IMG/VR virus record: IMGVR_UViG_3300047356_001191
Location: 1-45,773 of that record
DNA length: 45,773 bases
Strand: one strand, 5' to 3'
Source of the DNA: a virus
A program made the translations under genes and the position numbers. Every line of letters begins with the position of its first letter. The first letter of the stretch is position 1. Positions 1 through 45,773 of the stretch are shown piece by piece. The notes below the pieces were generated by a model. That model saw only the letters and a list, made by a program, of their open reading frames with translations, did no database searches and had not been told where the DNA came from.

Positions 1-128
1 TTTTTACCATTGTTGGTAACATAAATAAATGATGTAGTTTTAACGAGAGTATCATCAAAATCGAATACTCTGAGTTTCTTTGATTCAGTAAATAAATTTC
101 TTGCTATCATGTCTTTTAATCTAATCAT
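1..128 (-). CDS. HAD-family phosphatase, N-terminal fragment (cut by window edge)
   Basis: Only the first 42 codons lie in the window; the rest continues past base 1. The fragment starts MIRLKDMIARN and then reads KLRVFDFDDTLVKT at about residues 18-31. DFDDT is the DxDxT motif I of haloacid dehalogenase phosphatases, where the first Asp is the phosphorylated nucleophile. Such small HAD proteins in T4-like phages are often polynucleotide 3'-phosphatases or nucleotidases, but the substrate cannot be told from this piece. The ATG at 126-128 is only about ten bases downstream of a well-conserved promoter, which supports this start and a very short leader. It probably begins a new operon running out of the window. 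Confidence 0.72.
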   Translation of the reverse strand, partial: MIRLKDMIARNLFTESKKLRVFDFDDTLVKTTSFIYVTNNGK

Positions 129-137
129 CCTAACATA

Positions 138-168
138 TAAATATACGAAAAATAAATGAGAAATCCAA
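138..168 (-). promoter_or_regulatory. Bacteroidetes-type promoter (copy 1 of 7)
   Basis: Minus strand: -33 box TTGG (165-168), 19-base spacer, then -7 box TATATTTA (138-145), preceded directly by TTCG. The layout matches the known Bacteroidetes primary-sigma promoter (TTG ... TAnnTTTG). The same 11 bases TTCGTATATTT recur in all seven copies in this window, with identical 19-base spacing. It drives the HAD gene whose ATG is at 128. Confidence 0.8.
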
Positions 169-185
169 GCAAAAAGTGAATTATT

Positions 186-1241
186 TTATAATCCATTTAT
201 TTTGTGGTAAGCTAAATTAATAAAAAAACTTCTCATTAACTTAGAGTTTGATTTTAATTTTGATTGAACATCTTCTCTATAATAAAATTCATCATTAAGA
301 TTTTTTAAAAAATCTTCATCGTTTTCAAAAAATAATTGAAATCCATTAGTAACTAACCACTCTTCCAATGGTTTATTTTTTGGATAGATATGAAATACAT
401 TTTCAAATAAAATAGGATACATCGTTCTTTTAGATACAGATGTCATATATTTCATTATTTCGTAATCACTATTTTCATAAGGATATATTGCCTCACACAG
501 TATATTAAATTTTGAATTTAGATGTGCTTCATATTGTGCATAATCTTGAGATTCTTGGTCACCCCATGGAGTTATATTTTCTTGAGATTTATGAATATTT
601 TTATATCCTTCATATCGTTCATAGGTATAATCTAAAAAACATTTTTCTGTATGATAATCTCTATAAAGTTCTTTGATTCCAAATATCTGTTCTTCTTTTG
701 TTAAGGTTGAATTACTTCTAATAGAAACTAAATTATTTTCTATCAAATTATTATCTTCTAAAAAAGTATTTACTTTATCTCTAAAAGGTTTTCTACTTGC
801 ATTGAAATAAATTAAATCATATTTTCTATCTTCTGATAATGGACTTAGTAATTCTTTCCAAGATGAAGCTGTATAATGAAAGTGATTTGAGGCTTCTATA
901 TTTGGTAATTCTATTTTATGATTTGGATACTTAGTATCAAAATAGTTTTTCAATGCTAAACAAAATGTTAATAACTGTACCTTAACTCCATTTTTAGCTA
1001 AAATATCAAGTAATACTAAAATATCTTTGGGTATATTTTCTTGAAAGTTAAATATTAATAATCGAGGTTTTTTAAAGAGGGAAATTAAATCAGAGGTAAT
1101 ATCACTTAAACGAACATTATAAGATACATAATCTTCAAATGGTAAAGTTTCAACACCGAAAAATTCACTGTGTATTGGATTAAAATGATTATCTACTATT
1201 AATACATCATTTTCTTTATAGTAACCTAAATTATCAAACAT
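186..1241 (-). CDS. Hypothetical protein, possible glycosyltransferase-like family, 351 aa
   Basis: Soluble 351-residue protein with no signal peptide and no membrane segment. The N-terminal part alternates hydrophobic strands and helices (for example KPRLLIFNFQ near residue 60), as in a Rossmann-like domain. Near residues 270-305 it reads SKRTMYPILFENVF followed by a NGFQLFFE segment. The 443-residue protein at 37455-38786 has the equivalent SEKTYHGIFFEKLF and GGHTF, so the two look like distant paralogs. A conserved S/T-E-K-T segment followed by a G-hydrophobic-F motif is common in phage proteins resembling glycosyltransferases, but I cannot assign a donor or acceptor. It ends the leftward operon of phage hypotheticals and stops about 20 bases before the next promoter. 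Confidence 0.55.
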   Translation of the reverse strand: MFDNLGYYKENDVLIVDNHFNPIHSEFFGVETLPFEDYVSYNVRLSDITSDLISLFKKPRLLIFNFQENIPKDILVLLDILAKNGVKVQLLTFCLALKNYFDTKYPNHKIELPNIEASNHFHYTASSWKELLSPLSEDRKYDLIYFNASRKPFRDKVNTFLEDNNLIENNLVSIRSNSTLTKEEQIFGIKELYRDYHTEKCFLDYTYERYEGYKNIHKSQENITPWGDQESQDYAQYEAHLNSKFNILCEAIYPYENSDYEIMKYMTSVSKRTMYPILFENVFHIYPKNKPLEEWLVTNGFQLFFENDEDFLKNLNDEFYYREDVQSKLKSNSKLMRSFFINLAYHKINGL

Positions 1242-1246
1242 TAATT

Positions 1247-1903
1247 TTATTTTTGTAGATACGATGATAAGTATCCTGCTATTCTACCTGCTTTTATTTG
1301 TAGATGTTCCCACTCAGTTTTGGTTAATCTTCTTTTTCTACCTACATAATCAATACCTAATGTTCCTACAAACTTTTCATCTAAAGTAAACATTGGGATT
1401 ACATAAGATGCTTTAGTTCCTACCGATTCAGCTGCTCCTTTTAATCCATAGGTTGCAACTTTCGGGTCATTGAAATCATTTATAAAGATTCCTTTTTGGT
1501 CATCATTTAACATATGGTCAAATGCTTTTGGATATAATGAAGTGGGGATGTTATTGAAAGTATGTGATACTGATGAAACTCCTGCTTTTGTAACTTCATA
1601 GAATATTGAAAACTTTTGGATTGATTTACCTGTGGGATAAAAATTACCACCATTGTGAAACTGAGAAATCCAAACTCTATCTGATTTAAATTCTTCTCTG
1701 ATTTCTTCTAACTCATCGTTAATGAGATTGGTGTTAGCTATAGTTTCTCTAACCTTATCCCTTTTCTTATCTTGGTGTTGTCTTTTATACCTGTCAATCA
1801 GTAGATATAAAATGGGCCCTACAACACCAGTTAAAAATGCTCCTAATAGTTCCATGTAATGATTATGTATTTCAGTTATTGTCTCCATCTTTATCATACT
1901 CAT
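1247..1903 (-). CDS. Membrane-anchored GAF-like protein, 218 aa
   Basis: One hydrophobic segment (about residues 17-37, LLGAFLTGVVGPILYLLIDR) is followed by a basic stretch and a cytoplasmic-type helix. A globular domain of about 140 residues then starts at DRVWISQFHNGG and ends near the C-terminus. The VIPMFTLDEKFVGTLGIDY segment resembles the last strands of a GAF domain (small-molecule or signal sensing). The conserved QFHNGG and YPTG motifs recur in hypothetical proteins of marine T4-like phages as I remember them. Function is unknown. The start overlaps the end of the preceding gene by 32 bases; a second ATG at codon 6 (base 1888) is a possible alternative start with less overlap. Confidence 0.6.
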   Translation of the reverse strand: MSMIKMETITEIHNHYMELLGAFLTGVVGPILYLLIDRYKRQHQDKKRDKVRETIANTNLINDELEEIREEFKSDRVWISQFHNGGNFYPTGKSIQKFSIFYEVTKAGVSSVSHTFNNIPTSLYPKAFDHMLNDDQKGIFINDFNDPKVATYGLKGAAESVGTKASYVIPMFTLDEKFVGTLGIDYVGRKRRLTKTEWEHLQIKAGRIAGYLSSYLQK

Positions 1904-2219
1904 CTAAATCTTCCATGTAATCAGCAACATTTTTAAGATAATCAGATGCAAGTGTTAACTTCTCTTGTACCCAACCATCTAATTCTTCAATGTTTCTTTT
2001 TTTGATATTATCATAAATGACTTTAGCGGAACGAACAGATGATTTAAGAGATGATAACCCCATTCCTACTTCGTGGTCATCTTCATTAACATTCTCTTCT
2101 TTTATCTGAGTAGGGGTTTTAAATGGTGGAAAATCTTTAGCAGTTACAACTTGTCCTGGTTGTATATTATATTTACCCCATTTTACTTCAGACATTATAT
2201 CTTTTAACTTTGTACTCAT
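1872..2219 (-). CDS. Hypothetical phage protein, 115 aa
   Basis: Acidic soluble protein with no signal peptide. The N-terminal half (MSTKLKDIMSEVKWGKY) resembles the leader-like helix seen on several proteins of marine T4-like phages. The C-terminal half (about residues 75-110) is predicted helical: a stretch around DGWVQEKLTLASDYLKNVAD followed by a very acidic tail ending DKDGDNN. It sits immediately after the 213-residue gene (one base apart) and overlaps the GAF-like gene. The helical acidic form would suit a scaffold or virion-associated protein, but nothing fixes this. Confidence 0.55.
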   Translation of the reverse strand: MSTKLKDIMSEVKWGKYNIQPGQVVTAKDFPPFKTPTQIKEENVNEDDHEVGMGLSSLKSSVRSAKVIYDNIKKRNIEELDGWVQEKLTLASDYLKNVADYMEDLDEYDKDGDNN

Positions 2220-2220
2220 T

Positions 2221-2862
2221 TTAAAAATCCTTATCTGATGCTAGTTTAGCACTATTCTTTTTATAGAAATCAACTAATGTTTTTAAATTCTTAGGGTCAA
2301 TTGATACTTCATGTCTACCAACTTTATCTTTTACTATAAGTGAAGGAGTATATTCAAATTGATTAACTGCACTTTTAGCTTGAGATTTCATGAAAAACCG
2401 TATTACTTCTTTCACTCTTTCTCTTGTAAAGGGAACTCCTTTAAGATAAAATAAACCTGTCATAGAATCAAATCCCATTGCCATTTCGTTTACTACTGAT
2501 TCACCTTTATACTCTGCGTTTTTGTACATACCACTTACCTTATCATCAAGTTCTTTTGCTAATCTTTCTTTTTCTTTACCAAGTTTTTTAAGAAGTTTTA
2601 TAAATGGTTCTTTTTTATCTGTGTGTTTGTTCTTTTTGTAGAACTCTAATGCTTTAGCAATATCATCGAAATTTTTTTGTTGAGCTTTAGAAATAGCATT
2701 AACACTTCTTTCTCGAATCATATTTTTTATTTCTTCTTTTAAATCTGATAATTTCATAATATTCTCATTTCTTTTCTTTTTACCTGCACAATGAGCTTTT
2801 TGGCTAAATCCTTTGGGATTATTGCAATCAATACTTTTTTTATACTTATTACTCCAGCTCAT
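2221..2862 (-). CDS. Hypothetical phage protein with Cys motif at N-terminus, 213 aa
   Basis: Begins MSWSNKYKKSIDCNNPKGFS, then AHCAGKKKR. This CNNPKGFSQKAHC module, with two Cys 12 residues apart followed by a basic cluster, recurs as an N-terminal tag on proteins of marine T4-like phages in my memory, and may bind metal or nucleic acid. A second start-like segment MKLSDLKEEIKNMIRE follows near residue 36, so the tag may have been joined onto an older protein. A long charged helix covers about residues 45-115 and a mixed domain 125-213. Function unknown. A palindrome lies just upstream (2882-2899). Confidence 0.55.
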   Translation of the reverse strand: MSWSNKYKKSIDCNNPKGFSQKAHCAGKKKRNENIMKLSDLKEEIKNMIRERSVNAISKAQQKNFDDIAKALEFYKKNKHTDKKEPFIKLLKKLGKEKERLAKELDDKVSGMYKNAEYKGESVVNEMAMGFDSMTGLFYLKGVPFTRERVKEVIRFFMKSQAKSAVNQFEYTPSLIVKDKVGRHEVSIDPKNLKTLVDFYKKNSAKLASDKDF

Positions 2863-2881
2863 CTACTATATAAGTATAATC

Positions 2882-2899
2882 ATATCTATAAATAGATAT
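2882..2899. repeat. 18-base perfect palindrome (possible operator)
   Basis: ATATCTAT-AA-ATAGATAT, an 8-base inverted repeat with a 2-base centre. It fills the gap between the stop of the PAP2 gene (2900) and the start of the 213-residue gene (2862). There is no T-run on the minus strand, so it is not a standard terminator. Its minus strand contains CTATTTATAG; a similar ATATTTATAG lies upstream of the PAP2 gene at about 3550. It may be an operator or part of a second promoter class. Confidence 0.45.
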
Positions 2900-3544
2900 T
2901 TAAATCTTATCTTTAATATGTAGGTACATTGCGTTACCTATTGTTTCACCCAATTCCGAATCAGATGGGTAATGAGCTCTTCCTATATTTCTACTATATG
3001 ATATTCTTTGTCCTGCTTCTAAAAATGCATCTGTATTGATTGGTAATTTTGTTTGAAGTACTTTACCAATGAGAATACCTTGAGCAGAATGACCAGATGG
3101 ATATGATGGGGTTTTCATACTTTCCATTACATGACCACCTAATTTTATATTATAGTGTGATGCAATTTGAAATGGTCTTGGTCTATTGTAATGCCATTTT
3201 AGTTCTAACATTGAACAAGATTTAATTAGTTTTTCAACTAAATCTTTTGGATATTCTAAATTATGTTCTTTACAAATTTCTTCAAATACACCTTCAATAT
3301 CATCGTGTTTTTCTACGAATTCTTTATCTTCTGGTAAATCTTTTAAATACATCAATTCTTGGTATGTTGTTAGTGATGTATTTTTTGGAGGTTTTCTATC
3401 AAAGTATTTACTAAAGTTAAAATCTTTGAATAAACCTTTGGTTTTTACATACTCAATTTTTTTAGCATGTTTATCCTTCATACCATCTGTGGAATAGACA
3501 GCATCTTGAATAGATTTAATATTTTCTTCTGTGAATATAAACAT
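2900..3544 (-). CDS. PAP2-family phosphatase, 214 aa
   Basis: Acid phosphatase / lipid phosphatase of the PAP2 (vanadium haloperoxidase-like) superfamily. The three signature motifs are present in order: a K-x6-RP type motif in KWHYNRPRP (about 117-125), PSGH in YPSGHSAQG (about 149), and SR-x5-H-x3-D in SRNIGRAHYPSD (about 183-194), which carries the nucleophilic His. There is no signal peptide and there are few hydrophobic stretches, so it is probably soluble and cytoplasmic rather than a membrane lipid phosphatase. Likely substrates are phosphomonoesters or nucleotides. Similar soluble PAP2 proteins occur in marine T4-like phages. Confidence 0.8.
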   Translation of the reverse strand: MFIFTEENIKSIQDAVYSTDGMKDKHAKKIEYVKTKGLFKDFNFSKYFDRKPPKNTSLTTYQELMYLKDLPEDKEFVEKHDDIEGVFEEICKEHNLEYPKDLVEKLIKSCSMLELKWHYNRPRPFQIASHYNIKLGGHVMESMKTPSYPSGHSAQGILIGKVLQTKLPINTDAFLEAGQRISYSRNIGRAHYPSDSELGETIGNAMYLHIKDKI

Positions 3545-3568
3545 ACTACTATAAATATATAGTATAAA

Positions 3569-3754
3569 TTATTTCTTAAATTTATTCCATAAACCAATTG
3601 CTTTAGATGTAATTGATTCTACTCCTTTACCAACCTTTTTTGAGATTTGTTTAGCTAAAGGTTTTGGTAAGAATTTTTCTAATTGTTTTTTAGTTTTTGA
3701 TTTAACAACTAAACCACTTCCTTTTTCAATTATTTTTTCTTTAAGTTTTCCCAT
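3569..3754 (-). CDS. Small basic hypothetical protein, 61 aa
   Basis: Highly Lys-rich (MGKLKEKIIEKGSG at the start, FKK at the end), probably helical and amphipathic, no Cys. Overlaps the end of the 71-residue gene upstream by 25 bases in another frame, which fits translational coupling. The pattern of Lys spaced between hydrophobic residues suggests nucleic-acid or membrane-surface binding. No family recognised. Confidence 0.5.
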   Translation of the reverse strand: MGKLKEKIIEKGSGLVVKSKTKKQLEKFLPKPLAKQISKKVGKGVESITSKAIGLWNKFKK

Positions 3755-3945
3755 ATTCCTCTTCTTTCTAATTCTTTTTTTATTACTTCCTTCTTTCTTT
3801 TGTAGGAAGGTGAATCATATAACTTTTTCAACTCTTCGGTAGATGTGTTAGAAACTGTGTAATGTTTCCACACCCATTTATTGGTCATCTTTCCTCGAGC
3901 ATCTCGAAGATAATCTTTGGTACTTGGTTTTATTTTTACAGGCAT
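3730..3945 (-). CDS. Small basic hypothetical protein, 71 aa
   Basis: Starts MPVKIKPSTKDYLRDARGKM and contains a Trp-rich WVWKHYTVSNTS segment followed by a basic helix ending in ERRGIWENLKKK. The sequence is well ordered in character and looks like a conserved phage protein rather than a chance reading frame. It begins one base after the stop of the 32-residue membrane peptide. Function unknown; a nucleic-acid-binding role is possible from its charge. Confidence 0.6.
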   Translation of the reverse strand: MPVKIKPSTKDYLRDARGKMTNKWVWKHYTVSNTSTEELKKLYDSPSYKRKKEVIKKELERRGIWENLKKK

Positions 3946-3946
3946 T

Positions 3947-4045
3947 TTATTTATCTAACCACTTAAACCATCTATTCATTATAAACCAAAAGGCTACAAA
4001 AATTCCTACAATCTTAAATAGAAGGATGAGGTTTTCCATAACCAT
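3947..4045 (-). CDS. Single-span membrane peptide, 32 aa
   Basis: Reads MVMENLILLFKIVGIFVAFW, then FIMNRWFKWLDK: one hydrophobic span of about 19 residues followed by a basic C-terminus, so probably inner-membrane with the tail in the cytoplasm. The stop at 3947-3949 is one base from the next ATG (3945) and the start is six bases from the end of the lipoprotein gene, the tight spacing typical of this phage. A second ATG at codon 3 could also serve. A lysis or membrane-modifying role is possible, not shown. Confidence 0.5.
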   Translation of the reverse strand: MVMENLILLFKIVGIFVAFWFIMNRWFKWLDK

Positions 4046-4050
4046 AAATA

Positions 4051-4389
4051 TTAATATATTTGTATAAAAGTTGATTTTATAACACCTGTTGAATTAATTA
4101 GTTCAAATTTCAACAAATCGATAGGTAATGATTTAGTATAAATTCTTTTTGTATTGATTCCAAGTGTTGGTAAAAATGATTCTTTAGCAATCACATTACC
4201 ATCTTTTGAGATTATTAACTGATGTTCTTCTTCTAATGATATTTCAAAAGAATATTCTTGTCCATCTGTTACTGAAGATTGTGATTCTTCAAATATCATT
4301 TCATATTCTGGTAGAGGTTCTACAATTTCTATCTCATCCTTTTGACAAGATACTAAAATTAATAATATTATTATAAGATACTTTTTCAT
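4051..4389 (-). CDS. Surface-type lipoprotein, 112 aa (partner of the PA14/dockerin-like protein)
   Basis: Has a lipoprotein signal peptide MKKYLIIILLILVSC with lipobox LVSC and lipidated Cys15. The next residues are QKDE, which fits the lipoprotein export signal described for Bacteroidetes (Q-K-(D/E)2 right after Cys), so it is expected on the outer face of the outer membrane. The remaining ~90 residues look like one small beta-sandwich domain. It overlaps the 875-residue secreted gene by ATGA, so the two are coupled. A similar lipoprotein (11068-11445) sits in the same place behind the related 555-residue protein, so each big exported protein seems to have its own lipid-anchored partner. 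Confidence 0.7.
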   Translation of the reverse strand: MKKYLIIILLILVSCQKDEIEIVEPLPEYEMIFEESQSSVTDGQEYSFEISLEEEHQLIISKDGNVIAKESFLPTLGINTKRIYTKSLPIDLLKFELINSTGVIKSTFIQIY

Positions 4390-7013
4390 TTTATTTTCAT
4401 GTTTATTTTTTTACCATCACTATCAACTAATTCATAAAATTTTAATCCAAGTAATCCTAATGTTGAACTTAGATTTGATTTTATTTTGAAATTCAATTTG
4501 TATTGGATACCACCATTTATATTTTGAGAACCATCAGAACTAAATGAACCTATTGTTACATAGTTAGTTCTTGCAGTTGTAAAACTCTCTATTTGTGAAT
4601 CTGATATTTCCGAATCTACAAATTCTATTCTATCATTATCAAAGTATATTTTAAATTGAGTACCTGTTATATCGTGATTGTTAGAAGGTATATCTAAAAC
4701 TACACTCAACACATCCCCAATCTTTTCTATATCCATTCCTATATCACTTGAAGTTCTTGAACCTAATGTAGATGAATATCTTGCACTCATACCCGATTGT
4801 TGTGATGAGTTTGTTGTATAATTTGTAGGTTGTTTGGAATGTGAAAAGTTTACATCACCTAAGAATGCAATATTGTAAGTGTTACTTTGTGTTCTTTGAC
4901 TGAATGATGTACTTGGTACATAAGTTTTAGTTTTACCTCTTGGAACACTTGTTGACCAATCTGAAGTACTCCAACTATTATAATCACTTTCAAATAAAAG
5001 TACAACATCATCAAATGTATTATTCTCAAATGGGTCTGTATCACCATAGATATGTTGCATCATTAATTGAGTATCTGTAAAATCAAATTTATTATCTTCG
5101 TTAACATCAGATACTACATATTCAATACCAGTTGTATAGATACCACCACTACCACCAAATGGTCCACCACTACCTGGTGCAGTTAGGTGATTGAAAGCAA
5201 GTACTAAATCTTGAACTGTTACTACATTTGCATATTGGTCTGAGTAATAAGTGTTATCAACTTCTAATAATAAATCGTGATTGATATAACTTGTAACATC
5301 TACAAATTCAAACTCTGCTTTGATTCCATATCCACCATCACCCATACTTCTAATATAAGATGAAAATGTTGAGTTAGAAAAATCAAGTTCTGTATCTGTA
5401 TAAATCCAATATTCATTCCAATGAGTATCTGCATTATTGTTACCACTCTTTGGTGTTACTGAACCATCCCATAAATCAAATAATTTTAATTTAGTTACCT
5501 TATCCCAATCTGGTTGTTGATTTGTAAATTCTCTACTATCGATACCAACTCTGTATCTATTGTTTGTATTATCATAAGCATAAATTACACACCATTCTAC
5601 CGAACCACCAGTTGTAGTTGCTTTCTTATTACCAGTATTTACAACAGTAGAATAAATTCCTCCTCCATCATCATTATATGATACTTGTCCACTCGTTCCT
5701 AATGATTCAGTTTTTGTACCATTTACTGTTCCATTATCATATTCTAACTTTGAAGTAAATTTAGTTTTATCTAAATCTCCATTGATATTATAAACTACAT
5801 CTAATTTATGAGGAATACTTGATGGACTAACACTCCATATTTCATTTTTATTAAATTGATAATCAGAATCAGATGGTCTTTTCCATTTAAGATATAAATC
5901 TGCACCACCAGCTCCTTGTTCATATCGTACTCTAAATGAATAAACATTATTAGCAGTTAAACTAATATCAACAGTTCGTTTTCCATTATTATAATCCAAG
6001 TTAGTATTTGTCATATTTCCATCCATATTAGAATCAAAAAAGAAATCACTTCTATCATCTGAATCTAATTCAAATGTATATGTACCTGTTTCTTCTGGTA
6101 CAAATTTTGCTTCAATTTCCCAACCGAAATTACTATTATCATGTCTTGGTAAGATATCACTCCATGGCCAAGTAAATGCCTTTGTTGCGGTTTCTCTACC
6201 ATAATGTGTCCACTCGGTAGTTTTCTTATTTGCATAATCAAACATATCATTAAAATCATTTTCATTTGCAGGATGAGCATTATATTCAGATTGGTTATTG
6301 TTATTGGCAGTTTGATTAATCTTAAATGATTTGTAAATTATTGCATCTTGTCCATCATCAACTGAAGAAACAAATGAAGGTGCTGCTTGGACTGGAGTAT
6401 AAGTAAAATCTTGGTATTCATAAGCATACATTGGGTCATAAACTGTACCATTACTTTCTGTCATTCTACCCATTGTTACAACAATACCATCTGTGTAATC
6501 TAAATCTGAATCATAATCTTTTACTAATAGATTTACTTTTACATACCAATCGAGAGATGCTAAATTATTTGCTCCATTAGCTTGATAATGGTCAATCCAA
6601 TAATTAGAATCAGTTGGATAAGAACCACCTTGAGACCATTGCATCCAAATATCATAATGTGGGTGATTGTTTGTAAAACTCATCTTTTTATTATCACCAA
6701 TAAAGTGTGAAGTTCCACTAGCAGATGAACTAAATACATGATTTATTTTAGTGTACATCCTTTTATCATACTGAACATCAATGTGAGCGTAAGTTATTGC
6801 GTTATTATTTTTGTAGTTGTGAATCTTGATACCCATTACTATTGTATCACCAGGTCTGATATTTGCTACTGATTCATTTGAGTTTGATGGTGTCCCTAAC
6901 CACACCAAAGTTGCTGCACCTTCACCATCTGCAACTTGTGTTGAAGTTGGCCCACTAAACTGTCCAAATACCAAAGTTGGTAAAAGTAACAATATTAATA
7001 AAAACTTTTTCAT
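4386..7013 (-). CDS. Secreted PA14 + dockerin/cohesin-like protein, 875 aa
   Basis: Sec signal peptide MKKFLLILLLLPTLVFG. Residues about 45-195 resemble a cohesin-like beta-sandwich (GDTIVMGIKIHNY...AHIDVQYDKRMY). About 294-394 is a PA14-type sugar-binding domain (TGTYTFELDSDDRSDFFFD, then GGADLYLKW). About 595-610 and 633-661 are dockerin-like half EF-hands: VVTVQDLVLAFNHL and DVNEDNKFDFTDTQLMM, Asp/Asn at calcium positions. GDVNFSHS follows near 717, then a second cohesin-like domain to the end. The last ~280 residues are homologous to the 555-residue protein at 11455-13122. It is probably exported, calcium-stabilised and carbohydrate-binding: an adhesin or matrix component rather than a virion part, since virion proteins do not carry Sec signals. 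No Shine-Dalgarno is visible. Confidence 0.72.
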   Translation of the reverse strand: MKKFLLILLLLPTLVFGQFSGPTSTQVADGEGAATLVWLGTPSNSNESVANIRPGDTIVMGIKIHNYKNNNAITYAHIDVQYDKRMYTKINHVFSSSASGTSHFIGDNKKMSFTNNHPHYDIWMQWSQGGSYPTDSNYWIDHYQANGANNLASLDWYVKVNLLVKDYDSDLDYTDGIVVTMGRMTESNGTVYDPMYAYEYQDFTYTPVQAAPSFVSSVDDGQDAIIYKSFKINQTANNNNQSEYNAHPANENDFNDMFDYANKKTTEWTHYGRETATKAFTWPWSDILPRHDNSNFGWEIEAKFVPEETGTYTFELDSDDRSDFFFDSNMDGNMTNTNLDYNNGKRTVDISLTANNVYSFRVRYEQGAGGADLYLKWKRPSDSDYQFNKNEIWSVSPSSIPHKLDVVYNINGDLDKTKFTSKLEYDNGTVNGTKTESLGTSGQVSYNDDGGGIYSTVVNTGNKKATTTGGSVEWCVIYAYDNTNNRYRVGIDSREFTNQQPDWDKVTKLKLFDLWDGSVTPKSGNNNADTHWNEYWIYTDTELDFSNSTFSSYIRSMGDGGYGIKAEFEFVDVTSYINHDLLLEVDNTYYSDQYANVVTVQDLVLAFNHLTAPGSGGPFGGSGGIYTTGIEYVVSDVNEDNKFDFTDTQLMMQHIYGDTDPFENNTFDDVVLLFESDYNSWSTSDWSTSVPRGKTKTYVPSTSFSQRTQSNTYNIAFLGDVNFSHSKQPTNYTTNSSQQSGMSARYSSTLGSRTSSDIGMDIEKIGDVLSVVLDIPSNNHDITGTQFKIYFDNDRIEFVDSEISDSQIESFTTARTNYVTIGSFSSDGSQNINGGIQYKLNFKIKSNLSSTLGLLGLKFYELVDSDGKKINMKIK

Positions 7014-7016
7014 ATT

Positions 7017-7553
7017 CTAAAAATTACTTTTTGGGTTATCTAATCTGAAATATATTGTTCCACCTACATAAGGTCTTAATTTACCTGTTCCGTTTTCTTT
7101 ATCTAATAAATCGTTTCTAAATCCTACATCTAAACTAAACATTTTATCACTTTTAAATTTGTGTAAGATTTGTACATTTGCTCCACTAAAATAGTTTTCT
7201 AAATCATATTGGTAAGCAAATCCAGCATACCATTTAGATTCTGGTAATTCATATTTTGGTACTATCACTTCATATGGTTTATCTACATAAACAGTTTTAA
7301 TTACTTCAATTGGTTTTTCTATCTCTTTAATTAACTCTATGGTTATAGTATCAGTTTTTGTTTCTGTGATATATTTTGGTATATAAACTTTCTTTTCCAC
7401 AAGTTTTTCAATATAGATACTATCAATTACTGTTTGTAATTTTTCTATCTCTACATATTCTATTTTGGGTGCTCTATAATATTGATTAAAATATCCAATT
7501 GCCCATGCTGATATTATTAATAAACTAATTATTGTTATGTGTTTTCTTTTCAT
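7017..7553 (-). CDS. Membrane-anchored stalk protein with beta-rich C-terminus, 178 aa
   Basis: N-terminal hydrophobic anchor (residues 4-22, KHITIISLLIISAWAIGYF). It is followed by about 85 residues of alternating Val/Ile, Lys/Glu and Pro (VEKKVYIPKYITETKTDTIT, then IEKPIEVIKTVYVDKPYEV), which looks extended or coiled. The last ~65 residues have aromatic beta-hairpin strands (WYAGFAYQYDLENYFSG ... YVGGTIYFRL). This could be an envelope-spanning stalk, a spanin-like lysis protein, or a small barrel contributor. It has one of the strongest Shine-Dalgarno sequences in the window (AAGGAG, 7559-7564, five bases before ATG). It lies between the acidic-tract barrel protein and the PA14 protein. Confidence 0.6.
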   Translation of the reverse strand: MKRKHITIISLLIISAWAIGYFNQYYRAPKIEYVEIEKLQTVIDSIYIEKLVEKKVYIPKYITETKTDTITIELIKEIEKPIEVIKTVYVDKPYEVIVPKYELPESKWYAGFAYQYDLENYFSGANVQILHKFKSDKMFSLDVGFRNDLLDKENGTGKLRPYVGGTIYFRLDNPKSNF

Positions 7554-7562
7554 ATTATCTCC

Positions 7563-9350
7563 TTAAAAGGGTAACTTTGCTCCTATCATAAACGAATTCA
7601 TAATTGGAACAAACTCATTACTACTATAAATTATCGTCCATCCTGCATTGAACGAAAATGATTTTGTTAATTGTATTGTGAAGGAATTTGCAAGGATTCC
7701 TATAAAATCTTTTGATGTTGATGAGAATGCATCAAACCCATCAATTTTTTGTGTATATGATATTGGGTTTTGTGCACCTATTATTGCTGGTGTGTACATG
7801 ATTCTATCATTTACTTTTACCATATTTGTGTAAAGTACATTATATCCACCTGAACCCATCTTTGGCATTGTATTTCCTAATGCATCTTTACCAAACATAA
7901 ATGAGTAGTTTAATCCTACACCAACTGTTCCCCACTTACCCAATGGTTTCATTCTACTGAGAGATAATGTTGTTGAATTCATAGAGAAGTTTCTCATATA
8001 AGTTAGATTTACTCCATCTACCCAAGTTACTTGGTAGTTATCATTCAAACTAACTTTACTTCTACCCACAGTTAAACCAACTTGTTTTAGATTATCATAA
8101 ACCATTAAGTTTGCTGTATTTGTTATATCACCATATATTGATGATTGAGATGCACCAATGTTAAGAACTGTATTGTAATCCAATGTTAGTGCTTGTTGTT
8201 GCATTAAATCTGCCTTTAATACGATTGGCATGAATCGTTTTTCTTTTTTCTCTTCCTCTTCTTCCTCTTCTTCAGAATCCTCATCAGATTCTTCTTCCTC
8301 TTCTTCATCTTCTTCTTTTTCTTCTTCCTCCTCTTCATCCTTTTCTTCTTCATCTTCTTCTTTTTCTTCTTCCTCTTTCTCTTCTTCTTTTTCCTCCTCA
8401 TCAGATTCTTCTTTTTCATCAGAATCTTCATCACTATCATCATCCCCATCAGAGTCATCATCCCCATCAGAGTCATCATCTCCATCTGAATCATCTCCAT
8501 CCGAATCATCATCTCCATCTCCATCGCCATCACCATCGGAATCACCATCACCATCACCATCACCATCTCCATCGGAATCACCATCACCATCTCCACCAGA
8601 GTCATCATCACCTCCACTATCGGAGTCACCATCTCCATCTCCACCACTATCATCACCACCATCATCACCGCCAGAACCATCTCCATCTCCATCTCCGCCG
8701 GAATCACCTCCACTATCATCACCACCGGAATCACCACCGGAATCACCTCCACTATCTCCACCAGAGTCTCCTCCACTATCACCACCGGAATCACCTCCAG
8801 AGTCTCCTCCACTATCAGAACCACTTCCTCCACTATCAGAACCACTTCCTCCACTATCAGAACCACTTCCTCCACTATCAGAACCACTTCCACTTCCATC
8901 GGAGCCTCCACTTGAACCACTTCCACTCGAATCAGAGCCACTTCCACTTGAGCCCGATGAACCACTACTTCCACTACTTCCACTTGAGGATGAGCCACTC
9001 GAACCACTTGTGTTCGTATTATTTGTAGCATTTGATGTATTGTTGGTTGCGTTATTGGCCGTATTCTGAGCGTTGGTTGCGTTTGTTTGAGCTGAAGAAC
9101 ATGGGGAAAGAGCTGCCCACCATGCGTATTTTTGAACTAACCATTGTTGTAGTTCACCATTAAGATATTGTTGGTAGGTGAATAATTTTGCCTCATTGTA
9201 GAATGCAACTATAGCAGAGCCTGTTGCGAAGTTGGCAGTAACCACCTGTACTTCACCAGTACATCTATCTACAAATGTCTGTGTGAAAGTTTGTGAATAA
9301 CTAAATTGAGTTAAACACAGAAATAAAAGTATCGATAGTAGTTTTTTCAT
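7563..9350 (-). CDS. Exported outer-membrane barrel-like protein with giant acidic Ser/Asp/Gly/Glu tract, 595 aa
   Basis: Signal peptide MKKLLSILLFLCLTQFSYS. Residues 20-90 form a compact domain with two Cys (DRCTGEVQ ... AALSPC). Residues ~90-110 are Asn/Thr-rich, ~107-300 are Gly/Ser/Asp repeats, ~300-371 are nearly pure Glu/Lys/Asp. From ~373 to 595 there are amphipathic strands ending in a terminal Phe (MIGAKLPF), the usual outer-membrane barrel assembly signal. So a folded N-terminal head, a long disordered polyanionic, probably calcium-binding, linker and a membrane barrel. It overlaps nothing, starts three bases after the CsgG-like gene, and has no Shine-Dalgarno, so it is likely coupled to CsgG translation. 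Function unknown; substrate or partner of the CsgG-like pore is plausible. Confidence 0.7.
   Translation of the reverse strand: MKKLLSILLFLCLTQFSYSQTFTQTFVDRCTGEVQVVTANFATGSAIVAFYNEAKLFTYQQYLNGELQQWLVQKYAWWAALSPCSSAQTNATNAQNTANNATNNTSNATNNTNTSGSSGSSSSGSSGSSGSSGSSGSGSDSSGSGSSGGSDGSGSGSDSGGSGSDSGGSGSDSGGSGSDSGGDSGGDSGGDSGGDSGGDSGGDSGGDSGGDDSGGDSGGDGDGDGSGGDDGGDDSGGDGDGDSDSGGDDDSGGDGDGDSDGDGDGDGDGDSDGDGDGDGDDDSDGDDSDGDDDSDGDDDSDGDDDSDEDSDEKEESDEEEKEEEKEEEEKEEDEEEKDEEEEEEKEEDEEEEEESDEDSEEEEEEEEKKEKRFMPIVLKADLMQQQALTLDYNTVLNIGASQSSIYGDITNTANLMVYDNLKQVGLTVGRSKVSLNDNYQVTWVDGVNLTYMRNFSMNSTTLSLSRMKPLGKWGTVGVGLNYSFMFGKDALGNTMPKMGSGGYNVLYTNMVKVNDRIMYTPAIIGAQNPISYTQKIDGFDAFSSTSKDFIGILANSFTIQLTKSFSFNAGWTIIYSSNEFVPIMNSFMIGAKLPF
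8806..8889 (-). repeat. Four perfect 21-base tandem repeats within the acidic tract
   Basis: The plus-strand unit cctccactatcagaaccactt repeats exactly at 8806-8826, 8827-8847, 8848-8868 and 8869-8889. It encodes a seven-residue Ser/Gly/Asp repeat. The units are whole codons, so gain or loss of a copy keeps the frame. Less regular Asp/Gly/Ser repeats continue on the low-coordinate side to about 8430. Confidence 0.9.
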
Positions 9351-9353
9351 CCA

Positions 9354-10076
9354 TTAGTTTTCAAATATACCTTTTCTTATCATTCTTGCTACTATCCTTG
9401 CTGAAGCGGTTTCCAATGCTTTTCTGGTAGTTACCCCAATTGCTGATTGTCTGAAGTTTATTTCCTCCAAATCTAAACCCAACAAACCTTCTTGTGTTTT
9501 AACGGTATTAGCCTCACCGAGACCTGAACCTACAAAGTAAGTACCATTTGTTGCATTAGTAAACCTAACTTGTAATCCCAAACGAGTTGTTTGTGTTTGT
9601 TTAGAACCATCTTTAAGTGATAAAACCTCATCCTCTGAAACAGAGAAATCATATATTTCAATTGTAACAAAATATTCTGCTAACTTGATTTTACCTAATC
9701 CATAAACTTGGTTTTCTGAAACACCTTTTCTTGATGCAACCCATTGTGATTTCATTCTATCTTTAATCTCTGATTTTTCTTCTACGAACTCGAATCTGTT
9801 TGTCCAGTCCAAGTACTCAATTACCATATTGGTAACTCCCAATCCAACTCTAGCATCTTTTAAATCTGGCCACATTTCGTAAACCACATCAGATGCAGAG
9901 ATGTTTATTAAGGCAATAGGAATCATATCACCCCAATAATCTGAAACATCATCGATAGATTTTCTTTTTTCAAATTCAGCTTGGTAAGTTTCTGATTTTA
10001 TCTTACCAACAGTTTGTGCAAAAGTGGTTTGTGTAAAAAATACACATACCAATAATAAAAAAAGTTTATTCATCAT
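9354..10076 (-). CDS. CsgG-like outer-membrane secretion pore, 240 aa
   Basis: Resembles CsgG, the curli (type VIII) secretion pore. It has a signal peptide ending near TTFAQ. The core VGLGVTNMVIEYLDWTNRFE ... FEFVEEKS matches the CsgG/TolB-like fold. The strand-rich GLGKIKLAEYFVTIEIYDF and TTRLGLQVRFTNATNGTYF segments, then a C-terminal helix ending ARMIRKGIFEN, line up with the end of E. coli CsgG (INDGIDRGLWDL). It lacks the lipobox Cys of the classical protein, so it is not lipid-anchored, and is slightly short (240 versus about 277). No CsgA/B curlin repeats are found nearby. CsgG forms an oligomeric outer-membrane channel; the exported proteins of this cluster are candidate substrates. 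Confidence 0.78.
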   Translation of the reverse strand: MMNKLFLLLVCVFFTQTTFAQTVGKIKSETYQAEFEKRKSIDDVSDYWGDMIPIALINISASDVVYEMWPDLKDARVGLGVTNMVIEYLDWTNRFEFVEEKSEIKDRMKSQWVASRKGVSENQVYGLGKIKLAEYFVTIEIYDFSVSEDEVLSLKDGSKQTQTTRLGLQVRFTNATNGTYFVGSGLGEANTVKTQEGLLGLDLEEINFRQSAIGVTTRKALETASARIVARMIRKGIFEN

Positions 10077-10173
10077 CTTTTTTCATATGTTTTGTAAGTT
10101 CAGGATAAAGTTGAAGGAATACTCCATCAATTTTATCAATCACTTTGATTAATAATTCTTTTAAGTTTTTCAT
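10066..10173 (-). CDS. Small charged peptide, 35 aa
   Basis: Reads MKNLKELLIKVIDKIDGVFL, then QLYPELTKHMKKDDE; amphipathic helical, soluble. It starts three bases after the stop of the 30-residue membrane peptide and overlaps the start of the CsgG-like gene by 11 bases. This tight nesting suggests a real, translationally coupled small gene that helps initiate CsgG. Function unknown. Confidence 0.45.
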   Translation of the reverse strand: MKNLKELLIKVIDKIDGVFLQLYPELTKHMKKDDE

Positions 10174-10175
10174 AT

Positions 10176-10268
10176 CTAATGTATTACCATTATAAAAATA
10201 CCAAATAGGATACAACTGAATATAATCCCATACCAGCATTTATCAACGGCATCTAATAATTCTTTCAT
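10176..10268 (-). CDS. Single-span membrane peptide, 30 aa
   Basis: Reads MKELLDAVDKCWYGIIFSCI, then LFGIFIMVIH; one hydrophobic span at the C-terminal end with two Cys. It lies in the tight series between the 66-residue membrane protein (stop at 10271) and the 35-residue peptide (start at 10173), with gaps of two bases. Likely an inner-membrane peptide; possible holin or holin regulator in a lysis-type group. Confidence 0.45.
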   Translation of the reverse strand: MKELLDAVDKCWYGIIFSCILFGIFIMVIH

Positions 10269-10270
10269 TT

Positions 10271-10471
10271 TTAGTTTCCAAGTGTGTCAAAAATACCAAA
10301 AGTGGCGTTATCAACTGCTGATGGGTTCATTATTATATGACTAATGATAGCAACCATTCCGACTGCCCACATTATCAGTAAACCACCTACCCAAGCTTTT
10401 AAAATAACATCCACGATTTTGTTTTCGTGCATCTCGTCTGTAAAAATGTCTAATAAAACTTTTGTGTTCAT
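10271..10471 (-). CDS. Small membrane protein, 66 aa
   Basis: I place the start at the ATG 10469-10471 (MNTKVLLDIF). The open frame continues upstream into the preceding gene with an in-frame ATG at 10538-10540, but that start would overlap the 79-residue gene by 41 bases. A purine-rich GGAGAG (10483-10488) lies upstream of the chosen ATG. It has one strong hydrophobic span (about residues 26-46, ILKAWVGGLLIMWAVGMVAI) after an amphipathic N-terminus. Possible holin-like protein; no family recognised. Confidence 0.55.
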   Translation of the reverse strand: MNTKVLLDIFTDEMHENKIVDVILKAWVGGLLIMWAVGMVAIISHIIMNPSAVDNATFGIFDTLGN

Positions 10472-10499
10472 AATTTTGTAATCTCTCCAATTTATTAAA

Positions 10500-10739
10500 T
10501 TAATGTGTGTCCTTAATATGTTTAGGTAATCTCCATCCATGAACTCTCATTTGCCATGAATACCAAATACCAAATCCAAAAAATGATACTATCCAACCAC
10601 CTGCTAATAACTCAGCAGTTGTATCATGAATTTGCATTCTATCACCTAAAATTAAGAAGTAAGCGTTAAGATAAACAATACCAAGTATAAATCCGATACC
10701 TTGTCCATTTTCTTTCCACCATTTATTAAAACCTTTCAT
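10500..10739 (-). CDS. Two-span membrane protein, possible holin, 79 aa
   Basis: Two hydrophobic segments (about 12-31, GIGFILGIVYLNAYFLILG, and 44-62, LLAGGWIVSFFGFGIWYSW) with short polar ends and a basic C-terminus (WRLPKHIKDTH). Size and topology fit a class II holin, but also many small phage membrane proteins. An AAGGA sequence lies seven bases before ATG. It is part of a run of five tiny proteins between a lipoprotein gene and the CsgG-like gene. Confidence 0.55.
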   Translation of the reverse strand: MKGFNKWWKENGQGIGFILGIVYLNAYFLILGDRMQIHDTTAELLAGGWIVSFFGFGIWYSWQMRVHGWRLPKHIKDTH

Positions 10740-10758
10740 AGTTTTTCCTTTCGTTTAG

Positions 10759-11058
10759 TTACCAATCAATTTCTTCTTCTTTTTCTTTTTTCTCTTTAAC
10801 AGGAACTTCTTTTATTATAGTTTTAGTTTCTGTTTTTTGTTCGGGTATGTTTACTACAATTGTAGGTCCTTCTACATTTACTGATTGATTGTTTTCTTGT
10901 ACAACCTCAGTTTGTGGTTCTGAATCATCTTCTATTCCCACAAATGATTTTACCTCATCTATAAAAACACCACCCAAAGTAGTTAGTATAATACCAACAC
11001 CTGCAATAATTTGATTCTTTAATTGTGAAAAGAATCCTTCTTTTTTTTCTTCACTCAT
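10759..11058 (-). CDS. Membrane protein with acidic tail, 99 aa
   Basis: Starts MSEEKKEGFFSQLKNQI, then one hydrophobic span (about 16-33, IIAGVGIILTTLGGVF). A polar tail of ~60 residues alternates Val/Thr with Glu/Lys (VVQENNQSVN, TKTIIKEVPV) and ends in an acidic EEEIDW. The tail resembles the stalk of the 178-residue protein at 7017-7553. Strong Shine-Dalgarno AGGAG at 11064-11068, five bases before ATG. Possible inner-membrane part of an envelope-spanning assembly or a lysis protein; unproven. Confidence 0.55.
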   Translation of the reverse strand: MSEEKKEGFFSQLKNQIIAGVGIILTTLGGVFIDEVKSFVGIEDDSEPQTEVVQENNQSVNVEGPTIVVNIPEQKTETKTIIKEVPVKEKKEKEEEIDW

Positions 11059-11067
11059 AATTTCTCC

Positions 11068-11445
11068 TTATTCTACTACGAATGATTCACTACCTAAAAT
11101 GTTGTGAAATTCGTCTGTTAATTGTATCATATATCCACTCTTTTCTAAAGAAGCAACATAAACCTTAAGGATGTTATCACCCTCTCCAGCCTCAATCATT
11201 TCTTGAGAAATTAGGTCGTTATTCAAACCATGTCTGATTTTTATTCTGTACTTCCCATCTAAAGGTAATTTTACATTCATTGAAACTCTTTCAGAAACAA
11301 TTGTGTTTTCTAATTTAATTCCAATTAAATCTTTAATTACTAAAGATTCTGGTACTTCTTGGTTGGGATAAAGAGTTACTAAATCTTCATCTCTCATACA
11401 ACCAACTAAAGCGAATAAACTAAGTATTATTAATATTTTTTTCAT
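11068..11445 (-). CDS. Surface-type lipoprotein, 125 aa (partner of the 555-residue protein)
   Basis: Lipoprotein signal peptide MKKILIILSLFALVGC with lipidated Cys16, followed by MRDED, an acidic signal close to the Bacteroidetes lipoprotein export motif, so surface exposure is likely. The body is one small beta-sandwich (MNVKLPLDGKYRIKIRHGL ... SESFVVE) and aligns in outline with the 112-residue lipoprotein at 4051-4389. It follows the 555-residue dockerin-like protein with its Shine-Dalgarno (AGGAG, 11452-11456) overlapping that gene's stop codon, so the two are made together. Probable outer-leaflet anchor or chaperone for the secreted partner. Confidence 0.68.
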   Translation of the reverse strand: MKKILIILSLFALVGCMRDEDLVTLYPNQEVPESLVIKDLIGIKLENTIVSERVSMNVKLPLDGKYRIKIRHGLNNDLISQEMIEAGEGDNILKVYVASLEKSGYMIQLTDEFHNILGSESFVVE

Positions 11446-11454
11446 TTTTTTCTC

Positions 11455-13122
11455 CTATTGTATGTTAAATTTAATTTGTGTTCCGTCTGCCTTTACACCT
11501 TCTTTTACTCTAAAAGAAATTAAACCCGATGTATTCTCTAAAGTTTCTAAGGGTGTAAAAATAAGTTTATATGGTGTTCCTTGTTTCACAGTTGCATCGA
11601 AGTTTTGGTCAAATGAACCAACTCTTACTTTACCTGCCTCAACTATATTTGAGAAGTTGGTCATTGTATTACCAGTATCAAATACTACATTTGCAAGTTC
11701 GATTACATTGGGGTCATACACAATATTAAATTGTGAACCTACCATTCCAGCAACTTCTGATTTAATTTCAAATACTACTAAACCATCTTCGTTTATTGAA
11801 GATACTAAATCAATATTTGCAGTTTCTGTTTGTGAGTATTTAGCACCAAACGCCATTGAACTTCTTGCCTGTGATGTAGAAGTACTTGATTTAGCACCTC
11901 CCGATACTGATGGTTCATATGAATGTGAGAAGTTAACATCACCTTTTAAACCATGTGATACATTGATAGTTTTTGAACTCTGGTCTGAATCAGTTGGTGT
12001 AAATGAGTTAGCGAATGTTACTGTATTATTTGAATAATCTCCATAAGTTTCCTTGATACCACTTAATTCATATACTGAACCTTTCTTAGAGATTCTGTTT
12101 GAGTTACCACTTGTAACACCTTGTAAGTGTGCAAGTATTTCATATGAATCTTGGAAATCTACTCCATCACTATCACCAACAACATCAGCGATAATATCTT
12201 GTATGTAGTAATCAAATGTAGTTGAACCACCACTTGGACCAGAACCTGCTCCAATTGCTTCAGCGAATACTAATGCTAAATCCGCAACAGTTACAACTCC
12301 ATCTAAATAATCTTTTGAATTATCGATTGAAACTGATACATTATAAGTTACATCATTTTCTAAAGCTCCTTGTGATACAACTGCCTGTCCACCAGAATCA
12401 AAGTTACCAGTTGTTACAACATCTCCAGCTGAATTTTTTATTTCATATGAATAATCTGTACCATCAGAAATATTATCATCTAAAGCTTTTGAAGAAAGGT
12501 TAAGAGTAACACTACCTGCATTACCACCTTCTAATCCATTTAAATCGATATCTGATGTTGGTCTACCTACTTGTATTTGTGTTCCATCTGATTCTTTATA
12601 GTTTGCCCAATTCACTTTTAAGATGTTATCCCATGAACTATAATTTGTACCGAATTTATCTTTGATGATAAATCTGTAAACTATAATCTGGTCACCATCT
12701 GTATATGCTGATGAAGTTTGAACAGTTAATCTTTCAATACTCCAATCTGCTGAAGTTGAGTAAGAGTTATTTCCTGCTTCATCTTTCCACCAAATATACT
12801 GAGCATCCATATCTGATTCAGATGTATTTGATTTAGGATTAAACTTATATCCACTCCAATTGTTTCTTGCTTTAGAAGCACCACTTGGAGTTTTCCAAGA
12901 TATATCATGGTAACTCATAAGTTTGTTGTTGTATTCAAAATCGAATTGGAGTAAGGTTGCACCTGCTCCATCTTTTTTCGTGTACTTAAACTCCACAGAT
13001 AAGGTATCACCTACTTGTGTTACTGTATTTACTGCTCCATAGTTTATCTCGGAGGGGTCATTCTGACCAGATACAGATAGTGTAAAAAGTACACCAATTA
13101 ATAATAGTAAAATTTTTTTCAT
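11455..13122 (-). CDS. Secreted dockerin/cohesin-like protein, 555 aa
   Basis: Signal peptide MKKILLLLIGVLFTLSVSG. A cohesin-like N-terminal domain (about 30-175, GDTLSVEFKYTKKDGAGATL) is followed by an immunoglobulin-like stretch (195-270). Then come dockerin-like half EF-hands at 273-288 (GVVTVADLALVFAEA) and 309-334 (ADVVGDSDGVDFQDSYEIL), GDVNFSHS near 393, and a C-terminal cohesin-like domain (425-555, VGSQFNIVYDPNVIELANV). The last ~280 residues are clearly homologous to the 875-residue protein, which also has PA14. It carries both halves of a cohesin-dockerin type interaction, so head-to-tail assembly into fibres is a fair hypothesis. A Shine-Dalgarno AAGGAC precedes the start. Confidence 0.7.
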   Translation of the reverse strand: MKKILLLLIGVLFTLSVSGQNDPSEINYGAVNTVTQVGDTLSVEFKYTKKDGAGATLLQFDFEYNNKLMSYHDISWKTPSGASKARNNWSGYKFNPKSNTSESDMDAQYIWWKDEAGNNSYSTSADWSIERLTVQTSSAYTDGDQIIVYRFIIKDKFGTNYSSWDNILKVNWANYKESDGTQIQVGRPTSDIDLNGLEGGNAGSVTLNLSSKALDDNISDGTDYSYEIKNSAGDVVTTGNFDSGGQAVVSQGALENDVTYNVSVSIDNSKDYLDGVVTVADLALVFAEAIGAGSGPSGGSTTFDYYIQDIIADVVGDSDGVDFQDSYEILAHLQGVTSGNSNRISKKGSVYELSGIKETYGDYSNNTVTFANSFTPTDSDQSSKTINVSHGLKGDVNFSHSYEPSVSGGAKSSTSTSQARSSMAFGAKYSQTETANIDLVSSINEDGLVVFEIKSEVAGMVGSQFNIVYDPNVIELANVVFDTGNTMTNFSNIVEAGKVRVGSFDQNFDATVKQGTPYKLIFTPLETLENTSGLISFRVKEGVKADGTQIKFNIQ

Positions 13123-13631
13123 AATAAGTCCTTTATAATTTGTTCACACAGTTTCTTCAACGCTATGCTCGCCGTTTGTTGATTAAATGTTCCATCTTCT
13201 GCAACCACAAGTGTAGAGGTAGAAATCGTTTTACTCGTTCCTTTTTGAGTAGTACGTTTTTTAACCTTCCCATTGACTTCAAGTTCACCAATCGCAATAA
13301 TTTGAGTTAGTGACACATCTTTGTGAAACACCGCAACCGATGTTCCGATATTCTTTATATCAAAAAAGACCAATCTAACATTCACTTGTGTGGATGCTTG
13401 GTCTGATAAATCATAATCTAAATCTAAGAGGAGTTCTTCGAGAATGTTTCGTACACCGATAGTTAGGTTTCGGTTACCTGCAAACTTTCCCATTCGGATT
13501 TCGTTGGTAACATCACCGACCTTAATGAGGTTTTGGTCGTTTTCATATATCTCTTTGTTAGAACCGCCTGGTAATAAAACTAAGATACACAAAACGAATA
13601 TTTTAAAAACATTGAGTGTAGCGTACTTCAA
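13119..13631 (-). CDS. Exported protein of the secretion cluster with TTG start, 170 aa
   Basis: The first codon is TTG (13629-13631), supported by a strong AGGAG (13638-13642) six bases upstream and by the signal-peptide-like N-terminus that follows (VFKIFVLCILVLLPGG). No in-frame ATG would keep this signal. The mature part is ~140 residues of alternating strands and helices (IKVGDVTNEIRMGKFAGNRN ... VNVRLVFFDI) and ends in a helix. It resembles small periplasmic proteins of the YajG/LptE/CsgG-fold type, but I cannot name the family. It is the first gene of the cluster and overlaps the next start by four bases (ATGA), so an assembly or chaperone role for the exported proteins is plausible. 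Confidence 0.58.
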   Translation of the reverse strand: MKYATLNVFKIFVLCILVLLPGGSNKEIYENDQNLIKVGDVTNEIRMGKFAGNRNLTIGVRNILEELLLDLDYDLSDQASTQVNVRLVFFDIKNIGTSVAVFHKDVSLTQIIAIGELEVNGKVKKRTTQKGTSKTISTSTLVVAEDGTFNQQTASIALKKLCEQIIKDLL

Positions 13632-13778
13632 AGTAATCTCCTATTTAATAGATTACCATAACTAAATTAAAAAAACTAATTGAATATAAACGCTTTGATT
13701 AAAACGATGTTGAAATAACGGTGGGATTTTATCCCTTTACTAAGAATAAATATAAGTATTAAATACTAAAGGGTATGT
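13632..13778 (-). promoter_or_regulatory. Control region of the secretion cluster
   Basis: 147 bases without a gene, between the glycan cluster and the secretion cluster. It holds an inverted repeat GGGAT-TTT-ATCCC (13721-13733) and a palindrome AGTATT-A-AATACT (13754-13766). TTATATTTATTC, a loose match to a -7 box, lies on the minus strand at about 13744-13755. The conserved TTCGTATATTT promoter is absent, so the cluster may be switched on by a different sigma factor or at a different time. No T-run follows the hairpin on the minus strand, so termination here is uncertain. Confidence 0.5.
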
Positions 13779-14681
13779 TTAGGAAAGATTTTTTAGCTCT
13801 TTTATCATGTTTTCTTGAGCTATCTTTTTAAATTCTTCTTTTCTATCAATCCTTCTTATCATAGTATCAGAATAACTTCTGTTTCGATATTTGAAGTTTT
13901 CACATACTACATAGTTTTTAAGCTTGAATTGGTATATAGAATTATTTTCGGAGTTATTAATAATATCAATAGCCCACATTAAGTAGGTATCATCAGGACC
14001 ATAATGTCCCATAGAAGTTGGTATTGGGATTCTATCTAAAAGTTTTTTTGATAAACAAGTAAACCACCCAGCCCCAAATTTTGTTTTAGGTTGTCCATTT
14101 ACACTATTCTGTACATTTTCTAACCCAACTTCGCCATGTTCACCACAATCATGAAATGGATTATTTACTTTACAATAATCAAGAGGTTTAGATAAAAAGG
14201 TTTCGTTTACCAAACAATCCCAAGTTGTATCCCAATACTTTACAATTTCAGGTGTGATAAAATATTTATCTGTGATTTTATTTGATTCAATTACATCAAT
14301 TGAGTTTTCCATATGAACCAATATCTTTTCATCAAAACAAATATCAGTATCTAACCAAATGAAATGAGTTGCATCTTTTACTTCGTTATGTGCATAAACT
14401 TTGTTAGAAAGTGCACCTAATATTTGAGGTCTTATTTGGAATGTAGATTTTGATGCCCAATCAGTAAGAGGTTTAAGTGTTTGTAATCTATTTAAAACAA
14501 ACTGTTTATCTACTGATGATGATTCCCAATGAATTAAATAATCATCTACTGGTACAGAAACATAGAATTCATAATTAGAACCATCAACATATTTAGATGC
14601 TTTGTTCAAATCAACTAAAACTCTCTCCAAATCATCCAATTCATTTGGCATACAAAAACAAGTAATTACTATTTTTTTCAT
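13779..14681 (-). CDS. GT-A-type glycosyltransferase-like protein, 300 aa
   Basis: Begins KKIVITCFCMPNELDDLERV, a GT-A-like first strand, and has the metal-binding DxD-type motif in IWLDTDICF (about residue 112). It also has GHYGPDDTYLMWA (about 230), a typical acceptor-side or catalytic acid motif in processive and polypeptide-type GT-A enzymes. It is cytoplasmic with no membrane segment. Last gene of the glycan cluster, overlapping the preceding gene by four bases. Sugar donor and acceptor cannot be assigned. Confidence 0.65.
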   Translation of the reverse strand: MKKIVITCFCMPNELDDLERVLVDLNKASKYVDGSNYEFYVSVPVDDYLIHWESSSVDKQFVLNRLQTLKPLTDWASKSTFQIRPQILGALSNKVYAHNEVKDATHFIWLDTDICFDEKILVHMENSIDVIESNKITDKYFITPEIVKYWDTTWDCLVNETFLSKPLDYCKVNNPFHDCGEHGEVGLENVQNSVNGQPKTKFGAGWFTCLSKKLLDRIPIPTSMGHYGPDDTYLMWAIDIINNSENNSIYQFKLKNYVVCENFKYRNRSYSDTMIRRIDRKEEFKKIAQENMIKELKNLS

Positions 14682-15472
14682 TTGTATCTACTTTCTATAA
14701 CTTGTTTTAGATTTGGATTTCTATCATATTGATGAACTATTGAGTACAATTCTCCTTTATCATTTGTAACCCAACCTTCTTCATCAACATTAGCAAACTT
14801 TTCAGTACAAAGTTCTGGTGTTTTAAAATTATACTTTAAATGTAGTTGTGCTGCAAAACCTTCTTGTTGTTTTACAAACTGAACCTTATCTTTGAATTGG
14901 TGTAAATGGATTAATATATTATATGCAGCTTGGTCTGCTAATTGTTGAGGATTGTTTGTTTGTAAACTCCATCTGTAAATACTAAGAAATAATCCTCTAA
15001 GAGCTTCTTTTTTTGCAGCAATAGTACCAGCACAATATATTTCTTCATTCTGTAACCATTCCCATTCCATTGGAAATGTAGTACCAGCATTTACTTTTGC
15101 CCATTCCTCATCTTTAAACCTTACTGATTCTGCAAATGATAAAATATCCTTCTTCATATTTTTATTTAACCAATCACTTGGGTCATTCTGAAATACAATA
15201 TCTTTTACATCACACCAAATAATTACATCGGTTTCATAATTTTCTAATAATGAATATACATCTCTGAATCTTTGTAAGATAATATGTTGTTGTAATTCAC
15301 TACCAAATAAAATCCATCCCTTAGATTTAAGATAATCAATAGTGTCTTGAGTTATCTCATAAACCAACATAACTTTATCACCTTTGAATCCACTTCTTTC
15401 AATTGATTCTACAAATGGTTTGATTTGTTCAACACCATATTTTGTAATACATCCAAAAATTGTATATTTCAT
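14678..15472 (-). CDS. Glycosyltransferase-like protein, 264 aa
   Basis: GT-A-like architecture: an N-terminal strand (KYTIFGCITKYGVEQIKPFV), a strand with the metal-binding-like DVKD in VIIWCDVKDIVFQNDP (about 85-100), and a downstream EIYCAGTIAAKKEALRGL segment. The last resembles the part of nucleotide-sugar transferases that positions the acceptor. AADQAAYN-like (LADQAAYNILIH) is a frequent motif in sugar transferases acting on surface glycans. Two bases from its upstream neighbour. Specificity unknown. Confidence 0.6.
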   Translation of the reverse strand: MKYTIFGCITKYGVEQIKPFVESIERSGFKGDKVMLVYEITQDTIDYLKSKGWILFGSELQQHIILQRFRDVYSLLENYETDVIIWCDVKDIVFQNDPSDWLNKNMKKDILSFAESVRFKDEEWAKVNAGTTFPMEWEWLQNEEIYCAGTIAAKKEALRGLFLSIYRWSLQTNNPQQLADQAAYNILIHLHQFKDKVQFVKQQEGFAAQLHLKYNFKTPELCTEKFANVDEEGWVTNDKGELYSIVHQYDRNPNLKQVIESRYK

Positions 15473-15474
15473 AA

Positions 15475-16218
15475 TTAGTTTTGTTTACCGAATTTTCTCC
15501 AATCGTTGTGCATGAACAATCCCTCACCATGTGCAACCATATTTGTTTGTTTTACCCACCATCTACCAATGTTACCTTCTAATGCGATTCCACTACCAGC
15601 AAATTGATTTACAGTTTCTAAGTAAAAATCTTTTTTATATAAACAAGGATTGTTTGTCCAATTAGCCCATCTTGCTGTAGTTATAAAATACTCACCACTT
15701 TGTTTTATGTGATTAGGAAAACTTTCAGCTGGATTACACCAATGAACTGAATCTAATAAATGAGGTGATTTTGCCTCTATTTCTTCATCATAATAATTAA
15801 GTTCGTTTCCCTTGTGTCTAAATGAAAAATGAGGAACACCTGGTTTTTTCCTATGTCTATATCTTACAACACTATAATCACCATCAATTAGTTCTAATCC
15901 ACTTTTCAATCTGTTGTAGGTTGTTTCTTTATCTTCTATAAGATTCCAATCATGTTCAATAACCAAAACATTATCAGTTTTAGCTTGTTCTGTAAGTTCT
16001 ATAAATGCCTGACCAATTCCTATATTTGTTTCGTGTGGGATATAAGGAATTCCAAAATGGTCTGCTATAGTTTTATCCTGTTCTGAGAACTCTTGGAATA
16101 AAATACAAACATCATTAACGATTTCATATAAACCATTAAAGTAATGTGAAGTAAGTGTATCAACTAATACTTGTCCACTTTTCCAAGAAAGTATTCCAAT
16201 ACTAATTGGTAATTTCAT
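15475..16218 (-). CDS. GT2-like glycosyltransferase, 247 aa
   Basis: Starts KLPISIGILSWKSGQVLVDT, the usual GT2 opening strand-loop-helix, followed by NIGIGQAFIELTEQA, matching the N-x-G-x-x-x-A region that binds the nucleotide. The expected DxD is replaced by EHDW (LVIEHDWNLIED), so the metal site is unusual. The second half (VPHFSFRHKGNE ... HNDWRKFG) is rich in Trp and His. Located between an SDR epimerase and another transferase in the glycan operon. Confidence 0.62.
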   Translation of the reverse strand: MKLPISIGILSWKSGQVLVDTLTSHYFNGLYEIVNDVCILFQEFSEQDKTIADHFGIPYIPHETNIGIGQAFIELTEQAKTDNVLVIEHDWNLIEDKETTYNRLKSGLELIDGDYSVVRYRHRKKPGVPHFSFRHKGNELNYYDEEIEAKSPHLLDSVHWCNPAESFPNHIKQSGEYFITTARWANWTNNPCLYKKDFYLETVNQFAGSGIALEGNIGRWWVKQTNMVAHGEGLFMHNDWRKFGKQN

Positions 16219-16220
16219 AT

Positions 16221-17219
16221 TTATTTATTTTTCCAAAAAGAATAAATTCCTTTTTCTAATTCATAACTTGGCCATACAAATCTATCTCTCATAGGTTGTT
16301 GTTTAGCCCATTCCCACATTTGAGTTAATCCTTCTTTCATAGAAGTTTTATGTTCAAATCCTAACAAATCAATTGATTTTTGAAATGTAGGAATCGAATG
16401 TTTAACTTCATGTCTTGCCTCTAAGTGGGTAACACCAAGTTCTGTTCCTATAACATCTTTAAGAGCTGAAGAAGCTTCATTAATAGAAATCTCTTCAATA
16501 CCTCCTAAGTTAATAATTTGTTTTGAGGCCTCTTCTCTTACTGCTGAATTCCACAATGGTTCTAATGAATCATCAATAAAACTAAATGCTCTTGTTTGTT
16601 CACCATCACCAAATATTGTCATTGGTTCTCCATTCAAATGTTGGAACATCCAAATACCCAATACATTTCTGTACTTATCCCAAATGTTTTGTTTTACACC
16701 ATAAACATTATGTGGTCTGATAATACACCAATCTAATCCATGTTGTTCACCAGCAATTTGAATATCCATTTCACATCCATACTTTGCAACTCCATATGGG
16801 TCTATTGGTTTTGGTACTTGGTTTTCATCAAACCTACCACCTTCACCATATCCATAAACTGCAAGTGTTGAAGTGAACACTAATCTTTTAACATCATGTT
16901 TAATACATTCATTAACAATCTTAGCTGTTGCTTTTAAATTGTTGTCATAATTGTAACAACGAATGAAAGGAGATAATCCTTCAGCAGCATAAGCAGCAAA
17001 ATGAAAAACATAATCAATTTTATGTGATTCAAATATATTTTCAATTGGATGTTCTACAAGATTCATTTGCCAAAAATTTACCTTTGGATTTATATTCTCT
17101 TGATAACCCCCACTTAAATCATCTACTCCAATAACTTCTACTTCTGGTTTATTTTCTATAATCCAATCTGCCAATCTACTTCCAAGTAAACCTGCAACTC
17201 CTGTAATTAGTACTTTCAT
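16221..17219 (-). CDS. NAD-dependent sugar epimerase/dehydratase (extended SDR), 332 aa
   Basis: Extended short-chain dehydrogenase of the UDP-sugar epimerase type. NAD-binding GVAGLLGSRLADW (about 7-19, GxxGxxG), acidic DDLSGG at the end of strand 2, FHFAAYAAEG, catalytic Ser in FTSTLAVYG and YxxxK in YGVAKYGCEMD (about 143-153). RPHNVYG and GDGEQTRAFSFIDD are the substrate-side motifs of the GalE/UDP-hexose epimerase group. It makes a nucleotide-sugar isomer for the neighbouring transferases. The exact substrate (UDP-Glc/Gal, UDP-GlcNAc or other) is not resolved. Confidence 0.82.
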   Translation of the reverse strand: MKVLITGVAGLLGSRLADWIIENKPEVEVIGVDDLSGGYQENINPKVNFWQMNLVEHPIENIFESHKIDYVFHFAAYAAEGLSPFIRCYNYDNNLKATAKIVNECIKHDVKRLVFTSTLAVYGYGEGGRFDENQVPKPIDPYGVAKYGCEMDIQIAGEQHGLDWCIIRPHNVYGVKQNIWDKYRNVLGIWMFQHLNGEPMTIFGDGEQTRAFSFIDDSLEPLWNSAVREEASKQIINLGGIEEISINEASSALKDVIGTELGVTHLEARHEVKHSIPTFQKSIDLLGFEHKTSMKEGLTQMWEWAKQQPMRDRFVWPSYELEKGIYSFWKNK

Positions 17220-17220
17220 A

Positions 17221-17883
17221 TTATTGCCTCCACTTATCTCTGTTATTAAAATGTATTAACCAATTTTTTAAATCTTGTTTTTTTATCTCATCTAATTCTG
17301 GTAAATCAGTTGTAGTACTCATATCTGTTTCACATCTAAATCCTCTTAGTATTGATTTTTTTACTGGATTTACATCCTTAATAAAATTATCTCCATACCA
17401 TACAATTATATCTTCGGGTATAGGAATCCATTGTGATTTTTTTAACATAAATAAAGATGCCCATCCTGCATCATTTACACCTGGTCTCCATTCTTCTAAA
17501 TATGGATTTCCTTCATATGTAAAGGGAACTCCATTATATCCATCCCAATTTCCAACACCCATTCCAACTATACCATGTTGTTCAATCATTTCATCTGTTA
17601 AAACAGAAAGTATAATTGGGTCAAAGTTTACATCATCATTAACAATTACTAACAAATCATTTTTTGATAACTCAACTCCTTTGTTCCATGCTGGATTACA
17701 TCCTGTATTTCTACCCTCACATACATAATTAAGTTTTGGATGTGATTCGATACTTGGTTCTGTTTTACCAGAGTTATCAATTACGATAACTTCATCTACA
17801 TATTCAGATTTAATTAAATCATCTACAAGTTTAAAAAATCTTGGAGATTTTAGCATTGTTGGAACAATTGCACTGTATTTCAT
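17221..17883 (-). CDS. GT2 glycosyltransferase, 220 aa
   Basis: Canonical GT2 fold: KYSAIVPTMLKSPRFFKLVD, EVIVIDNSGKTEP, then GRNTGCNPAWNKGVEL, the N-x-G-x-x-x-A-x-N-x-G signature of rhamnosyltransferase-like enzymes. The metal-binding LLVIVNDDVNFD lies at about 76-87. It is short, with only the catalytic domain and no membrane segment. It overlaps the upstream methyltransferase stop by one base. Probably adds a sugar to a surface glycan or a phage-directed acceptor. Confidence 0.75.
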   Translation of the reverse strand: MKYSAIVPTMLKSPRFFKLVDDLIKSEYVDEVIVIDNSGKTEPSIESHPKLNYVCEGRNTGCNPAWNKGVELSKNDLLVIVNDDVNFDPIILSVLTDEMIEQHGIVGMGVGNWDGYNGVPFTYEGNPYLEEWRPGVNDAGWASLFMLKKSQWIPIPEDIIVWYGDNFIKDVNPVKKSILRGFRCETDMSTTTDLPELDEIKKQDLKNWLIHFNNRDKWRQ

Positions 17884-18485
17884 TATAAGTATTTCTTTTT
17901 AAATGTATCTACTGTAATTACATTCATCAATTGATTTCTATTACTTTTGTAGTATGTGTATTCATCCCAAACTTCTCCATTAGTATCCCACTTAGTTGAT
18001 TCGTTTTTTGTTATAATTGCACATCCTAAATCAGTATCAATAACTTCAATTGTAATATCATCTCTTGTTATTCTAAGATGAGCAATTCCTTTCCAAACAT
18101 CACCTAACCAAACACCACCATGGTCATCTCTTTCTTGTTCTCTTTCATTTGAAGGTAAACAATCATGAACAATTATCGAACCACCTTCATTCAAAAAATT
18201 TAATGAATTTTCAATATCTTTAATTACTTGGTCATTGTGATGTAATCCATCAATAAAAACAATATCAAAGTTTTTATTATTAGATTCAAAGTAATCATCT
18301 GATGTTTTTATATGAATATTTGAAGTGTAGTGAAATTCTTTTATTTTTGGAAAAGGTTCAACACCTTCTTTATACTCACAGTTAATCGTACTAAAACATG
18401 ATTGTGGATTTTGTACACCAACTTCTAAATACGAAGTATAGTTATTTTTTTCAATGAGGCTATTTATAATTTGTTGTCTTGTCAT
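17883..18485 (-). CDS. SAM-dependent methyltransferase (Methyltransf_24-like), 200 aa
   Basis: Class I methyltransferase of the type found in glycan clusters. SYLEVGVQNPQS (about 18-29) is motif I with Glu-Val-Gly. FDIVFIDGLHHNDQVIKDI (about 73-91) and LNEGGSIIVHDC (about 98-109) give the typical IDG-x-H and HDC motifs with metal-binding character. Family members methylate sugar hydroxyls or phosphorylated intermediates. Start is in the 26-base overlap with the upstream transferase. Likely caps or decorates the glycan made here. Confidence 0.75.
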   Translation of the reverse strand: MTRQQIINSLIEKNNYTSYLEVGVQNPQSCFSTINCEYKEGVEPFPKIKEFHYTSNIHIKTSDDYFESNNKNFDIVFIDGLHHNDQVIKDIENSLNFLNEGGSIIVHDCLPSNEREQERDDHGGVWLGDVWKGIAHLRITRDDITIEVIDTDLGCAIITKNESTKWDTNGEVWDEYTYYKSNRNQLMNVITVDTFKKKYL

Positions 18486-19362
18486 TTTTTTCTTTAAATT
18501 TATTGATTATAAAATCTACTCTCTGAACTTGAGTATGGTTTTCTAAAACTTTATTATATCCATTTTTTGCTATTCTATTTCTTTCAATCCCATCTTCATG
18601 ATACTTATTCATTTTTGTAATACAATCAATCATATCATCATAATAAATTATATCTTCTCCATCAATAAATAGTTCTTGTAATTTTTTATTCTCATGTAAT
18701 CTATCACATAGAACCATTTTACCACAAGCCATACCTTCAAAGATTCTACGAGTTATTTCACCCCACCTTGAATTTTGAATAACAATTAATCCTTTGTTTA
18801 AAAACTCAGTATGTTCTTTTGCTTCAAATCCATTTTGATTTCCAATTGTTCCACCACCATGTTGAGTAAGTGTATCTAAAAACTGAGAACCTCCTTTACC
18901 TCTTGAGGTTACTGCAACATATTCAGGTTGTATATCCATTGGAAACTGAACTTTTGTATCAGCAAAATGTGTCCACCAATATGCATCAACTCCTCTTCTC
19001 TTATACTCTTCTGTTGATTCAAAATCTGGTGAAAGTGTTATATCAAATCTTTCTGATTTAGGAAAGTTTCTTTCAAAATTTTGTGGGTCATCTCCACTTT
19101 CTTGTACCCAAAATGTATTTGGTTTTAATTTCTTATCTAACCATTGAGAATCAAATCTACCCCAATCTAAAAATAAAGCTATATCACATTCTAAATCTTG
19201 TTGTATCCATAGTTGTAATTGTTGGTCATGATATTGACCAGTTCTATTTGAACCAATTGAAACAAAATCTACATCCCAACCACGAGATTTAAATTCATTA
19301 GCAAGAGATATCGGTTGTGACCATTCTTCATTTTCATATGCGTATATAAATGTTATCTTCAT
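18460..19362 (-). CDS. GT-B-type glycosyltransferase, 300 aa
   Basis: I choose the ATG at 19360-19362 (MKITFIYAYENEEWSQPI), which overlaps the upstream stop as ATGA. The longer frame up to 19392 would add ten residues and overlap more. The N-terminal half is a degenerate Rossmann-like domain (CDIALFLDWGRFDSQWLD). The C-terminal half has LIVIQNSRWGEITRRIFEGM, then ACGKMVLCDRL and GEDIIYYDD, the nucleotide-binding pattern of GT-B enzymes (E-x-x-A/C-C-G). Donor unknown. Confidence 0.7.
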   Translation of the reverse strand: MKITFIYAYENEEWSQPISLANEFKSRGWDVDFVSIGSNRTGQYHDQQLQLWIQQDLECDIALFLDWGRFDSQWLDKKLKPNTFWVQESGDDPQNFERNFPKSERFDITLSPDFESTEEYKRRGVDAYWWTHFADTKVQFPMDIQPEYVAVTSRGKGGSQFLDTLTQHGGGTIGNQNGFEAKEHTEFLNKGLIVIQNSRWGEITRRIFEGMACGKMVLCDRLHENKKLQELFIDGEDIIYYDDMIDCITKMNKYHEDGIERNRIAKNGYNKVLENHTQVQRVDFIINKFKEKNDKTTNYK

Positions 19363-20189
19363 ACTACTGCTCTTCCTTTCATATTTTCCCAATCTCTATT
19401 CTCTCTAACATTGTTGTTAGTTTCATTTGTTGCACACAAAACATTATTTACTGTATTTAGATTTTGTGTTAGATAAAGAAGTGCATTCAAATCTTTAGGA
19501 AAACAATGTCCACCAAATCCAAAATCTCCATCTGGTCCTGGTACATTCCAATGTGATTTTCCCAATCTATCATCTAAGGTAGCATATTCAACAACTTTAT
19601 CATAATCAATATTTAACTTATCACATACTTGATAAATTTCATTTGCAAATGATACTTTTACTGATAAGAATGTATTTGTTAAATACTTCACCATTTCAGC
19701 ATGAGTTGAATCTGTCTTTATAATATGTGCCTTTGGAAATACTTTTGAAAAGATTTGTTTTAATTCAGTAGTTGCTGGTCTTACTCCACCTAATATAATT
19801 CTTGTTTGGTTTTCATAATCAGAAACTGCATTAGCTTCTGTTAGAAATTCAGGATTAAAAACTATGTTAAGTGATTCATATTTTTTATTCCACTTTTCTG
19901 TTGTACCAGGTGGAATTGTAGATTTAATTACAATTGTTTTCATAATCTCATGATTATCTGCAATCAAATCTATATTTTCTAATTCTTTTTCTATAATATC
20001 TACATTACAACTTCCATCTTTATTCATAGGAGTTGGTAAACAAAGAAATACATATTTTTGATGAATCACATTTTCTTTTGAATTATTAGATTTGGTCTCA
20101 TCTAAATCATATGTGTGAACATCGTAATAATTTTTAAATTTTTGGTAAACTGCATTACCAACAAAACCCTGTCCTATAATTCCTATCAT
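19359..20189 (-). CDS. Short UDP-sugar 6-dehydrogenase, 276 aa
   Basis: UDP-glucose / UDP-N-acetylhexosamine 6-dehydrogenase type, giving a UDP-uronic acid. NAD-binding MIGIIGQGFVGNAVYQKF (GxGxxG), VFLCLPTPM, IKSTIPPGTTEKW, FNPEFLTEANAV with the catalytic-loop Glu, and GGHCFPKD with the nucleophilic Cys at about 227. The protein stops soon after, so the C-terminal UDP-binding domain of the usual ~400-450-residue enzymes is missing. It may need a partner or bind UDP differently. Directly upstream of the GT-B gene and downstream of an SDR that could use its product. Confidence 0.8.
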   Translation of the reverse strand: MIGIIGQGFVGNAVYQKFKNYYDVHTYDLDETKSNNSKENVIHQKYVFLCLPTPMNKDGSCNVDIIEKELENIDLIADNHEIMKTIVIKSTIPPGTTEKWNKKYESLNIVFNPEFLTEANAVSDYENQTRIILGGVRPATTELKQIFSKVFPKAHIIKTDSTHAEMVKYLTNTFLSVKVSFANEIYQVCDKLNIDYDKVVEYATLDDRLGKSHWNVPGPDGDFGFGGHCFPKDLNALLYLTQNLNTVNNVLCATNETNNNVRENRDWENMKGRAVV

Positions 20190-21067
20190 TATAAACTTTT
20201 TATATAATCTTCTAATCTATCTTGTGGTTTCCATCCTAATCTATCAATAGCATCTGTATTGGTATTAAGAGTTTCTCTATAATTTCCTTTTTGTTCTGAT
20301 AATATTTTAGATTCTACATTTGGGTATTTTTCTTTAAACATCCCAAACAACTGGTTAATTGAATAGTTTTTACCAATTCCCAGCTCCCATGCATCTTCGT
20401 GTTTATTATCTACCAAACCTATTCTATATAAACCTTCTACGATATCATCTACATGAATAAAATCTCTTCGTTGTTCTCCATCACCTACAATTGTTAGAGG
20501 CAATCCTTTAGTAATTTGTTCTCTCCAAATGCCAATAACATTACCATCTGTTAATGATATTGTTTCGTTAGGACCATATACATTGTAGAATCTACAAATT
20601 TCTACATTTAAATTATATGATTTTTTATAAACCTTACATACACCTTCTCCAAGATATTTAAACATTGAGTATGGTGAATCCGATGGGTCATGATGTTTTG
20701 AAGATGAACCAGCGTAAACTACTTTTACATTGTTTAATCTTGCCCATTCACAAACTGCACGAGTTCCCTCAACATTTACTCTGAATGTTTCTGTTGGGTC
20801 ATCAAATGATGGTTGAACTCTACTTATTGCGGCTAAATGAAAACATAAATCATATCCTCCTTTTGGATTTAAACTTCTTATGGTTTCTCCATTTATGTAT
20901 TCAATAGTTTCTATATCAGCATCTACATATCTACATCCTTCGATATGATTATCTTGATTACCTGTGTGGTAATCATCAAGAGAAATAACTTCATGGCCCT
21001 CAGAAACCAATCTTTTAATAAGATTAGTTCCAATAAAACCAGCACCTCCTGTTACTAATATTTTCAT
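20189..21067 (-). CDS. NAD-dependent UDP-sugar epimerase/decarboxylase (extended SDR), 292 aa
   Basis: Extended SDR: MKILVTGGAGFIGTNLIKRL (GxxGxxG), SLDDYHTG, FHLAAISRVQPSF, catalytic YAGSSSKHH and YSMFKYLGEG (YxxxK at about 134-138). FYNVYGPNE, GDGEQRRDFIHVDD and WELGIGKNYSINQLF are typical of UDP-glucuronate decarboxylases, UDP-glucuronate epimerases and UDP-glucose epimerases. Its place next to the UDP-sugar dehydrogenase (one-base overlap) favours a uronic-acid product, but the reaction is not settled. Confidence 0.82.
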   Translation of the reverse strand: MKILVTGGAGFIGTNLIKRLVSEGHEVISLDDYHTGNQDNHIEGCRYVDADIETIEYINGETIRSLNPKGGYDLCFHLAAISRVQPSFDDPTETFRVNVEGTRAVCEWARLNNVKVVYAGSSSKHHDPSDSPYSMFKYLGEGVCKVYKKSYNLNVEICRFYNVYGPNETISLTDGNVIGIWREQITKGLPLTIVGDGEQRRDFIHVDDIVEGLYRIGLVDNKHEDAWELGIGKNYSINQLFGMFKEKYPNVESKILSEQKGNYRETLNTNTDAIDRLGWKPQDRLEDYIKSL

Positions 21068-21363
21068 CCCTTTATTCCTAATAATGTATGTTCGTTAAAA
21101 AGAAAATGAGTTTCACCTTCAAGTTTGATTCTATTGTTAGCTTGAGCCTTTTCGTAAATAACAATATCACCTCTCTTTACAGTCATTGGTATTCTACTTC
21201 CATTTTGTGAAAATATACCTGTACCAACTTCTATAACTTCTCCTTCTAATTTTTGAGCTTCTGTCATTGATTCGGATACAATGATACCTCCACTACTTTT
21301 AGTTTCACTAACTTTGATAGGTTTAACTAAAACTCTATCTCCTAATGGTTTAAATTGTTTCAT
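21064..21363 (-). CDS. groES: GroES-like co-chaperonin, 99 aa
   Basis: Full-length Cpn10: FKPLGDRVLVKPIKV at the start, the mobile-loop region SETKSSGGIIVSESMT (about 18-33), EGEVIEVGTG, VKRGDIVIYEK and a terminal LGIKG. It should cap the host GroEL and help fold phage proteins, as T4 gp31 does for the capsid, although it is a real GroES sequence rather than a gp31 type. The mobile loop carries GGIIV, the hydrophobic GroEL contact. It is placed inside the glycan cluster, overlapping both neighbours, so it is co-transcribed with sugar genes. Confidence 0.9.
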   Translation of the reverse strand: MKQFKPLGDRVLVKPIKVSETKSSGGIIVSESMTEAQKLEGEVIEVGTGIFSQNGSRIPMTVKRGDIVIYEKAQANNRIKLEGETHFLFNEHTLLGIKG

Positions 21364-21970
21364 AAAATTTGTTTTGTTTTTCTTGTCTATCTATTTGTTT
21401 TGGGTGATATAAACACCATGTTTCTTCTGCTGGAAAGTTTGAAAAAGTATCATAACCTGTAATTGTTTCATGTACTTTGTTCATCCAAGTTATTTCATCT
21501 GTATTTTTATAGATACGAGTTTGATAATCAGGAAAGTTTACCCATCCATTATCATCAACTTTCCAACCCCATTTATCTATATGTGATTGAGTTAATCCTT
21601 CAACTGTATTTATTCTTGGTACAAAAATAATATCAACAGGATTATCTTTTAAAAGTTGTGGTAAATAATCTACCAATACCTCATGTGGTATTTCATCCGC
21701 ATCTATTTGAAAAATATAATCTTTTGTACAATGTGATTTTAGATTATTTTTGTAAGATGAAAAATCCTTACTAAGAGGAAATCCAATTACAGTATGATTG
21801 TGAATTGCTTTTTGAATATTTAAATATTCTAACACTTCAGGTGTTACAGATTCTTCATCATATTGAATTACGATTTCATCTTCTTTATTTATTTTAGTTG
21901 AAAGAAAATCTACTAACTTAGTAATTTCTTCTAACTCATTACAAACTGTAATTGCGTAACTAATTGTCAT
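21350..21970 (-). CDS. GT2 glycosyltransferase, 206 aa
   Basis: GT2 domain close to lipopolysaccharide core beta-glucosyltransferases: SYAITVCNELEEITKLVDFL, EDEIVIQYDE, then DYIFQIDADEIPHEVL with the DAD metal motif (about 108-112). HETITGYD and a C-terminal YHPKQIDRQEKQ follow. Cytoplasmic, no membrane segment. The start overlaps the preceding gene by 11 bases. Likely acts on the same glycan as the rest of the cluster. Confidence 0.75.
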   Translation of the reverse strand: MTISYAITVCNELEEITKLVDFLSTKINKEDEIVIQYDEESVTPEVLEYLNIQKAIHNHTVIGFPLSKDFSSYKNNLKSHCTKDYIFQIDADEIPHEVLVDYLPQLLKDNPVDIIFVPRINTVEGLTQSHIDKWGWKVDDNGWVNFPDYQTRIYKNTDEITWMNKVHETITGYDTFSNFPAEETWCLYHPKQIDRQEKQNKFYETI

Positions 21971-22556
21971 CTGGTGTATCTTTTGTTAATGCATCAATAC
22001 CAAGTTGGCCCAACCGTGTCGTTCTTACTGCACCTAAGACACTTGGTTCTGATGTTTCTTCTCTAATTATTGCCCTCTTTTCAGATGAAGTTGTTTTTTC
22101 ACCAAAAAGGTTTTCTAATATATCTTGTTCAAATCTAATTTCATATACATTCTGTATTTTATCTAAAAAATAAGTTCTGTAATTATTAAAATCTCTACGA
22201 TATAGGTTCTGATTATTTTTTATATATCCATCAAAAAGTTGATTACCAGTTCTATCAAATTTTTTCAACATTAATTCTAATCTTAAATCAGAACTTAATG
22301 GTAATCTTTTATCTCTCAATTTACCAATTAGTTGAGTAAAGTGTAATGGATTTATTGGATTAATTTTAATACAATGTACTTTTTTATCCATAATTCCTAT
22401 TACGAATACATATCTCGATTCTTCTGCCTGTTTTGTAGCTGGATTTCCTCCTTTATATGTAGTAATACGATAAATGTTTCTCGGTCTTATTTCTGAACGA
22501 GGTACTCTTTTTTCTGGTTTTAAAAATTTAGTATATTGTCTTGTAAAATTTGGCAT
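21960..22556 (-). CDS. Hypothetical phage protein, 198 aa
   Basis: Basic, soluble. Contains RPRNIYRITTYKG, ESRYVFVIGIMDKKVHCIKI and a long charged second half, ending in TKDTPDDN. The RYVFVIG...KVHCIK core reads like a small SH3-like or toxin-type beta domain. I recall similar hypotheticals in marine T4-like phages. It has no glycosyltransferase motif even though it lies inside the glycan cluster, so it could be a virion or assembly protein. Function unknown. Confidence 0.55.
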   Translation of the reverse strand: MPNFTRQYTKFLKPEKRVPRSEIRPRNIYRITTYKGGNPATKQAEESRYVFVIGIMDKKVHCIKINPINPLHFTQLIGKLRDKRLPLSSDLRLELMLKKFDRTGNQLFDGYIKNNQNLYRRDFNNYRTYFLDKIQNVYEIRFEQDILENLFGEKTTSSEKRAIIREETSEPSVLGAVRTTRLGQLGIDALTKDTPDDN

Positions 22557-23815
22557 TATAGTTTTTTAATGGTTGGTAATTTAAGTTCTACATGCTGTTG
22601 AATCTTAACATATTTGTCAAGTATCTCACCAAACTTACTTGTCATTTTATCTAATGTAAAGTTTTTGTTTATATTGGTTTTCAGTCCAGAACTTTGTTTC
22701 AAATACTTTTTATAATTTTTATGTACATCAAATATTTTTTGTGCAGCTTTTGAGTAATCAACAGTAAACCACTTTCCTTCTTTTAATAAGAATTTATTTG
22801 CTGCTGATTCATGTACATTTGTAAGTTCACCTTCTAAGTAAACTGTATTTTCTTTTGGTAAGAAATCTTTATATCCACTCCAATTGGAAACGATGATTGG
22901 TTTACCTGTTGTAGCAAACTCTGCAAGTGGTCTACCATAACCTTCACCTTTTGTGAACATTAACATTGCCTTTACCTTCTCATCATTATACAAATCATTT
23001 AATTCTGATTCAGATAAATCACCAAATACTAAATGAATAGGAGGACACTCATCACCAAATTGACCTACTAACTGTTCTATTTGATTTTTAACATTTTCTC
23101 TAGCTCCTACTGAAAATCCAGCATTAGATGTTTTTAATATAAGACCTGGTTGTTTATCTTTTGGAAGAGATTGAAATATAGTACAAAATGTTTTAATCAT
23201 CATTCCTATATCTTTTCTATCTTCTCCTAAACTTCCTTGTAACCAATGTCCTACAAACAAGAAATTAAAATCAGTATCAACTGAATCTAATATAGATGAT
23301 TTGGATTTACCATTAAATATTGTGGTATCAACTCCTTCGAATAAAACTTCAACTGGTTTTTGTAATTTAAGTTCACCTGTTTTTTGTTGAGTATTTTTAT
23401 CAACTTGAGTATAAATTGTTTTTACCAAAGTATCTTTAGTAAATTCAGATGGAGTTATAATTAAATCCATTTTATTTCCACCTTGAATAAATTCTTGAGG
23501 AGATACTGTTGTTTCTACTCCTGCAGTAATACCAATATTATATTTAGCAACTCTTTTAAATTCATTTGCAACTGATACTTGAATAAAAACATCAGGTTGT
23601 TTATCTAATTTAGTTACTATATTTTGTAATATCTTTTGTCCAAATTCAGTTTGTGGATTGATTTGGTCTTGTGGGGTATTTCCCCATCTTGTTGGTACAA
23701 TCTTTACATCGTACTTATCTAATTCAAATAATGATTTCAAGATATCTCTTGAATGGTCACCATAACCACTTCTTGTTGCTATTGGTGCCTGAAATACTAA
23801 TAATGGTTTATTCAT
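22556..23815 (-). CDS. GT4-type (GT-B) glycosyltransferase, 419 aa
   Basis: Two Rossmann-like halves. The N-terminal half begins LLVFQAPIATRSGYGDHSRD, the acceptor-binding glycine loop. The linker VLFEGVDTTIFNG is the usual GT4 V-x-x-G-V-D-x-x-x-F. The C-terminal half has FNFLFVGHWLQG, then KAMLMFTKGEGYGRPLAEFA and TTGKPIIVSNWSG, the E-G-x-G-x-P-x-x-E nucleotide-sugar site. Cytoplasmic. It is related in form to the 459-residue GT4 protein two genes upstream. Transfers a sugar from a nucleotide donor to a glycan; specificity unknown. Confidence 0.8.
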   Translation of the reverse strand: MNKPLLVFQAPIATRSGYGDHSRDILKSLFELDKYDVKIVPTRWGNTPQDQINPQTEFGQKILQNIVTKLDKQPDVFIQVSVANEFKRVAKYNIGITAGVETTVSPQEFIQGGNKMDLIITPSEFTKDTLVKTIYTQVDKNTQQKTGELKLQKPVEVLFEGVDTTIFNGKSKSSILDSVDTDFNFLFVGHWLQGSLGEDRKDIGMMIKTFCTIFQSLPKDKQPGLILKTSNAGFSVGARENVKNQIEQLVGQFGDECPPIHLVFGDLSESELNDLYNDEKVKAMLMFTKGEGYGRPLAEFATTGKPIIVSNWSGYKDFLPKENTVYLEGELTNVHESAANKFLLKEGKWFTVDYSKAAQKIFDVHKNYKKYLKQSSGLKTNINKNFTLDKMTSKFGEILDKYVKIQQHVELKLPTIKKL

Positions 23816-24086
23816 CTTCTAATTCTCTTAATCTGTTTTCTTCTTCGTTTCTTAAACATCTCTCTATTGAGAGTTTTGTTAGTTTTGTAATTTCCTCTAA
23901 TGTTTCTGGCTCATGAGGTGAATTGTAACATTCAAATCTTGTAGTTTCAATTTCATTATCTTGTAAAGTTAACAAATGATAATCCTCATTGAGTTCTTTC
24001 ATATTATGGATTGCTCTACGAGATTCATTCACTTGGTTATTCGTCCAATAACCAGGAAATCTCACAATGAAGATTGGTTTACTCAT
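23808..24086 (-). CDS. Hypothetical protein, 92 aa
   Basis: Reads SKPIFIVRFPGYWTNNQVNE, then an amphipathic helix and a strongly charged C-terminal helix (RCLRNEEENRLRELEDE). No signal peptide or known motif. Sandwiched between two GT4 genes, overlapping one base with the upstream and eight with the downstream gene. It may be a small partner of the transferases, but there is no direct evidence. Confidence 0.5.
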   Translation of the reverse strand: MSKPIFIVRFPGYWTNNQVNESRRAIHNMKELNEDYHLLTLQDNEIETTRFECYNSPHEPETLEEITKLTKLSIERCLRNEEENRLRELEDE

Positions 24087-25465
24087 TACCTAATTTTATA
24101 AACATTAAATTTTTTCTTAGGTCTCCAATTTTTAAATGTAGATGTGATTCCATCAACAAGTGTTTTACACATATATTTGGCATTCAATCCCATATCACCT
24201 AAAAACTCTTGTCTACCTTTTAGACCAACTTCTTTTCTTTCTTCTGAAGTTTTATCATACCAATACTTAATCGCATCTGATACTTCATGTACATCTACTT
24301 TATCATCAATAATATAAGGAGTTGGAAGTGAACCAACCATTGTTTGAACTCTTGGCCATACTGGTTTTACCCACTCACCATGAGTTACTTTATCTTCCCA
24401 TTCTCTCCAATTATGTAGTGAACCAATTTCTTTATAATCTTCTGAAGTTAAATATTCACCATCTACTTTGAATCCACATTGGTCTTGTAATCCACCTGTA
24501 ACATTTACAATGATAGGAGTACCTGCCATTACTGATTCGGCAGTTACTAATCCAAATCCTTCGTTACCTGCAATATTGATTGTACAATCTGATAGATTAT
24601 AAATGTAGTTTAATTCTTTTTGAGAAACTCTATCTGTTGAAAATTTGATATCACAACCAGGTGCTAATTTATCTGCAACTGAAATTAAATCTGTACCATT
24701 TTGGTCTTTTGGATTTGTATGCATTATTAAACAAACCTTATCTCTATCTTCTTCTGGTAATCCATTTACGAATTTATTAAATGCCCAAATTACATCAGAT
24801 GGTTGTTTTCTTTTGATGTTTCTATTCATCCAAAATAGAACAAACTTATAATCCTTATCACCTAATAATTTTTGTTTAAATTCTGATGGTACTTCGGTTG
24901 GTTTGTATATATCGGGATTGATACCATGAGGTACATAAGATACTTGCCAATCTTCAAGTGGTTTAATTGTTTCTGAATCAATCTTACCAACCCTACTTAC
25001 AATACCATAAGTTTGTCTTGAGATACATCCTAACCAATCACATGATTCATAGTAATCTCTGTTGTAGTGAGGGTCTGGTAAATCATCCCATATATGATAA
25101 AATAGAATTGGAATGTTTTGTCTTAGTTCAGCCTCCATCTCATATAACCATCTCCAATATCTTGGGTCTGTAAAGTGTAGAATTGCATCTGGCTGATGTC
25201 TCATGATTAATTCTCTAAGAATATTTGCATCACCATATCCACTCCAAGGAATGATTTTAAGTGAAGCATCTTCGATACCACTTTGTTTTCGAGCATCTTC
25301 ACCCAAATCAATTTCTTTACCTTTTTCAGGATGATTCACTGCCGCACCTAATTGTACCCAGTCATAGTGTTCGAATGTACCAAAAACTAATTCTTTTGAT
25401 ACGGTTGCAATACCCGATGACATCCTCAAATCATCAGATAATAGTAGAATTTTCTTCTTTGCCAT
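24086..25465 (-). CDS. GT4-type (GT-B) glycosyltransferase, 459 aa
   Basis: First gene of the glycan cluster. N-terminal KKILLLSDDLRMSSGIATVS has the GT-B acceptor loop. Mid-protein: HIWDDLPDPHYNRDYY, then VPHGINPDIYKP (G-I-N-x-x-x-Y linker). C-terminal half: FVLFWMNRNIKRKQPSDVIW, NIAGNEGFGLVTAESVMAG (E-G-F-G-L-x-x-x-E, the donor site) and TPIIVNVTGG. The E-x7-E pair is intact, so a retaining enzyme is expected. An AAGG-like sequence precedes the ATG. Similar GT4 enzymes are carried by other marine T4-like phages. Confidence 0.8.
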   Translation of the reverse strand: MAKKKILLLSDDLRMSSGIATVSKELVFGTFEHYDWVQLGAAVNHPEKGKEIDLGEDARKQSGIEDASLKIIPWSGYGDANILRELIMRHQPDAILHFTDPRYWRWLYEMEAELRQNIPILFYHIWDDLPDPHYNRDYYESCDWLGCISRQTYGIVSRVGKIDSETIKPLEDWQVSYVPHGINPDIYKPTEVPSEFKQKLLGDKDYKFVLFWMNRNIKRKQPSDVIWAFNKFVNGLPEEDRDKVCLIMHTNPKDQNGTDLISVADKLAPGCDIKFSTDRVSQKELNYIYNLSDCTINIAGNEGFGLVTAESVMAGTPIIVNVTGGLQDQCGFKVDGEYLTSEDYKEIGSLHNWREWEDKVTHGEWVKPVWPRVQTMVGSLPTPYIIDDKVDVHEVSDAIKYWYDKTSEERKEVGLKGRQEFLGDMGLNAKYMCKTLVDGITSTFKNWRPKKKFNVYKIR

Positions 25466-25475
25466 TAACCTTTAT

Positions 25476-25613
25476 TTAAATTGTTCTAAATCTTCTGTGG
25501 TGGTTTAACTTAACTCTCATAGTTTGTCCTAAATATTTTTTAGTTTCAACTCTATCGTTGAATTCATTGCGAGTTTGGTTAAGTTGGTTGTTACCGTTAT
25601 CTTGTTGTTTCAT
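25476..25613 (-). CDS. Small basic peptide, 45 aa
   Basis: Reads MKQQDNGNNQLNQTRNEFND, then RVETKKYLGQTMRVKLNHHR and RFRTI. Asn/Gln-rich start and a basic tail (NHHRRFRTI). It fills the otherwise empty gap between the 64-residue gene and the first GT4 gene, with 2-10 base spacing at each end. Nucleic-acid binding is possible from the charge. No family recognised. Confidence 0.42.
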   Translation of the reverse strand: MKQQDNGNNQLNQTRNEFNDRVETKKYLGQTMRVKLNHHRRFRTI

Positions 25614-25615
25614 AT

Positions 25616-25810
25616 TTAAAATGCAGAACCACTCTGTTGTAAGTGTTCGTAATTATTTATTTCATTTCTAAAATCTTCATCTTCAACATATTTGTTGACT
25701 GAACGATTTACTAATTTTTGTAAGGTGATATTAGAATCGAAAGAAATTCTTTTAAATTTTGAGTAAATATCTTTAATGATTTTTACAGTTGTTAGTTTTG
25801 TATCTGCCAT
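25616..25810 (-). CDS. Ribbon-helix-helix-like small protein, 64 aa
   Basis: TKLTTVKIIKDIYSKFKRIS (a basic strand then a helix) followed by NITLQKLVNRSVNKYVEDE fits a ribbon-helix-helix (Arc/MetJ-type) DNA-binding fold. The strand T-T-V-K-I would contact the major groove. The tail (NYEHLQQSGSAF) is polar. A good AAAGGA ribosome-binding sequence sits seven bases before the start. It is just ahead of the 12-kb glycan operon, so it may regulate that operon or phage gene timing. A regulatory role is inferred from fold and position only. Confidence 0.55.
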   Translation of the reverse strand: MADTKLTTVKIIKDIYSKFKRISFDSNITLQKLVNRSVNKYVEDEDFRNEINNYEHLQQSGSAF

Positions 25811-25864
25811 AACTATCCTTTTTTTAAGTCATTTTATATAAATATATATAAATTTAAAAAACGA
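25811..25864 (-). promoter_or_regulatory. Possible promoter for the small-protein/glycan operon
   Basis: 54-base AT-rich gap. On the minus strand it contains TATATATTTATATAAAATG, a TAnnTTT-like -7 box, ahead of the ribbon-helix-helix gene. It lacks the TTCG and a clear TTGG at the 19-base distance, so it does not belong to the conserved set. It is the only sizeable gap upstream of the glycan genes. Confidence 0.35.
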
Positions 25865-26725
25865 TTAATTCCAAGCAGAACAAAGTCCTCTTTCTTTAAA
25901 TTCACACCAATCACATGGTTTACCTTTGTTAGTTGGAAATACGGTTTGAATTACATCACCATTATCTCCATAAACAGAATCTACAAAGTTCATAAAATTT
26001 TTCCAAGCCATATTCATTGAAGGTTTTCCATTAGCGGGAACAAACTTTGATATTCTTGGTATCGGAAAGTCTGCACCTTCCCATAGTTTTCTTTTAAGTA
26101 TCTGATATTCTACTCTGATTTTATCCAATGGTATATCATACTTATCTGAATAGAATTTTTTATACAATAACATCTGAGAGGTTTTTACTTTATCATTCTT
26201 TTGATATTTGTTCCAACCTCTTGTTGAAGTTTTCAAATCAATGATAATATATTCTTGTGTAGTTTTATCTTTTAGAAGTACATCAATAAAACCAATGAAA
26301 TGAATACCAGGTTTAATCTCAGCATTCAACCTCTGTTCTATTGCTACGAGTTCATATCCACTTTTAGTATATAACTTATCTAATTTACTTCTAAAGTATT
26401 TTAGAATTTGTTTACCATCTTCAAAGAACTCACCCAATTCTTCTTTCTTACAAGGATACATTCCTTCATCCATCTTATCAGATTCTTTCTTGAAATGGTC
26501 TACCATTTGTTTGTACAACATTTTTTCTAAATCCAATTGAAGGGCCTGTTTTTTTGTAACATTATACATCACATCCAAGAAGTGTTGTATTGTTTCGTGC
26601 ATTGCACTACCAAAAATTGTGTGGATATTAGCCGATGATGTTCCTAACTTATCAATATAATTTAGTTTGTATTGTTGTTGACAACTTGAATACATACCAT
26701 ATTGAGAATAACTTACTCTTGCCAT
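25865..26725 (-). CDS. RecB/Cas4-like PD-(D/E)XK nuclease with probable iron-sulfur cluster, 286 aa
   Basis: PD-(D/E)XK exonuclease of the RecB/Cas4/AddB class. N-terminal MARVSYSQYGMYSSCQQQYK holds the first Cys. FGSAMHETIQHFL is the helical His motif. Then GIHFIGFIDVLLKD (catalytic Asp, about 169-182), EYIIIDLKTSTRGW (D-x-K, about 187-200), and the C-terminal CDWCEFKERGLC adds three Cys. One N-terminal plus three C-terminal Cys is the pattern that holds a 4Fe-4S cluster in Cas4 and AddB. Likely a 5'-3' exonuclease for recombination or end processing. No cas genes or repeat arrays are nearby. Own promoter at 26744-26774. Confidence 0.8.
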   Translation of the reverse strand: MARVSYSQYGMYSSCQQQYKLNYIDKLGTSSANIHTIFGSAMHETIQHFLDVMYNVTKKQALQLDLEKMLYKQMVDHFKKESDKMDEGMYPCKKEELGEFFEDGKQILKYFRSKLDKLYTKSGYELVAIEQRLNAEIKPGIHFIGFIDVLLKDKTTQEYIIIDLKTSTRGWNKYQKNDKVKTSQMLLYKKFYSDKYDIPLDKIRVEYQILKRKLWEGADFPIPRISKFVPANGKPSMNMAWKNFMNFVDSVYGDNGDVIQTVFPTNKGKPCDWCEFKERGLCSAWN

Positions 26726-26743
26726 ATTGTTTTATTTACTATG

Positions 26744-26774
26744 TAAATATACGAAAAATAAATGAAAAATCCAA
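26744..26774 (-). promoter_or_regulatory. Bacteroidetes-type promoter (copy 2), drives the RecB/Cas4-like nuclease
   Basis: TTGG at 26771-26774, 19-base spacer, TATATTTA at 26744-26751. About 30 bases from -33 to -7 are almost identical to copy 1 (shared GCTTGGATTT and CATTTATTTTTCG parts). The ATG of the nuclease gene lies 18 bases downstream. Confidence 0.82.
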
Positions 26775-26777
26775 GCA

Positions 26778-27977
26778 TTATCTAAAATTTATTTTTGTAA
26801 CTTCTTTATAATTTTGTCCATTTCTTTCATCAAGAAATTTAAGTGAATCTTTAACTTCTAATGGAGTATGGGATGGTGAATTATTTAACATAGATTTTAT
26901 TATCTTATCTATATTAGATTTAAAATAATCACTATCATATCTTTTTACATTTTCTTTTAAAAACTTTTTGATTTTAAGTCTTTCAATTTCATATAAGTTT
27001 TCTAATGCAAAATACCCAAACGTATCAGAAAATTCTACTTCATCAAATTTTTTGATTATATTATTTTCAAACATATAATCCATGAAATCAAATATATGAT
27101 AAACATTTATTGGAGTAACAGTATATTGGAATCCAAATGTGAATTTATTTTCAGTATCCTTAACACCAGAACATACGAATAACTTTTTAATCTCTGATAG
27201 ATTTTTCATCAACTTTTTAGTTTTAAATCCAACTCTTTGATATTCTCCAACCTCACCAATACCATCACAAGATATAGCTAAATGTACTCTTTTGAACTTT
27301 TCCCATAGTTTCATATAAGATTTACCTTGATATGAAAGGGTTGATAAGTTTGTATTATAATGTAATGAAATCTCTGATGGATTATTCTTGATTAAAAAAT
27401 CAAGTAAGTTATAGTTCTCTTTCATTATTAGTGGTTCTCCACCTGCAAAGTATATTCTTTTTAGTTTAGAAAGATGTGGGATTAATTCATCCAATATATT
27501 ATCAGATATATTAATAATTTTTGTATTATTTTTTTGATAATCACCTTGACCTTTTTGTCCATACCCCATATCTTCATACCATTGTGATGAAAATTCATGA
27601 GTACACATTATACATTTAAAGTTACATAGATTTGAAAATCGTATATCAATGTATTGAAAATCAGAAGCTACTGAAAAATCTTCTTCTACTTCGGGCATTT
27701 GATATTGTTTATATTTTAAACCATCATTAAAACTATGCCTTGGACTATATAAAGATAAATCTTCTTGTTTATAACAAACATCACAAACTTTATTACGAAC
27801 CCCATTCAACATATCTTTTCTAAGATTTTTCATTTCTTTAGAGTTGAATGCAGGTTCAATTCCTTCTTTTATGTTAGGTTTATCATCAAATGAATCAGCT
27901 ATACAACAAGGTCTTAATTCACCATCAGTTGAGCTATATAAGTGAATGAAGGGTAATATACAAAAAGTATCACTCAC
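26778..27977 (-). CDS. Radical SAM protein with Cys-rich N-terminal (twitch-type) domain, 399 aa
   Basis: Radical SAM core motif CNFKCIMC (C-x3-C-x2-C, about 112-119), with the glycine-rich AGGEPLIMKEN (about 168-178). The first ~65 residues carry FCILPFIHLYSS ... RPCC and CDVCYKQED, extra Cys for an auxiliary iron-sulfur cluster, as in N-terminal twitch-domain radical SAM proteins. Enzymes of this group often modify peptides, but no substrate is shown here. It is the last gene of an operon with gp62, a Zn-ribbon protein and a 117-residue protein. A second such enzyme lies at 29101-30183. Confidence 0.8.
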   Translation of the reverse strand: MSDTFCILPFIHLYSSTDGELRPCCIADSFDDKPNIKEGIEPAFNSKEMKNLRKDMLNGVRNKVCDVCYKQEDLSLYSPRHSFNDGLKYKQYQMPEVEEDFSVASDFQYIDIRFSNLCNFKCIMCTHEFSSQWYEDMGYGQKGQGDYQKNNTKIINISDNILDELIPHLSKLKRIYFAGGEPLIMKENYNLLDFLIKNNPSEISLHYNTNLSTLSYQGKSYMKLWEKFKRVHLAISCDGIGEVGEYQRVGFKTKKLMKNLSEIKKLFVCSGVKDTENKFTFGFQYTVTPINVYHIFDFMDYMFENNIIKKFDEVEFSDTFGYFALENLYEIERLKIKKFLKENVKRYDSDYFKSNIDKIIKSMLNNSPSHTPLEVKDSLKFLDERNGQNYKEVTKINFR

Positions 27978-28429
27978 ACTTTTAATTTTAGTTTGGTTAT
28001 TTGTTTTTTATCAATTCCATATCTTTCACAGATATACTTGATATTTTCTCTACCTTCTTTTGTTGAGTAAAGTATTTCACAGTAATCTTCTGCCTCTTTT
28101 GAAGAACACATAAAATCTTGTATTATTAAATCAACTAACCAACTTTCATATTTGTTATCTTTTTTACCTTTTGTATATTTTAAAAAATATCTTCCTTTTG
28201 GTATAATACCAATAAGGGAAAGATACAATTGTTTGGGTTCTAATGTTTGAGTATAAGGCTGTATCTCTGAAAGAACTTCTATCCAATCAGGATTCATAGA
28301 AAGAAAACGATGAACCATATAGTTACTCCAAGTTTTCTTATCACCATCTTCAAGTTTATCCCAATACTTTGGGTCTTGAAATTGTGTAACCGCCTTTATG
28401 TGGTCAAATAATGATTTAGTTTTTGCCAT
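27974..28429 (-). CDS. Clamp-loader small subunit, gp62-like, 151 aa
   Basis: Size and sequence agree with T4 gp62 and its marine phage relatives. WSNYMVHRFLSMNPDWIEVL corresponds to the YSKFMVENALSQFPE region of T4 gp62, and IGIIPKGRYFLKYTKGKK matches its MAAVPRGKRYGKWAK region. This subunit joins four gp44 subunits to form the loader that opens the gp45 ring. The gp44-like ATPase is at 30585-31532 and the clamp at 40429-41154, so the loader genes are split by other genes, unlike in T4. Overlaps the next gene by four bases. Confidence 0.68.
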   Translation of the reverse strand: MAKTKSLFDHIKAVTQFQDPKYWDKLEDGDKKTWSNYMVHRFLSMNPDWIEVLSEIQPYTQTLEPKQLYLSLIGIIPKGRYFLKYTKGKKDNKYESWLVDLIIQDFMCSSKEAEDYCEILYSTKEGRENIKYICERYGIDKKQITKLKLKV

Positions 28430-28685
28430 TTCCTTTTAGTTCGTTGGGTAGTAACTCTTGATTTATCTCACCACAATCTCCACATAGATATAATTCTACT
28501 GGTATGATTGCATCGTTTGGTGTACCTGTTACTATCTTAGAAATCTTTAAGAACTTAGTACCTGGTATAAATACAGTACCTCCACATTCTTGACATTTCA
28601 TTTCTGTTGCCTTTGATAAATCTATCTTTGGTTGTTGAGGTGGGGGTGTATTTCCACCACCATTCATTCCTATAATCTTTGCCAT
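28416..28685 (-). CDS. Zn-ribbon protein, 89 aa
   Basis: Gly/Pro-rich start (MAKIIGMNGGGNTPPPQQ), then MKCQECGGTVFIPG and LYLCGDCGEINQE: two CxxC knuckles about 35 residues apart, a classic zinc-ribbon. No further domain. It lies one gene upstream of gp62 and overlaps it by 14 bases. Zn-ribbons in this position may bind DNA, the loader or RNA polymerase; none is shown. Confidence 0.65.
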   Translation of the reverse strand: MAKIIGMNGGGNTPPPQQPKIDLSKATEMKCQECGGTVFIPGTKFLKISKIVTGTPNDAIIPVELYLCGDCGEINQELLPNELKGNGKN

Positions 28686-28696
28686 AATTTATTTAT

Positions 28697-29050
28697 TTAA
28701 TCGAACCATTGAGAACGATGTGTTTTTATATTTTTAATTCCTTCATCCCTATACTTTGGATGGTTCTTTTCATATTCAGCTAATCTATCTGCAATTTTAG
28801 CTTTAGCCTTTTCTTCATTCTCTTTACCAACCTTTTCAGCATATTTCAATTCTTCATCGGTAATCTTCTCACCCTTTTGTGCTTTATCTAAAGCAGCAAA
28901 TCTTTTGGTATGATAAGAACTTAGAGGTTTACTGAATTGTTTTAGGTGTTCAGTTTTACCATCTAAGTATTCTAAGAATCCATCAAAGTCATCTTTTCCG
29001 AGCTTATCTAACTCCTTATCGGTTAAAGGATTATTTGGGTCGTATTTCAT
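28697..29050 (-). CDS. Charged helical hypothetical protein, 117 aa
   Basis: Rich in Lys, Glu and Asp, no Cys, no signal peptide. A long helix-forming stretch covers about 50-95 (KAQKGEKITDEELKYAEKVG then KENEEKAKAKIADRLAEYE), ending THRSQWFD. First gene after promoter copy 3. Function unknown; an early gene by promoter class. Confidence 0.55.
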   Translation of the reverse strand: MKYDPNNPLTDKELDKLGKDDFDGFLEYLDGKTEHLKQFSKPLSSYHTKRFAALDKAQKGEKITDEELKYAEKVGKENEEKAKAKIADRLAEYEKNHPKYRDEGIKNIKTHRSQWFD

Positions 29051-29068
29051 ATTATATTATTTACTTTG

Positions 29069-29099
29069 TAAATATACGAAAATTTTTCGATATATCCAA
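29069..29099 (-). promoter_or_regulatory. Bacteroidetes-type promoter (copy 3), drives the gp62 operon
   Basis: TTGG at 29096-29099, 19-base spacer, TATATTTA at 29069-29076 preceded by TTCG. The start of the 117-residue gene is 18 bases downstream, as in copy 2. The -33 box lies at the very end of the radical SAM gene next to its stop. Confidence 0.8.
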
Positions 29100-29100
29100 A

Positions 29101-30183
29101 TTAAACTAAAGTTTTTTTCATTAAGTGATTAAAATTATGATTTACATAAGGTTTTCTATATAAAATATTAAACTCTTTTTCAAAATCAGAAAATTTTGGA
29201 TGATGTGGTTCAAATACTTTAATAGATTCTACTTCCTCTTTTGAATACTTACCACTTTCCCAATAAACATGCTGTCTAAATACTATTTCTACTTTCCTTC
29301 TTCTACTACTTTTACCAAAAATATCTATCATAGTATTATAAAATGAGTTCATTTCATGAAAATTATATTCATTTACTACAAATGATAACTGTATGATACC
29401 AATAGTAGGTATTGTATTTATAAATTTTAGATTTTCAATCAACTCATCCCAACTACCACCAAGTCTCGTAATATTTTCGTATGTAGTTTTACTACCAGCA
29501 TCAATTGATACTTCAATATCTTTTATATATTCAGTACAATTTAAACTATCCCACATTTTTTTGTTTAACATTCTACCATTAGTGATTATTTTTATACATT
29601 CTAATTTAGAATACTTTGATTTGTTAAAGTTTTGGAGATATTCTCTATAAATATTCGAATAAAATGGGTCTCCACTTCCTGTTATCAATAATCTTTTTAC
29701 ATTTTTAGAAAACTTTCGTTCTATAATATCTAATATTTTATTTTTTTGAATATATTGAGGAGTATTTTTTCTATCATTTGGTACAAGAGAATGTCTACAA
29801 GATGGGCATTTTAAATTACAACTTCTATCAAATCCAAATAATATAAATTCAGGATAAAAATTAATATTATAAACATCTTCTATATTATTTATACCATAAT
29901 AATCAGTAAATTTATTTTTTTCTATAAAATTATCTGGAATTGTTTTTTTATGAATGAGTTCATTTAAACTTGGACAAACTTTTTTATCACAAAATTTATA
30001 CGAACCATCTAATACTGATTTTCGTATTTCATTTGCCCTACTTGTTTCCCATCCCAAACTATCATTTTTTTCATAGTTTATATCAGTATCACACCAAGAT
30101 GGACAACATATATATGATTGCTTACCTTGAGAATCTAAATAGTTAAATGGGTTTTTACATACATATTTATCTAAAATACTCAT
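29101..30183 (-). CDS. Second radical SAM protein with Cys-rich N-terminus, 360 aa
   Basis: Core motif CNLKCPSC (C-x3-C-x2-C, about 118-125) with LFGFDRS just before it, and RLLITGSGDPFYSN (about 160-173) as the glycine-rich motif. The N-terminal part has KYVCKNPFNYLD, YICCPSWCD and KFCDKKVCPSL, seven Cys for one or more auxiliary clusters. It is distinct from the other radical SAM protein in sequence but has the same architecture. It follows directly after thioredoxin (one base) and a 33-residue Cys-containing peptide. A peptide-modifying role is possible but unproven. Confidence 0.78.
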   Translation of the reverse strand: MSILDKYVCKNPFNYLDSQGKQSYICCPSWCDTDINYEKNDSLGWETSRANEIRKSVLDGSYKFCDKKVCPSLNELIHKKTIPDNFIEKNKFTDYYGINNIEDVYNINFYPEFILFGFDRSCNLKCPSCRHSLVPNDRKNTPQYIQKNKILDIIERKFSKNVKRLLITGSGDPFYSNIYREYLQNFNKSKYSKLECIKIITNGRMLNKKMWDSLNCTEYIKDIEVSIDAGSKTTYENITRLGGSWDELIENLKFINTIPTIGIIQLSFVVNEYNFHEMNSFYNTMIDIFGKSSRRRKVEIVFRQHVYWESGKYSKEEVESIKVFEPHHPKFSDFEKEFNILYRKPYVNHNFNHLMKKTLV

Positions 30184-30184
30184 A

Positions 30185-30490
30185 CTACAAAAGAATATTT
30201 AGTACATTCTGTACTATTTCTTTTTTATTTCCATACTCATTTGCAATTACCTTACCTTTTTTAAAAGCAACTACCATTGGTATATTTGTTAAATCAACTA
30301 AACTTTTACTTTGGGGTGATTCATCGGGATTTATAAATACAAAAGGAATTTGTTTGTATAAATTAGAAACTCGTTCAAACTCTGGTTTAAGGATATCACA
30401 ATTTCCACACCAATCAGTACCAAACATAACCATCAATTTTGGTTGTGTTCTTCTCAATACATCAAGTGAATCTGTTTCTAACTTTATCAT
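30185..30490 (-). CDS. Thioredoxin-like protein, 101 aa
   Basis: Thioredoxin fold with active site WCGNC (Cys28 and Cys31, FGTDWCGNCDILKPEFE), a middle strand IPFVFINPDE, and the cis-proline in LTNIPMVVAFKKGKV. Central residues GN instead of GP suggest a redox potential different from standard thioredoxin. It could reduce ribonucleotide reductase or serve the radical SAM partner encoded next to it. ATGA overlap with the 33-residue peptide upstream. Confidence 0.85.
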   Translation of the reverse strand: MIKLETDSLDVLRRTQPKLMVMFGTDWCGNCDILKPEFERVSNLYKQIPFVFINPDESPQSKSLVDLTNIPMVVAFKKGKVIANEYGNKKEIVQNVLNILL

Positions 30491-30588
30491 AGTAAAGGGC
30501 CTGCACTACCACATTTGATTACAGCTTTCATTCGTTGTTCTTCTAACCAAGTTAAATACTTCCAAAGTTTTTTTAATTTGTTTATCAT
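30487..30588 (-). CDS. 33-residue peptide with a single Cys near its end
   Basis: Reads MINKLKKLWKYLTWLEEQRM, then KAVIKCGSAGPLL. An amphipathic aromatic helix and a Cys-Gly-Ser-Ala-Gly-Pro tail. The start overlaps the clamp-loader stop (ATGA) and the stop overlaps the thioredoxin start (ATGA), so it is fully embedded in the operon and likely translated. Short size, terminal Cys and position ahead of thioredoxin and a radical SAM enzyme are like a precursor peptide, but a small structural role fits as well. Confidence 0.5.
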   Translation of the reverse strand: MINKLKKLWKYLTWLEEQRMKAVIKCGSAGPLL

Positions 30589-31532
30589 AATATACCAACA
30601 ATCTGAATTATACAACTCATAAAAGTAATTTCTTTATCTACTACCAATGCATCTTTGTGTTGTGATTCAGAAAGAATTAGGATTATGTTTGAAGTATTAG
30701 TACCACCATAATCATCTACCTTTTCATATAAGAATGTATATAGTTCTGTAAAATCTTGTATTCTTGCATCAGCAACAGCCTGTCTGATATTCTTCCATTT
30801 GTTTGGTTTAGCATCAGAACCTTTAAGAATCTCAACTACCTTAGATTTAATATCCGAATCGATTACAGAGGTTGTATCAAGTTTTAATTGTCCTTTGGTA
30901 GAATTTAACTGACAAGTGTTAATAATCTTTCTAATATCAGGATATGAACTATCAATGATAGGTACAAGGTCTGTTGGTTTGAAACTAACTCCCTCTTTAC
31001 CTAAAATTTGTGAGATTTGTACTGCCACTTCTTTTTTAGATGGAGGAACAATCTGAAATGTTTGACATCTACTTTGAATCGGGTCAATAACCTTCTCAAC
31101 ATAATTACAAGTTAGAATAAATCTACAATGTTTTGAGAATGTTTCCATCAAGTTTCTAAGGATTGCCTGTGCATTTGGTGTCATGTAATCGAACTCATCA
31201 AGTATGATTACTTTCATATCCTTAAAACCAATCGTGGAAGCAAAACCCTTTACCTTGTTTCTAACTGTATCTACATTATTCTCATCAGATGCATTTATAA
31301 CAATATAATCACAACTAATTGAATTTACAATCAACTTAGCTAAGGTTGTTTTACCTGTACCAGCTTTACCAAAGAATAAAAGATGAGGTACATCTCCACT
31401 CTGAAGGTAATCACTTACTTTTTGTTTCAGGTGTTCGTTACCAACATATTCTGTTAGTTTACGAGGTCTATATTTTTCAACCCACAATGAGTTGTTTACC
31501 TCTTGGTTTGTTGTATCTTCAAAAAATGCCAT
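30585..31532 (-). CDS. Clamp-loader ATPase, gp44/RFC-small-subunit-like, 315 aa
   Basis: AAA+ ATPase of replication factor C type. Start: WVEKYRPRKLTEYVGNEH. Walker A GKAGTGKTT (55-63), Walker B VIILDEFD (108-115), sensor 1 FILTCNYVEKVI, arginine-finger SRCQTFQI (about 153-160) and a collar-like C-terminal domain. It loads the phage sliding clamp on primed DNA with the gp62-like subunit. Four copies would be used per loader by T4 analogy. Downstream of the 72-residue gene by a one-base step. Confidence 0.9.
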   Translation of the reverse strand: MAFFEDTTNQEVNNSLWVEKYRPRKLTEYVGNEHLKQKVSDYLQSGDVPHLLFFGKAGTGKTTLAKLIVNSISCDYIVINASDENNVDTVRNKVKGFASTIGFKDMKVIILDEFDYMTPNAQAILRNLMETFSKHCRFILTCNYVEKVIDPIQSRCQTFQIVPPSKKEVAVQISQILGKEGVSFKPTDLVPIIDSSYPDIRKIINTCQLNSTKGQLKLDTTSVIDSDIKSKVVEILKGSDAKPNKWKNIRQAVADARIQDFTELYTFLYEKVDDYGGTNTSNIILILSESQHKDALVVDKEITFMSCIIQIVGIL

Positions 31533-31533
31533 G

Positions 31534-31752
31534 TTAAAATGTTGAATTTTTTACTTCTTTACAGAACTCTGATAATCTTTCTAACTTTTCAATGATAGAT
31601 TGTTTTCTATTTTCATCAAGATTTCTTTGTAAATTCATTTCACCGATTAATTCTTCGATAGATTTAGATACTATTATCAAACCATCTTCTTTTGAATTAA
31701 GAAAATTTTCAGATACTCTGAACTTCTGTGCAATTTGTGTTAAGTTTGCCAT
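31534..31752 (-). CDS. Small helical protein, 72 aa
   Basis: Charged, almost entirely helix-forming (SIEELIGEMNLQRNLDENRK then QSIIEKLERLSEF), one Cys. First gene behind promoter copy 4 and one base upstream of the clamp-loader ATPase, so it is expressed with it. It is too short and unlike gp62. A replisome accessory role is possible from context only. Confidence 0.5.
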   Translation of the reverse strand: MANLTQIAQKFRVSENFLNSKEDGLIIVSKSIEELIGEMNLQRNLDENRKQSIIEKLERLSEFCKEVKNSTF

Positions 31753-31772
31753 TATAATTTATTTTTGTTTTA

Positions 31773-31803
31773 CAAATATACGAAATTTATTTGGACTTTC
31801 CTA
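31773..31803 (-). promoter_or_regulatory. Bacteroidetes-type promoter (copy 4), drives the clamp-loader operon
   Basis: TATATTTG at 31773-31780, preceded by TTTCG. The -33 position (31800-31803) reads TAGG rather than TTGG, the weakest of the set, and lies inside the 3' end of the upstream gene. ATG 20 bases downstream of the -7 box. Confidence 0.72.
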
Positions 31804-32332
31804 ATAATTTCATAACTTTTTTTACTGTTTTCGGCCCAACCTCTATTTCATGGTAAGGAACTTTGTTTTCATCTAATACTTTTTTACACAATTTATCTAT
31901 CTCAATTGATTTTTCTAAATCTTGAAATCTCTCATCATCATTGTGTACCGATTCACCTCGTTTTAATAAGATATTGATACTATCATATTTTGAATGTAAA
32001 TCAATAACTAAGTTATGGAAAGGTTCTCCATAAAATTCAGCAGGATATCCTTCTGTGTAATATCTGTGGTAAATTGTAGAAAATAAAATTGGTGAATCAA
32101 TTACTATATAATCTACTTTATTATAACATTCTGCTATTCCTCTATGTTGATTAGCAAATACATACAACTGGTCTGATATTGCTGGTATGTTGTGGTCCCA
32201 AGCTAATCTTTTTGGGAATTCATAGGGATTGTTACAACTTATATGTTTCTTTTTGAGTTTGTAGGTGATACCATTTGCTATTGAGGATTTCCCAATACCA
32301 GGTCCACCGAAGAGGTTTATCAATTTGCTCAT
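31787..32332 (-). CDS. P-loop nucleotide kinase-like protein, 181 aa
   Basis: Walker A GGPGIGKSS at residues 9-17 of KLINLFGGPGIGKSSIANGI. A second acidic strand VDYIVIDSPILFST (about 72-85) has D-S-P. NILLKRGESVHNDDERFQD (about 118-136) gives a lid-like arginine segment. This fits the AAA_28/NadR-like small ATP-binding kinases of phages, possibly nucleotide or nicotinamide-riboside kinases. Substrate is not known. Overlaps the S1/P1 nuclease gene by four bases. Confidence 0.68.
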   Translation of the reverse strand: MSKLINLFGGPGIGKSSIANGITYKLKKKHISCNNPYEFPKRLAWDHNIPAISDQLYVFANQHRGIAECYNKVDYIVIDSPILFSTIYHRYYTEGYPAEFYGEPFHNLVIDLHSKYDSINILLKRGESVHNDDERFQDLEKSIEIDKLCKKVLDENKVPYHEIEVGPKTVKKVMKLLGKSK

Positions 32333-33090
32333 TCTCCAAATATATCATTTAAAAGGTTACCCAATCTGATTCCAGCTAAATACAATCTCTCATCTACGAT
32401 TGGTAAATTCTCATATACATAGTCATATGATAAATATGAACCATCCTTTGTTTCATAAATCTTAGATACATACTCATGAGATTCATTTGCCCAATCCTCA
32501 GGAACTCCTTGTTCTACTATTGTATCTTTAAATTGATTTTGTAGTTTGGTAGCATATTCTGTATAACTCATTTTATAATCATCAATCAATCCAGCATCCC
32601 ATAAATCATGTAAGTTAGTTAAACCCTCAGCATCTTTTCTACCTTTGAAGTAAACATTAATTTTGTTTCCACCCCAATCTTCTTCTCTACCTGTATGAAG
32701 TGGTTGATGAACATCACCAACCATATGAACTAAATACTTTAACCAAAATTGTTTTGTTTTTTTATCAGCCATTGGTGATTGTAAAATAGGAATTGCTGTG
32801 TTAATCATCTTAACTACATTTGGTCCTAAATGTTCTACATCACCATATTCTTTATCAAGAGGAAGATTAACATAATGCCAAGTTGAATATTTATCAAACT
32901 CTGGATTACTTCTCATTTCATCTGCCCATGTACTTGCAACTGCAAGTGATTGTCCATCTAATATTTCATTTATTTTTTGTTCTGCGGTGAATGATAGTTG
33001 TCTTTGTGCAATCTCACCAACAGTTCTGTGTCCTATTTTACCCCAAGAACTAAGGAGTAGTACTGATAGTACTAATAATAACTTTTTCAT
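32329..33090 (-). CDS. Exported S1/P1-type zinc nuclease, 253 aa
   Basis: Sec signal MKKLLLVLSVLLLSS, cleaved before Trp16. S1/P1 nucleases use the free N-terminal Trp as a zinc ligand, and all nine ligands of the P1 family are found: Trp16, His21, Asp57, His72, His122, Asp126, His132, His161, Asp165 (HMVGDVHQPLH, NLHDLWD and WHYVNLP motifs). GGNKI is the substrate-side loop. This predicts an active tri-zinc nuclease or nucleotidase that cuts single-stranded DNA or RNA in the periplasm or outside the cell. Unusual cargo for a T4-like phage. It overlaps its neighbours by four bases on each side. Confidence 0.9.
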   Translation of the reverse strand: MKKLLLVLSVLLLSSWGKIGHRTVGEIAQRQLSFTAEQKINEILDGQSLAVASTWADEMRSNPEFDKYSTWHYVNLPLDKEYGDVEHLGPNVVKMINTAIPILQSPMADKKTKQFWLKYLVHMVGDVHQPLHTGREEDWGGNKINVYFKGRKDAEGLTNLHDLWDAGLIDDYKMSYTEYATKLQNQFKDTIVEQGVPEDWANESHEYVSKIYETKDGSYLSYDYVYENLPIVDERLYLAGIRLGNLLNDIFGE

Positions 33091-33332
33091 AATAAGGTTT
33101 TTATCAATGAATATAAATAACCACTAAATCCTACTAAGTTTAATAACGATAGGTTATACTGTTTTGTTTTTTGTGTTTGAATCGTTATTAGGATTAAACC
33201 TAACATCATTCCTATTTTACCGTATATCAAATCGATAAAAAAAGGAGATAACATCATAAATGATGTTCCTAAGTATATTACGCCATATTGATATAATAAA
33301 TCTATTTTACTTTTTGCTTTTTTTGTTTTCAT
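33087..33332 (-). CDS. Small membrane protein with about three spans, 81 aa
   Basis: Basic N-terminus (MKTKKAKSKIDLLYQYG) followed by hydrophobic spans at about 18-36 (VIYLGTSFMMLSPFFIDLIY), 40-50 (MMLGLILITI) and a C-terminal one (NLVGFSGYLYSLIKTLL). It may sit in the inner membrane. Coupled to the 38-residue gene by a TAATG overlap and to the exported nuclease by ATGA. A role in lysis, immunity or export with the nuclease is possible; nothing proves it. Confidence 0.55.
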   Translation of the reverse strand: MKTKKAKSKIDLLYQYGVIYLGTSFMMLSPFFIDLIYGKIGMMLGLILITIQTQKTKQYNLSLLNLVGFSGYLYSLIKTLL

Positions 33333-33448
33333 TATGATTCTAATTTATTAATTAGTAGGTTTATTTTTTCACAAAATTTGGGGAACAAACTTCTTGAAAC
33401 TAAAAAATTCCAAATAAAGTATAGTGTATTGAGTATAAGTTTTTTCAT
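33332..33448 (-). CDS. 38-residue peptide ahead of the membrane protein
   Basis: Reads MKKLILNTLYFIWNFLVSRS, then LFPKFCEKINLLINKLES; a short aromatic hydrophobic stretch and a helical tail. Stop and next start share TAATG (33330-33334). It follows directly after the terminator of the receptor gene, so it would begin the transcript unless transcription reads through. No own promoter was found. Confidence 0.42.
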   Translation of the reverse strand: MKKLILNTLYFIWNFLVSRSLFPKFCEKINLLINKLES

Positions 33449-33458
33449 AATAATAAAA

Positions 33459-33480
33459 AGGGGGAATGAAATTTCCCCCT
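33459..33480 (-). terminator. Rho-independent terminator after the TonB-dependent receptor
   Basis: On the minus strand AGGGGGAA - ATTTCA - TTCCCCCT, an eight-base-pair stem with a six-base loop, followed at once by TTTTATTATTATG. It is 16 bases after the receptor stop codon (33496). This is the clearest terminator of the window and marks the end of the receptor transcript. Confidence 0.88.
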
Positions 33481-33495
33481 CTTATTATTTTGTTA

Positions 33496-36198
33496 TTAGA
33501 ATCTGTATTTAAGAGAAGCGTTCCAAGTACGTCCGAATCCGAACCATACTGAGTTTCTCGTATCAACACCATTCCATGTTTGAGAAGCATCTCCTGCATG
33601 AATGTTAGTGTTAGATTCTGCAATGTAAGTAGTATCAAACAAATTGTTGATATTTACTCTGAATGAAGCATCATTTCCGAATAAGTTGAATCTGAAGGTA
33701 GAACCTAAATCAACTAATCCATAAGATGGTAACTTCAATGCACCTGCATTATCAGGTTGTGTAAATTCTGAATCAGTAATTGAGTAATCTGCGAAAAGAT
33801 TATCTACAAATCTATATCCTAAATCTACATTAAATTTACCAATCTTATAATCTGCCTCTAAGTAAGATACGAATTGTGCCGCATCTCCTACTTTAGCATC
33901 TTTTAAGTAAAGTGTACCAGTACCAATTGATTGTTGATTATCATCGAATAACTCAGCTGAGAAATCTTTAGTATATCTCCAATCACCGATTGATAACATA
34001 CCTTTTAATCTTAATCTACTTGTAGCATCCCATACTGTTTCAACTTCCAATCCATTGTGTACAACATCGATATCTTTAAATTGTGCGAATCCATCAACAC
34101 CTTGTTGGTTAGATAAACTTCTTGTTACAAATCTATTACCCCAATTAGTAGAGTATAAGTTTACATTTGCTCTGAAGTTATTACTAACGAAACCATAACC
34201 TAATTCAACTGATGTAATTTCCTCATTTTGTAAATCAGGATTAACATTGTTTGCATAGTTAGGGAATACACCATCAAAGTTTGGTTGTCTTGAAATGAAT
34301 CCAGCATTAAAGAACACATTATGTGAATCATTAATGTTGTAGTTAGCACCACCTTTTACATATCCACCACCTACATTTTCTGTATCTGATTCTGGATTAT
34401 CAGGTTGTGCAAAGTAATCAATTCTTTGGAATGATTGATTAGATAAACCACCTTGTAATACAGCAGATATAGTAGAGTTGTTATACTCAACTAAACCATT
34501 TACACCTTGCCAACCAACTTTACCAACATTGTAGTAAGCGATTTTAGGGCCATTTAAACCTGTATTTTGGAAAGGATTAGCATCAACTAAAGTGTTGATG
34601 ATTTGTCCTGCAGAGTTATCATTACCAGTTGAGTAATAACCATCTAATCCAAGAAGGTCATTTAATACTCTGTAATGGAATCCTGTGTAGTTTCTCAAAT
34701 CAACACCAATCGAAGTTTTCCAATTTCCACTTTCATATTCTAAGTTAGAGATTGCTCCAACCCAGTTATGAGAGTTCATAGATGCTCTTCTAATCAAGGC
34801 ACTTCTGTTTACACCATCTTCATTGAATCCATTAGAACCAATTAACTGACCTTCAAATGGTAAACCACCACTATATGGGTCTGTGTTTGATTGGTTAAAT
34901 GCAACAATAGCATCGAAGTCAATAAATCCTTCTGGTGTTCTTGAACCTCTACCATTTTCTAAGTAGTGTTCAGTAAGGTCTTTTCTGAATGGTAAGATAT
35001 CAGTTTCCGAGTTGTAGTAGTTTCTACCTCTTGGTCCTGTTCCTCCACCTCTACCAGCCGAACCATATAATGATGTAGCTAATTTAAGGTTAGAGTTAAT
35101 ATCCCAATCCCAGTTAAGAGTTGCCAATGGTTTGTTATAGAAGTTTCTTCTTAAAGAATATTCTTCTCCATTTAATGTACCACCATTGGTGTTCCATCTT
35201 CTATCAATTCCTTCTTCACCAAAGTTTTGGTAATCTCTAATAGAAACCCAAACATCTCTTTGGTGGTGCCATTGTCCAGCACCTAAGAATGAAAAGTTAA
35301 CTGAGTGGTCTGAATCTTCAGGTGCATATCCTAATGCAAAGAAGTAAGTGTAACCCTCACCACTTGTATTATAGATATAACCATCACCTGCCCACTTTGA
35401 AAGTAGTACAGATGTTGCCCATCCATTATCACTTAAACCAGTTGAGTGAGCAACAGTAGTTTTAGTATATCCATCGTTACCAACGACTTGTTGTACTGAA
35501 CTACCTGCTTGAGCCTCAGCTGCTTTTGTAAAAATTGAAACTGTTCCACCTACTGATGGTACTGCCAATCTCGAAGCTCCTAAACCTCTCTGTAATTGGA
35601 TACCACTAGCAACATCTGTTAAACCTTGCCAGTTAGACCAATAAACCCATCCATTTTCCATATCGTTAACTGGTTGCCCATTGATAAGGAAAGATGTGTT
35701 TCTTTGGTCAAATCCTCTAAGAGAGATTCTTGAGTCACCATAACCACCACCTTGTTTGGTAGCATAAACGCCTGGTGTCTTGTTCATAATTTCAGGAAAT
35801 TCTTGGTTACCTACTTTAAGTGCGATTTCTGAGGGTGAAATTGTTGATACTGCAACAGGTGTTTCTCTCACCTTAGCAACATCAATCACACCAGAACTCA
35901 CTACTACTTCACCAAGTACATTTAGGTCTGCTTGTAATGCAACAACCATACCTTGTTCAGCTGCTTCAAAAGCAGTTTCGTACCCAATGTAAGAGATAAT
36001 CAGAGTTTCTCCTTCTGATATTTCAATACTGAAAGTTCCATCAAAACCTGATACAACTCCATCCGCCGTTCCTTCGACTTGAATGGTTGCACCTGGTAAA
36101 ACATCACCGGTTTCAGCATCGATTACCTTCCCACTAATTTGTGCGAAGGTTGTGATACTTGTTAAAAGCATCAATCCAACTAATAATAGTTTTCTCAT
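33496..36198 (-). CDS. TonB-dependent outer-membrane receptor, 900 aa
   Basis: Complete receptor. Signal peptide MRKLLLVGLMLLTSITTFAQ, then a CarboxypepD_reg-like domain (about 21-100, SGKVIDAETGDVLPGATIQV), a linker with EVVVSSGVIDVAK, a plug domain (about 110-230, QEFPEIMNKTPGVYA, SLRGFDQRNTSFLINGQPV), and a 22-strand-type barrel ending LFDTTYIAE ... LKYRF with terminal Phe. It takes up a bulky substrate such as an iron complex, oligosaccharide or cobalamin using host TonB energy. No SusD partner is present. The domain layout is purely Bacteroidetes, so it was very probably acquired from the host. It has its own terminator. Confidence 0.93.
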   Translation of the reverse strand: MRKLLLVGLMLLTSITTFAQISGKVIDAETGDVLPGATIQVEGTADGVVSGFDGTFSIEISEGETLIISYIGYETAFEAAEQGMVVALQADLNVLGEVVVSSGVIDVAKVRETPVAVSTISPSEIALKVGNQEFPEIMNKTPGVYATKQGGGYGDSRISLRGFDQRNTSFLINGQPVNDMENGWVYWSNWQGLTDVASGIQLQRGLGASRLAVPSVGGTVSIFTKAAEAQAGSSVQQVVGNDGYTKTTVAHSTGLSDNGWATSVLLSKWAGDGYIYNTSGEGYTYFFALGYAPEDSDHSVNFSFLGAGQWHHQRDVWVSIRDYQNFGEEGIDRRWNTNGGTLNGEEYSLRRNFYNKPLATLNWDWDINSNLKLATSLYGSAGRGGGTGPRGRNYYNSETDILPFRKDLTEHYLENGRGSRTPEGFIDFDAIVAFNQSNTDPYSGGLPFEGQLIGSNGFNEDGVNRSALIRRASMNSHNWVGAISNLEYESGNWKTSIGVDLRNYTGFHYRVLNDLLGLDGYYSTGNDNSAGQIINTLVDANPFQNTGLNGPKIAYYNVGKVGWQGVNGLVEYNNSTISAVLQGGLSNQSFQRIDYFAQPDNPESDTENVGGGYVKGGANYNINDSHNVFFNAGFISRQPNFDGVFPNYANNVNPDLQNEEITSVELGYGFVSNNFRANVNLYSTNWGNRFVTRSLSNQQGVDGFAQFKDIDVVHNGLEVETVWDATSRLRLKGMLSIGDWRYTKDFSAELFDDNQQSIGTGTLYLKDAKVGDAAQFVSYLEADYKIGKFNVDLGYRFVDNLFADYSITDSEFTQPDNAGALKLPSYGLVDLGSTFRFNLFGNDASFRVNINNLFDTTYIAESNTNIHAGDASQTWNGVDTRNSVWFGFGRTWNASLKYRF

Positions 36199-36254
36199 AA
36201 TAATAATTTTTAAATTAAATTAATTGTAACCTGTTCATTTTTGAACGATTTTTT
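36199..36254 (-). promoter_or_regulatory. Upstream region of the receptor with a palindrome
   Basis: GTTCA-TTTT-TGAAC, a five-base inverted repeat (36233-36246), lies 35 bases upstream of the receptor start. The T-run beside it is on the plus strand, where no gene needs a terminator. An operator is the most likely reading. No conserved TTCGTATATTT promoter is present here. Confidence 0.38.
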
Positions 36255-37325
36255 TTATAAAAGATGTGGTTTTGCTTCATTAATACCCGAATTAGTAACA
36301 AGTACATAAGATGGATTGAAATGTTCTAAATCTTGTGCACCACCATAAGATAATGCTGATTTAACTCCATCAATTAATCCATTCACTATGAACTTTACTC
36401 CGCCCTTGTAGGGAATGGTTGTAGATTCACCTTCTACGTTTCTGGTCTGTTGACCATGTGTTACCTTCGTTTCTAATGAGGCCGAACCTCTATATCTCTT
36501 ATAAAGACCTTTGGGTGTCTCAACAATCTGACCTGGTGCTTCATCAGTACCAGCGATTAGAGAACCCAACATAACAGAACTCGCTCCGAGTGCCAGAGCC
36601 TTTGCAATATCTCCACTTGAACGAATACCCCCATCAGCCATAATGGGTGTTTCCGCAATAGATGCAATATCTTTTAAACAACTTACATTCGGTACACCGA
36701 ATCCTGTCTTAACTCTTGTTGTACAAAGTGAACCACCACCGATACCAACTCTTAATCCATCAGCTCCCCAAGATTCTAATTCTTGAGCAGCCTCTGTTGT
36801 TGCAATGTTACCAGCGATTATATCCACTTTTTCATCAAGATTCATTTTACACCACTCAATCATGTTTAACACATTTTGGTGGTGTCCATGAGCTACATCA
36901 ATAAGGATAATGTTGCAACCATTATCTACTAAAGATTTTGCTCTATGTCTATCACTTTCACTTACACCGATTGCAGCCATAATTGGGATATGAGGAATTT
37001 CTGAATGCCAATCATCCAACATTACACCCCAATCTTCAAATTGGTTACCATTTTCTTCGGAATAAATTCTGTGAGATAGTTCTTTTACTATATTTGATTG
37101 TTCTTCTATTGAGTTAAACCTATGGATACAACCAACTCCACCAAGTTTAAACATTTTATATGCCATTTCTAAACCACAAACAGTATCCATCGGAGATGCT
37201 ACTATTGGATTTAAAAGACCGTATCTACGAGATACGAGAGTATTTAATTTTATTTGAGTACGAGTAGGAATATTCGAGTACTTAGGTACTAATTGAATAT
37301 CATCGTAAGTCAAAGAATAATTCAT
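36255..37325 (-). CDS. guaB: IMP dehydrogenase-like enzyme without CBS domains, 356 aa
   Basis: Belongs to the IMPDH/GMP reductase family. Catalytic loop GIGGGSLCTTRVKTG with Cys201, substrate and NAD sites IMADGGIRSSGDIAKALALG and LGSLIAGTDEAPG, flap PYKGGV. The ADGGIR and AGTDE motifs favour IMP dehydrogenase over GMP reductase. The regulatory CBS pair of the usual ~490-residue enzyme is missing, so it should not be shut down by nucleotide binding there. It oxidises IMP to XMP, the committed step to guanine nucleotides. Residue before GS is Gly instead of the usual Pro. ATGA overlap with the 39-residue gene. Confidence 0.82.
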   Translation of the reverse strand: MNYSLTYDDIQLVPKYSNIPTRTQIKLNTLVSRRYGLLNPIVASPMDTVCGLEMAYKMFKLGGVGCIHRFNSIEEQSNIVKELSHRIYSEENGNQFEDWGVMLDDWHSEIPHIPIMAAIGVSESDRHRAKSLVDNGCNIILIDVAHGHHQNVLNMIEWCKMNLDEKVDIIAGNIATTEAAQELESWGADGLRVGIGGGSLCTTRVKTGFGVPNVSCLKDIASIAETPIMADGGIRSSGDIAKALALGASSVMLGSLIAGTDEAPGQIVETPKGLYKRYRGSASLETKVTHGQQTRNVEGESTTIPYKGGVKFIVNGLIDGVKSALSYGGAQDLEHFNPSYVLVTNSGINEAKPHLL

Positions 37326-37441
37326 AAACCTTTATTTGAATTTGTTGTGTAAAAAGTTACCCTGTCTGAAGTAGCAGTTCCCCCAAGGAAATATGGGTTA
37401 TTTTGGTAACTTGAGAAATCTATTAAATAAGTTTCTTCCAT
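37322..37441 (-). CDS. 39-residue hypothetical peptide ahead of guaB
   Basis: Reads MEETYLIDFSSYQNNPYFLG, then GTATSDRVTFYTTNSNKGL. Polar, aromatic, no membrane segment. It fills most of the gap between the 443-residue gene and guaB, and its stop shares ATGA with the guaB start, so coupled translation is likely. Function unknown. Confidence 0.42.
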   Translation of the reverse strand: MEETYLIDFSSYQNNPYFLGGTATSDRVTFYTTNSNKGL

Positions 37442-37454
37442 CTTTGAATAAGTA

Positions 37455-38786
37455 TTAAGTTAAAATATAATTTCTTAAAAATTCTGTATTTTTATAAATC
37501 CAATTTAATATGATAGATTTATTTTCTTTTATTTTTGGTAAGTTCTCTGTATAAATTCTTTTAGCATCTTCTAATGAAATTTTATCAAGTGCCTCAATTA
37601 GATAATCCATTTGTATAATCGGGTCATCTTCTTCTAAAAATAGTGGGTTGATTCCCAATTCTTTTATAAATGTATGACCACCAAGTTTTTCAAATTCTTT
37701 ATAGAATCTATTAGCTCCAACTGATACAAATAACTTTTCAAAGAAAATTCCATGATAAGTTTTTTCTGACCAGAATCCATATAATTTATCCCAAAGGATA
37801 TGTGTTTCTGCAATAACTTCTATATAACTTTCATTATACTCTTGATTAACAATATTTTGTGTACTATATTCAAATCTTAACTCCTCACCTAAAGGGTCTT
37901 TTATATCTTTATAATACTCTTTATCTTTATAAAAATCTCGATTCCAATATTTCTTTATAGCTGGTTTTAATGTTTGTGCACCATCTGTATATAAATTATC
38001 ATCATCTATAAATCTATGGTATTCATCTAAAAACCATTTATTCATTGTAAGATATCCTCTATCAACTAAACCACTTTCAATACATTTATTGATAAAATAT
38101 AATCTATGATATCTTGGTTTACCACCCAACATACCAAAAACATAAGGTCTTTCTTCTATTGGGGTTACCAAAGTATTTAACCAATCATTATAAACTTCAT
38201 CACCCATTTCCATTTGAGGTCTATTGTTTGGACTAACATCATATGCTAAGATATCGTAAACGTAATTCCAAAGAGAGTAAAAAGTATTTACAGTAGTATT
38301 TTTACAATCTTCAAATAGTGGATAATCAGAAAATCTTATGAAATCAAAATCATATGGGTGATTACATGCAGAATAATGGTCGGTTTCATAATCCAATGGT
38401 TCAAAATATGAATTAGCTAAAACTACCTTTACATTTCTTTCTTTGTATATTTTTTCTAATTTCTTAATATACGAAATACCATATCTCTGAAATAAACCAA
38501 CAAATACAGATACAAATATCCATCTATCAGCCACTATGATTAAATCATTTGTTGGGTTATATAGGATATTATTTTTTGTCTTTTCCCAAAAATTTGTTTG
38601 GTTTTTCCATTCAGGAGAATTCCATTGAATTTCCTCATATCCCTCACCAATAATTTTCAATCTATAAGTTTCTTCATTATATTCTAAATCAAAAATAGAA
38701 TCATTTTTTTCTTTTTCTATTAATTTGAAATTAGATTTACCAAATAATGAAAATATCTGAGATTGTTTAGCTACTATATTAATCAT
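37455..38786 (-). CDS. Hypothetical protein, possible glycosyltransferase-like, 443 aa
   Basis: Soluble. Contains FGMLGGKPRYHRLYFINKCI (about 218-237), a P-R-x-H-R motif seen in hypothetical sugar-transfer-like proteins of viruses, followed by GLVDRGYLTMN. Then comes ESYIEVIAETHILWDKLYGF (about 318-337), SEKTYHGIFFEKLF and GGHTF. The last part matches the 351-residue protein at 186-1241 in outline. The two may be distant paralogs at opposite ends of the window. A GT-like function is inferred from motif order only. It follows the 545-residue methyltransferase with five bases between. Confidence 0.52.
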   Translation of the reverse strand: MINIVAKQSQIFSLFGKSNFKLIEKEKNDSIFDLEYNEETYRLKIIGEGYEEIQWNSPEWKNQTNFWEKTKNNILYNPTNDLIIVADRWIFVSVFVGLFQRYGISYIKKLEKIYKERNVKVVLANSYFEPLDYETDHYSACNHPYDFDFIRFSDYPLFEDCKNTTVNTFYSLWNYVYDILAYDVSPNNRPQMEMGDEVYNDWLNTLVTPIEERPYVFGMLGGKPRYHRLYFINKCIESGLVDRGYLTMNKWFLDEYHRFIDDDNLYTDGAQTLKPAIKKYWNRDFYKDKEYYKDIKDPLGEELRFEYSTQNIVNQEYNESYIEVIAETHILWDKLYGFWSEKTYHGIFFEKLFVSVGANRFYKEFEKLGGHTFIKELGINPLFLEEDDPIIQMDYLIEALDKISLEDAKRIYTENLPKIKENKSIILNWIYKNTEFLRNYILT

Positions 38787-38791
38787 ATACT

Positions 38792-40429
38792 TTATTTTTT
38801 ATGAAATACAAATATAGGTTCAAATTTATATGCCTTACCATCATATTCAACTGCATTCTTAATTCCACTTTTAGAAGGGTCTAATCCAACCATTCGTGTC
38901 ATTAACATTTTTAACTTACCTTTATACTCACATCCTAAATCATTTAAGATATCAATTGAATCTTGTTCAAGTGGATAATATAAACTTTCACCTATCTTAA
39001 TATCAGCAATATTCCAAAGAATATATCTATCATTCTTTAGATACTCGTAAATCGTTGTTAGAGTAGGTTTTAAGAAGTTATCTCTCCAATCTTCATACTC
39101 ACCATACGCTTTGAAAGATTGTTTCTCATCTTGTGAATATTGTTCTCTGTTAAAGTATGGAGGTGAAGTAAATGAAATATCTAATTTACCTTTGTACTTT
39201 TGGAACTTTGGATTGTTTGAAATTAGTTCTGAACCATCTTGGAATAACTCATAAGTGTTACCTTGTTTTTTAACATCAAAGAATGTAGTTAATTTATCTG
39301 AGAAATCATCTACACAATTATCATTATAAAACTTAGCCATATACTCATAACGAGAAATACCTTCTTCATCTAAGAAGTTATCAGGATTAGGGTCTGTACC
39401 AACATAGTGGATTTTCTTACGAGAACTCATTGCTCCTAAGATTCTACCACCCCATCCACTTGATGAATCATAAATATGTAATGGTTCATCTGTATCGATA
39501 TGATTAGTATAGTTTTCGTAAATCCACTTTGCAGTTAATGCAGGGAAGTTTACTGCAGGTTGTCCACAACTCAATCTAAATACTTGTAGTATCTTTGGGA
39601 AGATACCAGAATCTTTTTCATACCAACGTATTTGATAAAGATAAGTTTGTGTTGTACCAGCTTCAGATGTCCATGATGATTCTATTCTATCTATATTAGA
39701 TAATTGTGTATCATTAAGATAACCACTATCTTTCAATTCTTGAACTTGTTCTGATTTTAAGTAAAGATTTTTAGAACCAATATATTCTTGATTAAATGTA
39801 CCATAGTTATCGAGAGTTTTTGTATTTACTTTTGAAATCCAAATACCTAAATCAGAATATTTACCATTAAATACCTTACCATCGTGTACATCTTTGATAA
39901 AATCAATAGCACCTTGTCCATTCCAAAATGGATTCTCATCTTTCTTATCTACAACAGAACGAGACCATGAATACATAGAATCTCTTTTTACTGCTCGTTT
40001 CATAATACGAACAAATTTATCTTCCATTGTTGGGTCTGAGAAATGGTCATAAATAGATAAACCACCATCAGCGGATTTACCACTTGAAATCTTTGTTTTT
40101 AACATTGTAGGAAAAAACTGATTTACAACTGATGCATCTTTATTAAAGTTTTTAATAATACCCAATGATTCATCATCACCACTTAAATCTTTTTCCCAAT
40201 ACTTTGCTGGGTTGGATTTAAGTTTCTTAAAGTTTTTGATAATACCTTCTTCATTCTTACCAATAACAGGTGGAGTTCCTCTTTCATCCCATTGTTCAGT
40301 AACTTCTTTACGGAGTAAACGAGCCCAAGACACAAACTCATCATCAGTCATTTCTAACAACTGATGATAAGTAGTATTGGATTTAAACTCACTAAATCTA
40401 CTCTTTTCGTAAAAGTATTTGTTACTCAT
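38792..40429 (-). CDS. TSPPYF DNA methyltransferase-like protein, 545 aa
   Basis: N4/N6 amino-methyltransferase type: SAM-binding motif I YDSSSGWGGRILGAMSSRKK (about 324-343), VGTDPNPDNF with the acidic SAM ribose contact, and catalytic motif IV ISFTSPPYFNRE (about 425-436). The N-terminal 300 residues are unlike standard methyltransferases (FVRIMKRAVKRDSMYSWSR) and may carry DNA recognition. It overlaps the sliding-clamp stop by one base, so it is co-expressed with a replication gene and could modify newly made DNA. The shared motif I/IV pair with the 418-residue protein indicates a family of two. Confidence 0.75.
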   Translation of the reverse strand: MSNKYFYEKSRFSEFKSNTTYHQLLEMTDDEFVSWARLLRKEVTEQWDERGTPPVIGKNEEGIIKNFKKLKSNPAKYWEKDLSGDDESLGIIKNFNKDASVVNQFFPTMLKTKISSGKSADGGLSIYDHFSDPTMEDKFVRIMKRAVKRDSMYSWSRSVVDKKDENPFWNGQGAIDFIKDVHDGKVFNGKYSDLGIWISKVNTKTLDNYGTFNQEYIGSKNLYLKSEQVQELKDSGYLNDTQLSNIDRIESSWTSEAGTTQTYLYQIRWYEKDSGIFPKILQVFRLSCGQPAVNFPALTAKWIYENYTNHIDTDEPLHIYDSSSGWGGRILGAMSSRKKIHYVGTDPNPDNFLDEEGISRYEYMAKFYNDNCVDDFSDKLTTFFDVKKQGNTYELFQDGSELISNNPKFQKYKGKLDISFTSPPYFNREQYSQDEKQSFKAYGEYEDWRDNFLKPTLTTIYEYLKNDRYILWNIADIKIGESLYYPLEQDSIDILNDLGCEYKGKLKMLMTRMVGLDPSKSGIKNAVEYDGKAYKFEPIFVFHKK

Positions 40430-41154
40430 TAAGATTGAATTTCTACAAGATAATAATTTGATTCGTAGTTATCTACTTCAAAAGAAATGTGTGCTAAACC
40501 TTGAGATGAAATCTTCAAAGTAGCATCTGTTGCCTCTTTGTTAGCAACTAATATTTCTTTTAAGAAGTTTGCTGAGAATGAGATTGGGTCTACTTTATCT
40601 TTTGAACAAGTACAATCAACATCAATGTTAATTCTATTTGTATTGATATTAGAATATCCTAAGATAATTTGACCAGAACCATTTTTACCATTACCACAAG
40701 TGAATGTAAAGTTATTCTCATCTGCAAGTGCACCTTTAGCCTTGATAAACTTTGAAATAAAGTTTGAATCTAATTTGATTTCAGTATCAAACTCTGGTAA
40801 TTGTTTTAAATCAGGTACATTAGGAATAACTGATAAATCAGCTAACATATAATTTACATTAGTTGAACCATCTTTGAATTTTAAAGATACTGGTTTCCCA
40901 TCAATATCATTGATTGAGAAATCAACATCGTTTCCTAATACTGATAACATTTTTGTAAGTTTGGTTGTATCATATACACCGAATGATGCATCTGATGAAT
41001 CAAACTCTTTCATAGTAACACTACCCAAAACAGATTTATCATCTGAAATGAATGATGTTGTAAGAGAACCATCTTTTGATTCCCATTTTACAGATTCTAC
41101 TAAACCTGCAAGATTGTACTTCGATACGAAGCGATTTAATGATTGTTTTTCCAT
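40429..41154 (-). CDS. DNA polymerase sliding clamp, gp45-like, 241 aa
   Basis: Sliding clamp of T4 gp45/PCNA type: two-domain ring subunit of the right length (T4 gp45 is 228). LNRFVSKYNLAGLVESVKWE at the start, SVTMKEFDSSDASFGVYDTT and KLTKMLSVLGNDVDFSIND in the first domain, and NRINIDVDCTCSKD, SFSANFLKEILVAN, then ISSQGLAHISFEVD-type last strands. It forms a trimer and tethers gp43. First gene after promoter copy 5, leader about 25 bases. Confidence 0.85.
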   Translation of the reverse strand: MEKQSLNRFVSKYNLAGLVESVKWESKDGSLTTSFISDDKSVLGSVTMKEFDSSDASFGVYDTTKLTKMLSVLGNDVDFSINDIDGKPVSLKFKDGSTNVNYMLADLSVIPNVPDLKQLPEFDTEIKLDSNFISKFIKAKGALADENNFTFTCGNGKNGSGQIILGYSNINTNRINIDVDCTCSKDKVDPISFSANFLKEILVANKEATDATLKISSQGLAHISFEVDNYESNYYLVEIQS

Positions 41155-41184
41155 TTTTTTACTTAATTATAATTTATAGTTGTA

Positions 41185-41215
41185 CAAATATACGAAATTT
41201 ATTTGAATTATCAAA
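41185..41215 (-). promoter_or_regulatory. Bacteroidetes-type promoter (copy 5), drives the sliding clamp operon
   Basis: TTTG at 41212-41215, 19-base spacer, TATATTTG at 41185-41192, preceded by TTTCG. A full match to TTTG ... TAnnTTTG and the best copy in the set. ATG of the clamp gene 30 bases downstream. Confidence 0.87.
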
Positions 41216-41216
41216 G

Positions 41217-43733
41217 CTAAAAGTTAAAAAACTTTTCAGCTGTTCTTTGTTCACTCACAACATCTCCCCATCCGATTGCATCAAAGAAATCTTGTAGTTT
41301 GTGTTTGAGTTCTCTTTCGAAGATTTTATTGTGGTCAATATAAGTTGCAATAAATTCTTCTATCTCTGGTGGGTCTGAATAACCTGTAAATGCCAATCCA
41401 TCTATTCCAAGAGGATTATCTTTAAGGTAAACCCATTTTACTTTATCACCATTTTTCATTGGTTCATATTTGAAAGGAGCTTTGAAATGTTGTAAACAAT
41501 CGTTATATAAGATTGCCGCCTTAACATGAGCAGGAGTTCCTTTCATCATTGAGAATCTTTCTCTCTTACCTTTCGGCATATACTTCTTAAGATTCTTTAC
41601 TGCTGAGTTCTTAGCAATTTCAGATGTAGGTCTGTTTATCATATTCTTTTTAAAATCTAAAACATAATCTGAAATTTCTTCTTCTGTTTTACCTTTTAGA
41701 ATATCAATCAAAACTGTACCCATACATTCTTGGAATGCTTTAGGGAATGAACTTCGTTTAACATCTAATCCCTTTACATCTAACTTATCAACAGGTACAC
41801 CATTATCTGATATAATCCATTGTGCGTATCTTTTCTTTGCAATCCACAATCCTGCCTTTGCAACATATTCTTTCTTAATCTCTAATCTGTGTTTATCAAC
41901 ATCTACATTGAAAATCTTTGTAGAAAGGATATCATAGAAATCATTAAGGTAATCTTGCATCTCTTCTGCAATCTCATTTACATAACCAGCAATTGTATCT
42001 TGGTCTTGTTCCTTCCAATTAGGAATTCTTTTATCCATTAAAGGAACTGCTGAGAAAAATACAGAATCAGTATCGATGTATATGTTAGAGTCAGCATCAG
42101 GAGTACCAAGCTCCTTGTTGTACTTGATATTAGCCATATCCGCAGTTGATTTAATAACTGTCTGTCCTGTTGTGGTAACAGCGGTAGCATTATCAACATC
42201 ATAGAACCTAAAGGCAGGAAGCCCAAGCACACCATATAAAGAGTTAAGTAAAATCTTCTGAACCAACTGACGTTTGTGATAGAAGGCATATTTTTCATCA
42301 TCTCCTGCTTTCCCATATTTTTTCATTTCATTTTTATACTCAACTCGTTTTTGAAACCACAAGTCAAGAATACCTGGTATACAACCAACCTCATCTGTTC
42401 TATAAAGTACACCATTAGATGCTACTGCGAACTTAGATTGTTCTAAATATTTTTTTAAATTTTCTTTTGATATAGAATCATCTCCTATGTAGTAAGTATC
42501 AACTTCTCCTTTTACAAACTTGTTTGCATCCCAATCTTGAATCTTACCAATCTTGGTTTCAGGTGAAATATTTACAGTCATAATAATAGAAGGATATAGG
42601 GAGGTTAAATCCAAATCATATATCCAATCATACTTACCAACGATTGGTGCCTTTACATAAGCCCCTATAAACTTCTCTTCATTGTTATCACGAATAGCTT
42701 GCATTCGTTCTTGTCTATCCGCTGGTTTATTTGGTGCAACTAAGTTTCTTCTTCTTAGATAAGTTAACATCGCTCCTTCAAGATACTTTGATGAGTAAAC
42801 AAAATCTTCATATGGTACATGACCAGCATGACAAATACCTCTACATAAATCAATGAACTGAAGTTTCTTATCAAAATCTACAACAAGTTCAACATCCACT
42901 AAGTTATACTCAATAAACTTTTCAATATCATCTCTGAATAATTGGTCTAAGTTTCCATCGTATTCAATTTTACCTCTACCTAATTCTATTTGAGCAATAG
43001 TATCCAATCGATAGTTTGGAAGTTCACCATAGTTGTAAATCTTATAAAGAGTGATATAATCTAAATAAGATACACCAGCCATAAAATATCTTTTACGATA
43101 AGGAGACCAGAAACATTGTCCGATTGGTGATAATCTATTTGCCTGTCTTTCACCTAACAATCTTTTGATTCTGTTGTATAACATTGGTGTATCGAAATAA
43201 TCAATATTCCAACCTGTAACGATTGATGGATTAATCATTTCATATAGTTCGAGATACTTCATTAACATATCTCTTTCATCTTTGAATGGAATTACGATTG
43301 CCTTATCGGTAGTTTTTTCTACCATCAATCCTTCCTTATCCATTACCAATACCCAATATTGATTTGTAGCCGAATCGTGAAGTGCAATTGAAGTAAGTTC
43401 ATTCTTAGCCTCTTCGGGATTTGGTAATCCACTTGTCATCTCACACTCAATATCATATGTAAGTACAACATGACCTTCTGATACATCATCTGTTTCAGAA
43501 TATAAATCTACTAAAGCTCTTGTAGTTTCTGGTACATCTGATTCGAATAATTCAGGGTCATCCTTCTTAAACTTATAAATTTTAGTTAGTTTATCCCCAT
43601 AAATAGAAGTGTGTTCACCTCTCTGTGCTTTTTCATAAGCATAACGAGTGTAAGGAAACGATGAATATCCTCTTTGGTCATCCCAAAGATGGATTAAATT
43701 TCTTTCTCGTTGATAATAAATGTTTTGATACAT
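41217..43733 (-). CDS. Family B DNA polymerase, gp43-like, 838 aa
   Basis: Replicative polymerase with 3'-5' proofreading. Exo I TYDIECEM (Asp94/Glu96), Exo II GWNIDYFDTPMLYN, Exo III EYNLVDVELV. Polymerase motif A DLTSLYPSIIM (about 372), motif B KILLNSLYGVLG (about 492), motif C IYIDTDSVFF (about 553). T4 gp43 is 898 residues. The C-terminus is EKFFNF, like a short clamp-binding peptide. The ATG is only six bases behind the promoter -7 box of copy 6, so its mRNA is probably nearly leaderless. All catalytic Asp are intact. Confidence 0.95.
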   Translation of the reverse strand: MYQNIYYQRERNLIHLWDDQRGYSSFPYTRYAYEKAQRGEHTSIYGDKLTKIYKFKKDDPELFESDVPETTRALVDLYSETDDVSEGHVVLTYDIECEMTSGLPNPEEAKNELTSIALHDSATNQYWVLVMDKEGLMVEKTTDKAIVIPFKDERDMLMKYLELYEMINPSIVTGWNIDYFDTPMLYNRIKRLLGERQANRLSPIGQCFWSPYRKRYFMAGVSYLDYITLYKIYNYGELPNYRLDTIAQIELGRGKIEYDGNLDQLFRDDIEKFIEYNLVDVELVVDFDKKLQFIDLCRGICHAGHVPYEDFVYSSKYLEGAMLTYLRRRNLVAPNKPADRQERMQAIRDNNEEKFIGAYVKAPIVGKYDWIYDLDLTSLYPSIIMTVNISPETKIGKIQDWDANKFVKGEVDTYYIGDDSISKENLKKYLEQSKFAVASNGVLYRTDEVGCIPGILDLWFQKRVEYKNEMKKYGKAGDDEKYAFYHKRQLVQKILLNSLYGVLGLPAFRFYDVDNATAVTTTGQTVIKSTADMANIKYNKELGTPDADSNIYIDTDSVFFSAVPLMDKRIPNWKEQDQDTIAGYVNEIAEEMQDYLNDFYDILSTKIFNVDVDKHRLEIKKEYVAKAGLWIAKKRYAQWIISDNGVPVDKLDVKGLDVKRSSFPKAFQECMGTVLIDILKGKTEEEISDYVLDFKKNMINRPTSEIAKNSAVKNLKKYMPKGKRERFSMMKGTPAHVKAAILYNDCLQHFKAPFKYEPMKNGDKVKWVYLKDNPLGIDGLAFTGYSDPPEIEEFIATYIDHNKIFERELKHKLQDFFDAIGWGDVVSEQRTAEKFFNF

Positions 43734-43738
43734 ATGTA

Positions 43739-43769
43739 CAAATATACGAATTATTTTTCAAATATCCAA
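43739..43769 (-). promoter_or_regulatory. Bacteroidetes-type promoter (copy 6), drives DNA polymerase
   Basis: TTGG at 43766-43769, 19-base spacer, TATATTTG at 43739-43746 preceded by ATTCG. The polymerase ATG (43731-43733) begins five bases after the -7 box, so transcription should start at or next to the start codon. The -33 part lies in the final codons of the 418-residue gene. Confidence 0.85.
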
Positions 43770-45007
43770 ATCGGTTCACAAAAAGTTTTATCTTGATTTT
43801 CTTCTGAATTCTTTAGAGTTTCTTCTTTATATTGATTTTGGTTATGTTCAGTTTGTTTTACAGTTCCAGCTCCTCCACTATTGGGTCTTTTTGCCATTTC
43901 CATACCGATACATCCCTTATATGTTAGTCCTTTGGATTCTAAAAACTCACACATTGGTTGTGTTATTTCCTTCCAATCTTTTCCACCACCACCTTTTTCT
44001 GAAGTGTAAACATCTGCAATATTGATTGCCATCTTACCACCTTTCTTAAGTGTTGGTATAATTTTTTCTAATGTCTTATGTAAGAAATATTCATTCCATG
44101 CATTAATAGATTCATATCTAATCCAACTTTGAGTATCATCATCACCATATCTTTCTACATTAAAGTAAGGAGGTGATGTAAAAACCAAATCAAAATAATC
44201 TTGGTAATCTGAATAATCAAAATCTTCTGCTGGTGATTGATGTAAATCTACTTTTGTTGGATTTTCAAAGAATGTAGTATGTTTTTGATAAAACTCAGCC
44301 TGTTGTTTATATAAAGGATGATTTTCTTTTCTTGGGTCAATCCCAACATAATGAGTAACAGTTTCACTTGCACAAGCACCACTTAACCTATCTCCCCAAC
44401 CTGCCGAAAAATCACAGAGTTTCTCACTACCAAAAAATTCAGTAAGTGCCTTGGTAACATTTGGTTTGTGTTGAGATGCAATATATTTTCTTAATCCAAT
44501 CATTACTCTTAACTCTTTCTTACCAACTTGTGGTAACTTCAAAGTATAAGCAGCTCCCATTAAAGATATCATAAACGGTCTCGTTCGCCATGTTCTGGCA
44601 GGGCCTGGATATCCACTTGAACAAATACTCCATCTGTTTTTTTCTTGGAAGAAATTAGATGAAAGATTTCCTAAGTTATATCTTTTAAAGTAAATTGGTT
44701 TACCATCATAGGTAAGTGGATATTTAGATTCTCTTGATTGCCTTTGAAACCATTTCCCTTCTTTTATCAGTTCGTGATATCTGATTCCTTTTAGCTTCAT
44801 ATAATCATCTCGTGCATCCTCAATCGTGTACTTATCTGTAGCGTAAGGAAGTGGATACTTCATAAACAAATCAGCCAACATTTCCTTTACTTGGTCTTTG
44901 GGATACGATTCTTTTAAAGTTTCCCAATCTTCAGGACTTATTGTTGGAAATTCTCCATCATATCTACCCTTCTCGTATTTTGATAATATATCTTCGGCGT
45001 TAGTCAT
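43751..45007 (-). CDS. TSPPYF DNA methyltransferase-like protein, 418 aa
   Basis: Paralog-like partner of the 545-residue protein. Motif I LCDFSAGWGDRLSGACASE (about 200-218), VGIDPRKENHPLYKQQ, motif IV LVFTSPPYFNVERYGD (about 276-291), then KGGKMAINIADVYTSE. The N-terminal 190 residues contain YFKRYNLGNLSSNFFQEKNR and RTWRTRPFMISLM and may form the target-recognition part. Amino-methylation of adenine N6 or cytosine N4 is expected. It is in the same operon as the HD-domain hydrolase and stops shortly before the polymerase. Confidence 0.75.
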   Translation of the reverse strand: MTNAEDILSKYEKGRYDGEFPTISPEDWETLKESYPKDQVKEMLADLFMKYPLPYATDKYTIEDARDDYMKLKGIRYHELIKEGKWFQRQSRESKYPLTYDGKPIYFKRYNLGNLSSNFFQEKNRWSICSSGYPGPARTWRTRPFMISLMGAAYTLKLPQVGKKELRVMIGLRKYIASQHKPNVTKALTEFFGSEKLCDFSAGWGDRLSGACASETVTHYVGIDPRKENHPLYKQQAEFYQKHTTFFENPTKVDLHQSPAEDFDYSDYQDYFDLVFTSPPYFNVERYGDDDTQSWIRYESINAWNEYFLHKTLEKIIPTLKKGGKMAINIADVYTSEKGGGGKDWKEITQPMCEFLESKGLTYKGCIGMEMAKRPNSGGAGTVKQTEHNQNQYKEETLKNSEENQDKTFCEPIWIFEK

Positions 45008-45658
45008 TTATATCTTAACAGGATTTTGTCTTTCAATACAAGTACTCATTGAATCAGCCCAATGTAGAATATATCCTATCGGAGTTCTCTGTTGAGAATT
45101 TGGGTTATAAGTTTTTAAATATTTTTTGTTATCCTCATCATACATCCCATCAGCCAATCTCATACCAAAATATTCTTTCTTAGTATATTTTAATTCATAT
45201 TCACTTAAAAGGTACATTGTTCTATCAGTATGAGATAGATACCATATATCAGGATTAGTTTCAAAATACTTTCCTTGATTCTTTATGTGCCAATCAGATT
45301 TATTTTTGTGATAGTGAAGTAATCCTTTCTCACCAAGTTTTCCTAAATCATGGTGAAATGCTGCAAATAATAATTCTTCTTGTGTAAAGTCAACTTTACC
45401 ACCAGCCTCTTGAAATATCTTCATCATTCTCAATGAGTTTCTAGCCACATTTAAAATGTGGTCGATGTATCCTCCTTCATAAGAGTTGTGATAATTCACA
45501 TTTCCACTCGCTGGAGATACTAATAGGTTTGGCCCTAACTCATCCATTGAGTACATATGTAATAATTTTTCTAATCTTTCACCTTCGAAAGATTTCTTAA
45601 TAGCTTCTATAAACTTGTTATAGTTCTCTTCGAGTTGTTTTTCGTTGTATTTATGCAT
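45008..45658 (-). CDS. HD-domain phosphohydrolase, 216 aa
   Basis: Metal-dependent phosphohydrolase of the HD superfamily: His in GGYIDHILNVARNSL (about 69-83), the HD pair in FAAFHHDLGKLGEKG (about 103-117), and further His and Asp in YLSHTDRTMYLL and MRLADGMYDE. Substrates may be nucleotides, cyclic nucleotides or nucleic acid ends. HD proteins of this size occur in T4-like phages. First gene after promoter copy 7. Adjacent (no gap) to the 418-residue methyltransferase. Confidence 0.75.
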   Translation of the reverse strand: MHKYNEKQLEENYNKFIEAIKKSFEGERLEKLLHMYSMDELGPNLLVSPASGNVNYHNSYEGGYIDHILNVARNSLRMMKIFQEAGGKVDFTQEELLFAAFHHDLGKLGEKGLLHYHKNKSDWHIKNQGKYFETNPDIWYLSHTDRTMYLLSEYELKYTKKEYFGMRLADGMYDEDNKKYLKTYNPNSQQRTPIGYILHWADSMSTCIERQNPVKI

Positions 45659-45683
45659 AATTTTTAAGTTTTATTTGTATTTA

Positions 45684-45714
45684 CAAATATACGAAATTAT
45701 TCTGAATTATCCAA
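45684..45714 (-). promoter_or_regulatory. Bacteroidetes-type promoter (copy 7), drives the HD hydrolase operon
   Basis: TTGG at 45711-45714, 19-base spacer, TATATTTG at 45684-45691 preceded by TTTCG. The HD gene starts 25 bases downstream. The -33 box lies in the last codons of the partial upstream gene. Confidence 0.85.
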
Positions 45715-45773
45715 ATAATTTAACATCTTTTTTTCAAATTCTTTTTCGTAATATTCTATTTTTTTTGTTTTTG
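45697..45773 (-). CDS. Unknown protein, C-terminal fragment (cut by window edge)
   Basis: The last 24 codons of a gene that begins outside the window: KTKKIEYYEKEFEKKMLNYL then DNSE and TAA at 45697-45699. Charged and helical. Too short to name. Its end overlaps promoter copy 7. Confidence 0.5.
   Translation of the reverse strand, partial: KTKKIEYYEKEFEKKMLNYLDNSE

Follow-up and report, generated by a model that had tools for sequence, protein, structure and literature searches.

A TonB-dependent receptor gene carried by T4-like phages and its linkage to a secreted nuclease

Why would a T4-like phage carry a complete gene for a bacterial outer-membrane receptor? Iron chelates and vitamins are the usual cargo of most known TonB-dependent receptors (TBDRs), and TBDRs often serve as phage receptors. 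The metabolic cargo known from phages so far acts mostly inside the cell. The question is raised by a 45,773-bp virus record of IMG/VR, whose whole length is referred to here as the window. A first-pass annotation had pointed out a complete receptor in it and had proposed that the phage could use it to feed the infected cell (iron, glycans), to replace a lost receptor or to act as a decoy. It had also regarded such cargo as little known in T4-like phages, which holds for the present family of uncultured viruses: the open-access literature offered nothing on the family, on its pairing with a nuclease or on nucleic-acid uptake by such a TBDR. For other phages there is one mention: a putative TBDR has been noted in megaphages, with sugar uptake suggested, in the paper on Mar_Mega_1 (PMC9723777). 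Besides this, the open-access literature search returned only an ExbB gene in phages of Lentisphaerae.

The receptor and its phage surroundings

The complete 900-residue receptor of the first-pass annotation was recovered as an exact open reading frame (Table 1), with the signal peptide MRKLLLVGLMLLTSITTFAQ. Pfam places CarbopepD_reg_2 (6.8e-15), Plug (1.6e-12) and the TonB barrel (1.1e-6) on the product, Plug and barrel being above the cut-off. The AlphaFold2 model, built on 102 sequences (pLDDT 83.7, pTM 0.79), shows the signal helix, the CarbopepD domain, the plug and a barrel of about 22 strands as counted from DSSP, and Foldseek matched it to whole TonB-dependent transporters (PqqU, FhuA, FecA) with E-values down to 4e-41. 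The N-terminal plug inside a 22-strand barrel, by which TonB-dependent transporters are recognized, is therefore found by Pfam, AlphaFold2 and Foldseek alike. It is important to note that Foldseek gives no substrate clue, as all these transporters match alike, and that a PDB sequence search returned isolated CarbopepD domains only. Before the plug, at residues 103–109, lies a TonB-box region (G-V-I-D-[IV]-A-K), in which V104, I105, D106, A108 and K109 are 91–98% conserved among the phage copies. The window receptor has this conserved box, and its coupling to TonB is putative.

Table 1. Features of the receptor locus and its phage flanks, with positions in the window
Feature	Coordinates	Strand	Description
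T4-like clamp loader	30585..31532	minus	phage context, downstream side; phrog_168, 4e-82
P-loop kinase (AAA_28)	31787..32332	minus	weakly similar to thymidylate kinase and to the kinase domain of NadR; in most cases part of the same island
S1/P1 nuclease	32329..33090	minus	has a signal peptide; zinc-ligand positions all conserved, among them the mature N-terminal Trp
81-aa membrane protein	33087..33332	minus	predicted to have three helices; kept in many phages between the TBDR and a nuclease or kinase gene
Intrinsic-terminator-like hairpin	33456..33483	minus	11 pairs, 5 GC, T-rich tail; directly past the TBDR stop codon
TonB-dependent receptor (TBDR)	33496..36198	minus	900 aa: signal peptide, CarbopepD_reg-like domain, plug, ~22-strand barrel, C-terminal Phe
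IMP dehydrogenase/GMP reductase family enzyme	36255..37325	minus	directly upstream of TBDR; purine interconversion; full-length
T4-like family B DNA polymerase	41217..43733	minus	phage context, upstream side; phrog_262, 9e-185

PHROG matches on both sides and the hairpin after the stop codon agree with the earlier description of a gene set between phage genes and closed by its own strong terminator. A processivity factor is also among the phage flanks of the TBDR. Upstream, past the GMP reductase gene, lie a DNA methyltransferase-like gene, a sliding-clamp-like gene and the family B DNA polymerase, whose closest counterpart in a cultured phage is that of Microcystis phage Mel-JY01 (53% identity). 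In the annotated phage collection, no record covered most of the TBDR at more than 36% identity. The 81-aa protein is present also in phages that have no nuclease gene; it belongs to no known family, its confident three-helix model gave no significant PDB match, and an assignment as a PnuC or SemiSWEET half-transporter was rejected at an hhalign probability below 1% against both families. An anti-phage defence role of the island was likewise rejected, because PADLOC gave no defence-family match for the TBDR, the S1/P1 nuclease, the 81-aa protein, the kinase or the GMP reductase.

Occurrence in phages and exchange with bacteria

Relatives of the TBDR are encoded by 425 and 406 viral stretches in two scans of viral contigs. 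When the window proteins were searched by tblastn against the first 80 of these loci, dozens of contigs assembled from other metagenomes were found to have the TBDR surrounded by T4-like replication genes. For example, the order GMP reductase, TBDR, 81-aa protein, S1/P1 nuclease and kinase recurs in five contigs of other metagenomes (L013, L018, L019, L163 and L164). Such a recurring order excludes misassembly at the borders of the TBDR gene, and a search of other phage contigs for matching flanks, which the first-pass annotation had proposed, has thus disposed of a chimera. Further phage lineages also have the gene, in contigs of up to 297 kb carrying tail-fibre, primase-helicase, UvsX and more distant polymerase genes. 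Its dN/dS is about 0.13–0.19 in most of the diverged pairs (0.13–0.17 between the window and its relatives), which indicates purifying selection.

The presence of the TBDR was also scored starting from the DNA polymerase, on informative contigs and within 10 kb. With a polymerase at least 80% identical, 15 of 21 informative contigs carry it, so that related phages are not all devoid of the gene, a pattern that had been named beforehand as an argument against a phage-borne receptor. At 75–79% polymerase identity it is present in only 2 of 19, and many of these contigs show clamp, clamp loader and exonuclease without the island. Because near relatives mostly have the TBDR and distant ones keep the same order without it, the gene is cargo, and it occupies different places in the replication module. 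It has the genomic properties of an auxiliary metabolic gene, i.e., a host-type gene that is stable in phage genomes, intact and under selection, and it is almost certainly real, maintained and functional phage cargo. In being kept in the replication module it resembles the auxiliary metabolic genes of cyanophage photosynthesis, of nucleotide metabolism and of KVP40 NAD salvage; unlike these, which act in the cytoplasm, the TBDR module would act at the outer membrane and outside the cell. The megaphage TBDR of Mar_Mega_1 (LR745206) is likewise a receptor gene in a phage genome that has been regarded as metabolic cargo. However, it matches at 34% over about 200 residues only and belongs to another phage group, no nuclease link is reported there, and sugar uptake was a guess.

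One near relative, L002, stands apart. In its bases 9973–22700, compared with 23499–36223 of the window, the TBDR shows no difference after about base 819 and nearly all downstream genes are identical; its 5′ flank is that of the L005 and L015 phages, and it has two clamp loaders. Either recombination with a breakpoint in the TBDR or a chimeric assembly would account for this.

In Bacteroidota, the phage TBDRs have single-copy orthologues of the same architecture at up to 76% identity. Each of five flavobacterial genomes examined has one close orthologue (70–74%), the next TBDR being at about 26–31%. In most bacteria, the gene adjoins pgi and M23 peptidase genes, a locus common in Flavobacteriia, and not nucleases, whereas the phage copies are set tightly among nuclease, kinase and nucleotide genes. 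Phage and bacterial TBDRs are interleaved in a FastTree tree of 172 sequences, with at least nine label changes by starred branches, a count obtained by an approximate method. We read it as evidence for no more than repeated exchange of the TBDR between phages and bacteria. Among phage copies, extracellular loops and strands show about equal conservation (0.748 vs 0.743 identity), whereas in bacterial copies the loops are less conserved (0.474 vs 0.552). Conserved loops, together with the conserved TonB-box region, are more in keeping with a transporter whose ligand is fixed than with a decoy that varies.

Two side observations concern bacterial assemblies. In the Schleiferiaceae-type genomes of L096, L097, L105, L109 and L113, the TBDR directly follows recA, not pgi, and the tree groups these copies with phage L080. 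A contig of a Crocinitomicaceae MAG (L110, bases 26–2533) carries a TBDR nearly identical to the one of viral contig L081, with the same flanking genes; this contig is probably of phage origin and was binned with a bacterial MAG.

The nuclease and other genes beside the receptor

The island gene of most interest for the substrate encodes an S1/P1 nuclease (PF02265, 3.5e-61). Nine positions (W16, H21, D57, H72, H122, D126, H132, H161 and D165), the zinc-ligand positions of the family, are invariant among eight phage and bacterial homologues. The signal peptide would be cut just before the zinc-ligating Trp, and the profile matches solved S1/P1 nucleases from the first mature residue on (8qjl, 2.8e-40). 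The protein therefore agrees in family profile, signal peptide, mature N-terminal Trp and remaining zinc-ligand positions with bacterial 8qjl and with fungal S1 and P1. It differs from other S1/P1 nucleases in that the phage clade is separate from ordinary flavobacterial genes and is tied to a TBDR.

To avoid bias, viral contigs were searched with the nuclease alone. A TBDR lies upstream on the same strand in 29 of the 34 viral loci at 50% identity or more, within 600 bp in 26; two of the five loci that have no upstream TBDR end at a contig border. In the tree, the nucleases of the phages group with those of two Candidatus Arcticimaribacter MAGs in a single clade (SH-aLRT 96), from which 30 ordinary Flavobacteriaceae genes are separate. 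The phage nucleases share a single origin, and their linkage to the TBDR does not represent many independent events. In both Arcticimaribacter MAGs, the nuclease gene follows a TBDR and precedes a gene for a CNT-type nucleoside transporter, which in the second MAG stands at the contig end. In L103, a contig with ordinary bacterial genes, the order is TBDR, S1/P1 nuclease, CNT nucleoside transporter (PF07662, 2.9e-66), LOG-like gene and Endonuclease_NS. The only bacterial relatives found for the phage nuclease clade thus adjoin a TBDR as well. None of the 30 ordinary Flavobacteriaceae loci has the TBDR within 1.5 kb, and among 398 genomes tight pairing of an S1/P1 gene with a close TBDR occurs in Arcticimaribacter only. 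Many phages have the TBDR with no nuclease in reach. The nuclease linkage, which lies outside the interval considered by the first-pass annotation, and its bacterial nucleoside-transporter context are the strongest clue to the substrate.

In several phages, the gene immediately upstream of the TBDR encodes an unrelated secreted nuclease, Endonuclease_NS (PF01223), and in some of them an S1/P1 gene follows downstream. As a general marker of the TBDR, Endonuclease_NS was rejected, being a common phage gene that adjoins it in only 7 of 119 loci. Depending on the phage, further neighbours are the GMP reductase family (the IMPDH/GMP reductase gene adjoins the TBDR in other viral loci as in the window), phosphoribosyltransferases, a pyrophosphohydrolase-like gene, GTP cyclohydrolase, NAD synthase (nearby in four phages) and ribonucleotide reductase (RNR), the last named from its sequence and directly upstream in several phages. 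In the clustering of neighbours, cluster 1 merges the P-loop kinase with the overlapping nuclease gene. Eight bacterial genomes encode a secreted endonuclease/exonuclease/phosphatase close to the TBDR of the pgi locus. Most of these genomes have a second TBDR there and, where scanned, a DUF5689 protein; the secreted enzyme may instead serve the second receptor. In an independent bacterial neighbourhood (L519, bases 5780–9572, genome G188), an ordinary S1/P1 gene lies divergently beside a 37%-identical TBDR paralogue and a lipoprotein-like gene.

Proposed role and alternatives

Judging the substrate by gene linkage, we lean slightly towards the receptor being an active outer-membrane importer of nucleic-acid breakdown products, which works with secreted nucleases and feeds phage DNA synthesis. 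Early or midway through infection, the phage-made TBDR would be exported into the host outer membrane, where host TonB-ExbBD would power it. Nucleic acid outside the cell, e.g., from lysed neighbours, would be cut, and its fragments bound and drawn through the receptor. The S1/P1 nuclease, which belongs to a well-defined enzyme family and has an intact active site, would act after export in the periplasm or at the surface, together with Endonuclease_NS in some phages, and turn fragments into nucleotides and nucleosides. Host nucleoside transporters would carry these to the cytoplasm. There, salvage by host and phage enzymes (the GMP reductase/IMPDH family, phosphoribosyltransferases, kinase and RNR in various relatives) would yield dNTPs for phage DNA; the phage enzymes are present in the genomes, and the flux into phage DNA is presumed, as are expression and ligand of the receptor.

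The main rival is import of a micronutrient, be it an iron chelate or a vitamin (e.g., thiamine, nicotinamide riboside), which would supply, e.g., iron for RNR or an NAD precursor, while the nuclease would have a separate function in the same island. Such compounds are what most known TBDRs import, the upstream RNR genes would suit it, and so would the NadR-like trait of the kinase and the nearby NAD synthase genes; moreover, some of the next-best flavobacterial TBDRs have a gene for a PnuC-type vitamin transporter a few kb away at most. We nevertheless consider it unlikely. These PnuC-near paralogues match at 26–31% only, mostly in the plug region, the 81-aa protein is not PnuC-like, the BtuB-type B12 receptor model TIGR01779 reaches 40.2 bits against a cut-off of 599.7, and it is secreted nucleases, not iron or vitamin genes, that recur beside the TBDR. 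Far less probable is glycan import of the SusC type, which has been proposed for Mar_Mega_1 (PMC9723777): the CarbopepD domain of the window receptor and its partial match to the SusC/RagA model are offset by a TIGR04056 score of 77.2 bits against a cut-off of 368.25, confined to the N-terminal part, and no SusD-like lipoprotein or glycoside hydrolase occurs among the neighbouring window proteins scanned. In short, the proposal that the phage receptor feeds the infected cell is retained, while iron and glycans as the food give way to what the linked secreted nucleases and nucleotide-salvage genes point to.

The receptor might, on the other hand, replace, mask or compete with the host TBDR used by phages, thereby restoring a lost function, blocking superinfection or acting as a decoy. 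TBDRs are frequent phage receptors, the FhuA-pb5 and FhuA-Llp structures are among the Foldseek matches, and the close identity to single-copy host orthologues would suit a substitute. Yet the gene belongs to the replication module and has a conserved TonB-box region, the phage loops evolve no faster than the strands, unlike an arms-race surface, and a decoy leaves the co-conserved nuclease unexplained; this role, also raised in the first-pass annotation, is disfavoured and appears improbable to us. That the gene is host DNA misassembled into a phage, or cargo devoid of function, can be given hardly any credence: apart from L002, which looks chimeric or recombinant inside the TBDR, the same flanks are found in many independent metagenomes, the frames are full-length, and the low dN/dS speaks for function.

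Marine Flavobacteriaceae such as Lutibacter degrade extracellular DNA (PMC8289736). Nucleic-acid import can be extended to the broader view that marine Bacteroidota phages carry a foraging system of receptor and secreted nuclease, with which the infected cell scavenges DNA or RNA of other lysed cells, and that the substrate class of a widespread but orphan family of Bacteroidota receptors can be read from the order of genes in the phages; we give this view even chances. An energized outer-membrane importer installed by a phage would alter what the infected cell takes up. If it takes up breakdown products of nucleic acids, the DNA, phosphorus and nitrogen released in one lysis would be recycled by marine phages into the next, and a large, unassigned family of Bacteroidota receptors would acquire a substrate that can be tested. 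Moreover, since phages and bacteria exchange receptors that are closely similar, surface receptors could spread in this way.

Other parts of the window hold further genes. Pfam identifies the product of 26778–27977 as a radical SAM protein; its PADLOC matches to viperin are weak and perhaps generic. The product of 29101–30183 has the look of another by its Cys motif, its homologue in L033 being a radical SAM protein by Pfam. A second group of signal-peptide proteins is encoded at 4051–13631 on the minus strand: one with a PA14 domain (4386–7013), one with a signal peptide, long Ser/Gly/Asp and then Glu/Lys low-complexity stretches and a barrel-like C-terminus ending in Phe (7563–9350), one that is CsgG-like by eye only, without database support (9354–10076), and one that is cohesin-like below the cut-off (11455–13122). 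These could be phage-encoded surface or secretion proteins, and homologues of several of them lie near the TBDR in L032 and L055.
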